From Pseudopyrenochaeta lycopersici (Eukaryota; Ascomycota; Dothideomycetes; Pleosporales; Pseudopyrenochaetaceae): a stretch of 64,000 nt of DNA. Where the stretch lies: contig NHZP01000050.1 in the NCBI GenBank assembly GCA_003313425.1, positions 273,073 to 337,072 of the forward strand. The letters run 5' to 3'. The position numbers and the translations under genes are program-made. The notes below the pieces were generated by a model. The model had not been told where the DNA came from. It did not search any database and worked only from the letters and a program-made list of their open reading frames with translations. Positions 1 to 64,000 of this stretch are shown piece by piece; the first letter of the stretch is position 1; each line of letters opens with the position of its first letter.

Positions 1-470
1 GATTTCAATTCCATGCTGAAAGCTGTCGCATGCATCGAATGGCACTGGCTGTTTCGCAGTTGTAGAGGGCGTGGAAGGCGTAGTACACCCTGCAATCACT
101 GTGCATATTTGGCCTAGGCCTTATTTTGCCCAGCTGCAGATATACTTAGAAAGTGCGCAGGTCCTTAAAATGAATTCGATGTTCCAGCCGTTGACTGGGA
201 TTCTGCCTTGCTAGTTCGATAGGCTAAGGTATGACCAGGGTTTTCCGACCCCCGGGGACCGTACTTAGACTGCATCGGGGTTCAATGTACCCTAGCCCTA
301 CATATGATTGGTGATGTCGTGGCCCCAAAAGATTCAGACTAATCCAATGTGACTGACTCGCCGAATTGGCTTTCTGGAATCGCAGCCTGCGCTGAGAGGC
401 AAATCAGGATAACTGGACTTGTCATATACTTACGATCCTTCTAACAACATCCCATTACGAAACCGTCGCA
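1..470. other. Upstream region of the terpene synthase, no gene seen
   Basis: No open frame with coding character. It presumably holds the promoter of the terpene synthase that starts at 471. I could not identify a specific regulatory site. Confidence 0.5.
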
Positions 471-3080
471 ATGGATTTCCAATACTCTTTCCTTGTTGAC
501 CCAGAAACATACGACACGGAGGGTCTATGCGGAGGCATATCCGTACGCAAGCACAGGTATGCCGACCTTGAAGAGGTGGGAACATTCCGAGCTCAAGAAG
601 ATTGGAAGAGAATGGTAGGACCGCTTGGGAACTTTAGAGGTGGCCTTGCTCCCCGGCACAGTATCATGTCCATTACGATGCCAGAGTGCAAGCCCGAGAG
701 ACTGGAGATCATTTCTTACGCGGACGAGTTTGCTTTCTTATACGACGGTACCTGAATCCTCCACAAGCTTGGTGTATGCCCAGAACTGACTTCACCGAAG
801 ATTTGATCGATAATGCTGAATCTGCCCTGGTAGGCGAAGCGGATGGATCACATTACAAAGCAAGAATTAATTTTCGTACAGGTGGCTGCAGAAAACGATG
901 ACATGTCAAACGGCTTCCGAGAAGGCGCACGGCTCGGCAAGATCGAGGCAGATGCAAGAATGAGATCTGGGAAACGCCAGCTGCAAGCCAAGATCTTGAA
1001 CGAGATGTTAGCAATCGATCGGGAGCGAGCAATGGCTGCGATGAAAGCATGGGCCACGTTCGTAGAAACGTCTTCTGGGCGTCAGCATCATACTCGATTT
1101 GACACCCTTGACGAATACCTAGTGTATCGACGTATGGATGTTGGAGCAATGTGAGTACGAGATATTGATATTCAAAAGGCCCGATACTGAAATCGTCCAG
1201 GTTCTGGCATGCTCTCGTTATTTTCGGGTATGCACTTACGATCCTAGATTCTGAGCTTGAAATCTGTCAGCAGTTAGCTTTGCCTGCAGTTACTGCAGCC
1301 AGCCTCACAAATGACCTCTATTCATATGACAAAGAGGTGGAAGAATCTCAACATGCTGGTTGTAATCTCACAAATGGCATTGATGTCATCATGAGGGAAC
1401 ATTCTTGCAACCTGGAAACAGCTAAGTCTATATGTAGATCTGAGATTAAAGCAGTAGTCGCCGACTTCGAGGTCATCTTGGAGGAGACTCGGCATCGAAA
1501 TGACTTGTCAGATGATTTGAAAAGATATATTGAGGTCATCCAGTATAGCGTCAGCGGCAACTTGGTCTGGAGCATGAGTTGCCCACGATATCATAAGGAT
1601 GTACAATATAACCAGCTGCAGGCTCTTCGTGAGGCCGAGGGAGTCCTGAAATATCCTACTAAGACGTCGTTAAAGCCACTTAAACGTCAGCAGCCTGACG
1701 GTGATGACGACGAAACGCTCATGAAAGGCAACGCGGACAACATTGGTCTTCTTCCAAAGAAGCCCCGAATAATGGAAAAAAAAGTAGAGACACAAAAAAA
1801 GGACGCTAATGGTTTATTAACGCCGCCATTTGGACTCCATTCTCCGCGACCCTCCATCGCGTCCACTGCCGATGACTTCAAATCGACCAATTCCGATACG
1901 TCTTCGCTTTTAGGCCTAGCTAAAGAATCCCTATCAGATGAGGTAACATGAATCACCCCAGATAAAGCAATCTTGTCTAACAGCTCGTCTGCAGATCGCC
2001 TCTGAGCCATACCGCTATCAAAGCTCCCTTCCTTCCAAGGGCGTCAGAGATCGAGCCATTGATGCTTTAAATTATTGGCTTGAGGTACCAGAGCGCGATG
2101 TCGTAATCATCAAATCTATTATCCAGAGCTTGCACTGCTCTTCTCTAATGTAAGCCTACCCTGACGACTTTGGGAGCCCCCTCTTATGAATCTCATAGGC
2201 TGGACGACATGCAAGACAATTCACCCATCAGGAGGGGAAGGCCCTCTACACATATGGTATATGGGCACGCGCAAACTATCAACTCAGCTACCTTTCAGTG
2301 GATTGAAGCTCTAAGTTCCTTGCAGCAGCTGCATGCCACAAATTGCACCCAAATATTCATAGGTATGATCTCTGGAGAGTAAGGACAGAGTTAGTGATAG
2401 CTAATGTTTACAGATGAGATGCGGAGCCTATTCATCGGGCAAAGCTACGATATCCATTGGACAAACGCGTTGACCTGTCCGTCCATTGCAGAGTACATGC
2501 TAATGGTCGACGGCAGTAAGTTATAGTCAGGGCAAACTCTAGCTTAGCTAACAGGGCTTTAGAAACAGGTGGTTTATTTCGTTTACTTGCACGACTCATG
2601 CTAGAATGTTCACCACATCGTGGACGGGTAGACTTGAACCAATTATGTCGCCTCTTTGGGCGATTCTTCCAAATTCGGGATGATTATCAGAACCTTAACT
2701 CCCCAGATGTAAGCACATGTGCGTCCTAATCAGTTTAACTACATGATATCTGATGTAAACAGTACACTTTACAGAAAGGCTTCTGCGAGGATCTCGATGA
2801 AGGAAAGTATTCACTACCCTTGATTCATGCTCTCAACAACGCGTCGAATATCTTGCAGCTGCAAAATCTGCTAGTTCAACGTCGCATTGCAGGGAAATGC
2901 ACGCTCGAACAAAAGTATCTCATTCTAGATCGAATGAAGGAGACTGAGAGTCTAAACTTCACGCGTGACCTGCTACGCGTTTTACATTCCGATCTTGGCG
3001 CTGAGGTTTCAAGATTAGAGACTGAGTTTGGACTGGAGAATTCGGAATTGCGGTTGCTTTTGACATCACTGCAAGTCTGA
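471..3080 (+). CDS. Bifunctional terpene synthase (class I cyclase + prenyl diphosphate synthase)
   Basis: Nine exons by my reading: 471-747, 801-829, 882-1150, 1201-1942, 1995-2149, 2199-2362, 2414-2515, 2563-2708 and 2763-3080. They sum to 2,202 nt (733 aa) with no frame break; all introns are 47-54 nt. The N-terminal cyclase domain has the metal motif DDLID (about residues 92-96, created across the first splice) and the NSE motif NDLYSYDKE (about 229-237). A low-complexity linker follows. The C-terminal prenyltransferase has DDMQD followed by RRGRPSTH (about 493-505) and the second Asp-rich motif RDDYQN (about 618-623). This is the architecture of fusicoccadiene/ophiobolin-type chimeric synthases, which make GGPP or GFPP and cyclise it to a di- or sesterterpene. 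The length fits the family (about 700-750 aa). The product cannot be told from sequence alone. Its neighbours, an MFS pump and a P450, fit a terpenoid cluster. Confidence 0.93.
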
Positions 3081-3975
3081 AGATGTACAAATAGGATTCT
3101 TTCAGTTTCAGTATCATGTTGGCATTTGCTTTAGTACTTTCGCCGCTACAGATCACTCTAGTTTTGATTTTTGGAAGCGAACTGTTCACTGCATGTTAAC
3201 CTGTAGAACACCTGCAATCGCACAATCATTGCTATCTTTCCAATTTTTAACCGACCGTGCCAACCTCGTTTCGCAACCGAACAGGCCTCCTGGTCTCCGG
3301 CCCGCAGGGGCTTCGCATCTTTGCATGCAACACGAGACTAGGACCGGGTTGGCATTCATATTTAGCCGCACAAGCTGTCATCCTGACCCTGCGCCATAAT
3401 TGTATCCTGGACATTTTACAGATATACAAAATTAATATATTCTCGGGGATTAAAACATTGACTAGTCTTGAACGTTGTTGTCGATATAGGAGTCGCCGAC
3501 GGTGCTCCGGCGCGCTTCTGCATATTTGTTGTCAGCGTGGCTGAGTTGGCTGCCTTATGCCGAGAAAGTATTAGACGACTCTCCACGGCGAGCTGTAATT
3601 TCAAGGAAATGCTTACAATTTAAGTTCTAGATTACGGTGCATCTCTTAATAGCTCGGTTCTACATAGTAGGCTGAATTGCTTTCGCTGATCCGATCGCCT
3701 GAGCATGATGAGTCTTCACTTCGCATGCAGGGTTCAGATGCTAAGCACGGCGCATGATACCACTTTTGATCTATAGAGGGGACCATTTCACTAAGCTGTA
3801 TTGAGACCTATGTTATGCAACTGTAACCATACTTTTTAAAGCTTAGCAACTCAGCTATAGGCAACTGGACAGCTTGATTCCCAGCCACAACCGCTTTGGC
3901 ACATTTTCTGTCTGTAGACCACCCATCTTTGACAACACAAGGAAAAACCTTTTTTTTAAGTATTGAAGTTTCATC
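3081..3975. other. Intergenic region, terpene synthase to MFS pump
   Basis: About 0.9 kb without coding character in any frame. It should contain the 3' end of the synthase transcript and the promoter of the transporter. No repeat or RNA gene recognised. Confidence 0.5.
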
Positions 3976-6022
3976 ATGCTGGGCACTGAACCTAGCTCGG
4001 AACTTGAGAAAGTAGGGACTACTTTGAGAACTAATACACAAATGGACACTGCAAGTGGCCATAAACCTACAGAATATCCAGGTCCTTTACGGCTGACAGC
4101 AATCCTAATATGCTTAGTTCTTTGTATGTTCCTGGTAAGTGGTTACCTTTGCGTACATGAACCAATACCGCGGCTGACTTGAATTTCATAGGCATCTCTT
4201 GATGTGGTATGTACATCGGGGAGTATTTGTAAATGCAAAACAGCCCTGACCTAATTCATGGTTAGACTGTCATTAGCACCGCTATCCCTTCCATTACAAG
4301 AGATTTTCGCAGCTTAGAGGATGTGGGCTGGTATGGCTCGGCGATGTTGTTCCCAGTTGCGGCGACGCAGTCCATCTGGGGCAAGAGCTTCAAGTACTTT
4401 CCCGTGAAGACTGTCTACTTAGTCAGCATATTCATATTCGAACTTGGAAGTTTGATATGTGGTGAGTAATGTCTAAATTAATGCCAGCACATGTGCTCAG
4501 TATTTCAGCCGTCTCGCAGAATAGCGCGACCTTCATCGCTGGCCGAGCAATAACAGGAACCGGGTGCGCGGGTACTTTCTCTGGGAGCTTTCTCATCATC
4601 GCATACTCCTCGCCCCAGCAGATAAGACCTGCACTACACAGCGTTCTATCGGCGACATTTGCTTTTGCTTCGGTCGCTGGTCCTCTCATTGGCGGAGCAT
4701 TGACGCAGAACGTGTCATGGAGATGGTGGTATGGACAGCCACCCTATTCTAGGCTGGGCATACGTCTGACTATCACAGTTTTTACATCAATCTTCCATTC
4801 GGCGCCGTTGCAGCAGTAGCTATTCTCATCGCATTCCGAGCTCCTGACCAAAGTGACATCCTGAAGACGTCGTTCAGGGAGAAGATTCTACATATGGATA
4901 TTCCAGGTGTCGCTTTTATCAGCGCTGCAGTTATTTGCTTCACGATGGCGATGCGTTGGGCTGGCGCAGAGAAAAAATGGAGCAGTGCAGATGTTGTTGG
5001 GACCCTAGTGGGAACCGTTCTGTTCAGTATCGCGTTCGCCGTGTCGCAATGGCTTCAGGGCGATCGAGCATTCATCACGCTGAAAATACTACGACAACCA
5101 ACTTTGCGCACCGCCGGAATATTTGAGTTTTTGTTCGTGTTACCTCCATTATTACGAGAATAATGCCTAGCTCATGGTCATACGCAGCGTTTCCGGCACC
5201 TTTTACATTGCTCTCTTTTATCTTCCAATATACTTTCAAACGGTGCGAGGCGCGTCCGCTATCGCGTCTGGTGTGAGGCTAATTCCATTAATTCTTGGTT
5301 TAAGTAAGGTATCCCTGAACTTATTAGAACTTGGTTTGACAGAACATCCAGCTTTAACTCAAATTATTGTCGGAATTGCAATTACTGCAACGTCGGTTTT
5401 CATACCGTTCATGATCGCAGGCCCAGTTATTGCGGCCATCGGCGCTGGGCTACTTACAATACTGACAGAGCAAAGCTCGAGTGGCGCTTGGATCGGATAC
5501 CAGATACTATTAGGTATTGGGTCAGGTGCTTGTTTGACTATTCCTATGATGCTCTCTCAGGTCACAGTTGAGGAGGAGGATGTTGCTATCGCAACCGCAG
5601 CAATGATCTGTAAGTTTCGAATACATACCATAGTAACATCCAAAGCTAATCTGTACTCAGTCTGTCAGGCTGCTGGCGGGGCTTTGATCGTAGCCGCAGC
5701 ACAGGGCATCTTCCAGAATCGGTTGGTGCAGTCATTGCGCGACCTTGTGCCGGATGTTGATCCTCTTGCAATCCTTTCTCTCGGTGCCGCGGAAAATGCA
5801 ACATCAAATCTTCCACAAGATTCAATACCTGGTATCATAAGGAGCTTTGCTGTAGCATTGCGGTATACACATATGTTTATCGTTCCTCTGGCCGGAATAG
5901 CTTTAGTTGTATCATTCTTTCAGCCCTGGATTAAGTATCATGATCCCCAAAAAGCAAAGAAAGAGGAAGCAGACAAAGAAGAGAAAGAAAAAAGTGAGAT
6001 CACAGCGCCAGGACAAGTATAG
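3976..6022 (+). CDS. Major facilitator superfamily efflux pump (DHA2/14-TM type)
   Basis: Eight exons by my reading: 3976-4134, 4192-4206 (a 15-nt microexon encoding ASLDV), 4266-4461, 4509-4728, 4779-5132, 5188-5303, 5352-5609 and 5661-6022. They total 1,680 nt, 559 aa, in frame throughout. The assembled protein shows the familiar order [15 protein letters not shown] in the first helix region, [22 protein letters not shown], the antiporter motif GPLIGG, then [12 protein letters not shown] and [11 protein letters not shown]. The C-terminus is Lys/Glu-rich and cytoplasmic. This matches fungal toxin/mycotoxin efflux pumps of the plasma membrane. It lies between the terpene synthase and the P450 on the same strand, so a role in exporting the cluster product is likely but inferred. 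The intron at 5133-5187 has a weak donor (GTTCGT). Confidence 0.9.
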
Positions 6023-6683
6023 TTGAGCACTGTTTTAGAGACAAAAAATAAGCAAACGGAAAGAATTTTCACATCAACACATTCTTTGGAAGCTGCACCA
6101 ACAGCCCTCGAACATTAGACGACGAGTTCAGAATATCGATGGAACTCACGTGCTTTGTGTCCAGGCGGGTCAGATAACGGACCGCACTGAGTGCAGGACC
6201 CACAGTTCCGCGGATTAGTACCGCACACTGTGGTATGAGCCGCTAGCTAGGTTGATATACAGGGATTAACTCCGGGATCCTTGTGCCTGAATACTTTTCG
6301 GACTCCGAGATGACCCCACCCATGCTAGTTCCAGTCTGCCTTGGCGCTAGGCACAACCACTCTACGAATCAGTTCTAGGAGTGTTTTGGAGACGAAAGAA
6401 TAGCTTCATTGGCTGAGGCAAAGCGACTAAATATTCATTCTCAAACAAAGTAATAATTGGCCTTAATCTTGGCTTCCATGATGCGCCATTGACAAGCCAC
6501 TCTCATAGTGTCATTGTTATATGCTTAGCGTCGCTTACATTGGCCCTTTCTACCTTTACCGGTGTTGATTTGAATTCAATTACGATCTTCCTTGTATCCA
6601 TTCAATAAGAGAAGCAAACACCGTTTTCAATACATGTTTGCCAAGATTAATAGTCCAGCAAACCTCAAAACAATAGAGTTGCG
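6023..6683. other. Intergenic region, MFS pump to P450
   Basis: About 660 nt with no coding character. Probably terminator of the pump gene and promoter of the P450. Confidence 0.5.
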
Positions 6684-8346
6684 ATGTCTACCAATCAGAT
6701 TCTTATTTTGCTTCTAACAGGAGTGCGTCTCACAGAATAAGGAAAAGCCTTGCCTCCACGAAAGTCTCGCTGATATGGTCAGGTTGTGGCGTACCAACTT
6801 TGGAAATGGACGTACAATGCTTTTTTCCATCCTCTTTCGAAGATTCCCGGCCCTCATCTATGGGCTGCGTCTCGCCTCCCTCACGAATATCACCTCATCC
6901 GTGGACAATTACATCTTCGCCTACGGGACCTGCATGATCAATATGGCGATGTCGTGCGCGTTTCCCCTGGCGGACTTTCTTTCATCCACCCTGAAGCATG
7001 GAAAGATATCATGGTTAAACAACAGCCCAACGTAAAGATTCCTGTGAAAGACATGTTACGTTTCACAGACGCCCTTAAAATTAATGGCGCACCGGAAATG
7101 CTCACTGCCGATGGAAAGACTCATGCAAGGCAGAGACGGCTATTGAGTCATGCTTTCAGTCAGGATGCATTGAATAAGAAGTCTCAAGTCTTGGTCAAGA
7201 GGCATATTGAGACACTAATGAAACAATTGAAGAAAGGAACAGGAGAGAAGATTGATATCACCAAGTGGATTAGCCTCACGACTTTTGATGTCATAGCAGA
7301 TTTGTCCTTTGGCAGCTCGTTTGGATGCTTGGAGACAGGCGAGTATCATCCATGGACCAAGCTAATCTTTCAGTGCGTCTTTGAAGTTACAGTCCTGGGA
7401 AGCATTCGCCAATTTTCATGGATATACTGGGTTCTTAACAAGATGATCTCGAAGACCATGACACGCATGTTACTCGATCACCAAAAACTCGTGGTAGATC
7501 GCGTAAAGCAGAGACTGACCTCGGGCTCAGACCGCCAGGATTTTCTAAGCGAAATCATTAAGCATAATGGCACCGAGAAAGAAATGACAAATGATGAGAT
7601 AATGAGCAATATGAATGTGCTCGTGCCTGCAGGATCCGAGTCAACCATGGAAGTCATAATTGCGACGATGTTTCTTTTACTTTCGCACCCAGCGGTCTTA
7701 AGAACACTTGTAGAAGAAATCCGTTCGACCTTTAATGATGATAGCATGATCAGCTTTGAAAGTGTACAGGATTTGAAGTATCTCAATGCTTGTGTCAATG
7801 AAAGTATGAGAGTTCATCCGCCAGTGCCGATACACAACCCTCGCAGAGGAGATATACAAGGCTCCATGGTCCAAGGAGTGTGGGTAACGCAAGATGTAAG
7901 AGCCGAACCAATATACAAGCCTGATATACTCATACTATTCAAAAGAGGTTTGAAATGCTAACGACGCTCAGGTAACGCTCGGCATTTACCATTTTCCCGC
8001 CTATCGGTCTACACATAATTTTACAAAGCCGGAAATATTTGACCCGTCTCGATGGTTAGGAAATGCAGTGTATGAACTCGATCGAAGAGCAGTCCTACAG
8101 CCATTCGGATTTGGTTCAAGAAATTGTATTGGCAAACAGTATAATAACCTCCATTCGAACTTGGTGACCATTAGCTAATGTTAGTACCACAGCTTGGCAT
8201 TGTCTGAGATTCGCACTATCTTATGCCACATTCTTCTTGCGTTTGATATAGATTTATGCGACGAAAGTAGGGATTGGACCAATCAAAAGGCGTGGTGGAC
8301 GTGGGGGAAGGTTCCATTGTGGGTGATACTTCGGGCACGATTATAA
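6684..8346 (+). CDS. Cytochrome P450 monooxygenase
   Basis: Four exons by my reading: 6684-6722, 6783-7895, 7972-8138 and 8193-8346 (1,473 nt, 490 aa, no frame break). Exon 1 gives a hydrophobic N-terminal anchor (MSTNQILILLLTG), followed by FFHPLSKIPGPHLWA, the proline-rich hinge of microsomal P450s. The I-helix motif AGSEST is at about 296-301, the K-helix ExxR (ESMR) at about 353-356, the PERF-like stretch at DPSRW, and the haem loop PFGFGSRNCIG with the axial Cys at about 436. It is an ER-bound monooxygenase of the type found in fungal secondary-metabolite clusters, close to CYP families with the hinge FFHPLxKIPGP. Its most likely job is oxidising the terpene skeleton made by the synthase upstream; this is inferred from position. 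Confidence 0.93.
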
Positions 8347-9963
8347 TGTTGCACACTGTTTCTAATACGAGATAACGTTTCGTGCATTCAGATTCTGTAG
8401 CTAGAGCAAGATGTACTGGAAATAATCGCATTTCTGCTTTCAGTGGCTTAATGGAGTCTCAGCGTCTTTAAATATGGTGCAGAACGCTGAAGATTTTTGC
8501 AGTGATTTTGGGCGATCTAATTCCGAAATTCGAAAGCGGAGTACAAAAAGCTCAAAAAATCGTTTACTACACAAATATCACTACCTTCACATAAAACGTA
8601 GACACTCTAATGACTTGACTAAATGATCTCGTGAGTTTCTTAAGGGCAGATCTGCATGAACGACAAGTCGGTACTCTGTATTCCTCAAGGGTGTGAAAAA
8701 GACGGAGTATATGTGACACGAGTCCAGTATGGTTAGATTCTGTGGTATGACTCTTCCAGGTTGGCTTTTACATGAATACCAAAGGATAGCTTTAATCTCT
8801 ATAAAGGCTTGCTTGGTGCTGGCAAAGCTAGCTAAAAGGCCCATGATGATGGCGCAGAAGCACTGCATTTCGGCGACGGAGAAGAAGAGTATGCGATGAC
8901 CAATTTCGCCGCAGTATGTAGAAGCCATAATCGCGAGTATTAAAATCTAGAGTTTTAATAATAGATTAGGAACTAGTAAGATTTGAAAGGTAGAAAACCT
9001 TTTAGAGAGTAGAGACTGAACATACCAAGCAAGAGTTAATTAAGTGATCTGGACGGGCTTTATCAAACCTAAACATGTAAGGATCAATGAAAGCTAACTA
9101 TATTAAGGTTAACCCGGACTCCAGTTATATAATTGTAAAACAAACTGACTAGGTGATGATGCCATTGTCAAACTAGTTCAGCAAAAGCGCTAAAGCGTAT
9201 TAAGACTTTTTTGGTTTCCAGGCGTGCGTAGGAAGTCCAAGAAACTAGCTTGTTACAGGATGAGTTCGCGAGAAATGGCGCGCCAATCTCTCCCATCTTG
9301 AGTTTAACAAGAGTATCATCTTGTCGCCATTGGTATGATACTTGACGACAATTTCGAGTGTTTCTTGCAGTCTTCCTTCCAAGTCACTGTATGATCTTTA
9401 AAGCGCCGCGAACCAATCAATAGAATTTTTGAGAATTGTTTACACGTGGGAATTTAGGGCATAAATCAGTAATAACGATGGTAAAAATGAGACCAAGCTT
9501 CGCAACCAGGGAGGGAAGTCGCCAATTCTAATCTCCGGGGATGCAAAGGCAAATAACTCTAATAGACATGTCGACTGTAGACATGTGAATAGAGTTTATG
9601 TGTTTACAAGTTATAAACCCAGCAAAGAAGGTCCTAGTATAGGCCAAAGTCTGTAGCACGAGCCAAGGAGAGGTCGAAGGCGAGGTAGAAAATATTGCTC
9701 GGGTCCGATCTTATCCCCTGCATTCTGCTTGCGTATATTTGTGCTGCCGCTGGAGCAGTGATATTGATGCCTGTTTGTTAGGTAGAATAACATTTGACAA
9801 AGCAAAATTGGATTGTGCAAAAGAATGTGATTATTTTTATTCACTATTTATTACGAAGAGATAAGATTAGATTAAATTTGCGTAACACTACTATCAGGCA
9901 TGGCTATGCATGGAATAAAGATGGAAAATTGCTATGGAATGACGCCCTTAGCGATTTCTAAAA
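8347..9963. other. Intergenic region between convergent genes
   Basis: About 1.6 kb between the P450 (+) and the next gene (-). Short open frames here have no recognisable domains. No repeats or RNA genes seen. Confidence 0.5.
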
Positions 9964-10889
9964 TCATTTCCCGCCCTGTTTACTTTTGTCTTCTTCCTTT
10001 GGTGGATTTGGGTTCTTCGCTGAACCTTTGATTGCGTCCGGTTGTTCTAGTTTAGCAGCATCTGCCTGAGGTTGTACGTTGATCCTTTTCTTGACGTGGG
10101 TCTCGTCTGGGTTGCGAAAGTCATCGTTACCATTATAGCCGATTGCACAAATCAGAGCACCGTCGTGGTTCATAATTGGGCTTTTAAAGAAGAAAGTTCC
10201 ACTAGCTGGAAAGTAGAACTTTTGCTGCCCCGCCATATCATTTGCTAACTCTGTCTGAAGCTGCGACAAATTGCTCAAAGCGTTTGTGTAGCAGGCTTCA
10301 AGGTATGACCAATAGCTGGTCAATGTGCCTTGCTCAAGGGTGTAGCTCTTGTCTGATTTAGGGGTATCAGCTTTGACCGCTATCTGTAGACCACCGTCAT
10401 CGACAGATTGCAGAGTCAATGTCATTTTCCAAGTCGCTGAGAAGTCGAGACTAAAAAAAGTGAATGAGAGGTTGAAAGTGGGGAACTGGGATATGTACTC
10501 ACGTGTCATCGTCAGTCAGCATATTCTTATTTGAATAATACAGCCTTACGTGTGACTTTCCATTGATTACAATCTCAGGACTGCCAGCCGTGAATTTCAG
10601 TGTGTTCTCACAATCAGCTGCTTCATATTAGTGATCCAGGTACACTGGGTATGCCACGGAACTTACAAGCGATCTGACCCCAAGTTTCAACGCCCCAACC
10701 AAGGTCCCTATGACTCCATAGATTTGCCATTCCAGGCTGATCAGAATTGTATTTGCTGCTGAACACGTAAGTGTCTTGCGTACGGTCTTTGCGCTTGAAG
10801 TCGAAGTATTTATCATCAGCATTGGGATGGTCGGAATTGTCCCCAACCCTACAATCACAGTTCCTACCAAGATCATTAGCTCGGTTCAC
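9964..10889 (-). CDS. Hypothetical protein, downstream part of a TULIP/P47-like gene
   Basis: Read on the minus strand, the exons are open frames ending in a Lys/Pro-rich tail (KEEDKSKQGGK). Splices I can support join GWGVETWGQIA to CENTLKFTAGSPEIV (intron about 10,629-10,668), and TDDDT to LDFSATWKMTLTL (intron about 10,455-10,503). The part is hydrophilic with no transmembrane helix. It continues the order expected after the part at 10,918-12,300, but I found no clean splice linking the two. It is either the C-terminal half of one protein whose link is broken by the TGA at 10,918-10,920, or a separate gene whose start I cannot place. Function unknown. Confidence 0.5.
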
Positions 10890-10917
10890 AATTTCTTACG
10901 AACCTCATGATCATTTA

Positions 10918-12300
10918 TCAGTGGTAGTTGAACGTAAAGGGCTTGGTATCCCACTCCAGATAATTGTCAAGATCTTTGACTCTTGGCTCCATCGCCTTGT
11001 TGATTCGTCTGAGCTTGGGAATGAGATAAGACTCAAGGAACGTCTGCCTTGACATTGCGAAATTGCCAAAGTCCATAGAGGCTGAGTCCGATCCTTGGTC
11101 AAGCCTTCCGTCAGTCCAATTACCCTTGTATGGCAAAGTTGCGTCCATTGGCCCAGGCATTGAATGGCCATCTGTCATCTCCAAGTAGCAAAGGTAGTTA
11201 AGCCGAGCATTTCCGTCGAGACCCGACCCTACCGCTTCACTGACGTTCTTTCCGGATTCAACCCAAGGGTAGGTTTGAAGGCGGAGACCTGTTGGTGTAA
11301 ACTCGGGTCGATGTTCTTTCTCTAGTTGTCTATCAGTTACAATGCGATGAACAGAAGGGTTTGAGGAGCTCACTGAGCAATTGTTGGTCCTCAGTAGTTA
11401 CTGCATAACCAACGGTGTTCAATGTATACTCAAAAAGGCCTTCAAGTAGTTGATTGAAGATCTGCGTCGCATTTTTGCGTACTCTTTCATCCCACTCCTG
11501 TTTCCAGTTAATACCTGGCAGCGTGCTCCTTTCAAAGTCAATGGCACTGGTTCCAGCTGAACAAATCATCAGCGAATGGCAAATATTTAGATATTTTAAT
11601 CATACCAGCAACAGTAACCAACAAGCGGGTGACTGAGTATTGACCCGGAGGCTGAGATTCGAGCTTCTTTTTATATACCGGATCATCCGGCTTTAACTCA
11701 TCGTAAGCTTATAAAGTTAACATTGTTATCTAGAATGTCTTATGGAAGACTTACTGAGGACTACTGGTACGCCAATGCTCCAGCCAGCCACATTGAAATT
11801 CTTATAGACAGGCTTCACTTTTGGCTTCGCTGTCTCCAATTGGACCTGTTGAAAACATGTGTAAGAACAAGTTTAGCCGGTGTCGACAAGAAGCTGTATT
11901 ACATACTGAAAGATCTCCGCCCTTGAATTTCATCAGATACAAAAGCTGATTTTGGCTGCTTGGCGACCAGATGACTTGAATTACAGGAGGATCCATATGG
12001 ACGTTCTTGAGAGAGCCAGTCCATAGTCCCAGGTCGAGTTCGAAGGCTTCGGTCATCTCTTTATCATCGCTGTGTGCTTTCCACAAATTTTTGACTCCAG
12101 AATTGATCATGTGCCTGAAAGTTGCGGGGTCAGACACCAAGGTATGGTCATAGGCTCATTGGGTAGCTTACTGTGTAACAGCGATAACCTGGTCATATTT
12201 TCCAAGCTAATACAAGTGGTGAGTTTGAAAATTGTTCATACGTTGATCTTGATCTGAATGCAATTGAACTCACCGAGATCTTAGTCGTCCGATCAGTCAT
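10918..12300 (-). CDS. TULIP/P47-like protein (tentative), N-terminal part
   Basis: Minus-strand exons by my reading: 12300-12274, 12206-12172, 12114-11907, 11845-11755, 11707-11606, 11556-11374 and 11321-10918. They sum to 1,050 nt (349 aa) in one frame, starting MTDRTTKISLGKYDQVIAV and ending PFTFNYH-stop. Features include WSPSSQNQL, NFNVAGWSIGVPV, NTVGYAVTTED, LRLQTYPW and a late MSRQTFLESYLIPKL. The order of these elements resembles the P47-type TULIP (tubular lipid-binding) family, whose members occur next to clostridial OrfX toxin genes and in other bacteria; this is recognition by eye and not certain. No signal peptide or TM segment is visible. It is convergent with the P450 and need not belong to the terpene cluster. 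Confidence 0.55.
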
Positions 12301-13301
12301 CTTGATAATGGTCCACAGTTATGTTCCCTGGAAGGAGAGGCGCAAGAAGCTATTGTACTCAATAACAGTATTGATTGAAATAATAAGAAATCTACCATGG
12401 AAATGTAGGTTTCTTATCCTCTTGGGTCACACAAATACACTGTGTAAATGTGATAGCTGCAATAGATAACGCGCATTCTGGACAGCTGAAAGGCGGGCCG
12501 AGCACTCCATCACATGCATGGCGTTCTACAACGAGCTGACCCTACATCCGTACAGTCTCGCCGGCTCTTCGATTTCAGAATGGGCCTCAGCAGTAAAGCT
12601 GAAAGTGGTGAGGCACCAAAATAAGCTTAGTTTCCTTGTCAAGATGCATCAGCAAGAGATCCGGCTACTATCTAGACTGGAGTGAGGTGAAAATAATTGC
12701 CGAATTCGAACAATTTAGACACCAATGCTTAATTGAGCTAACTTTCATTCCACGTTCGCGTGCAGCGGCCCGCCCTATTACATGTGGCAAAGCGGTGAGT
12801 GGAGCTGCAAGTCATACGGGCGGGCCGAGTCTGGCCCCACCTCAGCTCCACCGTAATGTTGAACACACCTTTGCATCTAACGTACATGGCAAGCGAGCGG
12901 GCCATGTAACGTGTTCCACCACCACGCGCACGTCCCTACAGCTCGCACGCGTTCTGCAAAATCTATACCCTCTCTATCTTAATATATAATAGTGCTATAA
13001 CTCTAAATTTTATATATATTATAAATACATATAGTAGCTATAATTTAAAAAAAGAACTAGTTATATTAAGCTCTTATTTTTAAAGTTATTTAGCTTTTAT
13101 TATTTAGCTTAAATTAGCTATATTCTTTAATATTTTTAAATCTATTAATAATTAAAGTACTAGAATTTAAAAATAGATTTAATATATAAAAAACTAAAAA
13201 ATACTAAGTTTTTAAGGTATAAAATAGTTTATATACTAAGTTATTTAGCTCCTAAAAAACTTAAAAACTTACTAAAATAAAATATACTAAAAGTATAATA
13301 T
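12301..13301. other. Intergenic, becoming AT-rich repeat flank
   Basis: The first about 670 nt are of ordinary composition with no gene. From about 12,970 the sequence turns very AT-rich (runs of tta, ata, taa), as in RIP-mutated DNA. No coding sense found. Confidence 0.5.
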
Positions 13302-13306
13302 ATAGT

Positions 13307-13429
13307 TGTTAGCTAACACGGTTAGCTCCTCACGTGCTCTGTTATATAAGCATCCACAGGGTATATAGTTCCCTTGTGTCTCATTTGATAGCAATTAACC
13401 TAGTTCCTCCTGCCTACTGCCCGCCAACA
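13307..13429 (+). repeat. 5' LTR of the copia element
   Basis: 123 bp, TGTTAGC...CCAACA, preceded by ATAGT. Differs from the 3' LTR by a few C/T changes, for example GCTAACACGG versus GCCAACACGG. Confidence 0.92.
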
Positions 13430-13442
13430 GTTATGAGCCCGG
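13430..13442 (+). other. Primer-binding site, half-tRNA(iMet) type
   Basis: The bases right after the 5' LTR (GTTATGAGCCCGG) are complementary to a CCGGGCTCATAAC stretch. That is the anticodon stem-loop (CAU) of initiator tRNA-Met, not its 3' acceptor end. Priming by an internal tRNA fragment is known for Drosophila copia and relatives. Confidence 0.7.
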
Positions 13443-16400
13443 TTTGCACCTCCTAAGCTACGTAACTCTGCACGAATATAGCTTTAGACGCGTAACTAAT
13501 AATAACTACGTTTACTTTTACCTATTATGTCTATTAACAGCTAGGTTAGCGTTAAAGACCTATATAGTTAATAAGTATTACTATTTAACTAGAACTGTTA
13601 CTCTCCGTATAGAGATTAGTTTAGTGATTAATTACTAAGATCACGATGTTATATAACGACGCAGGAGTTACACGAGTAACTGTTTTACTAGATAAACTAG
13701 CTGACTAGGAGTCGTAGTTCTAGCTACGACGAGAGAAAGCTATCGTAGATAGCATTTAGAAGTACCACGACATCTTAAAACTAAAGGATAAGCTACTAAA
13801 GCTTAGAGAACTAACTAGACTGTTACCTAGTAATATACGGCTAGGAGCGATAGAGATTAGCTAGCTAGACGCAGCTAAAAAGGCATTATATAGTAATCTC
13901 CTTTAAGACTAGAGATATAAAAGAGTAGAGTATATAAAACTTAAGCAGAAGGATAGTAAGCTCCTTCTTAATATTAGCCGTATAATTACTACTTAACACC
14001 TTTACCTTATTAGCAGAAAAGATAAGGCGTATAATTAACTAGTTACTCTTAAGAAGTAGTTTACGCTAACAGCTGCCTTATAAAGTAGAGAGCTAACTAT
14101 TAAATATTAAGCTCTATAGGACAGTTCTTAGAGCTAAGATCTTAAGTAATAGCTTAATAACTAGATTTATATTACTAACTAAGGCGGGGAGGCAGGTCTC
14201 CCTAAAATAACAGGTTATTAAGCTTAAGAGGATTTCCTAACATCTATTAGGACGATTACCCCTAAATAGGCAGCATCGTCGCACTATAACCTTATTAAAA
14301 AGGAGACCTTAGATAAGATAAATAAGATTTAACCTCTAGTAGACTATATAGCTTAGTTCAGAGTCTATTATTAACGAATTAGGCCTAGTATAACGTCGCT
14401 TAGCACGTTTGTAACACTTAGTGTTTTAAACAGAACAGACTAGAAAGACTAGAAGGAGCAGAGATTATTAAAATTATCTTATAAGCTAGAATGTCTCTGC
14501 AGAGGTATGCATTAGTATAGGGAGTGCTGGTACCTGTTTCTAGATCATCTAAAGAGACTAGAGAGCTTTCGACCTGTTAAAGCTGTATAGGATAGGATAG
14601 CTAAGGCCTTAAAGAACCTAGAGCAGGTTAAAAGGATTAATAAGCTCCTCGCTCGTTATAGTAAGAAAATTAAGGGCGTGGATAAGCTAATAAGCCTTAA
14701 CGGTGGAAAGGAGAGCTAAGGGGGCAGTTTTGCGACCTACAGCTCTTTCTCTGTCACCTAGGTGCAACTAAAAACGCTGCTAACGATTATTAATTAATAG
14801 ATCCTTAACCTAGGCTTAAACATCTATATATGCAATTTAAGGAGGTTTAGCTGGCGAGAGACAAGGCAGGCTACAGCCTAGGAAACAGTGCTTGCAGGAG
14901 ACTCAATTCTAGCAATACAGGCCTAGGGAGAGGTCGTGTTCAAGGTCAATTAACTACCTAGAATAAGTTAGATTAAGCTAACTAATATAGCCCTTATAGA
15001 ATGCTTCTTTACAAACGTTATAAGCCTCTTAAGATGCTGAGAGATAGGCATTTAGTTCGACTCAGGACGAGATGTTATATATAAGCAGCATCCGTCAAAC
15101 GTCACATGCCTACTCAGGTATAGAGAAGGACACTGGATCGTTGATACTAACAAGAACAATCGTCCAGCACTGAGTAGCTTCGCAACAGCTCTTTAAGGAG
15201 CGTACAAGGTCTCACAGGAAGATTAACGTCCAATTGCCGCATCTCATGTTAAAGCTTATAAGATATTTACACACGCGAGCAAGGAGGCGATCGACTACTT
15301 AAATGCAAACTTACGAGGAATCAACCTTAAGCAAGGAGCTCAAGCACCGCAGCTGCGAGAATGCGAGACCTGCATTAAGTCAAAATCGACAGCTCAGGTC
15401 AGCAGGCGTTAATTAGACGATCGAGCTACAAGGCCTTTCTATAAGATTATAGTTAATCTCGTATAGCTAATCCTAATAGGAGAAACGTGCTATAACAGAG
15501 ATCGTTACCTCCTGTATACTATATGCGAGTTCTTAAGGTAGCATAAGGCGACGACTCTTACTAATAAAATACTACCTGTTATAATAGCAGCGTTATAAGC
15601 GCTGATAAATAAGATTGAACGCTAGCATAGACATACTATCGTTATCCTTAAGGTTAACAGCGATTACAGATATAGCTTACAGCTCTATAAGATCGCGAGG
15701 CAGGCTAGCCTTAAGGTTAAGCTTTGAGCCCCTAACACGCCTAAACAGCTAGGAGCCGTAGAGTAAGTAGAGAACGTAATTATAACGAGAGCAAGATTAC
15801 TTTAAATTAAGGCAGGACTACTAAAGTTGCTGTTAAATAAGCTAGCAGTTACAGCAGCTCGAATCGTTAATGTTACTCCTACTAAGTTAATTGCATAGAA
15901 GACGCTATATAAGCTAGTCTATAGCAGGCAGCCTTTAGTTGCCTATTTCTTACAGATAGGCTGTAAAGCCTATATCCTAAATAAGAAGCTAAAGAAAGTA
16001 GATAAGCTTAAGTCTTATATATTTATAGGATACCTTATAGGGTACGACTTAACAAATATCTTCCGCGTCTAGCTGCTAAAGAAGAGCTAGGTAATACGCG
16101 TAAGAGACGAAATATTTTAGAAGAACAGCCTTTTTAACAACTATAAGAAAGCTAAGAGAGAAGCTATTATATAAGAAGATATTAACTATCTTAACATACC
16201 TTAGGTACAGGAGATAGAGGCTAATTAAGAGATACTGTAGAACCAGAGGCATCAGCTTAACGATAAGACAGCTCGTTCTACAGAGATAGCTAAAAATAAC
16301 ATAGTAGCAGAGTTCTATAAGGACTAGGACTTTCTACTAACACTAGAACTATTAGATCGTGGTGCTGTACTACCTTAACAGGAGGCAGATAATAATAGAG

Positions 16401-18602
16401 AACTAGACTAAGCTACAGAGCTAGTAGAACAAGTCAGTGCTAAAGATTAAGGCACTAAGGAACAGGTTTAAGAACAGCTGCTTAATGAGCTGCAGACACA
16501 TTATAAGGATGACACATCTACAGTCACAAGTAGACTAGACGGACTAAGTAGGCCAGATAGACCACTTAGGCCAGCTGCAACAGGCAGGCGAGGCCAACCA
16601 CAAAAGCTACTATCTAAGTGGCCTAGAGGATAGAGTAATACAGACAACTATGTACCAGATTGTTAGTAGAATAACGCACCTAGGATGACTAATCCTGCTA
16701 TCAGGAGTAGCAGTAACATTGTAGAAGGGAAGAGAGCTAGGAAGCCAGCTAACCAGGCCCTAGCTACATACTACAGAGTATTCGCAGTAGCATTGAATCT
16801 AACAGCTCCTTTAAAGCTCACAGGTGAGATGCCTAGGTTAAGGCTATATTGTGACTAACTGCCAGAGCTGCCAAAGCGATAGAAGGAAGTAAAGGATTAT
16901 CTATTCAGTGCTAAGTTTAGAGAGGCAGTACGAGCAGAGCTTAATAGCTACTAGTTAAAAGATTGCTTCAAGCGTACAGAGGTTACTGTAACGACAGCAG
17001 ATGCTGAGGTTCTACCCCTAATATAGGTGTTCTTATACAAGTTTAATAAAGACAGGTACCTATATAAGTTTAAGGCGCGTATATACGTACGAGGAGACCT
17101 GCAGGAGGCATAGGGTAAGACGTATACTATAACGTTAGCTATTAAGGTCTTTTAATCTCTTATAGCACTAGCAGCAGTATTTAACCTAAAGATATTTTAG
17201 TTTAATGCCCTAAACGCCTTTCTTAACGCTTAACTACTACGTAAGATATACTATTATACGCCTAAAGGGTTTACAGATAAGTTTAGTAAGCTTCTTAAGC
17301 TTTAGCGAGCGCTCTATAGCCTTAAGGAAGCACTACTACTATAGTACTAGGAGCTCTTATTAACCTTAAAGAAGCTTAGGTTAAGGCCTGTGCTAGGAGC
17401 ACCGTGCCTATACACGAACAACCGTCTGATCGTCTTTTTCTATGTGGACGATATCGTCGTCCTCGTCTATCCGCTCAATATAAGCTACTACCAGACGTTT
17501 AAGTAACAGATGCTTAGAATGTACAAGATCCGTGAGCTAGGCGAGCTGAAGTAGTTCCTTAGCATCCATATAATCCGCGAGGAGCTTACTTAATTAATCT
17601 ACCTAGTACAGGACTTATTTATTAATAAGATTGCAGTAAAGTTTACCCTAAGGTCTAGCGTGAGATGCCTAGACGTACCCCTAAGGGACAACGTCCTCCT
17701 GCCTTTAACAGAGGATTTAAGTGCTGCTTGAACATAAAAGTATTAGTAGCTAGTTAGATTACTAGCGTATATATTAACATTAACGAGACCAGACATCGCG
17801 AGAGCGCACTTAATCCTTGCACGCTACCTACAGAATCTAGGGTAAAAGCACCTGCACGCTGCTAACTATATTTGGAGATACCTAATAGGCATAAAGTACC
17901 TAGCTATTTAAGCGTTAGGGGACATCTAGTACAGTATAACTAGCATTACATTACTAGCTTAGTAGGAGCTAGACTAAGAACCTCTCTTTTATAGTGTATT
18001 AGATGCGGCCTTCGCAGATAAGCCTAAAACTCGCTAAAGCTCTTAAGGCTACATCTTTAAACTATATAGACTGCCTATTAACTAGAAGGTAACAGTCTAA
18101 CAATTAGTTATAAAATTAACTACTAAGGCTAAGCTACTATCTCTATCCCTTACAGGATTAGAGATAGAATAGTAGCAACGCTTCTTTTAAGCTATTTAAT
18201 TTAACCCTAAGTTTACACTAGCACTATAGTGTGATAACTAGCAGACTATCTTAATTGTGATAAAGGCAGTTAATAAGCTTCAGACGAAGCTAAAGCATAT
18301 AGACGTACATTATTATTAGTTACGTCAGGAGGTAGCAGAAGGTAGACTGCAGGTAGACTAGAAGGCTACTACAGAGATGCCAGCTGATAGCCTTACAAAG
18401 ATCCTTAGTTAACAGAAGCACGCTGACTTCGTACGCTAGCTAGGACTAAGTGACCTATCAAGGATTCGAGAGGAATCAGAGAGTACTGCTCTCAGTCTGC
18501 AGGACCTGGGGGGGTGGTACTACCAACTACAGTAGAGGCAGATGCTTAAGGACCTTCATTTACAGCTTTCGTTGCTCTTCATTCACTCAAGCTAGGGGGG
18601 TG

Positions 18603-18725
18603 TGTTAGCCAACACGGTTAGCTCCTCACGTGCTCTGTTATATAAGCATCCACAGGGTATATAGTTCCCTTGTGTCTCATTTGATAGCAATCAACCTAGT
18701 TCCTCCTGCCTGCTGCCCGCCAACA
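18603..18725 (+). repeat. 3' LTR of the copia element
   Basis: 123 bp, follows the purine-rich tract and is followed by the target duplicate ATAGT. Confidence 0.92.
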
Positions 18726-18730
18726 ATAGT

Positions 18731-19219
18731 ATATATACTTAGGTATAAAAGATAAAATATTAATTATACTATCTAAAATAATACTTATATATAATACTAA
18801 CTAAAAATTATTATATATAGCTATTAATATATCTTAATCTTTACTAAAAAAAATTATAATAATTTAAAGTTTACTAAAATAAATAATGTTGCAGTATATA
18901 ACGCCTTCAATCTCAGCGAGCAAGAGATTAGTCTTTTGCTTGCGACAGAAGTTTTCTATAATAAGGGGTTTACGTAAGTTAATATTTAAAATACACCTGT
19001 TAAGTCTTAAGATATACCTATACCTTAACTTAAGCGTGTAGTAGTAGTAATAGCTTCTAAGGCTTAGAAAGATCTTAGCTTACATAAGAGAAAGCAGCGT
19101 AATAGAATATAGAATTAATAAGATAACGTTTACATAAGCTACTAGAGATACCGCAGTGCAGCTATATTTATTATTTTGTAATTTATTTTCTTACTAGTAG
19201 AGATTAGGGCTAGCACTAG
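18731..19219. other. AT-rich degenerate repeat remnant
   Basis: AT-rich DNA. Around 18,885-19,150 a stop-riddled + frame (LLLATEVFYNKGF, KRVVVVIASKA) looks like the remains of a coding repeat, possibly a transposase end. Not assignable with confidence. Confidence 0.35.
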
Positions 19220-19314
19220 AGACAAATCTTAAAGTAGGGACAAATCTCAGAAACGTAGGGACGAATCTCAGAAACGTAGGGACAAATCTCAGAAACGTAG
19301 GGACAAATCTCAGC
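19220..19314. repeat. 21-bp tandem repeat, about four copies
   Basis: Direct copies of GGGACAAATCTCAGAAACGTA with one or two variants. Short minisatellite between the copia element and the V-ATPase gene. Confidence 0.85.
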
Positions 19315-19812
19315 AGCCCTAAAATGTACATGCTCAACCTTTTATTGTTGCCCCGCCCGCTATAATTAGAAGTGATTAGCTGCGACGGCGGCGATTAAAT
19401 CTCTTTACTCCTCTCAACCTTATTTGCAGACAAGTTCTCACTCTAAAGTTTAGCTCTTTAGTCCTTAGATATAACGGAGTCAAATCATGCAGCGTTCGTC
19501 TCTAAAATGAAGCCCTTCCGCTTCCGCGACTACTATAATACCGAATGGGAAAGTAAGAATAGAGGAAGAAAAGAAGAACATGTTAGAGCATACGAGATTG
19601 CGATTGGTTAGCCGCGTGATATAGGATATAATTCAGTGTAATGTTGTTGCGTAATGTTTCCTAGCTGATCTTGCCAAAGGTTCCTCTTCACTATTCGGCC
19701 ACGCGCCAGCTCATCTAACACACCATAGTGTGGGGGTGTATTATAATAAAGACCTAGACGGTTGAATCACCTCACAGTGATAGCAATCGTGCTAGCCTTC
19801 CTCGTCGTCCCC
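19315..19812. other. Downstream flank of the V-ATPase gene
   Basis: About 500 nt of ordinary composition (not RIPped) with no gene recognised. Probably original flank copied together with the V-ATPase gene. Confidence 0.4.
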
Positions 19813-20527
19813 TCAACAGCTCACATTCGCAGTACTTGACAGCATTAACAACCCAATAATCATCCCATACAACCCTAACCGCCTTGTCAGCCAACGTCTC
19901 CTTACCGCTTACCACGGATCTTAATCTACGACTTACCAAGCACCTCCGCAAAAATCATAATCAACATCATGCCCACGAACATTCTCGGCTGCTGACAAGT
20001 CGCCCTTACTCCCGCGTCTCCTGTAATCCCAATCGCAAAGCCCGCACCCAGCCCGCACATGCCGACAGCGAGGCCGGCGCCGAGATGTGTGAAGGAGGTA
20101 AAAAGGTGGGTTTGGGGTTTCAGGGAGTTGGCAATCATAACGGAGATGACGAGGGAGTAGATGGCAAGGATGCCAGCCATGACTACAGGGATGGAATCTT
20201 TATTGCTGGTAAGTGATTGTAGTAAATGGAGGATGAGAGGTACTAACTCCGGACAATCATGTCTGGACGAAGGACGCCTGCTGCAGAGACGCCGATTCCA
20301 GCCTTCGCAGTTCCATATGCGGCTCCGAGAACGCCAAATATAATGGCGCACGCGCAACCCATATTGCTGAAAAAGGGCTACATCCCAGGCAATTAGTCAT
20401 CTGATGGAGACTTTGGCGGGGGCTACCTACTGCGTAAACAGGACTAGAAGAAAAAGTTCCATAAGTAGAGTTCAATACAACGTTTGAAATGCGGTGGAAT
20501 GCCTTACCAAACATCTGATGGATACAT
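19813..20527 (-). CDS. vma3: V-type H+-ATPase 16-kDa proteolipid, subunit c
   Basis: Five minus-strand exons: 20527-20508, 20443-20431 (13 nt), 20377-20248, 20197-19937 and 19874-19813. They sum to 486 nt, 161 aa, the normal size for subunit c. The protein begins MYPSDVCPVYAPFF and contains [48 protein letters not shown] and [13 protein letters not shown]. The last helix has IFAEVLGLYG with the essential proton-carrying Glu. Four membrane helices form the rotor ring of the vacuolar proton pump. The N-terminus resembles c (VMA3) rather than c' (VMA11). This is normally a single-copy housekeeping gene, so a copy among RIPped transposons near a telomere is likely a paralogue. The C-terminus ([13 protein letters not shown]) looks divergent. 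Whether it is expressed is unknown. Confidence 0.9.
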
Positions 20528-20847
20528 CTTGGTGCCTTGCAGCTACTGATAGAGTGCAGCGAAGGAGCCTTATCTGACTTCCTTTTCAACTAGTTTGCTG
20601 CCTAGATTGTCGATGAATCGGACCTTTAGGGGAGAACGCGTAATGTCTCGCATTATACGACATCTGGCGTGGCGCTATAGAGCACGCTGCTTACATAGAG
20701 GTGATTTCATTGGTCCGAAAACGGTTGCCTACATGGCAGTGAACCAACAAGTTAGCGTTCTAACCTGGATTTTTCTTGCCTCTTTTGTCCTAGTCCCGGA
20801 TCCGATTCCGACCTTACCCCTGCACTTGCCCCTTTAGGTAGACCTTA

Positions 20848-22622
20848 CGCTCGGCACGGTACTTTACGGCCACGGGGGCTTTACGGCCACCCTACCAAAA
20901 TTGTCAACCTTCAAACAAATCGAGATATCTTAACAACGGGGTTTAGATTTAAAAGCTAGTACACATAGATTAAAGGTCTTAAGCAGCTGCATCAGCTGCA
21001 GCCTTTTTAGCAGCCTTTTCTGCAGATTTAGCGAAGGTTTTTCGTCGTTTCTCTGCCTCTCTCTAAATTACAACAGCGACAGTATTAACGTCTGTAAACC
21101 TCTTATTTTAGTTAACCTTAATTTTCTTTCTAGGTAATAGAGGCCTAGCTTACTCTAGCTAGTGTTGCAGTCTCTAATTTCTAGCTTTAAGCTCTGCAGC
21201 GCGAGTATTCGCGCTTAAGATAGCCTTAGTCACTTTTCGAAGCATCAAGCGCGTCTTAGCTGACAGCTCACCCGCCTCAGCGAGCTGCTGCTGGACTTAA
21301 TAGATATCGTGAGGCCTCTGAGGCGTTAAGAAAACAGTCTCCTAAGGAGATAGAGCTCTAGGAGGAGTAACTGGGCGAGATATCTATAAGGACTGAAGAA
21401 CTAGGCTAGGGTTATAAGGAGAGAGGCTAGTAGCTCTCTACCTAGCTCTTATTACTCTTTCTGTAAGGCTAGCCCCTTAAGCTTAATAGTAGTAACTAAT
21501 AAATCTCTGTTTCTTAACTAGTACTGTATTATTAAGAGATACTAGAGCCTAAATTTAAGCTCTATACTTTAACTTAACTACTAAGAAGCTTATAAGATTA
21601 AGAGGCTATAGGATATAAGAGTAGTAAGGAGGTAGATAGAGGAGCTTAATTTTATTTAGCTTATAGAGTAGTATAAAGTTAATATTAATATAGCTGCTAT
21701 AGTAGTTAAGTATTAGCAGCCTTATGCGACCTAGTAGGGTTACTGTTCTAGGGATAAAGATCCTCTCTAGCTACTTATATCTAATAGATCTTAATATCTA
21801 GCTATTCTTTAAGGTTATATAGAGCTAGTTAAGTACTAAGGAGGTAGAGAACTAGGTAGTCTAGAGGCTCTTACCCTTAAAAATAATAGCGTATCTAAGT
21901 TTCCTGCCTATAGCTAAGACTATCTTAAGAATAGATACCTATTTATAAGACTCTAGAGATACTACGTAAGCCTTCTTTTTCTTTAAGCTAGTAAGTACCT
22001 GTAAGTTAGTATATACGCCTAGTCTTACGCTAGTCTTATCTATACTCTATATATCTTCTGTCTAAATGCCTAGGCGCTCGCGCACGCGCTTAAAGAGGTT
22101 AAGAAATAAGAGTAGTAGCTTAGGAGTAGTAGCCTAAGCTCTAGTAGCCTTAATCCTTCTACTAATAATAGATGCGACGCGTAGATTGCGTTAAATAAAG
22201 CTGTGTAGCTAGTCGCGGCTGAGAGGTTTGTAGTTGCGGTTTATTGTAAGGATTTAAGCAGCTATCTCGCGCGCGCGCGTGGCTTGGAGGGTAGGCTTTT
22301 ATATCTTCTTTGAGGATCTAGTTAGCTAGAAATTCCTCCTGCTCTAGAGTTAATATCTGCTGGTGGGCGTGAGCAATCGCGTGCGGTTTAGCCTAGCTTG
22401 ACGCGTCTGTAGGGTTGTTTGAGGGATACCGTACGCCTTTGCAGCTTACCTTAGGCTAGTATAAACACCAGATTCAAGATCAGCGAGTGCTTGTTGTATA
22501 GACTCCTCACGCGCGCTCATTTTGAAATACAGTGCGTTGAGATATCTCGATTTGTTTGAAGGTTGACAATGTTGATGGGGTGGCCGTAAAGCCCCCGTGG
22601 CCGTAAAGTACCGTGCCGAGCT
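20848..22622 (-). mobile_element. RIP-degraded pogo/Fot-type (Tc1/mariner) DNA transposon
   Basis: Long terminal inverted repeats of over 70 bp (GCTCGGCACGGTACTTTACG... at 20,849 and its complement ending 22,621) are flanked by TA. Both TIRs include AATCGAGATATCT. The transposase remnant is on the minus strand. It starts near 22,520 with SAREESIQQALADLESGVYTS, the helix-turn-helix (psq/CENP-B type) region of fungal pogo transposases. It ends near 20,975 in a Lys/Ala-rich tail (KRRKTFAKSAEKAAKKA). Many stop codons of the RIP type lie between, so it is inactive. Confidence 0.88.
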
Positions 22623-23506
22623 TAACTCCCTATCCTCTCTACGCCTCCTGTCCCTTTACTTGACCTACAGAGTACTTATAACTACGCAGCAAAAGCGCTA
22701 TTTTTACATTATGCATTCGAGGTAGAAAATCTACACAGAAGATCCTACCGATCCTAGCTACTGCACATTGCAGACTAGCCTTTCAACCTCTCCTTCGCCT
22801 CTTGCTAAGGTGGGTAGGTAGGCGGCCAAGCGGCTGGGCTAGCGTCTTCAGGTCTGCTACCTGCTTACTTCTGAGTGTCTTATCTAAAAACCCCGTTCTG
22901 CTGTATTCTATTCACGCGCTGTCTCGATAGAAGAGGGATATGCGCTAGACATTATTTTCTGCCTGCCGCAATATAGCTACCTTTTCTGCACTCCCTACAC
23001 AAGCGCTATCCCTCTAAAGACGCTGTATAACCACCTCCAGCGTTACCACAGTATCAACTGCAAGCTATCTTTAGCTATAGTTCGCAAGTACGAAAGCCTC
23101 CCTATAGCGCAGGAAGACTGAGATATTATCCTAGGATAGAGGCTAGAACACATTAGGCTAGATGCGCGCTTAAAAGACTATATTGTAATACTTTTCTTCT
23201 ATATTGAGTAATATAAGTGTGACGTTGCACGGGGTACCTAGCAATCAGGTGATGATAGGTTTCCTTTGTTAGCGAAATTTGGTGATAAGACTTAGAGATG
23301 CGAGAGATCTCAACGTTTATGCACCACACACTACGATAATTCACTTTAAAAAGTAAGATTTTGCGAGGCAGCTAGTGTATTAGCTACGTTACTTTAATAA
23401 GATTTTAGACTATTTTACTTATTACTTTTAATTAGGCTTTATACTTACTTTTATTTCTAGCAGACTATACAGGCAGAGCTACTTGTGAAGAATCTTAAAA
23501 GCTATC
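22623..23506. other. Degenerate coding remnant, DUF3505-like zinc-finger (tentative)
   Basis: A + frame near 22,960-23,180 reads AIPLKTLYNHLQRYHSINC followed by KYESLPIAQED, with stops. It resembles the zinc-finger region found at the N-terminus of fungal telomere-linked helicases. The rest is AT-rich without sense. It lies between two transposons. Confidence 0.35.
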
Positions 23507-23873
23507 AGTGAGGATAACCAATAAGATTGCAAGGTTGGTTCTCCGGGATAGAGTGAGGGACTAGATAGAAGGGGGTTTAATACTAAGACAGTAAGAGGGC
23601 GCTTCTATAAAGAGTACTAAGGGTTAAGAATAATTAGTATTACTATTACTATACTATAGAGTATAATATTAAGTTAAACACACTAGACTATAAGGGTTTA
23701 TTATAGTAATCTATATACATAGAAGTTATGCATGTTACTTAGTGTGCTCAGTGTGCTTAGTGTCACTAATCAGACTAATTAACTAAGCACGTTACGTAAC
23801 TTCGGTTGTTAGTCCAATACTTTATAAGGTCCAGTTAGGGCCACTAGGACAGGGTCCTAGCAGGATCGTAACA
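23507..23873 (-). repeat. Putative 3' LTR of the gypsy element
   Basis: The boundary at 23,873 is supported by TGTTACG next to the polypurine tract. The boundary at about 23,507 is a guess from a TG start on the + strand. Contains short repeats of GTGTGCTCAGTGTGCTTAGTG. Confidence 0.5.
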
Positions 23874-23948
23874 CTATCCCCCTCCTATCCTAGCGCTATC
23901 CTCAGTGCTTATTATATAACGCGAGCGTTTCCTACTTCTTACTGCATT

Positions 23949-24540
23949 ATGTCTTACTATGCCTAAACATCTATAAGTGTCCAGCACTATTTATCGCTAA
24001 CGTCTCTATAATTTTATTAACTCCTTTAGGGAAGCTATAGTTTAAAAGTGCGTAACGTGCGCGAAGTACAATTAGGTGTGTAAGGTCTATGTTTGTTCTA
24101 GGAAATGTAGCGAGTATCTGCGTTAAAGGTAACGTTATAACGTGCGAGTTATAGAGTCTAAGTTTAAATAATTAGTAGATTAGAAGATAAAGCTTTAGGA
24201 GCAGATAAAAGAATCTAAGAATACATAAGAGGTTGTAATAAAGGCGCATAAAAAAGCTCTAGAGGAGCTGCGCGTTGCTTAGACTCGTAAAGAGTAGTTA
24301 TAATAATAAATAGATTTAATTAATTAGCGCGCGGAGAAAGTAATAGCCGTAGAGGAACAAGATATTAAGGAGTAAGAAGCGGCGGAGGCCTTATTACCTA
24401 AAAACGCTTCTAATGCCCTTAGGTTTAGTTTATCGCCTAGTACTTAGGGTGCGTTTAAGGGCTTCCCTCTTAAGTACTAGGAGGTCCTAGTTAGTGATAG
24501 GCTACTAGTAGTAGGTCTAACAGTCTCCTCTAGCTCTTAA
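23949..24540 (+). pseudogene. Extra antisense ORF of the gypsy element (Cys cluster + coiled coil)
   Basis: On the + strand, opposite to gag-pol, lying between the integrase end and the 3' LTR. It starts MPKHL near 23,959. It has a Cys-rich block (KCVTCAKYN, KVYVCSRKCSEYLR) and then a charged helix (AHKKALEELRVA, AEKVIAVEEQDIKE). It ends near 24,540 (LTVSSSS-stop). It is broken by RIP stops. Additional antisense ORFs of this kind are common in fungal gypsy elements; the product is unknown. Confidence 0.6.
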
Positions 24541-27500
24541 CGTTTCTTAAGGTTTATTTGCTTCTTCTTTTTCCTTTCCTCTCTTTCCTAGTATTCTCTA
24601 ATTTTTTCTTAACAGTTTCTTAGATTTTCTAGTAGTTCCTACGTGCTCTCTACGCTTAGGTACCCTTTCTATTTAACTAGGTAGCTAAAGCTTAGTTCTA
24701 GGTCGTTAACTCTTCTATTTTGTTAGTATCCCTAGATTTTCTTAACTTTAAACTCGTTTTCTTCTTCTAGTTTATACTAGAATGTTTTCTATAATAGTAT
24801 AGTAAGGTTAGCTAGTTCTAATTTAGAGATATAGAAGCAGGGGTAGATTATTGCATCTAGTAGTAGCTTAAGTGTGTAATTTACAAGTCTATTTTGTTCC
24901 TTAACTAAAAATAGTCTAACCTTAACGTGATCGAGTCCCTTACTTAGTTATTTATTACGTAGATTTTTCGTAAGTAAGTATACTTTATCCCCCTTCTTTA
25001 GCTAAGGTACTATTTTTCTTTTCTTATTTTAGTAGGAAATACTGTTACGTTATACTTTCTTAAGGTTCTCTTAGAGTTATTTATATACTTTCTTTATTTC
25101 TTTAGCTATTTTTATAGCTGCTTTAGCTTTTCTGCTAAGGTATAATTTTATAAAGAGATTAGGGTGTCTCCTATAGTTAGTAAAGAATAGTGTCTTTCTA
25201 GTTAATTCTAATAATTTATTATTATAGGCTAGTTATGCTATTAGTAATAATAAGACCTAATTATTTTATTATTAATTACTGTAAATCCTTAGGTAGGTCT
25301 TTATTATTCTGTTTATTCTTTATATTTGTCCGTCTGTTTATAGGTAATAGGCTGTTAATAATTTTCTCTTCGTTCCTATCGCGGCTATTAATGTAGACTA
25401 GAAGTTAGATGTAAAGAGCTTATCTCTATTACTTATAATAGACTTAGGTATACTATAATATTATATCAGTCTATCTAAGATAATAAATACTAGTTGTTCT
25501 GTGTTATAGTTGTTTCTAAACAGTATTATTTCTGCTGCTTTCATAAATCTGCAGACTATATTAAGGATAGCGTTATACTTAATTCCTGTCGCAGGATCTT
25601 TGAACAGTAGTAACCCGATTACAAAGTCTATAGAAATGTCTACCTAAGGTTTATTAGGTAGCTCTATAGCTTGCATTTCTCTGTAAGGTGCGTAGGTACT
25701 ATATTTATTCTTCTAACAGTCCGCGCATTTTTTAATAAACTGTTCAACCTTAGCCTTTATATTCTTGAAGCTGTAGTGTAGTTATATAAGTTCTATTATT
25801 CTCTTAATTCTAGGGTAACTATATACTAGGTTATTATAGTATTGTTAGATAATTACTTCTTATAATTCTTTAGGTACTTCGGACGTAATTATTATAGTGT
25901 TATTTAATAACTTATTAGGTCCTAGGCTTCCGTCCTAGTTTACTTAAAGGATAGCATCGTTGACTATTGCTTTTGTTCCTGCGATGTCTGATCTGCGGCT
26001 GAGAGCATCGGCTCTGCTGTTATCCTTTCCTAGTGTATACATAATCTTAAACTTATATTATCCTAATATTTTAGCCTATCTAACTTGCCTTTAGTTTAAA
26101 TCTTTAGTAGTAGTAAAATTAACTAAGTTCTTATAATCTGTAAATATCTTAAGATCTAAGTAGCTTTCTATGTAGATCTGCTAGTAGTTAAAGGCGTTAA
26201 TAATTACTATAAGTTCTTTATTATACACGTTGTAGCGTTCCTCTAGGTCTGTAAATTTCCTAAAGTAGTAGGTAATTAGGTACTATTTCCTATTACGTTC
26301 TTATTTTACTGTTACACCTAGTGTAAGGTCTAAGGCATCTATTTTAAACTGTAAGAGTTCTCCTGTTTAGAATATAATTAACACTAGTAGTATAATATAA
26401 GCTTCCTTAAGCATCTAGAATACTTTTCTTTATTTATTTCTTTATTCTTATTTTACCTTTTTCTTTATAAGTTTAGTAAGTAGGATAGATTTCTTAAAGA
26501 AGTCCTTAATAAACTGTTAGTTAAAGTTAATAAATCTTATAAATAACTATATATCTTTAACTATTTTAGGTTTAGGCTATTCTTTTACTACTCTTATTTT
26601 TTCTTTACTTATCTTTACTCTATATATACTTACTATATATCTTAAGAATTTAACTTCTTTCTTATAGAACTTATATTTCTTAGGTTTAAGTAGTAGACTA
26701 AATCTTCCTAAGCAGGTAAGAACTATTTTAACGTGTATAATATATTCCTGTAGATTATTAGAGTATATAAGGATATTATCAAGGTATATAATAATAAATA
26801 CGTCTAGGTGTTCTCTTAACACGTTATTAATAAGTGCCTAGTATGTAGCTAGTGCATTAGTAAGACTAAAAGGTATTACTATATACTTATAGTAGCTATA
26901 GCGTGTTCTAAACGCAGTCTTCTATTCTTTACTTTCCTTTATATAAATAAGGTTATACGCCCCTCTTAAGTCTAATACTGTAAAGACTTTTATAAAGGCT
27001 AGTTAATCCTGTAATTCTACTATATTTAGTAAAAAGTATTAATTCTTTATTATAATATTATTAAGCTTCTAGTAATTAACGCATAATCTTAACTTCCTAT
27101 TCTTTTTTAGTATAAATAATATAGGGTATCCTGCTAGTAACTGTAATTCCCTAATAAATTTTTTCTTTAAGTTTATCTTAATATATTCGCGTAAGGTTTT
27201 AAGTTCTTTTTCTAATAAACTGTAAATTAGGCTAAAAGTTAGTTACTTTCCTTCCTGTAGGATAATCTTATAATCCTAGAGTTAATACTTAGGTAATACT
27301 TTTATAGTTATCTCTTCCTAAAAGAGTAACTTATATTCTTTATACTTATTAGGGATTTCTAGAGTTACGCTTTACTCCTTAACTCTAGCTTATTAGTCTA
27401 AGGGCCTCCTTTTAGTACCTACTAAGTCGGACCCTTGTATCTTAAGGTTGTCCTTATTTAAAGTAAGGATCCTAATTATTATCTTCTTATCTACCTAGGC

Positions 27501-29390
27501 ACTCAGCCGCAGCGTAGGCTTACTTGTAGTTACGTCTGTTCCACAGCATTTAAACAAGAACTTCTTCTTTTTCTAATCTATTTCTAGACTGTGTTCTCTT
27601 AACTATAGAAGTCCTAGTATCACATTATGTTATAATAGTCTAAAGACGTCTAGGTTAATTGTTTCCTTATAGTTCTAGATAATAAGTTGCACATTCTGTA
27701 CTTCGTGTGTGATTACAGACTCTAATAGTATTAGTTGTCTATCAGCTACTATTAATAGGTATAGTACTAATTTTAATAATAGGATAAGGCTAGCTTATTC
27801 TATTACTCGCGCAGAAATATAGCTCTATTATGCTCTAGAATCTACTAGTGCCTTTATCTAGCTTCTATTAAGCTTAATATTTAGCTTAAGAAGTCCTTAT
27901 ACGCCCGTTACGTATAGAGTTCGTAATTCTTGCCTATTAGTAGGCGCGACTCTAAAAAAGGCTCCTCCTAATACTTATTTAGTGTCTTAACGTTTTTATA
28001 CTTAAGGTAGTTAGAGTTAAGGCACGTTTACTATTAGCGCTAATTACAATCTCTATTAAAGACTAGCTACATCGCTATAGTAGCCGCAGGGTTATTATTT
28101 CCTAGAAAATAGAGGACAGTCCTCTTATCCTATAGGTAGTTGTCGCACTTAACTTTAGGATAATTATACTATTAGTACTTGCATTAGTAAAATAAGTAAG
28201 GGAAGTATCCCTGTTCTGTTTTACTTAAATAGTAGATTACGTATAGGTCTATAGTATAAAAGGACTAGTAGACGACACCGTGTTACTTATTGCGTGGATC
28301 TATTAAGTAGTCTAGTACTAGTTTCTATAGTCTCTTACGCATAGTATATAGGGTTTAAGCTGCCTCTGCGCGCTTATAATAGTCTCTAGCTTCGTCCTCT
28401 GTAAGAAGCTAGTTAGGGTTAACGTTTTCTTTATTATCCTCCTAATATATTTATTATTTAAGCTAAGTATAGATATCTTGTTTCTTACTATCTATAAGTA
28501 TAATCTCGCCGTAGGAGTTAACTTAAAGGTACCCTTATTATACTAGGTCTTAAGTATTTAGTATATAGAAGGCGTCTTCCTGTATTAATAGTAGTAGTAT
28601 TTAGCGTTATAGTGTGTATTTAAGGGTCTTAACTACTAGGGGTTCTAGTGCCTATATTTATCTAGCTTGTTAAAGTTTCTGTAGTGCGTCCCTAACGCTT
28701 GCAGGTTACTATACTTCCTTAGCTTTCTCTGCCTATTCCTATATTACCTTTATATAATATTTAGGGTAATAGTAGTGTTCCCGCAACATGTCTTACATCG
28801 CTTATTTAGCTAGGATAATTATACTTATTTCTTATGCTATAGCTACTTCCTATTCTTCTAGGGTTAACGCGTTAATATATTATACTTTATACATATATTG
28901 CGCGTGTAGTTAGTAGTTAAGTTCTGCGATATCTTTTTCTGCTTCTATAGGCGTAGATAGCCTTAGGGTTCCTAGTTAATGTTAGCTCTAGAAGTTCTCT
29001 TCTTTTTATTCTTTAGTTAACAGCACTATAGTATTACTAAGGTCTTCTGTAGTATCTTTATAGACTAGGGACAGAGAGCTATTACTCTCTTCCTCCTTGT
29101 TACTATACTAGGTTCCTAGAATCTCTTTCTTAGTAGGTTCCTAGAGAGGTAGCTGTAATATCTCTGTGTCTTAAGTCCTTTCCTCTTAGGTAGTAATAAC
29201 TTCCTATATTTTATTATCGCTATTTTCTTCTTTTACAGCTAATATATTAATCTAAGGGGTTACCTTATTCTTTTATCTATAGTCTTTAGCTATATAGCCT
29301 TTCTTATTACAGTTAAAGTAAGTTATTTCTTTTTTCTTCCTACCTTTACCTAACTTTCCTCTGTTAAGGTTATCTAGATGTATTACCTTA

Positions 29391-29797
29391 GGGCCCCAGG
29401 CATATGGATCCCCAGAACTATGAGGTCTGCCCCTTTTTTCTCTTGCCCCGTGCGTTCGCTAATCTTACGAAACAGAAGGAGAACACCTAGAAGAATGCGT
29501 CCGCCCCCTTTATTCTGCGACTAAACCTTTCTTAGCTAGTGCTCTAACCTAGATTAGCTAGTACCTACGCGTAACGCGTTAGAGCATAAATCGCGTTCCT
29601 AGACGCGTAACTACGCGTTCTATATAATAGCCTTAATAGGCACCTTAAGGAGTACTATAGCATGCATGCAGCAGCGCAGAGAGCGCAGCTTGCCTTATAC
29701 TAGGATTTCGCGCTCCTTGCGCTAGCAGAGGTAGCCTAGCTAGCGCCCTACAGCAGCCCTATTAAGGCGCTTAGGCCGGCGTAGGACGGGTTCCTCT

Positions 29798-29840
<43 letters not shown>

Positions 29841-29879
29841 CAGTAGCGTCTGTAGCTTTATTAGTACAAGCCGCGCGAA
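29391..29879. other. GC-richer segment between gypsy remnant and first TLH
   Basis: Composition changes sharply at about 29,390, where the gypsy element ends. A run of about 12 CAG codons lies at 29,797-29,840. It may be the degraded 5' part of the helicase gene that follows; no continuous frame. Confidence 0.4.
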
Positions 29880-30079
29880 GATGCAGCAGCATATTAATTA
29901 GTAACATAGCGTTAAGCTTATGCGCTGGTTGTCTGCCTCAGCTGCCTTGTATCAGGAGCAGGTGACGCAGCTATAGAAGGCTGTTAAGGTACAGACCTTC
30001 TTCCGCGAGCGGCGCTACGTTCGCTATTTTATTGTACAGGAGGAGGAGGAGGAGCAGGAGGAGGAGGAGGCAGCTGAGC

Positions 30080-30205
30080 AGCAGGCGCAGGCAGAACAGC
30101 AGCAGGCAGGGCAGCAGCAGGCAGGGCAGCAGCAGGCAGGGCAGCAGCAGGCAGGGCAGCAGCAGGCACGGCAGCAGCAGGCAGGGCAGCAGCAGGTAGG
30201 GTGAC
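30080..30205 (+). repeat. 15-bp coding tandem repeat (GQQQA)n
   Basis: About seven copies of GGGCAGCAGCAGGCA within relic A, encoding Gln-rich repeats. One copy has lost its frame to TGA at about 30,203. Confidence 0.85.
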
Positions 30206-30656
30206 AGCAGACAGAGCAGCAACAGCAGCAGGAGGCGCTAGCTCATCTCACGTTAAGCTGGCAGGCCCTTAAGCGCGACGATAGCGAGGCTATGGATCGC
30301 ATCGCAGAGGAGACGGCCGCCAAGGACCGTACAGGCTGGATCAAGAGGACGCGCTGGGAGGAGCACCTGCAGGCCTATCCTAACTGGAGGCTGCTAGCCC
30401 ACGCGATCCGGCTGCCAGGCGACGACGAGCCTGCGCTGCAGCAGCTGGTAGCCGCAGTAGAGCAGCTGGTAGAGCAGGCGGTACAGGGCCTTAGCACGCT
30501 TGCGATTGATACGCTGCGCTGGCTGCGTAGTGCCAAGGCGCATGAGCCTGACGTACGGCTGCTGGCTAAGATGCAGAATAAGGAGAGCTAGCAGCGCGCG
30601 GCCAGGCTGTGGGCTCGTCTACTCTGCTACTGCCTGCGCCTAGTCGCTATAGAGGA

Positions 30657-30692
<36 letters not shown>

Positions 30693-31342
30693 CGAGGCTG
30701 AGGCAGAGGCAGAGCACGGACTGCAGCATATCGCCCGCCTATTCCCCTGGCATGGTAGGCAGAGGCTAGCAGCTAGGAGGCTCTGGAAGCTTCTCTCGTA
30801 CCACCAGGATAGCAGCGACAGCCAGGTAGCTCAAGATCAGCAGAAGTACGTGCTGCGCCTGTTTGAGGAGCTGATCTGCTAGGAGGTTGTCCACCAGCCG
30901 TTTGAGAGCGGCGTTGTACACTTCCTTGCCGTGCTAGGTATTAATCCAGAGACGCTGCGGCTGCGTAGGGCAGCAGAGTATTTAATACTGCTTGGCTCGC
31001 TTGTGTACTGCGTAAGGGTAATAGCAGCTGAGGCCTTCCTGCCCTCCGCGCAGCGCAGTAATCAAGGCGCTACAGAGACGCTAGTACTACTACAGAAGCG
31101 AGCTAGGCACCTCGTAGACGGCTCGCACAGCCTAATGAGCATAATGCTAAGCCTGCTAGCATACGCTAAGTTTATCTCGCAACGGACGCCTGGCAGCATT
31201 GCAGGTAGTATGTGGTGGTTAGCTAATTGGCAGACGTTCTTTATTAAGGGCCGTCCTGTTGTGCTAGCGCAGCTCTGCGTGATGGCGCAGGGTATTGTAG
31301 CAGAGGCTGCGCAGGTACTGTGGGAGCAGGTGCTCTGGGTAC

Positions 31343-31554
<212 letters not shown>

Positions 31555-31560
31555 AGGGCG

Positions 31561-31600
<40 letters not shown>

Positions 31601-33894
31601 CGGCTAGCAGCCCGCCACCTCTTAATCTCGCAGCGATCCAAGACGACGTGAGTATAGTACGGCGTGGGCTCTCGTTTCTCTCAGCAGCACGCCTGCAGGA
31701 GGGCGAGCAGTGGATGCTGCAGCAGCTGTCAACTACGCCAGCAGGCCAGCGCTTATATAAGCAGCAGAAGGGGGTAGCAAGCGAGCAGCAGGAGGACGCG
31801 CAGCAGCCAGTACAGTGGAACAGACGCAGGGTGCGGCAGCACCTACGCCAGATTAATCGCTTTCTTAACCTACTCTGCCTCGCGGTCCACATAACAGGCG
31901 GCCAGCCAGCGCGTAGGTCTGAGCTGCTCTTAGTTCGGTGGCGGAACGGGGTGCTTCAGGATCGCAACCTCTACGTAATTGATGGGCAGGTAACGCTAGT
32001 AACGCGCTACTATAAGACGCAGGCGCAGTGGGATCAGCCTAAGGTAGTAGCGCGCTTCCTGCTAGAGGCAGTAGGGCAGCTAATTGCGGCGTACCTGCTC
32101 TACGCACGGCCACTGCGGGCGATGCTGCTCAGCGGGCTGGGGAAGCAGGCGTCAGCGCACACGACTGACTATCTCTGGGCTAATAAGCAGGGCCCGTGGG
32201 AGACAGATTAATTAACGCGTGTGATAGCGGCTGAGTCAGCAGCCTGGCTGGGCACGCGGTTGACGACGCAGGACTACCGCCATACTGCTGTAGGGATTGG
32301 GAGGGAGGTAGTAGGCGAGCGGTTTGCTGCCAGCTATCGCGCAGAGCTAGCTTAAGGTAGGACAGCAGAGGAGGCAGAGGCAGGCAGCGAGGACGATGGT
32401 GAGGATCTGCTTGAGCTACAGAACGGGCGGACGACAGCGATTGGCATGGTAGCGTACGCTGTGTAGGCTGATCTGGTGCAGGGGCTTAGCGCGCGGTCAA
32501 TTGACGTGTTCCGCACGCTGAGCTGTACGTGGCACGCGTTTCTTGGCTTTGCAGAGGCAGGGGCAGGAGTAGGAGTAGGGGCAGGAGTAGGAGTAGGGGC
32601 AGGAGCAGGGGCAGAGAAAGAGAAGCAGCAGGAGAAGCAGGTATCAAAGCGGAAACAGGGGGGAGGCGTTACTGAGCAGGCGCAGGATAGTAGCGAGCAC
32701 AGCTGCAGGCAGAAGAGGGTAAGGGTAGGTGAGGAGGGTACCGCGGCTGTAGCAGCAGTATCTGCTTAAGGCAAGGGCAATAAGGAGAGGAGAGGGCTCG
32801 AGGACGCTATTTGATAGGTGCTCTGTCTCTTAGCCAATTATCTAGTTAAGTATAAGTTAGCTACACAGGAAATTACACTACAGGCTGTTGTACGAGGGCT
32901 TAGTCCGCTGGTAGTAGTACTACTAATAGGCGGAGGTAAGACGCTACTCGCATTTGCTCCAGCAGTACTTGAGCAGCAGCAGGCAGAACAGAAGGCAGAG
33001 ATAGGTAGTATTATAATCTTTGTCGTACTATATCGCGCACTAATCTAGGATATGCTTGTACGGCTTAGGTAGGCAGGTATTAAGGTAGCTGAGTGGAAGG
33101 CAGGGATTGAGGGCGACTATTAGAACCGCCGGACGCTAGCTACTATTATAGTAGTTAGCGCTGATTACGTAGGGAGTAGTAGCAGGCAGTTTCTCTCATA
33201 CGCTAGCTTACTTGCACGGCAGGGAGTGCTACAGTAGGTAGTAGTTAATAAGTCGCATGTTATTATTACAGCAGACTCGTGGCGGACAAAGCTGCAGAGG
33301 CTAAAGGATCTTTAGCTACTGCCGTGCTAGTAAGTACTACTTACAGCTACGTTGCCGCCGTCGCAGGAGAGGCAGCTACAGGAGGTAATATTAATACGCG
33401 GAGCAACAATTATCCGCGTAGAGACAACGCAGCGACGTAGGACGCAGTACACAGTAGTTCGCTGCAGGCGTAAGGTAGAGCTACAGGAGACAGCTGTAGA
33501 GCTCGCGCGCAGGCTGATAGACGAGGCAAGGTTACTTAGTAGCGCGCAGGTAGCAGAGGTAGCAGTAGGACGAGAGGTAGCAAGAGCGAAAGGGGTCGTG
33601 TACTGTCGCAGTAAGGTGCTGTGTGAGCAGCTAGCAAGGCGGCTAGGCTGCGTAGCGTACCACGCAGGCATGCCTGAGCGCGCAGAGGTGCTAGAGAGGT
33701 GGAGGTAGTTAGAAGGGCTAATTACGTGCACGTCAGCGCTTAGAGTAGGAGTAGATATCGCGCAGGTGCTCTTCACGCTGCATGTAGAGAGGCCGTAGGG
33801 GATAGTTGATTTCGTGTAGGAGAGCGGGCGAGCGCGAGGGGCAGGCAAGGCAGTGATTCTAGTCGTGCAAGGACAGCAGTGGCAGAAGGCTAAG

Positions 33895-33965
33895 GTAGAG
33901 GCAGAGGCAGAGGCAGAGGCAGAGGCAGAGGCAGAGGCAGAGGCAGAGGCAGAGGCTGAGGCTGA
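33895..33965 (+). repeat. Hexanucleotide (GAGGCA)n microsatellite
   Basis: About eleven copies encoding (Glu-Ala)n near the C-terminal part of helicase relic A. Confidence 0.9.
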
Positions 33966-34399
33966 GGAGCAGCAACTGATGAACGATAGCGACGTGATGG
34001 ACGCGTTTATCAGCACAGTAGGCTGTCAAAGAGCAGTAATAAGTTAGTATATAGACGGCAGGCGATTATCTTGCAGACAGCTACAGGCAAGAGCAGATAC
34101 AGGAGTAGGCGGCGCAGCAGACAGGGCAGCAGAAGGCGCAGAGATAGCGTTCTGCGATAACTGTGAGGAGCAGGAGTATGGAGGGCAGAAACAGTGGCGG
34201 GACGAGGAGCAGGTACAGGCGAGGCAGGAGCAGGTAGTACGGGCGAAGCTCGATGAGCTATCGCAGACGACGTGTCCATACTGCTAGGGTATGTTGCATG
34301 AAGTATTCAGGAGGGAGGAGGGCAAGGTGGCAGTACAGCAGGAGGAAGAGGAGGAGGAGTATGAGGCAGGGCAGCAAGAGGAGGAAGAGGCGGAGCAAC

Positions 34400-34625
34400 A
34401 GACTAAGCTGCAGACTGAGCAGCAGGCCGAGCAGGCCGAGCAGCAAGCTGAGCAGCAGGCCGAGCAGCAGGCCAAGCAGCAGGCCAAGCAGCAGGCTGAG
34501 CAGCAAGCTGAGCAGCAGGCCGAGCAGCAGGCCAAGCAGCAGGCCAAGCAGCAGGCCGAGCAGCAAGCTGAGCAGCAGGCCGAGCAGCAGGCCAAGCAGC
34601 AGGCTGAGCAGCAGGCCGAGCAGGA
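34400..34625 (+). repeat. 12-bp coding repeat (AEQQ/AKQQ)n
   Basis: About 17 copies of GAGCAGCAGGCC and AAGCAGCAGGCC in a higher-order pattern, within the C-terminal region of relic A. A related run (AGCAAGCAG) occurs at 34,800-34,850. Confidence 0.9.
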
Positions 34626-35125
34626 GCTCGAGCAGAGAGAGCGCGAGGCGGCAGTACATAGTCTGTGGCAGTGTCCGCGGCTTGGGCAGGAGGGGTTGCA
34701 GGATATAGAGGAGCTGCGGAGCAGGGTAAGGTATAAAAAGGAGGTTCAAACGTGCTGGAAGTGTGGGATAATGGAGTATCTCTGCGGCAGAACGCAGGGT
34801 AGTAAGCAGAGCAGCAAGCAGAGCAGCAAGCAGAGCAGCAAGCAGAGTAGTAGGCAGGCAGATTGCGCATGGCCGAACGTAGCGATAGCAGTACTATATG
34901 GGCTACAAGTAGCAGCAGAGGCAAAAGCAAAGCTAGAGGTAGGTAGAGGAATTCAAGATAGTAGGCTTTGGGAGGTAGGATATCGAGGGCAGGTAGATAG
35001 TAAGGAGGAGCTAGGTAGATGGATAGGAGAGGTATATCAAGATAGGCGGGTTTTTAAGCATATTACTAGTAAAGGAGTAGCTAGTATTATATATAGTATC
35101 TTAGAAGAGGAAAGAAAGAAATAGA

Positions 35126-37290
35126 TATAATTTATATAGTATTTATAAAAGAATAGTTAACTAGTTTAAATAAGAAAAAAGAAGAAGAAAGTAAAGTAAT
35201 TTAATATAAGATATTAGAAAGAGAGTAAATAATAGATAGCTGTATTTAATAAGAAAAAGAAGAAAGAGAGTAAAGTAATTTAATATAAGATATTAGAAAG
35301 AAAGTTAAGAATCGCTAGCTACTTTAAATAATATATAGAATAGCTATAATTAGGTTAATTTTTAGAAAAGTTAAGTTTATATATAAGTTTTAGTAGAAAA
35401 TACTATATAAATAATAATAGTAAGAAGCTATTGTATATAAAACTATTCTAGAAATATAGTAGTATAACTTTTATAGTAGTATAATAAAAAGTTATTAAAA
35501 TATAATAGTTAAAAGATAAAAAGAAAAGAAGAAGAAAAGTATTAGACTTAATAATTAATAATATTATAGTAAAGAATAGTTTTTAAAGTAAAGTAGATAA
35601 AATAGTCGTAAAGAAGAATATAGTAAGTAAAGTAGTAGTAGGTAAAGCAGGAGTAAGTAAAGTAGAAGATAAAATAGTAGTATATAAGATAGTAGAAAGT
35701 AAGGTAGTAGAAAGTAAGATAGTAGAAAATAAGATAGTAAGTCAAAGTATAGCTAAAGTAGTACTAAGTAAAAGAGTAGATAATATAGTAGTAGGTAATA
35801 TAGTAGATAAAGTAGTAGATAGGAAAGTAGTAGGTAAAGTAGTTAATAAGTAAGTAGGTAAAATAAAAGTAGATAAAGTAGTAGTAAAAGAAGTAAAAGT
35901 AAATAATAGGTTAGGAGTATTAATAGGAAAAAAGAAGAGAAAAGTAAAATAATTAAAATATAGTATAAGGACAAGTAAATAATAAGTAATTATAATTAAA
36001 AGAAAGAGGTTAAAAAGAGTAAAGTAATAAAAGATAAGTTAAAAAGTGCAAAGTAATAAAATAGAGGTTAAAGAAGAATAGATAGTAAGTAAGTAGTATT
36101 ACTTAGAAAAAAAAAAGATAGTATAATAATATAAAAGAGTATAGTATATACAGTTATTATAAGTAATAGAGTAGATAGTATAGTAGAAGTAATATTATAA
36201 AAGTTTAGAATTTAAAAAGAATAAAATAGTAGGAATAGTTTTAAAGTTAATAAGAATAATTAAAGTAGGTAGTAAGTAGTTAAAGACTAAGTAGTAAATA
36301 GTTTTATAAAAAAAACAAAAGTAAAGTAATATAATATAGTAGAGAAGAATAGTAAGTTATAAGTAATAGAGTAGGTAGTATAGTAGAAGTAGTAAAATTA
36401 AGATTTAGCATTTTAAGAAAATAGGACAGTAGAAATAGTTTTAAATTTATTAAGAAATATTATTTAAAGTTAGTATAAGTAGATAGTAGTACGTAAAAAG
36501 TAGTTTTATGTTATTAAGGTTAAAAAAAGGAAAGTAATAGAATATAGTATAAGAGTAGAAAGATAGTAGGTATATAGTTTATAGTTTTAGTTAGTTAAAA
36601 AAGAGATTAGTAATTTAATATAGTATAGAAGGAGATAGATAGTAGAGTTTTAGTTTGTAGTTTTATAGAGTTAAGAGTTAAGAAAACAAAGTAATAGTAT
36701 AGAAGTAATGGTATAGAAGTAATAGTATAGAAGTAATAGTATAGAAGTAATAGTATAGAAGTAATAGTATAGAAGTAGATAAATAGTAAGGTTTTCGTAA
36801 GTAGTATTATAGAGAAAAGAAAAAGAAGAGTACAGTAATTATATAAAGTATTAAGGGAGAAAAATAGTAGGGATTCGCTAACTAGTTTTATAGGAGTAAG
36901 AGTTAGGAGAGTAAAGTAATATAATATAGTATAGAGAGAGATAAATAGTAGGGATTTACTAACTAGTTTTATAGGAGTAAGAGTTAGGAGAGTAAAGTAA
37001 TATAATATAGTATAGAGAGAGAAAGATAGTAGAGATTTGCTAACCGCTTTTATAGAGATAAGAAAGAGGAGAGCAAAGTAGTATAATAGAGTATAAAGAG
37101 AGAAAGATAATAAGTTTTCGCTAAGTAGTTATATAAGGTAAAGAGTTAGGAGAGTAAAGTAATATAATATAGTATAGAGAGAGTAAGGTAGTAGGGGTTC
37201 GGTAACTAGTTTTATAGGGTAAGGAAGGGGGGAGTAAAGTAATAAGGTATAGTATAAAGAGGGAAAGATAGCAGAGATTTGCTAACCCAT
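35126..37290. repeat. Purine-rich, AT-rich decayed tandem repeats
   Basis: The + strand is almost free of C and made of A, G and T (aagtaatataatatagtata, gtagtaaagta). A 15-bp repeat (GTATAGAAGTAATA) has about five copies at 36,705-36,778. A longer repeat of about 80 bp (for example starting AGTTAGGAGAGTAAAG at 36,901 and 36,982) runs to about 37,290. No coding sense. Probably C-depleted, RIP-decayed continuation of the helicase repeat. Confidence 0.6.
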
Positions 37291-37829
37291 GGCGGTAACT
37301 GGAATCAGATCTAATTCCAGTTTTTTGTTAATGACCAGATATTTAAGGTTTGCGGGAGATTGTGTCACGTAGCCAGAGTCTAGTATACTTTAAACTACAT
37401 TCCAGTTAGGTTCCCATTAGCTTATATACCCTAAATTTAAGTATGTTAATTAGCGCATTAAGTTCTATGTTCCGTTTAATTTGCATCCCTATAACCTATG
37501 TAGTTAAGGTTATTAGGGTTGCGTGTTAAGGGTTAGGGTTAAGTTAGTAAGGCTATTAGTGCGCAGCAACACCGTTAGTGCGTAACAAACACTAGAAGAT
37601 TAGTATCAGAGCAGGTTCTGATATAATAAGGAGCAATCATAAAAACAAATATATAACTCGCTACGCAGCAGAAAATAGGGGATAAGGAATATAAGTAATG
37701 TATAACCCGCAGTAAAGTATTATTAATAGCACGCAATTATTTTGCACCCGTTAAGCAGCTAGTAACCCGTTGCTGTCATCTATTTTAATTTAATCCCACT
37801 AGTGCAGTTTAAATACAGCGAGAATGGCA
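37291..37829. other. Upstream segment of helicase relic B, with telomere-like motif
   Basis: No gene. Contains GTTAAGGGTTAGGGTTAAG at about 37,525-37,543, a short degenerate internal copy of the telomere repeat in the same orientation as the chromosome end. Confidence 0.5.
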
Positions 37830-40100
37830 GAGAGAAGCATAGCAGGCTAGTATTTTAAGCATTTAGTAGAGTATTCGTTAGCTATTTATAAGGAGTGCAG
37901 ATATAGGGTTTTACCTAGCTAGATCAAGAGTTATTTGCAGCGTGTCCACCAGGTTAGTCGTAAGCAGGCCGAGTTGGTGGAGGAAGAGGTTAGCCGTTAG
38001 GCCAGTTTGATCCAGTATACTAGCGAAGTAGAGGTGCCCAGTGAAGTTGTTCAGCCCATTCGCCAGTTGCCAGTATACCTAGACAGGTTAGTGTGTAATG
38101 TAGGCTCCAGCTGTTGCCGCCGCGTGTTTCAAAGCGCAGAGACCATGAGGAAGCATTAGCAAAGGGCCCATACTTAGTTAGTAGCAGGGAAAGGAGGTTG
38201 TCTGAGTTGATTGGCGAAGAAGACAATACAGACACGCAGCAAAGAGGGTTACAGGGCAGTTTATTGCCAGCGGTTATTGGTGCAAGGTCAGGGTTCGCAG
38301 TATTTCGAAGTGCGAGAACCAGCCTAGGGCCAGGAAGACAGCCTAGAACCCGTTCCCGTTAACGGCGAGGCGGCGTGGGCCCAGGTAGGCGAGGAGATGG
38401 CCAGGACGTGGGCTAACGTCGAGAAGCGGGCATAAAACACTATCCAAGAGGGTGAGAGGGATAAGGTGAATCCGTAGTTAGAGCGGACGCAGTGGTTGCC
38501 ATATTTAGTAGGTATAGAGAGGCTTGATTTATTAGCATGCACCGAAGAGCTAAATGCCGAACCTAACCCTAAGAAGGACAAGGAGCCGGAGCCTGTCAAG
38601 GCAGCGATTTAGGCAGCTATGGATAGGTTAGCGCGGTTCAGCTAGGCATCCGTAATTGAGCGGATTAGTGTGTTTATGCAGTTAGAGGCAATTTGGACGG
38701 AGAAGCACTAGACGCGGTTCTAGCTATTGCAGCCGTATATAGATAAGAAGGCGATCGTAGAGCACGCACGGCCGTAGAAGTAGATGTTAATGTTTTTTGC
38801 GCGGACACAGAAAGAGTATACATAGAAAAGCCCTAAGTACTGATTTACGCGCCGGCAGCGGGAGGCATAGGAGGCATTAGTTAAAGAAGCAGAGGGGGGT
38901 GTAGAAGCAGAAGAGGCGGAAGAGGGGATAGACGAGGATGTAGACGAGGATGTGGACGAAGATATGGACGAGGAGATGCTAGATGAGATAGACGAGGCGA
39001 TAGAAGAGATAGAAGCGGACGAAGAGCAGGATTAAGCATGCTATGCCGAGTGCATTAATAAGCCTAAGAGGTTGTCGAAGATCTAGAAAGCGTGTTTAGA
39101 GTTTTGTATTACGTTATTAAACTAATCTATCACCCGCAAGGAGTACGACAACCTGTTAGTGTGTGTATTAGCAGTGTTAGGTGTAAAGGAGGATGGTTAG
39201 AAAGGCCCCGAGCAGTACCCGCCTATTTTGTCTGCGGTTATTAAGGTAGCCTAATTTATAGTAGTGCAGCAAGCATTAGAGTTGTCGGAGCCGTTTGAGG
39301 AGGACGAGTTTGACAGCGACAGCGCATACGAGAGCGACGACGGTAGCAGCCAGCCACGACGCCGGCGCAAAGGTTGTTTACAGTTCGTGCAGGAGATGAT
39401 AGACAAGTTCATAGTACGAGGCAGCCACGGGCTAATACAGTAGATGTTGGATTTGCGGACATACGGGTTAAAGATTCATTACAACACCACGTCGCGAGGC
39501 TACGTCGAATAGACGGGGCAAGATAAGTTGTTATACAAGGGGTTGCATTTCAACATAGCGCAGTTCCGCAGTATAGTGCACGGTTTAGCGGTCAAGAGCC
39601 AGCGGTTATTAATAGAGGAGTTGTTATTTGGCAATAGTAAGGCCGCAGAACTAGTGCCTAGTATCCCGTAGGAGGGTTTGCGCGACAACCTAACCGACGA
39701 GCGGCCCGGGTGGAATTTTTTAAAAGACCATCAGACCTGCATGCCCGTGGATAGAGAAAAGTAGTTATTTAAGCGGGTAGGTTAAGAAGCCACAGTTAGA
39801 GACAGGTTTATAAAGCTAGGAACCTATTCTAGAATTAATAGAAAAGAAGTAGAGCGGTACATAGATTGGGTTATCGAGTTTTAAGAGAAGTTAATCGTGT
39901 TCATTTACTTCCTAGGCCAGGTAGCCGGGATCAAAAGGGTCGCGTTCTTACTAGGGTGTGATAGCCAGTGCGCGCTCGCTAACCGAGGATCGGACAAATA
40001 GATAAATTACGCTGCGATAGACAAAATAGCGCTGCGAATACATTTTACAAAAGAGAAAATATGTAAAATAGAGGAAGTAGATTATTCGTGCAAGTAATAC
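37830..40100 (+). pseudogene. Telomere-linked helicase relic B, N-terminal half (DUF3505 type)
   Basis: A RIP-broken + frame. It starts with the DUF3505 zinc-finger pattern: YKECRYRVLPS, then QRVHQVSRKQAELVEEEV, PIRQLPVYLD and a second CC...H part to about 38,160. An acidic stretch follows at 38,900-39,030 (DEDVDEDVDEDMDEEM). Then come the conserved block LDLRTYGLKIHYNTTSRG (about 39,450) and PGWNFLKDHQT, ending in VFIYFLGQVAGIKR where family members have LTGGQPARGTE. The helicase core is missing; the gene is cut off at about 40,100. Stops are TAG at former CAG/TGG codons. Family recognised by eye. Confidence 0.75.
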
Positions 40101-40170
40101 TTTAATTTATTAGACAATTGCTATATAGCTATGCTATAAAGGTCGTTTAGTAGCCCAAACCCTAAAATAA

Positions 40171-40267
40171 CCCCCCTGCAAATTTAGTGACCCCCCTGCA
40201 GAATTAGTGACCCCCCTGCAGAATTAGTGACCCCCCTGCAGAATTAGTAACCCCCCTGCAGAACTAG
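40171..40267. repeat. 20-bp tandem repeat, five copies
   Basis: Copies of CCCCCCTGCAGAATTAGTGA directly after helicase relic B. Confidence 0.93.
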
Positions 40268-41159
40268 AACTAGTGCCCCTTACAAAGTGCTTCTAAGGTT
40301 TAATACTCAAATTTTGTTTACACCCGGTCGCATTATTGCAACAGTGCCAAAACATAGTCCTATATAAACCTTTAAATAGTAACCTAGAGTCTAATCCACT
40401 AACGTACAGCAATAGTAAGAAAGGATCCTTCCAAGCTCAAATATCCTTAAAAAGCACATCCCACTCTCACGCGCGAAGAGGCAAAAGAGCGAGAACGGTA
40501 AAAGTAGAGAGAAAAGAGAGCTCGCCGAAGAGCTGAGAGAGCACGAGACGCTGCAAGAAAAGCAGCATTATCAGAACCTTAAATCCAATTAGTCTCTTTC
40601 AACGCAGGCCAGTCATAGTACGAGAACTCTCTTATTCTTTAGAAATTAAGACTAATAAAACAGAAGCATAGGCTTAATCGGCGGACGTGTTGAGCCAGAG
40701 TCATCTGGAGAGCCTTCGAGCCCAGGAGGTCTGCAACATAAGCTAGGAGAGGCGAGACCAACGGGACGCAACATTGTGTTAGATCCTGGCCTTTTAGAGG
40801 GAGGGGTACGGAGACAAGGCGGGCGATGCAGCGATGAACTAATTCTATCGCCTTCTTAGAAGGGAACTACATCCATTATTAATAAGGGCGCTGAACTCGC
40901 TAGCTAGCTAGTAGTAACGCGATCGCAGACCCACTCGCGGCTGTTAGCTTAAGTGCCTGTGCTTTCGCAACGCTTACTCTTACTATCCCCTTCTCCAAAT
41001 CATCCAGACAGGTCCACTCCATTTGTTTTACCTGAACTTCCTCTAATAGACTTAACTAGATTAGAATATCCTGGAAAACACGTATATCTTTTCTATTAAT
41101 GCTTTAATGGTGTAAGGACACATAACGTTGCAAATAAGGACGGAGACGATACAAGCTCG
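40268..41159. other. Spacer between helicase relics B and C
   Basis: About 0.9 kb; short open frames without domain character. May include the degraded start of relic C. Confidence 0.4.
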
Positions 41160-44100
41160 CTAAGCTTAGTAAATAACCTCTGGCTAGAGGATACGCTATT
41201 TAAGCTAGAGCACGACTATAGCTCCCGTGTATCCTCTAATAGCGCAAAAACTCGTAGTCTTGTAGGGGAGAATAATAATGCAAGCTTACTAAGCCCAGTA
41301 AACGAGCCCTAGCTAGCAGATACGCCAGAGCATAACCGTTATGCCCGTCAGCCCTCTAACAGGGCACAGGAGGGAAATGATAATACAAGCTTACTAAGCT
41401 CCATAAATGAAGTCTGGCTGTAGGATACGCCATTCAAGCCACAGAGCGACGAGGACGGCGAGGGCGGAAGTAAGCAAGAGCTGGATTACAGCGAGTATAG
41501 AGAAGACTTTGCGGACTGTGCTAAAGAGCGTTGTCAAGAACGCATAACAACTAGAGGGGACAAGTACACTACACGGGCCTGGATTAAGGAGCATATGTTG
41601 GAGGAAACCGTCTGTAAACAGTGCTTGGCTGGAGAGAGTGTTAGTCACAACGATAGCTTAAGCTTGGCGGAAATAGCCGAGTTTTTCCGTAGCTCAGGAT
41701 TATCTAATTCAGTGACGGAAGTTAAGCATGCTTAACTAGCCTTAAGTAGAGAGCATCTTTAGAAGAGAGTCTTAACTAGCGGAGACGAACCTCCTATTAT
41801 TAACATTAGGAAGTCTTACTAGGGGGATCCTAATCTCTCCGTTATGTTTAACATCAACACATTTATCGCGGAAGCAGCGTCTTTTGAAGCTCTACGGGGA
41901 TTTCGCTTTTCCTACTACCCTAAAGCTGTCTACAACCTTAATAAACCTATTCATATCTAGTTCTATGGACGGGAGCTACATTAATGTCGGCACATACGCT
42001 TTAGCGAGGCTCTTTACGCCTAGTCGTTTTAGGTCTATATTACCTTCCCGCGTATGCTGTAGAGCTAGGAGACTTACCTTACTAAAGAACAGCATGCACT
42101 GTAGATTGACGAAGTTGTCCTCCCTTCCCTGCGAGAAGTTTTACCGCTAATATTAATACAGCATTTGCTACTAACGTGGGCCTATAGAGCGAGTAAGATA
42201 AGAGCTAAGCATAACGAACATAGAACTCAGGATGTTAGGGGGACTAATCCGATCCATTATCTAGTTAAAGAGGAGTATATGCCTAGCCTATAGGAGCGCA
42301 TGCTAGAAAAGCTCTTAAAGCTAAGTCTAGCAGAGTTCTGTAGGATATTTATAGTTATCCAGACATATAGAACTAAACTCGTATAGTGTGACAGCAGCTT
42401 CTCCAGGCTACGAGATAACTTTATGACGAGTTTAGGGTTAATTGTCAACGTAGATCATCTTATCTTACCTAAGACATTTGTTAACGTTAGAAAGGAGTGT
42501 ATCTTATTATATAGCAACCGTGTTTATTAGTGGAAGAGATGTTATCTGCGGCAGTAGGTCGCATTAATAAATCCCGCAAACTACGTCAGAACGCGGTCCT
42601 ACCCCGTGAATAGTCTTCGAGATGCAGTAAGCATGAATCTTGACGTTTCCCAAAAGCATTTAATGCATTCGCAGGGCCTCGTTTACGCACAACGTTACAG
42701 GAGCTGCAAGGAGGCCTTTACTACACAAAAGGTGTTTCCGTTCACAAATAAAAACATTAAGAGTTTGCTAATTCCTATGAATCTCCTCTAGTTGTAGTCT
42801 CGAGCAGGAGGTAGTTTCAGTCGTAGTAATAACATTAATAACTTTATAGTCGCTGCTAGACAACAGTCATACATTAATTCTAAGAAACAGCTGAATCTTA
42901 GTTTAGAGGCATCCTAAGACAGAAAGTTTAGAACTTAGGAAGAGTATTAAGTATTATAGGCTCTGCTCTATAAACTTAACCTTAATTCTAGGACGTGTAG
43001 GCTGGCAGAACCTCAGCCTTACTTATCTATCCTAACAGAGGAGGCTTTAACTTTCCTTCGCTGGGAGCTAAACCAGTAGCTCAGTGCCTTCAACTACATT
43101 TACTAAAGCAATACCCCACTAACGCCGGAGACAGGCGCAATAGGAACCATGCTCGCAAGAGTAATTAAAGCTTCCTACAATAGCGGAATGTATAGATTAC
43201 CTTGCGACCTGTACCGCGATTTATAGATTTCTAAGACAGATGTTAAGTAGCGCGGACTGCGCTTTAGAGATACGGTAGAGGAAACTAGTATATTTTAGCT
43301 ACAGCCTTCTATATTTAACTAGACATTACTCTAGTTTAAGGGCAAAATACAATTAGAATTCTGATTCTTTATTCTAGACTCGCAACGCGCGTATAAAGAA
43401 CAACGCAGTCAGGTAAGTAATGCGACCAAACTTTATAACAGAATAAACAACATTACAAAATTTATTAGCAAAGGTAGACGTCGCGAGCATTAGCTTAAGA
43501 GAATTCAAAGAATCTATTTTCTCGCTTTAACAATGCAAATACTTTAATATAATATTAAAAACCAGCTAGCGGAGCCTCTAAGGGACCTTAAGAGCTACAA
43601 CAACAGGATTTACTACGCTTAGCTGCGAAGTTACTACTCGTGCGATTTCAGTATTCTGAAGCCGTAGCAGGTTTGCAGGACGTGGAAAAAGTCCCTAACT
43701 TAGGCCGATTTAATTCAGCAACTATTCAACTAGGACGATAAAGACTAGTATAAGATCTCTTTCTAACGAGATAGATGGGACAACATGCAGTTTCGTTTAA
43801 TAACCTAACATGCTTACATGCGGGTTAACGAGTATCTTGGGCTAGAAGCGGCAAACGAGTGGAAGGAGAGCCTTAGAATATGCGCGTCGCGTTTCTTTTA
43901 GATAATTCTAAAATGCAGCGGCAGTAGATTCGTAACTGTAATAAAAAAGTTACATAACATTAATAGAGTAAAAACGCGAAAGAACTACGTTGCCTAGTAT
44001 TCTACAACTTACTCCGAGCTTAACAGTTTTAAAGAAACTAAATACCTAAGGAAATAGAACTAGAGGAGCCAAAAACATTAGAATTAGGAAGAGGGCAAGA

Positions 44101-46730
44101 TTATAAAGCGTCCACCTTTAAGATTATTTAATAATCTAGAAAGTTTTAACTTTACTAATACCTAGTTATAGGCCTACTATGTCGTTTGTAAACTTCGCTT
44201 AAAGACTAACGCGCCTTAGAGATGCATGGCAGGGGGCCAGCCTGCGCGCGGGACAGAGCTAGTGACGGTCACGCACATAAACATGCCTAACGCGCAGAGC
44301 TGCGGGCTGTTCGTCGAGGACGGGCTGATGGTGTACGTGACCTTGTACCACAAGGGCATTAGACAGACTAGCGAGGGCAAGGTCGTTTATCGCTATCTGC
44401 CACAGGAAGTGGGCGAGCTGCTGTTCTACTACCTGTGGATAGTCCTCCCGTTCTGGCAGACGCTAGAGCGCGCTTCTAGCAGGAGCCACGTTAGAGATCC
44501 TAGCCCCTTTATATAGGAGCTAATTAAGGAAGAGGCGTAGGCAGGTCTACAGCAGAAGAAGAAACGGCGGCTCCTCTACGACTACGACGACGATAAGGAC
44601 GAGGGCGGAGAAGAAGACAGAGAAGAGGAGGGGAGCGGCCAGGAGGAGGGTAGCCAGGAGGGCGGCTAGGAGGGCGACAGTTAGACAGGACCTAGGAGGA
44701 AACTTAAGCAAGCAGCCGCTAACAGGACGCAGCGGTAGGGTACAAACTAAGTACGGCGAGCTATCGAGCGCGTGTTACTGCGCTAGCTTAAGACCAAGCT
44801 TAACATCCAAATCTAGAGACACAACACTAAAGCTACCTACCGCCAGTACCTAAATAATAAGCATATCCTTAAGACGCTTAGGTAGGGCGACGACGAGGAA
44901 GACGAAGCTATGGAAGACAAGCCATCCGACCTAGCGTTAGGACACGGGTCCAAAATGGCTGGCCAGATCTACGGCAGGCTAGCAGATGAATCGCCGTTCA
45001 GCATCTAGGCGCGGCGACAGGCATTCCGGCGAGTCAGCATCGCCTAGCACCAGTTCCTGCAGTTTAGCTTAATATTAAAGACGCCGCCTAAGAAGGGGTC
45101 CCAGGCAGCTAGAGCTAGGAAGGAAGCTGTCAAGGAGCAGTTCCGGCGCTAGAAGCAGATGCGGAGGGTAGATATCTAAGCCGCGCTTAAGCGGCTGCAG
45201 GGGAAGGGCGCTACGTTTAGAGGCGTGCAGCGCCTCGCTATAAACGCTATTATACAGCAGAAGAGCCCTGTAGTAGTAATTATAGGCACTAGAGGAGGGA
45301 AGAGCGCGACGTTTATACTGCCAGCGTCGTGCTCTGCGGGCGTTATAATCGTAGTAGTCCCCGTAGTTGCGCTGAAGCAGAACTTACTAGATCGCTGCAA
45401 AGCCGCTAGGATCAACTGCGTTAAGTAGGACAGCTAGCGGCTGCACGAGTGGGCTTCGATCGTGCTGGTAGTGCCCGAGTCGGTCGTAACTAAAGCGTTT
45501 AAGCAGTACATCAACTGGCAGCGATCCATAGCGCGGCTAGACCGCGTCGTTATTAACAAATGCCACACCATACTAGACTCCACTAAGGGCTGGAGGACAA
45601 GGGTGTTGAAGCTGCGGGACTTAGTTAAGGCGGAGACGCAGCTCGTGTACTTAACAGCGACGTTAAAGCCTACAGAGGAGAGCAAGTTTATCTAGCTAAT
45701 AGCGCTGCCGCCGAGGGAGTAGTGTAAGTAGTTCCGCGCGCTAATAAGCCGGCTGAACATTGCGTACCAGGTCTATTAGTACGACTACTAGGAGGAAGAC
45801 GAAGCCAAGGTGCTGGCGAGGCTAGTGCAAGAGAAGAAGCGGCAGTACCCGCTGCCTAGCCAGATTATCGTGTACACCGACTCTAGGGAGAAGATAAAGG
45901 CGTACGCTGCGATGCTAGGAGCTATTTGCTACCACCGCAAGGTCAGAACGCTAGAAGAGAAGCTAGCGCTTTTGCGCTAGCTTACAGAAGGGTTAGAGCA
46001 GATCTTCGTTACAACTAATGCGCTAGGGCTCGGAATTAACAGAGAAACCATCTAGGTAATTCTCTTTGTTAGGCAGATTAGAAAGATGCAGGATTTGGTG
46101 CAACAGGGCGGACGAGCAGGCCGCGGCGGGCTGCCCAGCAAAGCTATCATCATTAAGGGCGCTACGTACAGCCCCCAGGGCAAGAGGTACGCAGGTAGCT
46201 GGGCTAGAGACGTGGAGGAGGAGGTGCGCGAGCTTATTGAAGGCGACGGCTGCATAAGGGTTGTTATAGACCGCGAGATAGACGGCAACAACGACAGGGA
46301 AGGCTGCGAGCCCGGGGAGGAGCCGTGCAGCTTATGTTAGCAGCGGGTGCAGAGCGCCAGCGTGGAGGACGTCAGCCACAGCGAGGAGGCGGAGGCAGCA
46401 GACGAGGCAGAGAGGGCTAAGTTTGATTGCCAAATGGGGGCGCGCACGAGTTTGAGCCGCCGAGAGATAGAGTTACAGTCGCAAGAGCAGCTGCAAGTCG
46501 AGAGGCTGGAGGAAATGCTCGAATCGTGGAAGGCGTGCTGCCAGTGGTGTCGAGCCGAGCAGGAGGCAGATGCAGATCAGCACCAACTAGCCCACTGCAC
46601 TCGACTGCAAGCGTCTGAGATCCGCGACAGAGTAAAGCAGATAGTAGAAATAGTTAAGGAAAAGGCGATATAGGAGGACTATAGCTGCTGCTTCTAGTGC
46701 GGCGTTCCCTAGTTAATTTGCGAGAGCTTT
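41160..46730 (+). pseudogene. Telomere-linked RecQ-type helicase relic C
   Basis: A + strand coding relic with TAG/TAA interruptions. The N-terminal part (41,160-44,220) has repeated short motifs (SLLSSINEVWL type). The block AGGQPARGTELVTVTHIN, VTLYHKGIRQTSEGK, YRYLPQEVGELLFYYLW (44,230-44,460) is the hallmark of fungal subtelomeric RecQ-like proteins. The helicase core has TRGGKSATF (Walker A, about 45,285), KCHTIL (for DExH, about 45,557), VYLTATLKPTEE, then IIVYTDSREK, ATTNALGLG-type TTNALGLGIN (about 46,010) and QQGGRAGRGG (about 46,105). A C-terminal Cys region follows (CCQWCRAEQ, CCF-stop-CGVP). Points to the telomere like relics A and B. Confidence 0.85.
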
Positions 46731-47129
46731 AAAAGCTGACTAGATAGAGGCTGGCAGAAGAATAGGGCGGTTTGCTGCTAGTTTAAGGCTGTGTTGCTTA
46801 CGTCTATAGCATCTGTGTAGGCAGCGTAGGGAGATACATTTAATAACTAGGTGCGGGAGTATATGCAGAGGGAGGGGATTAAACAGACAGAAGAGGTGGA
46901 GTTTGATAAGGTGCCGGCGTGGATGGGTGGCTTAATCTGGTAGGGCGGTATATAGAGTAATAAGATGTGCTAGGTGTTTATAGCATTTATAGTATATGTT
47001 AAAGGAACTAGCAGCGTAGTAGAGGAGGAAGGGTAGACTAGATTGCCCGCCAGAGAACAGGAGAGTATAATTAGAGACTAACTTTTACTTAATAGTTAAG
47101 TAAAAGTTAGAATATATAAAATAGACACA
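46731..47129. other. Degraded tail of helicase relic C
   Basis: A stop-broken continuation in the same frame (FDKVPAWMGGLI, RLPAREQESIIRD) to about 47,080, then AT-rich spacer. Confidence 0.45.
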
Positions 47130-47540
47130 GAAGGTTCTCCTAACTTATAGAAGTCCCCTAACCTGTAGAAGGCCCCTAACCTGTAGAAGGCCCCTAACCT
47201 GTAGAAGACCGCCTAACCCGTAAAATACTCCCCCAACCTGTAAAAGTCCTCTAACCCGTGAAATACCCCCTAACCTGTAGAAGACCGCCTAACCTATAAA
47301 ATACTCCCCTAACCCGTAGAAGACTACCTAACCTGTAAAATACCCCCCTAACCTGTAGAAGACCGCCTAACCTATAAAATACCCCCTAACTAGTAGAAGA
47401 CTGCCTAACCTATAAAATACCCCCCTAACTTATAGAAGACTGCCTAACCTGTAAAATACCCCCTAACCTATAAAAGACTGCCTAACCCGTAAAATACCCC
47501 CTAACCTGTAGAAGGCCCTCTAACCTGTGCAGGTAGGGCA
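47130..47540. repeat. 18-20-bp tandem repeats containing CCTAACC
   Basis: About 21 variants of CCCCTAACCTGTAGAAGG and CGCCTAACCTATAAAATAC. The CCTAACC core equals the C-rich telomere strand, so the block is inverted relative to the chromosome end. Related motifs continue more thinly to about 48,120. Confidence 0.85.
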
Positions 47541-48164
47541 CACTAGGAAGAAGAAGAAAGGGTAGGTAGATAGTAGGTGTAGGTAGGGGGAGTTCTAGCC
47601 CTAGCAGGGATAGAAGTTAGAGTAATAAAATAATATAAAAGGAATAGATTAGTAAGGTAGGGTAGAGCAGTATTTTAAGGACAGGGTAGTAAGGGTAGAG
47701 AGGCAAGAAAGTAGGGGGTTAGCAGGGTTTAGAGTTAGTGGCGCAGAAGGAGACATAGGGCATATTAGAATATTTAGTAAAGAAGCACAAGTTAGACACA
47801 GTAGAGAGTAATAATTTAGTAAGGGAGTTTTATTAGATTATGCGGTTGTTAGTAGAGTAAGCGTAATACATTAAAGATAAATTATTATTTAAAAAAGAGA
47901 AGTCCGTTATACGTATATAAATAGGGTAAGTAGGTGCGTATAAGAAGTAAGAAGAGGTAAGAGTAGAGTAGGGAGAAGTGAATAGAGAGGTAAAAGAGGG
48001 CCCGTAACCTGTAGGAAGGTTAGGAGTAGCCCCTAAACCTATAGAAGTAAAGAGAGACGCCCCGCAACCTGTAACCTGCAACCTATAACCTGTAAGAGAA
48101 GTATATTAGCTGCCTAAACCTGTAGGGAGGCGCAGTAGTAAGGCTGTTGTTATTTAAAGGTAGA
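47541..48164. other. Purine-rich spacer before the telomeric array
   Basis: AG-rich, C-poor + strand with a few CCTGTAACCTG motifs near 48,060-48,120. No gene. Confidence 0.5.
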
Positions 48165-48185
48165 GTTAGGGTTAGGGTTAGGGTT
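48165..48185 (+). repeat. Internal telomere repeat tract
   Basis: GTTAGGGTTAGGGTTAGGGTT, same orientation as the chromosome end, joined without any gap to the first unit of the array (CCTTTCACTAG). It looks like a former telomere. Confidence 0.93.
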
Positions 48186-49761
48186 CCTTTCACTAGAAAG
48201 TTGTCAAGTGGTCACCAGCCTTGCGCTGGAGACCCTCGACACTTTACACGTATGCGTTGCCAACGAGTGGAACGAGTACCGAAGGGTTAGTCTTGAATAA
48301 GACTAGAGGCATAAGCCCCTGTAAGTAAGCCAGAGCACGGACGGTGCGGGTCGTTTGACCTTGGTTTGCCCACTCTTTTTCGGAATTTTATTCTGATTGG
48401 TCTATGAATGTAGACGCAGGGACGGGGCACCACATTGCCTGCTAGGGACTAGGTGGTCTTGGCATTGCGCAAGACAGAGATGTATAAGAGGGGAGCCCCC
48501 TCTCCCGCGCATGGGCTCTATTCCCCTGGGGGATTCTCTTACTGCAGCGTATGCTGTTTCCTGGTGGGACGCATTTTGCGCGCGACACGGAAGTGGTTTG
48601 ATGTGGATCGTAGCCGTGAGAGTGTCTCTATAGGCACTTTTCTTGTTAACATTGCGGAGCTATGAAGAGGACGTTGTCTGAATGGGTCTCGGAACGAAGG
48701 ACGTCATGCGAGGATGCGGCGCGACTGCTGAGAAGCTTTTCTGTTTGGCTGAATACGTGGCCTATGCCAGACGCAGTGGTCAGGCTGGAGGACGCTGACG
48801 AAGTACGGTTCGTGAGAGATCACGTGCCTGGTAAGTGTCTCTTTTATTATCCTTTCTAGACACGGAAGAAGTTGGGGAGCCCAACTGATAGACACACAGC
48901 TTTGGTGGAACAGGATGTGTCGTTGGTCTGCGTTGTGTCCGCAAACCGTGCTACGTGGTGGTTGACTCGGTTGCCCCTACGGCCTGTGGGGAAGAACAGG
49001 TGGCGGGCTTTGGAGACTGCTGAAGGCGAAGGCGTCTTTGGAGAACGTAGTCCCTCGTCTCACATTGTTGTGCAGGTCCTTGGAGGGCCCTGGTGTGGAT
49101 GCGCTGTCAGGGAGACTCTCTTTCATGCTAAGCTTAGTCAACGGTCGTTGGATGCTGTGGTGACCAATATTTTGGGGCGCGCTAAATGGGGCGTAGCCTT
49201 TGAGCCTTTAGTAAGAGGCTGCTTGGAGTGTAAGCAGTGGGAGCGCGCAGTTGATGTTCTCGTTGGTGGCGGTTTTCGTGGAGGCGCCTTCTGTGTATGT
49301 TGTATGCATGAAGTATGCCCTGATTGCACTGGGAGTAGCGACGGTCGGCTTCGAAGCTTTGATGCGCAGGTGGACCCTGATAAACCTGTCTGGGTTGTTA
49401 GGACGATGTGATGGCGTTTTGGTATGGAATTTCTTTGGCTGTACAGACGTAAAGAGTACAAGGTGCGTTTATACAGTGTATAATGTAATAGTAGGTTATA
49501 GTAACAGAGTGTAGGTATGAGTTATTTTATTTAACTGTGTTATGGTAATGTGTACATTATTGTCGTTGTGTATTGCGTGTCGTTCAGTTATGAAGGGCGT
49601 CCACATCCTTAGGATGGAACACCATCTCCAAAGAAAAAAAAATGCGTAAGTCCATTTTCCGTGTGGCTGGAGGGCACGCCGAGTCAGCAGGAGATGTGGC
49701 ACATGGGGGGGCACGGGCCCCGACTCAACTTTCTAGTGTGGCGTTTTGCCTATATATGATT
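48186..49761 (+). repeat. Array unit U1 (class A cargo)
   Basis: 1,576 bp. The first hairpin stem is CCAGC/GCTGG. The second stem (48,288-48,305) is TAGTCTT/AAGACTA. TATA box TGTATAAG at 48,481. Confidence 0.9.
48662..49411 (+). CDS. Class A array protein, U1
   Basis: Exons 48662-48830 and 48900-49411 (681 nt, 226 aa); 69-nt phase-1 intron with GTAAGT donor and the hairpin GTTGGGG-AGC-CCAAC before a CTGATAG branch-like site. Exon 1 ends in VRFVRDHVP, like exon 1 of the other units. Exon 2 begins LVEQDVS and has the C-terminal cysteine cluster CVCCMHEVCPDC. It is the most divergent class A member: the WLTKESG block is replaced by WLTRLPL and the usual EWLSC ending is absent. Function unknown; no signal peptide or TM helix. 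Driven by the TATA box about 180 nt upstream; short upstream ATGs occur, so the start is less sure than in the other units. Confidence 0.68.
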
Positions 49762-49779
49762 CCTTTCACTAGAAAGTTG
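49726..49779. other. Unit-junction inverted repeat (U1/U2)
   Basis: CAACTTTCTAGTG (49,726-49,738) and CACTAGAAAGTTG (49,767-49,779) form a perfect 13-bp stem around a 28-nt loop. The left arm belongs to the end of one unit and the right arm to the start of the next. Within the loop a smaller stem GGC-(n)-GCC varies in loop and flank (GGCGTTTTGCC, GGCGAACCGCC, GGCGTTCTGCC). The same arrangement recurs at junctions near 51,310-51,362, 52,867-52,918, 56,022-56,074, 57,591-57,643, 60,743-60,797 and 62,320-62,372. At U4/U5 and U7/U8 the left arm is imperfect. At the last unit only the left arm exists, because the telomere follows. Confidence 0.85.
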
Positions 49780-51344
49780 TCAAGTGGTCGAGAGCCTTGC
49801 GCTCGGGACCACGACGGCTTTACCTGTAAGCTTTGGCCGCCTACGGAGTGGGCAGTGGAACGTTAAACTACTCGTAGTTTAGGGGCAATGCACTTAGTAA
49901 GCGCAGCATGACATGGATATGTTGTCAGATGACGTTGCTGAGCCTGATTTCTTTGATCTTTGATCTAATTGGTCTATGAATATGGACAGCAGGGAGTGTG
50001 CAGGACTCTGCCATCTAGGGACTAGGTGGTCTTGGCGTCGCGCAAGGGCTGGATAGGTATATATATAAGGGGGGGAAGGCCCTCCCCCCGCTCACGGAGT
50101 GTGATGTTCATTAGAACAGGTTGGTACCCTGCTGAGGATCAGCCTGGCTAGTGGGCCTGTTGTTGTGGAGTGTTCCACTACTTAGCTGGCAGTGTGCCAG
50201 TTACGAAGGAGCCGTTGGGCGAAGTATTGTCGGATTTCGACGTGCGTTGGTGACGCTCTAGGTACTTGGTTAAGTACGGTATGGACGATGCGGTGTTGCT
50301 ATGGGTTGCAGCCCTTGCTTATGCCCAAGGAGGCCTTTTAGTGTGGCTGCTGTGGACAGCGGGCCGTGTCTATCGCAGGCTTCGACGGAGGCGGCTGGTT
50401 TGTTACAGTGGAGCTTTGTACCCGGCGTGTGAGTCCGCTGACGACAGGTTAGGGTCTTGCCCGTGTTCGGCTTGCAGTCACGTGGAGCGTGGTCACGGTG
50501 GTGGTGGTAAGCAGCGCGTTCGTTCTTCTTGCTGTGTTTGACCAAGTTGGTCTTATGTGGAGCTGTAGCGCCCGGTTAGGTGGCCTCGGGGCGCTTTTAG
50601 CATGGTTGGCGGTGGTCTATCAGGTATGGGGACTACTCTGGATCCTGCTTGTGCTCAGCTATCCTGTCACGTCTTTTGGGCGGAGGCGACGTGCGTATAC
50701 AAGTGTTGTTCTTGTATTCTATGGCGTTGTAGTGCTGTGGCTGGTGGCAAGCTCGTGTTAGCCATCCACCTGTTCCTACAGAGTGTATAGCATTTTCCTG
50801 CTGTTTTTTAGCGTGCACTATTCACTGCGGAGCGTGTGGGGGTAGGGAGCGCACGGTATTGTTATTCGCTGGTAGGAGAACGATGCATTTGTGTGAGAGT
50901 TAGGGTCGCTTACTATTAGTAGAACATGGTTTGTCGTACGTATGTGGTTGTATGGTAGACTGCGATGAGAACGCTCTACTCGTCATGCTTCCGCCCCTCG
51001 TAGACGTGCGCGAATGTCTGGAGATAGCCGGTACGTAGGGTTTAGATTTTATTGTTAGTGAAGCTGATGTGTGTAGTATAGTATTGTTCTTCAGGTTAGG
51101 GTGCGTGCACAGAGGGAAGCGTGGTTGGTAGTAGTTACTATTTGCGTGCAGTATTTTGGAAAAAAAACCAAAAAAAAATCACGAAGTGCTCCAGGGTGTG
51201 GCGCAAAAAAAAGTTGTCAGTTGCCCTGTGCGCAGTTTAGCGCGGTTCTGGAGGTACATGCCGTTCAGGCATTCCTTGGTGTGCGGGGAGGTCACTCCCC
51301 AGCCACGACAACTTTCTAGTGTGGCGTTCCGCCTATATATGATT
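49762..51344 (+). repeat. Array unit U2 (class B cargo)
   Basis: 1,583 bp and, as far as I compared, identical to U5. The 5' block has stem AAACTAC/GTAGTTT (49,865-49,880); TATA box TATATATATAAGG near 50,058. Its 3' part differs from the class A units: the CTAAGT hairpin is missing and A-rich runs lie at 51,160-51,215. Confidence 0.92.
50281..50761 (+). CDS. Class B array protein, multi-TM, U2
   Basis: Two open frames can be joined by a 40-nt intron (50,507-50,546, donor GTAAGC, acceptor CAAG), giving 441 nt, 146 aa. The protein has a hydrophobic segment (VLLWVAALAYAQGGLLVWLLW), a basic cluster (RRLRRRRLV), a cysteine loop (CPCSACSH), then two or three more hydrophobic segments (ALLAWLAVVYQVWGLLWILLVL and SVVLVFYGVVVLWLVASS) split by GRRRRA. 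It is probably a small integral membrane protein. The intron is unusually short, so a frameshift or two separate proteins (50,281-50,541 and about 50,489-50,761) remain possible. No family recognised. Confidence 0.55.
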
Positions 51345-52900
51345 CCTTTCACTAGAAAGTTGTCAAGTGGTCGGCAGCCTCGCGCTGCCTACCCTGGACA
51401 CTTTACCTGTAAGCAGAGCCTGTGACTGGAGGGAACAACGAAGTGTTAGTCTTGAATAAGACTAGAGGCAATGCACTTACTAAGCATAGCAGAGCACGGG
51501 CGCGTGCTGATCATCGGATCGCTGCTTGCCCACTTTTTTTTTCAATCAGTTGTCTGATTGGTCTATGAATGTAGACAACATGGAATGGGCAGCCCTCTGC
51601 TAACTAGGGACTAGTAACTCTTGGCGAAGACAGCGTGGATATCACGGTATATAAGCAGGGGAGGGCCTCCCCCGCCCATGGAAGTGATGTTTTTGGTTTA
51701 CTCCAAATGACGATGGCGTCGTCACCCAGAGTGCACATCTCTACGGAGCATGATGGAAGTGTTTCTAGCGTACAGCTGGAGCGTGTTTTGTCGGGGATCG
51801 ACTGCCTTGTAGAAGGAATTCGAGGGGAAGCTATTGCAGCGAGTGCATCTAGCTTACATTGTGTGCGGGCGCACATAGACAGTATGTTCTCTTTTTGTAG
51901 ATGTTTTAGTAGTTGGGCGGAGGTCCCCCAACTAACGGAGTAGCAGAGTTGGTGGAGCAAGGCATCTCTTTTACGTTTCATCTAAAGCCGGATGGCGCCT
52001 TAGACGTATGGCTCACTCGGGAGAGCGGGCAGGCTCCTCGCCAGTGTTCTGCGCCCAATGTGTGTGGGTGCTATTTTGGAAATTGTGCGTCTGCCGACAA
52101 TGCCCTGACTGCATTTCTTGTCTGGAGAGCAGATGTTGTAGGAGAATACAATCAAGTGCGGAGCATGGTTGTGTTCGCGAAGCTCTGTTCCGATACATTT
52201 GATGTATTCATCAAAAGCGTGCTGCCTTGTGTGTATACACGTGATAGGGATCTTGTGCAGGCGGAGGACGTGGATACGCTGTTTGGTTTGCTAGACGTAG
52301 GCGGATTTTCCAGTAGCGTGGGGTGCGGGTGCACATTGCGAGAGCATTGTCTGTCCTGTTTGTCGTTGCGTTTTAATCGGCAACGTTTCACGAGATGGGA
52401 CATGTTCAGTGGGCCATTCCCATGTGGTCCAGACGGCTGGTTTCCTGGGTACAGTGATGCGGTTGGAATTGTACAACCGTTGGCGCTTGACTGGCTCACA
52501 TGTCCGCATATTGCGTTATCGTCTACTTTGTCTATTGACGGTGCACTTAGTAATTGTTCTGTAGATGAGTTACTATGGATGACTATATTTAGGAATGATT
52601 GAGTTTTGTTGGATAGACCATGGAAGAATGGTTGATTTGTAGCATTAGTACGTGCGGTAGTAGAATTCTGTTGTTAAGGTATGCATGGCTGTGGTACGGC
52701 ATAGTACTGTGCAATATTCTGGGAAGCGAAGGCTGACATTAGCGTAGGGTGGTTAATGGAACATCGAACCTTCAAAAAAATTGGCTAAGTCCAATTTCAC
52801 AGTGGCTGGAGGCCATGCAGAGTCACGTTGGCTGTGGCGCAGATCGTGCGCACAGACCCCGACTCAACTTTCTAGTGTGGCGAACCGCCTATATATGATT
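51345..52900 (+). repeat. Array unit U3 (class A cargo)
   Basis: 1,556 bp, the shortest unit. The first stem is GGCAGC/GCTGCC, the second AGTCTT/AAGACT. TATA box GTATATAAG near 51,646. Confidence 0.9.
51707..52602 (+). CDS. Class A array protein, U3
   Basis: Exons 51707-51881 and 51947-52602 (831 nt, 276 aa); 65-nt phase-1 intron with hairpin AGTTGGGCGG/CCCCCAACT followed by CTAAC. Exon 1 ends in CVRAHID. Exon 2 has KLVEQGISFTFHLKPDG, WLTRESGQAPRQC, a middle helix and the cysteine cluster VGCGCTLREHCLSC, then DWLTC. Its C-terminus runs about 40 residues beyond the usual WLSC ending. An upstream ATG at 51,678 opens a 10-codon frame that closes before 51,711. Function unknown. Confidence 0.72.
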
Positions 52901-53346
52901 CCTTTCACTAGAAAGTTGTCAAGTGGTCAGGAGCCTTGCGCTCCTTGACCCCTGACACTTTACACGTATGCGTTGCCACGACTGGAGGGAGTACCGAAGG
53001 GTTAAACTAGAATTAGTTTAGAGGCATAAGCCCCTGTAAGCAGAGCAGAGCACGGACGTGGCGTGTCAGATGACGCTGCTGTGCCGCATTTTCTTTCAAT
53101 CAGGCTTCTGATTGGGCTATGGACATAGACGCAGGGACGGGGCAGCCCATTGCCTGCTAGGGACTAGGTGGTCTTGGCATTGCGCAAGGCAGAGATGTAT
53201 ATAACATGAACAGTGGAGCTGTTGTAACGGAGTGTTCTACACAATGTAGTTTTTTTTTTTACGTTGCGGTAGCCGTACTTCCTGGGAAGGATACCATCGT
53301 TGGTAGGTCGAACACGTAACGTCACGTGTGAGTTCCCAAGAGAGAG

Positions 53347-54047
53347 ATGGTTCTCGAAGGGTGTGCAGAGTGTATAGACCCGTTGGTGTCTGGTAGTAAG
53401 GCGGAGCCTTTTGTAGGGACAGAAAGCCAAATTCAAGGGGTGCGGATGCACATTCAACGTATGTGGATGTTCTCTTCCCGAGTTGGGGTCCCCCAACTAA
53501 CAGTTGTGTAGATCTTGTGGAACAGAAGACTTCTGTGACTTGCCATGTGAAGCGGGATGGTGAACAGGTTTGGTGGCTTACCGTCCCACCCAGCGTCAGT
53601 TCTGAGGGCTTGGAGAGCTGTGATTGTCTCAGGCGGGGGCGCATCTGTGGGCCGTTCTCACGGCTTTTGTTGCAGGTGGAGACCGTAAAACCGGATGGCA
53701 CCCCACGTCGCATGGTTGCGTTTGGGGATCTTTCGGTGGAGGCGCTGGATGCGGTTGTAACGGGTGTTTTGCCGCGTCTTGTGCAGCAGGATGGGGCCCT
53801 GCTTGGGAACTCAGTCAAGGTGATGGAGTTTTTTGAGACACGCTTGGCAGGTCTAGGGTCTCCGCAGATATCGGAGGAACCACCATCTCTCAAAAAAATG
53901 GCTAAGTCCATTTTCCTTGGTGCCCGTGGGTTTACGGCGTGTGATCGCTGTGTAGAGAGCGTTGCGCGAGCTTTTGAGGTAGCTTTGGCCGCGGAATTGT
54001 CGCCTCCGCTCCCCAACCATACTGTATCATTAACACGACGGATGTAG
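53347..54047 (+). CDS. Class A array protein, U4, with altered C-terminus
   Basis: Exons 53347-53458 and 53512-54047 (648 nt, 215 aa). The 53-nt phase-1 intron carries TTGGGG/CCCCAA followed by CTAAC; the acceptor is TGTAG (53,511). The N-terminal half matches the family (GVRMHIQ, LVEQKTSVTCHVKRDG, LSVEALDAVVTGVLP). The C-terminal half does not: after about 53,860 the frame runs through a copy of the normally non-coding 3' hairpin block (protein PSLKKMAKSIF). A new Cys pair (CDRC) follows, ending LTRRM. The conserved CxC...CxxC cluster is lost. This looks like a recombinant or exapted gene. Confidence 0.68.
53895..53914 (+). other. Copy of the 3' CTAAGT hairpin inside the U4 gene
   Basis: AAAATGG-CTAAGT-CCATTTT, the same stem-loop that lies in the non-coding tail of other units, with compensating stem bases (TTGG/CCAA in others, ATGG/CCAT here). 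Confidence 0.75.
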
Positions 54048-54473
54048 TCTGGCTGTTGTAACGAACAGTGGTAATATTTGTGAGTAGTAGAGAGGATGTT
54101 CTTTAGTTATGGATATACAAGGAGGGCGGTAGCATGTGGAGGATTGTGCGCAATGTTTTTATTTTGTCGCTCTTTTTGTTTTCTTAACTTCTTTTTCTAA
54201 GACAAAAGTTGTACGCAGGAATGAGTGCTGACTGTATTATGTAGGTGTTATTGGATTGTGCGAACAATGCATTATTATTTATACCGAAGCTATATTGTGG
54301 GGGGTGTCGACCCTGTTGATGTTCCATCAATTCTGTCTCAAAATTGGCTAAGTCCGATTCCTGTGTGGCTGGAGGCGATGCTGGGTCACATGGGGGCTGT
54401 GGCGCGGGGAGCGCAGACATGGGTTGTGTTGGGCACGGGCCCCTTCCCTCAACTTTCTTGTGTATATATGATT

Positions 54474-56056
54474 CCTTTCACTAGAAAGTTGTCAAGTGGT
54501 CGAGAGCCTTGCGCTCGGGACCACGACGGCTTTACCTGTAAGCTTTGGCCGCCTACGGAGTGGGCAGTGGAACGTTAAACTACTCGTAGTTTAGGGGCAA
54601 TGCACTTAGTAAGCGCAGCATGACATGGATATGTTGTCAGATGACGTTGCTGAGCCTGATTTCTTTGATCTTTGATCTAATTGGTCTATGAATATGGACA
54701 GCAGGGAGTGTGCAGGACTCTGCCATCTAGGGACTAGGTGGTCTTGGCGTCGCGCAAGGGCTGGATAGGTATATATATAAGGGGGGGAAGGCCCTCCCCC
54801 CGCTCACGGAGTGTGATGTTCATTAGAACAGGTTGGTACCCTGCTGAGGATCAGCCTGGCTAGTGGGCCTGTTGTTGTGGAGTGTTCCACTACTTAGCTG
54901 GCAGTGTGCCAGTTACGAAGGAGCCGTTGGGCGAAGTATTGTCGGATTTCGACGTGCGTTGGTGACGCTCTAGGTACTTGGTTAAGTACGGTATGGACGA
55001 TGCGGTGTTGCTATGGGTTGCAGCCCTTGCTTATGCCCAAGGAGGCCTTTTAGTGTGGCTGCTGTGGACAGCGGGCCGTGTCTATCGCAGGCTTCGACGG
55101 AGGCGGCTGGTTTGTTACAGTGGAGCTTTGTACCCGGCGTGTGAGTCCGCTGACGACAGGTTAGGGTCTTGCCCGTGTTCGGCTTGCAGTCACGTGGAGC
55201 GTGGTCACGGTGGTGGTGGTAAGCAGCGCGTTCGTTCTTCTTGCTGTGTTTGACCAAGTTGGTCTTATGTGGAGCTGTAGCGCCCGGTTAGGTGGCCTCG
55301 GGGCGCTTTTAGCATGGTTGGCGGTGGTCTATCAGGTATGGGGACTACTCTGGATCCTGCTTGTGCTCAGCTATCCTGTCACGTCTTTTGGGCGGAGGCG
55401 ACGTGCGTATACAAGTGTTGTTCTTGTATTCTATGGCGTTGTAGTGCTGTGGCTGGTGGCAAGCTCGTGTTAGCCATCCACCTGTTCCTACAGAGTGTAT
55501 AGCATTTTCCTGCTGTTTTTTAGCGTGCACTATTCACTGCGGAGCGTGTGGGGGTAGGGAGCGCACGGTATTGTTATTCGCTGGTAGGAGAACGATGCAT
55601 TTGTGTGAGAGTTAGGGTCGCTTACTATTAGTAGAACATGGTTTGTCGTACGTATGTGGTTGTATGGTAGACTGCGATGAGAACGCTCTACTCGTCATGC
55701 TTCCGCCCCTCGTAGACGTGCGCGAATGTCTGGAGATAGCCGGTACGTAGGGTTTAGATTTTATTGTTAGTGAAGCTGATGTGTGTAGTATAGTATTGTT
55801 CTTCAGGTTAGGGTGCGTGCACAGAGGGAAGCGTGGTTGGTAGTAGTTACTATTTGCGTGCAGTATTTTGGAAAAAAAACCAAAAAAAAATCACGAAGTG
55901 CTCCAGGGTGTGGCGCAAAAAAAAGTTGTCAGTTGCCCTGTGCGCAGTTTAGCGCGGTTCTGGAGGTACATGCCGTTCAGGCATTCCTTGGTGTGCGGGG
56001 AGGTCACTCCCCAGCCACGACAACTTTCTAGTGTGGCGTTCCGCCTATATATGATT
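54474..56056 (+). repeat. Array unit U5 (class B cargo, duplicate of U2)
   Basis: 1,583 bp; matches U2 base for base wherever I compared, including the A-rich runs near 55,870-55,925. A very recent single-unit duplication or conversion, with no RIP changes. Confidence 0.92.
54993..55473 (+). CDS. Class B array protein, multi-TM, U5
   Basis: Same as the U2 protein (start MDDAVLLW, intron 55,219-55,258, end WLVASSC; 146 aa). The conclusions and doubts about the short intron given for U2 apply. Confidence 0.55.
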
Positions 56057-56078
56057 CCTTTCACTAGAAAGTTGTCAA

Positions 56079-56107
56079 GTGGTCAGGAGCCTTGTGCTCC
56101 TGGCTAC
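56079..56107 (+). ncRNA. Candidate structured RNA hairpin, 5' block (best-paired copy)
   Basis: GTGGTCAGGAGC / GCTCCTGGCTAC pairs over 12 bp around the loop CTTGT. The same position in other units has different but still pairing bases: CCAGC/GCTGG (U1, U8), GGCAGC/GCTGCC (U3), AGGAGC/GCTCCT (U4, U9, U10). The loop stays CTTGC, CTCGC, CTTGT, CTCGT or CCCGT. Several independent compensating changes point to a selected RNA (or single-stranded DNA) structure. Two further hairpins of the block show the same behaviour: AAACTA/TAGTTT and CAATCAG/CTGATTG. The block lies upstream of the TATA box, so it would be transcribed from the previous unit or another promoter. No known ribozyme or RNA family recognised. 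Confidence 0.6.
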
Positions 56108-56430
56108 GACGGCTTTACCGTTAAACTTGTCACGCCTACGGAGTGGGCAGCGGAGCGTTAAACTAGAATTAGTTTAGGGGCAAGTACTTAGTAAGCAGAG
56201 CAGAGCACGGACCGTGTGAGTCAGATGACGCTTCTTTGCCACTCTTTTTTTCAATCGGACTTCTGATTGGTCTATGGACGTAGACGCAGGGACTAGGCAC
56301 ACTCGTGCTTACTAGGGACTAGACTATCTTGGCGGCGCGCAAGAGCTGGATGTATAAGACGGGAGGCCCTCCCTCCATTCACGGAGGTGGTGTCTTTCCT
56401 TGGTCAACTCCTCGTTGACTGCGATGGGTG

Positions 56431-57220
56431 ATGGAGTCGCCGCATGGAGTGAGTTCTCTTGCTTCCACCAAGAGGCGGTCGATAGACACACTGGAACCAG
56501 GTGTGCGCGGAGAGCCGTTTGAAGGGACTGATGTTAATATACAGTGGGTGCGGGAGCACTTGCACGGTAGGCGCTTTTTCGTTGTAAACAAGTTAGAGAT
56601 GACTAACTAACTTGATTTTGTTTTCTGGGACAGAGCTTGTGGAACAAAGAATATCGATGACGTGCCATAATAGAGAAGATGGCCGCGTATTGTGGTGGCT
56701 CACTCGGGAGAGCGGGAAGCCTCCTCAGCAGTGCGTGGAGGAACAACATGACGGATGTCTTAGGGGCCATGTTGATTCTATTTCCCTCGGCGATAGTCGG
56801 CAGGCCTTGCTTGTTTTTAAGGTGGATACCTCGATAAGTGGTCGCTGCCAGAGCATTGTCTTCTTTGCTCGGCTCTCGGAAGAGACACTCGATGTGTTTG
56901 TGCAACGTGTGTTGCCTCTTGTGGTGTTGCCAGGAGGGCACGCTGCAGATGTGCAGTTGTTGCTCGCAGTGTGCGCTGCGTTGGAGAACGGGCGGTTTTC
57001 TAGCAGCGCGTTGTGTGGTTGTACCTTGTATGAAGGTTGCGTATGCTGTGCGGCGCTCACGAGAAAGCAGTGGCGGTTCGAGCGTTGGGATAGATTTCAC
57101 TGCATACGTCCGAACGAAGACTCAGCGTGGTTCGCTGGGGTCAGTGATGCTCCTGGTACAGTGTACCCGTTTGGGGTCGAGTGGCTGCGTTGTTGGTATG
57201 CGGATGCATCTCAGTGTTAA
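56431..57220 (+). CDS. Class A array protein, U6
   Basis: Exons 56431-56566 and 56634-57220 (723 nt, 240 aa); 67-nt phase-1 intron with CTAAC sites, acceptor GGACAG. It starts MESPHGVSSLAS after GTG; exon 1 ends FEGTDVNIQWVREHLH. Exon 2 has LVEQRISMTCH, WLTRESGKPPQQCVEEQH, LSEETLDVFVQRVLPLVVLPGG, the Cys cluster LCGCTLYEGCVCC, RFERWDRF and WFAGVSDAPGTVYPFG, then EWLRC. Typical full-length member. Function unknown; the CxC(x5)CxxC cluster could bind zinc. Confidence 0.78.
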
Positions 57221-57625
57221 CTGGGAGTGTTTTTTATGCAGTATATAAACGAAGTTTTGCTACGATGTTAAGAATTGGCATGGTAAGGGCGGGAGCGCTT
57301 ATACAGTAAGTGTCTTAGAATAATTGAATTTTAAATTTTATTTAATTTTTTAGGAATATACCTTATAATAATAAGGGTAGTGCAAGAGTATCGTATTGGT
57401 AGTAGACGGGGAACGTCGTATGAATTTAGTTGGACTCAGTAAGGTAAGTTATTGTTGTGGAACAACCAAAAAAAAAACGGTAAGTCAAAAAAAAATCCCA
57501 AAATTTTTGGCTAAGTCCACAGGAACTGTGGCTGGAGGCGATGCTGGGTCACATGGAGGTGTGGCACACGGGGTGCACGGGCCCGGCCTCAACTTTCTAG
57601 TGTGGCGTTTTGCCTATATATGATT

Positions 57626-59214
57626 CCTTTCACTAGAAAGTTGTCAAGTGGTCGAGGAGCCCCGTGCTCCTTGACCCCTGACACTTTACACGTAGGCTTT
57701 GGCCGTGACTGGAGGGAACAGCGAAGCGTTAAACCACCTGGGGTTTAGGGCCATTGCCCCCTGTAAGCAACGCGAAGCACGGACGTAGCGCGAGATCATC
57801 TGGTCTCTGGGTTGCCACACCTGTTAAATCTATGATTTGATTGGTCTATGAATGTAGACATAGGGAGTGTGCGTTTCTTCGCTCACTAGGGACTAGGTGC
57901 TCTTGGCATGACTTGATGGATGTCAATATATAAGTACAACAGGTGCGCTGTTGGCACGGATGTGGTGCAGATCCCGTAAGGGACTTTTTTTTCTACTGGA
58001 CTGCGATGGAATTGCGCCGAGGAGCGGATGCTTTAGGCACGAATATATCCCCGTCTATTAGAGATGGGTTAGAGGAGGGGAGCTCTTCCATGTTGTCCGT
58101 AGGGACAGAAGCAGAGTTTAACGTAGTGAGGGATCACGTATCTAGTAAGAGTCTCTTTGGTTGTCTAGAGACTGAATTAGTTGGGCCCCTAAGTAACAGC
58201 GTAGCAGCTTTAGTGGAACTTGGAGTGTCTCTCACTTTCCACATAGACCCGCATGGCATGCGACATGGGTGGTTAACCAAAGAGAGTGGGAAACCCCCTC
58301 GACGGTGTGTGGAGGAACAACACAGGTCTTGTCTATACGAGTATGGGCGGTTTATTGCCGAGGGTGGGACTCGGCAGTCTGTCCTAGTTTTCAAGGTGGA
58401 CATCCTCAGGTACGGGGTAATGCGGAGCCTGGTTGCGTTTGCGCAGCTCTCGTTAGAGGCACTTGACGTGCTTTTACAGCGCGTTATTCCTCTTATCACA
58501 ACGCCGGAAGGGCAGTTAGTAGAGGCTTTTGCTGTTGATGAAGTGCTGCACTTGTTGGACAGTGGATGGTATAGCACCAGCGTGGATTGCGGGTGCACAC
58601 CAGGGAAGAGGTGTAAGCCTTGTGTATCTGTAGAGGATAGTCCGCCACGGTTTCACCGGCTAGATCGATTCTACGGCGTATGGCCGTTTGGAGAGGAAGA
58701 TTGGTTTACTGGGATCAGCAGCGCCGTTGGAAAACTGGAGCCACATGGTATAGACTGGCTGAGTTGTTCGTAGGGCAGGTGTATTGTTAAGAGAGGAGGT
58801 ACCCTGTTTGCCTTATGGAATGGCGTTGGTATATTTGAGTAACGGAAGTATGATATTTTATATAGGAAGGGATAGATAGAGTGGTATTTTTCAGTTGGTA
58901 TCTAGTAAGATAGTAAGTACGTGTTTTATTTTATTTGTGTTTAAAAATAAAGTCGTTGTATATTGTAACATAGACTAACTATTGTACGAGGTTTTGTAGA
59001 GAAGCAAGAACACTAAAGAGTTGGGGGTGCGGAGCGTTGTTGTTAAGGGTGCGAACCCTAGGATGGAAAATCCAAAAAAAATTGGCTAAGTCCGATTTCA
59101 CAGTGGCTGAAGGCCATGCAGAGTCACGCTGGGTTGCTGTGGCGCGGGGAGCGCAGACATGGGTTGTGATGGGCACGGGCCCATTCTGTCAACTTTCGAG
59201 TGCTATATATGATT
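57626..59214 (+). repeat. Array unit U7 (class A cargo)
   Basis: 1,589 bp, the longest unit. The second stem (57,731-57,746) is AAACC...GGTTT, differing from other units by paired C-G changes. TATA box AATATATAAG near 57,925. Confidence 0.9.
58006..58773 (+). CDS. Class A array protein, U7
   Basis: Exons 58006-58144 and 58208-58773 (705 nt, 234 aa). The 63-nt intron is a multiple of three without a stop, so retention would give a 255-aa protein. Starts MELRRGADALG in good context (GCGATGG); exon 1 ends VRDHVS. Exon 2: LVELGVSLTFHIDPHG, WLTKESGKPPRRCVEEQH, RQSVLVFKVD, LSLEALDVLLQRVIPL, cluster VDCGCTPGKRCKPC, RFHRLDRFYG and WFTGISSAVGKLEPHG, then DWLSC. Closest to the family consensus. Function unknown. 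Confidence 0.8.
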   Translation: MELRRGADALGTNISPSIRDGLEEGSSSMLSVGTEAEFNVVRDHVSSKSLFGCLETELVGPLSNSVAALVELGVSLTFHIDPHGMRHGWLTKESGKPPRRCVEEQHRSCLYEYGRFIAEGGTRQSVLVFKVDILRYGVMRSLVAFAQLSLEALDVLLQRVIPLITTPEGQLVEAFAVDEVLHLLDSGWYSTSVDCGCTPGKRCKPCVSVEDSPPRFHRLDRFYGVWPFGEEDWFTGISSAVGKLEPHGIDWLSCS

Positions 59215-59585
59215 CCTTTCACTAGAAAGTTGTCAAGTGGTCACCAGCCTCGTGCTGGAGACCCTGGACACTTTACACGTATGCGTTGCCAACGAGTGGA
59301 ACGAGTAGCGAAGCGGTAGACTACTTGTAGTTTAATGGCAAAAGCCCCGGTAAGCAACGCGAAGCACGGACCGTGTGAGTCAGATGACGCTGCTTTGCCT
59401 CATTTCTTTCAATCAATCATTTGATTGGTCTATGAACGTAGACATAGGGACGGGGCACTCCGGTGCTCCCTAGGGACTAGCATCTCTTGGCATTGCATAA
59501 GACAGAGATGTATATAACAAGAACAGGGGAGCTGTGTTCACGGAGTGTTGCATTTACTTAAGGGACGCTTTTCGTCTACTTTGCG

Positions 59586-60376
59586 ATGGAGTCGCCACAG
59601 GGAGTGCAGGCCGTTGCGGGGTCCGCCAGCACAGCCATGTTCCCATCTATCGTAGATGGGTTGCAGGAAGGATCTTCTTGCGCGGTGTCTGTAGGGACAG
59701 AGGCAGAGCGGCAAGGCGTGAGAGATCACGTGCCCCGTAAGTTATGTCTTTTCTTCGTTGGAGATGTCAGTTGTGGAGCCCATCTGACATGAGTACAGTG
59801 TTTATGGAACGTGGTATTTCTCTCACATTCTGTGAGGATGTGTCGGGCAGACAAACATGTTGGATTACTAAGGAGAGCGGACGCCTTCCTACCGAGTGTG
59901 TGGAGGAACAGCATACGGAGTGTTTAAACTACCACAAGGAACGTTGTGTACAGGGGGCAACCCGGCAGGCGCTTCTTGTCCTCAAAGTGGAGGCGCTCGA
60001 TCAGGATGGGGTGGTGCGGAGCCATGTTACTTTTGCTCAGCTGTCTTCGCTGGCACTGGAGGTGGTTGTGCAGCGCATTTTACCTCTTCTCGTATTGCCC
60101 TCCGGCGAGACGGCGGATATCTCTGTTGTTACTACAGTGTTCAAGTCGTTTGATCGTGGGTACTATAGTACGCGGGTGGACTGCGTGTGTACTGGTAACA
60201 GTAGGTGTGAGCCTTGCGCGTCGGTACGTTACCAGTCACGAAGGTTCGTTTGGGTAGACCGATTCCATCGTTTATGGTGGCCGGCAAGGATAAGTTGGTT
60301 TGCTGGACTCAGCGATGCCGTAGGAAAAGTACAACCCGACGGCGTTGAGTGGCTCTCCTGTCGTGGATGGTCGTAA
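59586..60376 (+). CDS. Class A array protein, U8
   Basis: Exons 59586-59736 and 59799-60376 (729 nt, 242 aa); 62-nt phase-1 intron with GTAAGT donor and CTGAC branch site. Starts MESPQGVQAVAG; exon 1 ends GVRDHVP. Exon 2: FMERGISLTF, DVSGRQTCWITKESG, CVEEQHTECL, RQALLVLKVE, VDCVCTGNSRCEPC, RFVWVDRFHRLW, WFAGLSDAVGKVQPDG, and EWLSCRGWS at the end, shared with U10. Function unknown. Confidence 0.8.
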
Positions 60377-60656
60377 CCACGATGTAGTCTGTCAGTGTTA
60401 TATCTTGGTAAGAGAAGGGTGGACGTTGGATCTATGTGTATAGGTATACATTTTTTAATAATGAGTACACGTTGTATAGTATGAATTTTTTATTTCTCTT
60501 GAATACAAAGTTACTATATATTGTAATATATACTAACCTTATTATGTAGGGGTTGTACGGTAGTAGGAACAACAAATCAGAATTTGTGGTGCGCAGCTTC
60601 GTCAGTAAGGGTGTGGGAGCCCTTAGGATGGAACACCATCTCTCAGAAAAAAATAA

Positions 60657-60677
60657 AAAATTGGCTAAGTCCAATTT
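60657..60677 (+). other. 3' block stem-loop with invariant CTAAGT loop (U8 copy)
   Basis: AAATTGG-CTAAGT-CCAATTT. Other units keep the loop but change the stem in pairs (TTGG/CCAA, ATGG/CCAT). A second hairpin just upstream is GATGG-AACA-CCATC (GGAT/ATCC in U7), and before it AGGG/CCCT. Together they form the conserved 3' block of about 150 bp before the unit end. Confidence 0.65.
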
Positions 60678-61093
60678 TGTTGTGGCTGGAGGCGATCCCA
60701 GGTCACATGGAGGTGTGGCGCGAAGAGGGCACGGGCCCATCCTCAACTTTCTAGTGTGGCGTTCTGCCTATATATGATTCCTTTCACTAGAAAGTTGTCA
60801 AGTGGTCAGGAGCCTTGCGCTCCTTGACCCCTGACACTTTACACGTAAGCAGGGCCCGCGAGTGGAACGAGAAGCGGATGCGTCAAGCTACTTGTAGTTT
60901 GGGGCCATTGCCCCCTGTAAGCAACGCGAAGCACGGACGTAGCTTCTAGATCATTCTGATCGTGGGTTGCACGTGAGGAGCACTCTTGCCCTCACATCTA
61001 CTAGATGTTCATAGCTATGGACACAACGGAGTGGGCGCATTATGGAATAATAGTCTTGGCAGAGACAGATACCTGGATAGAGTTCGTTATACT

Positions 61094-61279
61094 ATGGAGT
61101 GTAACGCTTATAAGGAAACGGGTGTGTCCCGTTACCTTTCCTTATTACCAATTTTTTTTGCGTCTATTTACAGCGTGTACCGGGTACCGCTCGTACTAGA
61201 GGTATCGAACGTAGCTTGGTGGAGGCAGTTCTTGTTCTTGGACATGTTGTCAGCGTGTAGCGCCCATGATGAGTGCTGA
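61094..61279 (+). CDS. Class C cargo ORF 1, U9 (hypothetical)
   Basis: 61 aa, MECNAYKETGVSRYLSLLP..., with one hydrophobic stretch (LLPIFFASIYSV). It overlaps the next small frame by 14 nt (ATGATGAGTGCTGA). No family recognised; may be one exon of a larger gene. Confidence 0.35.
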   Translation: MECNAYKETGVSRYLSLLPIFFASIYSVYRVPLVLEVSNVAWWRQFLFLDMLSACSAHDEC

Positions 61280-61858
61280 TAAGGCGTACGTCGCGGAAGC
61301 GTTACGCAGTTGTATTGTAGGACGTATGTCGGTCGATAGCCTGGTAGGGCTAGTTTGCGGTGCGTATGGTTTCGGATACCACTGGTACACTATCCGAAAC
61401 AACCTTTCTTCCCTTTTGTCAAGGCATGGCGATGCTGCTTAGTGGAATGGATTTTGAGTAGAGTGACAGGTACTGCTAGTGGGTGCTGGGGAGGCACCGC
61501 GGTTTCGGTACGACTGTCCGTTGTTCGCGATGAGGCAGGATGCGTAGGCATGCGAGCGTCAGTGATGCGCCCGCGTTCATCCTTTCTGTATTGGACGAAG
61601 CGTTGTCACGTAGTGCATGGCAAGACGTTGCCGTTACATTTGTCTGAGGGAGGCACTGCTGCGGAGCGTGTGCGTATTTGTTTGTGGCTGCTCCTTGTGG
61701 AGCTTTGCGTAGTTGCGTCGGAGGAGGATGAATTCTCCTCTTGGATTTCACATCGTTACTTGTTGTGTGGAGCACCTTTTATGGGAATTACGAGGGCTCC
61801 GTTCGCGTGGGGGGCCTTCGTAGTATGCGTAGCTATAGTAGTATGGGGGGCTACCTGA
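61266..61858 (+). CDS. Class C cargo ORF 2/3, U9 (hypothetical, splicing unclear)
   Basis: A frame starting MMSADKAYVAEALRSC (61,266-61,442) overlaps a longer open frame (about 61,355-61,858, no ATG near its start). The latter contains LSVVRDEAGCVGM, WTKRCHVVHGK, a hydrophobic stretch (VRICLWLLLVELCVVA), an acidic turn (SEEDEF) and a C-terminal hydrophobic segment (AWGAFVVCVAIVVWG). An intron probably links them, but I cannot fix its ends. It could be a membrane protein. No relation to class A or B seen. Confidence 0.4.
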
Positions 61859-62354
61859 CCCTGGGAGGTGTTTGTATGTACATACAGAGAGGGTTTGTTA
61901 CATAGTATACTATGCATTTATCTAGTCTATACGATATTTATGTTGGTATAGTGTATCATTACCATTATGGTAATAGTAGATGTATATCTCTTAGTATACG
62001 TAGTCAGAGTGTGTAGGTGTCGTAATAACTACGTCTGGTTACGAATAACAGCATAGTTTTTTATATACATAGAGTATAATACCATTATACTATGCATTAT
62101 AGCTAGTTATAAACAGAGCGATTCTATAGTGTTGATGTGTAGAGCGTTTTAATAGTTTCAGGGCTAAGAAATAATTTGATTGTATGGATATTTGGTAGAA
62201 ATTGGGGTGTGAGCCCTTGTAGATGGAACACCATCTCCAAAGAAATTGGCGAAGTCCGATTTTGCTGTGGCTGGAGGTCACGTTTTACCGGGGTGCTGAA
62301 AAATTTTTCAGCCACGACTCAACTTTTCTAGTGTGGCGCAGCCTATATATGATT

Positions 62355-63927
62355 CCTTTCACTAGAAAGTTGTCAAGTGGTCAGGAGCCTTGCGCTCCTT
62401 ACCCTTGCCACTTTACACGTAAGCTTTGCCTGCGATTGGAGATCGCAACGGAGTGTTAAACTAGAATTAGTTTAGAGGCAATGCACTTAGTAAGCAGAGC
62501 AGAGCACGGACGGTGCGGGTCATCTGACTCTTCTTTGCCACTCTTTTTTTCAATCAGTCATTTGATTGGTCTATGAATGTAGACAACATGGAATGGGCAC
62601 TCCGCTGCTTACTATGTAGTAGTTGGTCTTTGCAGGGTGCAAGAGACAGAGGTATATAATAATAACAGGGGAGCTGTTTGTACGGAGTGTCTTTTTTTCA
62701 TTCTTTTTGCTTTGCGATGGAGTCGCTACAGGGACAGGGTGCTCCCATAGAGGCTATGGATGATAGTCGCTTGTTAGCAGTAGATACGCTCTTGCCTGGC
62801 GAGAAGGGGGAGCCCTTTCCTGGGACAGCCAACAATCTTCAATGGGTGCGGAGGCACGTTCAACGTAAGTATGTACTTCTTTTCTCAGGTTGGGTATCCC
62901 CTCCCAACTGATATCGTCACAGAGCTGGTGGGACACTGCGTTTCTCTTACTCTCTATCTCGATGTGTCGGGGAGACAATCCGCGTGGTTGACCAAGGAGA
63001 GCGGGCAGCTCCCTCGACAGTGTATTTCTCAGAAGCACCGGTTTTGTCTGGAGGACTATAAAGAACTCTGTGCACAGGGTACCACCCGGCAGTCTCTCCT
63101 GGTCTTCAAGGTGGATACGTTGGTTAGGGGCGTGGTGTGGAGCTATGTTGCGTTTGCGCAGCTCTCGTTAGAGGCACTGGATGTGCTGGTGGAGCGCGTT
63201 ATCCCTCTTCTTGCATTGCCTAGTGGGCAAGCTGCGGATGCTTCTTCTGTTACGGTACGTAGATTGTTCTACGTTTTAGAGGAAGGGTGGTATAGTACGC
63301 GGGTCGACTGCGCGTGTACTGTTAAAAGTAGGTGTGAGCCTTGTGGGTTTTTATCCCATACATCACCAAGGTTTGTTCGTCTAGACCGATTCTACCGTTT
63401 ATGGCGGTCGTCAAGGACATGTTGGTTTGGTGGACTCAGCGATGCAGTAGGAATAGTACAACCGTCAGGAGAGGACTGGCTCTCCTGTCGTGGATGGTCG
63501 TAACCACGATGTAGTTTGTTTGCCTTATGGAATGGCATTGGTAATGCTATAGTCTTTGAGACAGAGTACATGCTGACTTTGTGCTTTTTATAATACGTTA
63601 GTATCATAAAGCTCTATGGTATAGTATAGCCTATTTGTGTAGGAGAATAGGTATGTTTATTGTATTTTACTTTTTTTTCGTATTAGAAAATAGGACTGAT
63701 TTAGTAATGGTAGGGCTCTTCTGGAAACGAAGAAATCGTGGTGCGGAGCTTCATTGTTAAGGGTGTGGGCGCCCTTGGGATGGAACATCAAATCTCTCAA
63801 GAAATTTTGGCTAAGTCCAATTTCCCTGTGGCTGGAGGGCCATGCAGAGTCACATGGAGATGTGGCACATGGGGGGGCACGGGCCTCCCTGACAACTTTT
63901 CTAGTGTGGCGCAGCCTATATATGATT
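62355..63927 (+). repeat. Array unit U10 (class A cargo), telomere-proximal
   Basis: 1,573 bp. The first stem is AGGAGC/GCTCCT; TATA box GTATATAATA near 62,653. Ends TATATATGATT and joins the telomere directly, so the right arm of the junction hairpin is absent. Confidence 0.92.
62717..63503 (+). CDS. Class A array protein, U10
   Basis: Exons 62717-62864 and 62923-63503 (729 nt, 242 aa); 58-nt phase-1 intron with GTAAGT donor, hairpin GTTGGG...CCCAAC and CTGAT branch site. Starts MESLQGQGAPIEAMDD in GCGATGG context; exon 1 ends NNLQWVRRHVQ. Exon 2: LVGHCVSLTLYLDVSGRQ, WLTKESGQLPRQC, RQSLLVFKVDTL, LSLEALDVLVERVIPLL, VDCACTVKSRCEPC, RFVRLDRFYRLW, WFGGLSDAVGIVQPSG and DWLSCRGWS. Likely a functional gene about 0.4 kb from the telomere. 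Function unknown. Confidence 0.82.
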
Positions 63928-64000
63928 AGGTTAGGGTTAGGGTTAGGGTTAGGGTTAGGGTTAGGGTTGGTTAGGGTTAGGGTTAGGGTTAGGGTTAGGG
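63928..64000 (+). repeat. Terminal telomere repeat (TTAGGG)n
   Basis: About 12 TTAGGG copies with two variants (AGGTTAGGG at the start and GGGTTGGTTAGGG near 63,968). G-rich strand runs 5' to 3' off the right end of the window, as at a right chromosome arm. Confidence 0.98.

What the first reader, a model, noticed from the sequence alone, without database searches (positions are those of the whole stretch)
48186..63927. A constant-backbone, multi-cargo tandem system at the telomere
Ten head-to-tail units share hairpin-rich 5' and 3' blocks and the same gene position but carry three unrelated cargo classes (seven divergent class A proteins, two class B membrane proteins, one class C). Seen directly. 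I know of no named fungal element with this layout: MoTeR-type telomeric elements encode a reverse transcriptase, and Y'/TLH repeats encode helicases. I infer a non-autonomous telomere-resident element or cassette system whose mobility proteins are elsewhere.
Basis: partly seen in the sequence, partly recalled or inferred. Interest (0 to 1): 0.95.

Follow-up and report, generated by a model that had tools for sequence, protein, structure and literature searches.

The report
Virus-like gene segments stacked on telomeres
In this fungus-like genome many chromosome ends carry long stacks of equal-sized, one-gene DNA units that look like the segments of a single-stranded DNA virus added one after another to the telomere, which would be a new way for such DNA to settle in a genome.

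Summary
The ten units (48186-63927) belong to a family with 894 unit starts in the 62.7 Mb assembly, stacked head to tail and reading outward at the 8 contig ends checked. Of 894 starts, 832 directly follow another unit's end and 41 follow telomere repeats; 19 of these 41 lie between two units, all in phase GATT|AGGG...GGGTT|CC. Units measure 1536-1609 bases whatever they carry (n=74, SD 11). I see 49 distinct segments: 32 encode divergent 'class A' proteins (confident model, no fold match found), 17 encode others, including a 353-aa protein with an arginine-rich arm resembling a small ssDNA-virus capsid protein. Copies of a segment are nearly identical. The 5' block is a string of hairpins kept by compensatory change, with wobbles mainly on the + strand, and is exchanged between segments. 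My reading: integrated segments of a multipartite ssDNA virus or virus-like replicon, joined by the nicked origin end to the telomeric 3' overhang, then capped by telomerase or extended by the next unit. No Rep gene was found, the capsid is unconfirmed, and the mechanism is inferred.

The parts
48166..48185 (+). interstitial telomere seed (TTAGGG)x3 + TT at the base of the array
   Evidence: sequence. Same kind of base seen at C4, C10, C18, C23 left and C54
48186..49761 (+). unit 1, class A (divergent); ORF of exon 2 about 48860-49411
49762..51344 (+). unit 2, class B (short hydrophobic ORFs about 50254-50538 and 50453-50758)
   Evidence: identical to unit 5
51345..52900 (+). unit 3, class A; ORF of exon 2 within 51913-52602
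52901..54473 (+). unit 4, class A (divergent)
54474..56056 (+). unit 5, class B, 100% identical to unit 2
56057..57625 (+). unit 6, class A; two-exon model ATG 56431, exon 1 to 56566, exon 2 from 56634
   Evidence: splice sites predicted by a permissive script, not shown
57626..59214 (+). unit 7, class A; the domain modelled by AlphaFold2 lies in ORF 57943-58773
59215..60779 (+). unit 8, class A; model ATG 59586, exon 2 in ORF 59741-60376
60780..62354 (+). unit 9, class C; 100% identical units on C61, C65, C92 and C118
62355..63927 (+). unit 10, class A, next to the terminal telomere
48212..48470 (+). 5' block of unit 1: run of hairpin modules, upstream of the usual TATA-like position (291-322 in 31 of the 33 segments that have one); corresponding place in the other units
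49738..49780 (+). example of the junction stem-loop (3' arm of unit 1, TATATATGATT|CC, 5' arm of unit 2), proposed replication-origin and joining site
63928..64000 (+). terminal telomere directly on the unit end (GATT|AGGTTAGGG...)

Best explanation
The units are integrated linear forms of the segments of a multipartite single-stranded DNA virus, or of a virus-like replicon derived from one. Each segment is about 1.58 kb, with its gene on the + strand and a shared stem-loop. Proposed mechanism: a rolling-circle initiator of the HUH type (not found here) nicks the stem-loop at GATT|CC, stays bound to the 5' CC end, and joins it to the 3' overhang of a telomere ending ...GGTT, which mimics the origin's own ...GATT end. 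The new chromosome end, GATT, can receive the next segment (array growth without telomere repeats) or be extended by telomerase (a telomere, or a telomeric spacer if another segment follows). Recombination between ends then spreads blocks of units. Shown: anatomy, junctions, orientation at the ends checked, number, near-equal length, near-identical copies, exchange of 5' blocks between segments, + strand structure, a telomerase gene. Inferred: virus origin, circular ssDNA stage, HUH initiator, joining to the overhang.
For: Junctions: 894 starts in the assembly, 832 directly after TATATATGATT, 41 after GGGTT; 19 spacers of 1-5 whole telomere repeats, 19 of 19 leaving in the phase GGGTT|CC. Of the 100 places listed, 98 are in the lists (compared by hand); one of the other two has a variant unit end (L077), one is a relic or chance match (L076, L078); the rest of the 21 unexplained starts were not listed and not seen. 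Orientation: outward at 8 of 8 ends of contigs with known length, C4, C5, C10, C18, C23 (both), C50, C54. Length 1578.5 +/- 10.8, n=74; two of 76 parsed stretches were dropped because my pattern missed an inner start, which one search lists. 49 distinct segments among 83 units, Chao1 77. Long same-segment alignments (over 1300 bases) are 99.06-100% identical with few substitutions; the grouping is the same at 97% and 90%. One segment has different neighbours on different contigs, so single units were added, not only blocks copied. Two genes each occur with the same two 5' blocks (C61:1086 and C61:4231; C18:1067386 and C61:2622), so segments exchange their 5' part. + strand structure: covariation and 96 G.T against 13 A.C cells in the same pairs, slid controls 0.8 to 2.4 to one. 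GC skew +0.21 in units. Capsid-like 353-aa ORF: 15 R/K and no D/E in the first 50 residues, net charge -2 after residue 60, eight intact copies with identical protein. Telomerase RNA-binding domain present (PF12009, E 1.6e-44). Precedent for the anatomy: BcssDV1, four segments of 1669-1707 nt, one ORF each, shared regions, origin in a stem-loop (PMC10731770).
Against: No Rep: PF00799 and PF02407 give nothing, with silent controls, so absence is not shown; PF00910 gives 75 weak P-loop matches, none at a place known to lie in an array. No similar sequence found for the capsid-like protein in the protein collection, IMG/VR, PDB or Pfam; its single-sequence model is too poor to use (pLDDT 36.7), so the capsid reading rests on composition and my recognition. 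I do not recognise a known origin nonanucleotide in the loop. 49 or more segments is far beyond any ssDNA virus I know (recalled). No free molecule or particle can be seen in an assembly. The hairpin and wobble evidence would also fit a + strand RNA.
Confidence: 0.55

Rival explanations
1. A telomere-targeted rolling-circle transposon family of the Helitron2/helentron kind: non-autonomous units carrying captured genes, moved in trans by a Rep-helicase, inserting at TT.
For: Short inverted end motifs placed asymmetrically, a small hairpin near the 3' end in many units, TT at both junctions (the helentron end features are recalled). Two Helitron-type loci with long open frames exist in the genome.
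Against: The ten stretches around PF14214 matches that I hold (L039-L047, L056) contain none of five unit-end motifs, exact match (L039-L046 are only about 3.5 kb). 873 of 894 starts follow a unit end or GGGTT. Captured cargo would hardly keep length within 11 bases SD, nor explain the capsid-like protein.
Confidence: 0.2
2. A host-owned cassette system: a virus-derived set of segments now kept by the fungus, as polydnavirus segments are by wasps, serving as a repertoire of divergent class A and F-box-like proteins.
For: Very large paralogous family (32 of 49 segments), class A always on one strand, own TATA-like box in 33 of 49 segments against 6% in shuffled stretches, arrays on many ends.
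Against: Near-identical copies and an intact capsid-like gene among the integrated units point to recent spread rather than old domestication. No expression data.
Confidence: 0.13
3. Ordinary subtelomeric tandem repeats expanded by recombination (break-induced replication, unequal exchange), with no mobile or viral stage.
For: Shared blocks exist: a run of units in the same order on C61 and C81 and duplicates about 11.06-11.09 kb apart on C81 and C120.
Against: Recombination copies neighbours; it does not put dozens of unrelated genes behind one exact junction, nor place whole telomere repeats between units 19 times in one phase, though some of the 19 may be copies of each other.
Confidence: 0.07
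4. A telomeric retroelement copied by telomerase or another reverse transcriptase from RNA.
For: Terminal position and single orientation, as in MoTeR and HeT-A.
Against: Units keep sequence upstream of the TATA-like box and, in class A, what look like GT-AG introns: a permissive script without a control drew two-exon models for six of seven class A units of the window, of which I find those of units 1, 3, 6 and 8 credible, and none for unit 10. No reverse transcriptase in the cargo searched by Pfam.
Confidence: 0.05

Closest known systems
Multisegmented ssDNA mycoviruses: Botrytis cinerea ssDNA virus 1 (4 segments) and Fusarium graminearum gemytripvirus 1 (3 segments)
   Same: Nearly equal segment length (BcssDV1 1669-1707 nt), one ORF per segment, shared common regions, stem-loop origin, a capsid-protein segment (PMC10731770: abstract, passages, sections 14 and 17 seen; papers on FgGMTV1 seen in search listing only)
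   Different: Here 49 distinct segments, no Rep found, mosaic common region, integrated at telomeres; the word start 'integrat' has 0 hits in the main text of PMC10731770
Nanoviruses (Nanoviridae)
   Same: One gene per ssDNA segment and a common stem-loop; an F-box protein (Clink) is recalled for nanoviruses, and one class A segment here has a weak F-box match
   Different: About 1 kb segments and at most about eight to eleven of them (recalled); no Rep found here; no sequence relation found
MoTeR elements of Magnaporthe oryzae telomeres
   Same: Head-to-tail arrays at TTAGGG telomeres, telomere tracts between elements, healing of truncated ends, recombination between ends (PMC7367193: passages seen)
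   Different: MoTeR1 has a reverse transcriptase; adjacent MoTeRs are described as separated by a telomere tract of half a repeat to more than 20, whereas 832 of 894 starts here follow a unit end directly
Endogenous geminiviral sequences and tandem geminivirus-related DNA of plants
   Same: ssDNA-virus DNA integrated in a nuclear genome, sometimes in tandem (PMC5014472 and PMC7758297 seen in search listing only)
   Different: Not at telomeres and with Rep as far as I know (recalled); not dozens of segments
HHV-6 and giant-virus insertions near telomeres
   Same: Viral DNA at or near telomeres (HHV-6 papers: search listing only; Acanthamoeba giant viruses: passages of PMC12210455)
   Different: Large dsDNA viruses; no arrays of equal one-gene units (recalled for HHV-6)

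Membership tests
Multipartite CRESS-DNA viruses (Genomoviridae-like, Nanoviridae-like) | Rep with HUH nuclease and SF3 helicase | tested here: inconclusive
   PF00799 and PF02407: 0 matches in the assembly, controls silent; PF00910: 75 weak matches, generic P-loops, the control genomes ring too
Multipartite CRESS-DNA viruses (Genomoviridae-like, Nanoviridae-like) | Single jelly-roll capsid protein with basic N-terminal arm | tested here: inconclusive
   Basic arm present; no sequence match; model unusable
Multipartite CRESS-DNA viruses (Genomoviridae-like, Nanoviridae-like) | Segments of nearly equal size, mostly one gene each | tested here: met
   1578.5 +/- 10.8, n=74; class A on the + strand in 32 of 49, other + strand ORFs in most of the 17 rest, several of them short or split
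Multipartite CRESS-DNA viruses (Genomoviridae-like, Nanoviridae-like) | Common region with stem-loop at the junction (origin) on all segments | tested here: met
   Inverted arms fold in all 36 distinct 3' ends tested, each joined in the script to the start motif; 5' hairpins. That it is an origin is inferred
Multipartite CRESS-DNA viruses (Genomoviridae-like, Nanoviridae-like) | Conserved nonanucleotide in the loop | tested here: inconclusive
   Loop holds TATATATGATT|CC; differs from TACTCTT|CA of BcssDV1
Multipartite CRESS-DNA viruses (Genomoviridae-like, Nanoviridae-like) | Encapsidated circular ssDNA | not testable with these tools
   Only an assembly is held
Helitron / helentron transposons | Rep-helicase protein within the element or in an autonomous copy with the same ends | tested here: not met
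   Ten stretches around PF14214 matches carry none of five end motifs, exact match only; no such family among one or two ORFs of each of the 17 non-class-A segments. Unsampled segments and copies remain untested
Helitron / helentron transposons | Dispersed insertion at AT or TT sites | tested here: not met
   873 of 894 starts follow a unit end or GGGTT
Telomeric retrotransposons (MoTeR, HeT-A) | Encoded reverse transcriptase in at least some units | tested here: not met
   No match in one or two ORFs of each of the 17 sampled non-class-A segments; segments not sampled remain untested
Y'/TLH-type subtelomeric helicase repeats | Encoded RecQ or Y' helicase | tested here: not met
   Same searches and limits; no helicase family in the sampled cargo

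The most novel reading that the evidence does not exclude
A DNA virus or virus-like replicon with dozens of equal-sized segments (49 seen, perhaps 80 or more) that uses the telomeric 3' overhang as the joining partner of its own origin end. Telomeres thereby become a reservoir of its segments, about 1.4 Mb or 2% of the assembly, and chromosome ends are lengthened by virus DNA together with telomerase. Segments carry different combinations of conserved, exchangeable hairpin variants, which could work as a code for packaging or keeping one of each segment.
Probability: 0.35. Interest if true: 0.97.

Novelty: categorically new. Interest (0 to 1): 0.93.

Why it matters
It would add a new way for DNA to enter and persist at chromosome ends: end-to-end addition of single segments onto telomeres, with telomerase as partner. 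It would stretch the known limit of segment number for a DNA virus several-fold. It bears on how multipartite genomes keep their segments, on how telomeres can be lengthened by foreign DNA, and on where new gene families (here a domain without a fold match, sometimes beside F-box-like parts) arise. The junction rule and the free-molecule prediction are directly testable.

Tried and rejected
Homology: class A of the window as a single sequence and the capsid-like protein gave nothing; the class A profile found two metagenome proteins, P0001 (E 6.6e-21) and P0002 (E 1.7e-13), on contigs of 1134 and 982 bases. IMG/VR scans with the 21-mer, the capsid-like protein, the class A profile, P0001 and P0002 gave no relative. 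An Rfam scan of the array and a tRNA scan of the window gave nothing.

Rejected: plain gene duplication (too many unrelated cargoes behind one junction); chance (controls 0). I first read the ends as helentron-like and dropped that when the capsid-like unit and the near-constant length appeared. Absence of RIP in the arrays: index values are mixed (TpA/ApT 1.12-1.18 in the array, 2.26 in the flank at 44-48 kb), so I rely on identity of copies instead. Independence of the 5' modules: four of six module pairs exceed all 300 shuffles, so they are shuffled but not free; only modules 1 and 4 look independent and 2 and 4 are borderline. One attempt to fetch CRESS relatives as a capsid yardstick failed: one search returned two contigs that look like phage. 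Literature searches that showed me no account of this system; the library lacks most subscription papers, and beyond the three papers named under Closest known systems as seen in passages only listings were looked at.
Full report
What is there. The window is the right end of contig C50 of a 62.7 Mb assembly in 188 contigs. At 48166 three TTAGGG repeats and TT are followed by ten head-to-tail units, 48186-63927, and then by the terminal telomere. Each unit begins CCTTTCACTAGAAAGTTGTCAAGTGG and ends ...TATATATGATT. Near the 3' end lies the inverse of the start motif, so that each junction can form a stem-loop with the junction in the loop (36 distinct 3' ends folded, each joined to the start motif in the script).

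How much of it there is. The 15-mer at the unit start occurs 894 times in the assembly, the longer 21-mer 813 times. At 1.58 kb each this is about 1.4 Mb, roughly 2% of the assembly. In 832 cases the start directly follows a unit end. In 41 cases it follows GGGTT. The remaining 21 were not all seen. Among the 100 places listed, 98 are in the lists (compared by hand), one has a variant unit end (L077) and one, C60:240699, is a lone match in other sequence (L076, L078). Eight ends of contigs with known length (C4, C5, C10, C18, C23 left and right, C50, C54) carry units that read outward. C61 (301 kb) carries units in the two stretches read, 1-40 kb and 292-301 kb, and at further hits between.

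The telomere rule. In 19 places one to five telomere repeats stand between two units: 7 with one, 2 with two, 5 with three, 4 with four, 1 with five. All 19 leave as GGGTT|CC; the pattern fixed the entry GATT|AGGG and reached five repeats at most, the exit was free. Some of the 19 may be copies of each other. That leaves 22 telomeric starts that are array bases or longer spacers (41 minus 19). Bases seen in sequence: C4 (with one extra G), C10, C18, C23 left, C50, C54. At the tips, telomere follows an intact unit end on C18, C50, C92 and C118, and follows a truncated unit on C5, C54, C65 and C89, where, by eye, the new telomere starts at short telomere-like letters. A telomerase gene is present. 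The plain reading is that single units were added at chromosome ends, that telomerase sometimes acted between two additions, and that the acceptor end ended in TT.

The units. Of 76 parsed stretches two are doubles in which my pattern missed an inner start; the other 74 measure 1536-1609 bases, mean 1578.5, SD 10.8. In 83 complete units from all loci I find 49 distinct segments at 97% identity; Chao1 is 77. This sample includes loci fetched with the capsid-like protein as query and is not random, so the estimate is rough; from the 74 units the same formula gives about 88. Alignments over 1300 bases between copies of one segment are 99.06-100% identical, most differences being indels, and the grouping is the same at 97% and 90%. 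So there is a set of fixed segments, each in near-identical copies, not a cloud of drifting repeats. There is one telling exception: two genes each occur with the same two different 5' blocks of about 200 bases (C61:1086 and C61:4231; C18:1067386 and C61:2622), with the rest 99.3% and 99.9% identical. Segments therefore exchange their 5' part. A segment can have different neighbours on different contigs, while some blocks are shared and some duplicates lie about 11.06-11.09 kb apart on C81 and C120.

The cargo. Class A is on 32 of 49 segments, in each case on the + strand. The other 32 sequences of the alignment share 25-56% identity with the modelled domain. The domain is predicted well and matches no fold in the libraries searched. 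Two metagenome proteins are relatives, so the family exists elsewhere. Some class A proteins have an F-box-like part in front: this is weakly supported by Pfam for one, from segment C61:12120, and by eye for others, P0001 among them. The 17 other segments encode membrane-like, acidic or zinc-finger-like proteins (by eye) and a 353-aa protein with 15 R/K and no D/E in its first 50 residues. The last looks like a capsid protein of small ssDNA viruses; I could not confirm this by sequence or by structure. It has eight intact copies, identical in protein sequence. No Pfam family of replication or transposition was found in one or two ORFs of each of the 17.

The single strand. The first 300 bases hold a row of hairpins. 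Across 48 rows 92.6% of cells pair, against 32-42% with partners slid, and double changes number 197 against 61 +/- 9 in shuffles; the count of further pair types is not above shuffles, and one helix pairs in only 78% of cells. Wobbles are G.T (96) rather than A.C (13), whereas slid controls have G.T to A.C ratios from 0.8 to 2.4. So the + strand is the one that folds. The block lies upstream of a TATA-like box found in 33 of 49 segments, 31 of them at 291-322, which favours ssDNA over mRNA, though another RNA is not excluded. The hairpin variants are shuffled: the 49 segments show 46 different combinations of four modules. Modules 1 and 4 are associated no more than in shuffles, while four of six module pairs are.

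Mechanism. I propose that a rolling-circle initiator joins the 5' CC end of a nicked segment to a telomeric 3' end ...GGTT, which resembles the segment's own ...GATT. This one step explains the outward orientation, the exact junction, the usual lack of telomere repeats, the rare in-phase spacers, the mixed order of segments and the telomere seed at the bases seen. What is missing is the initiator. PF00799 and PF02407 gave nothing, with silent controls; PF00910 gave only weak generic matches. It may be divergent, may sit on a segment that was never integrated, or may be supplied in trans.

Comparison. The nearest known kind is the multisegmented ssDNA mycovirus. BcssDV1 has four segments of 1669-1707 nt, one ORF each, shared regions and a stem-loop origin (PMC10731770: abstract, passages, sections 14 and 17). 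By anatomy the present system works like that; by membership it is open, since Rep and capsid are not settled. MoTeR arrays (PMC7367193, passages) share the place and the telomere tracts but rest on reverse transcription, and adjacent elements are described as separated by a tract. I found no account of this system in the searches listed under Tried and rejected.

Limits. Splicing, expression, free molecules and particles were not seen. Letter limits allowed only part of the arrays to be read.

Noticed in passing
L047 (C28:143500-153000) and L056 (C46:102000-111999): Two Helitron-type loci, 92.8% identical over 7.8 kb, with long open frames, while five of the other six PF14214 matches carry many TAG/TAA stops as after RIP.
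   Followed up: partly
L078, C60:240699: A lone copy of the 15-base unit start after AGGTTT and TTAAGG repeats, 40 kb inside a contig, followed by unrelated sequence: an old relic of the same system or chance.
   Followed up: partly
window 47155-47528: Tandem repeat of 19/38 bases with telomere-like CCTAACC just before the array base.
   Followed up: no
window 35000-37500: Very AT-rich, G-skewed block (GC 0.24, 0.22 at its lowest) with low CpA/TpG, like RIP-treated repeats.
   Followed up: no
window 30931-32211: ORF with a long EQ run and a PARRSELL...RW stretch; its Pfam matches lie in the low-complexity run and are not meaningful.
   Followed up: no
C65 and C89 tips (L065, L066): Capsid-like unit truncated at the same base on two contigs, new telomere at ...GGTT: a shared end or a preferred healing site.
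   Followed up: partly
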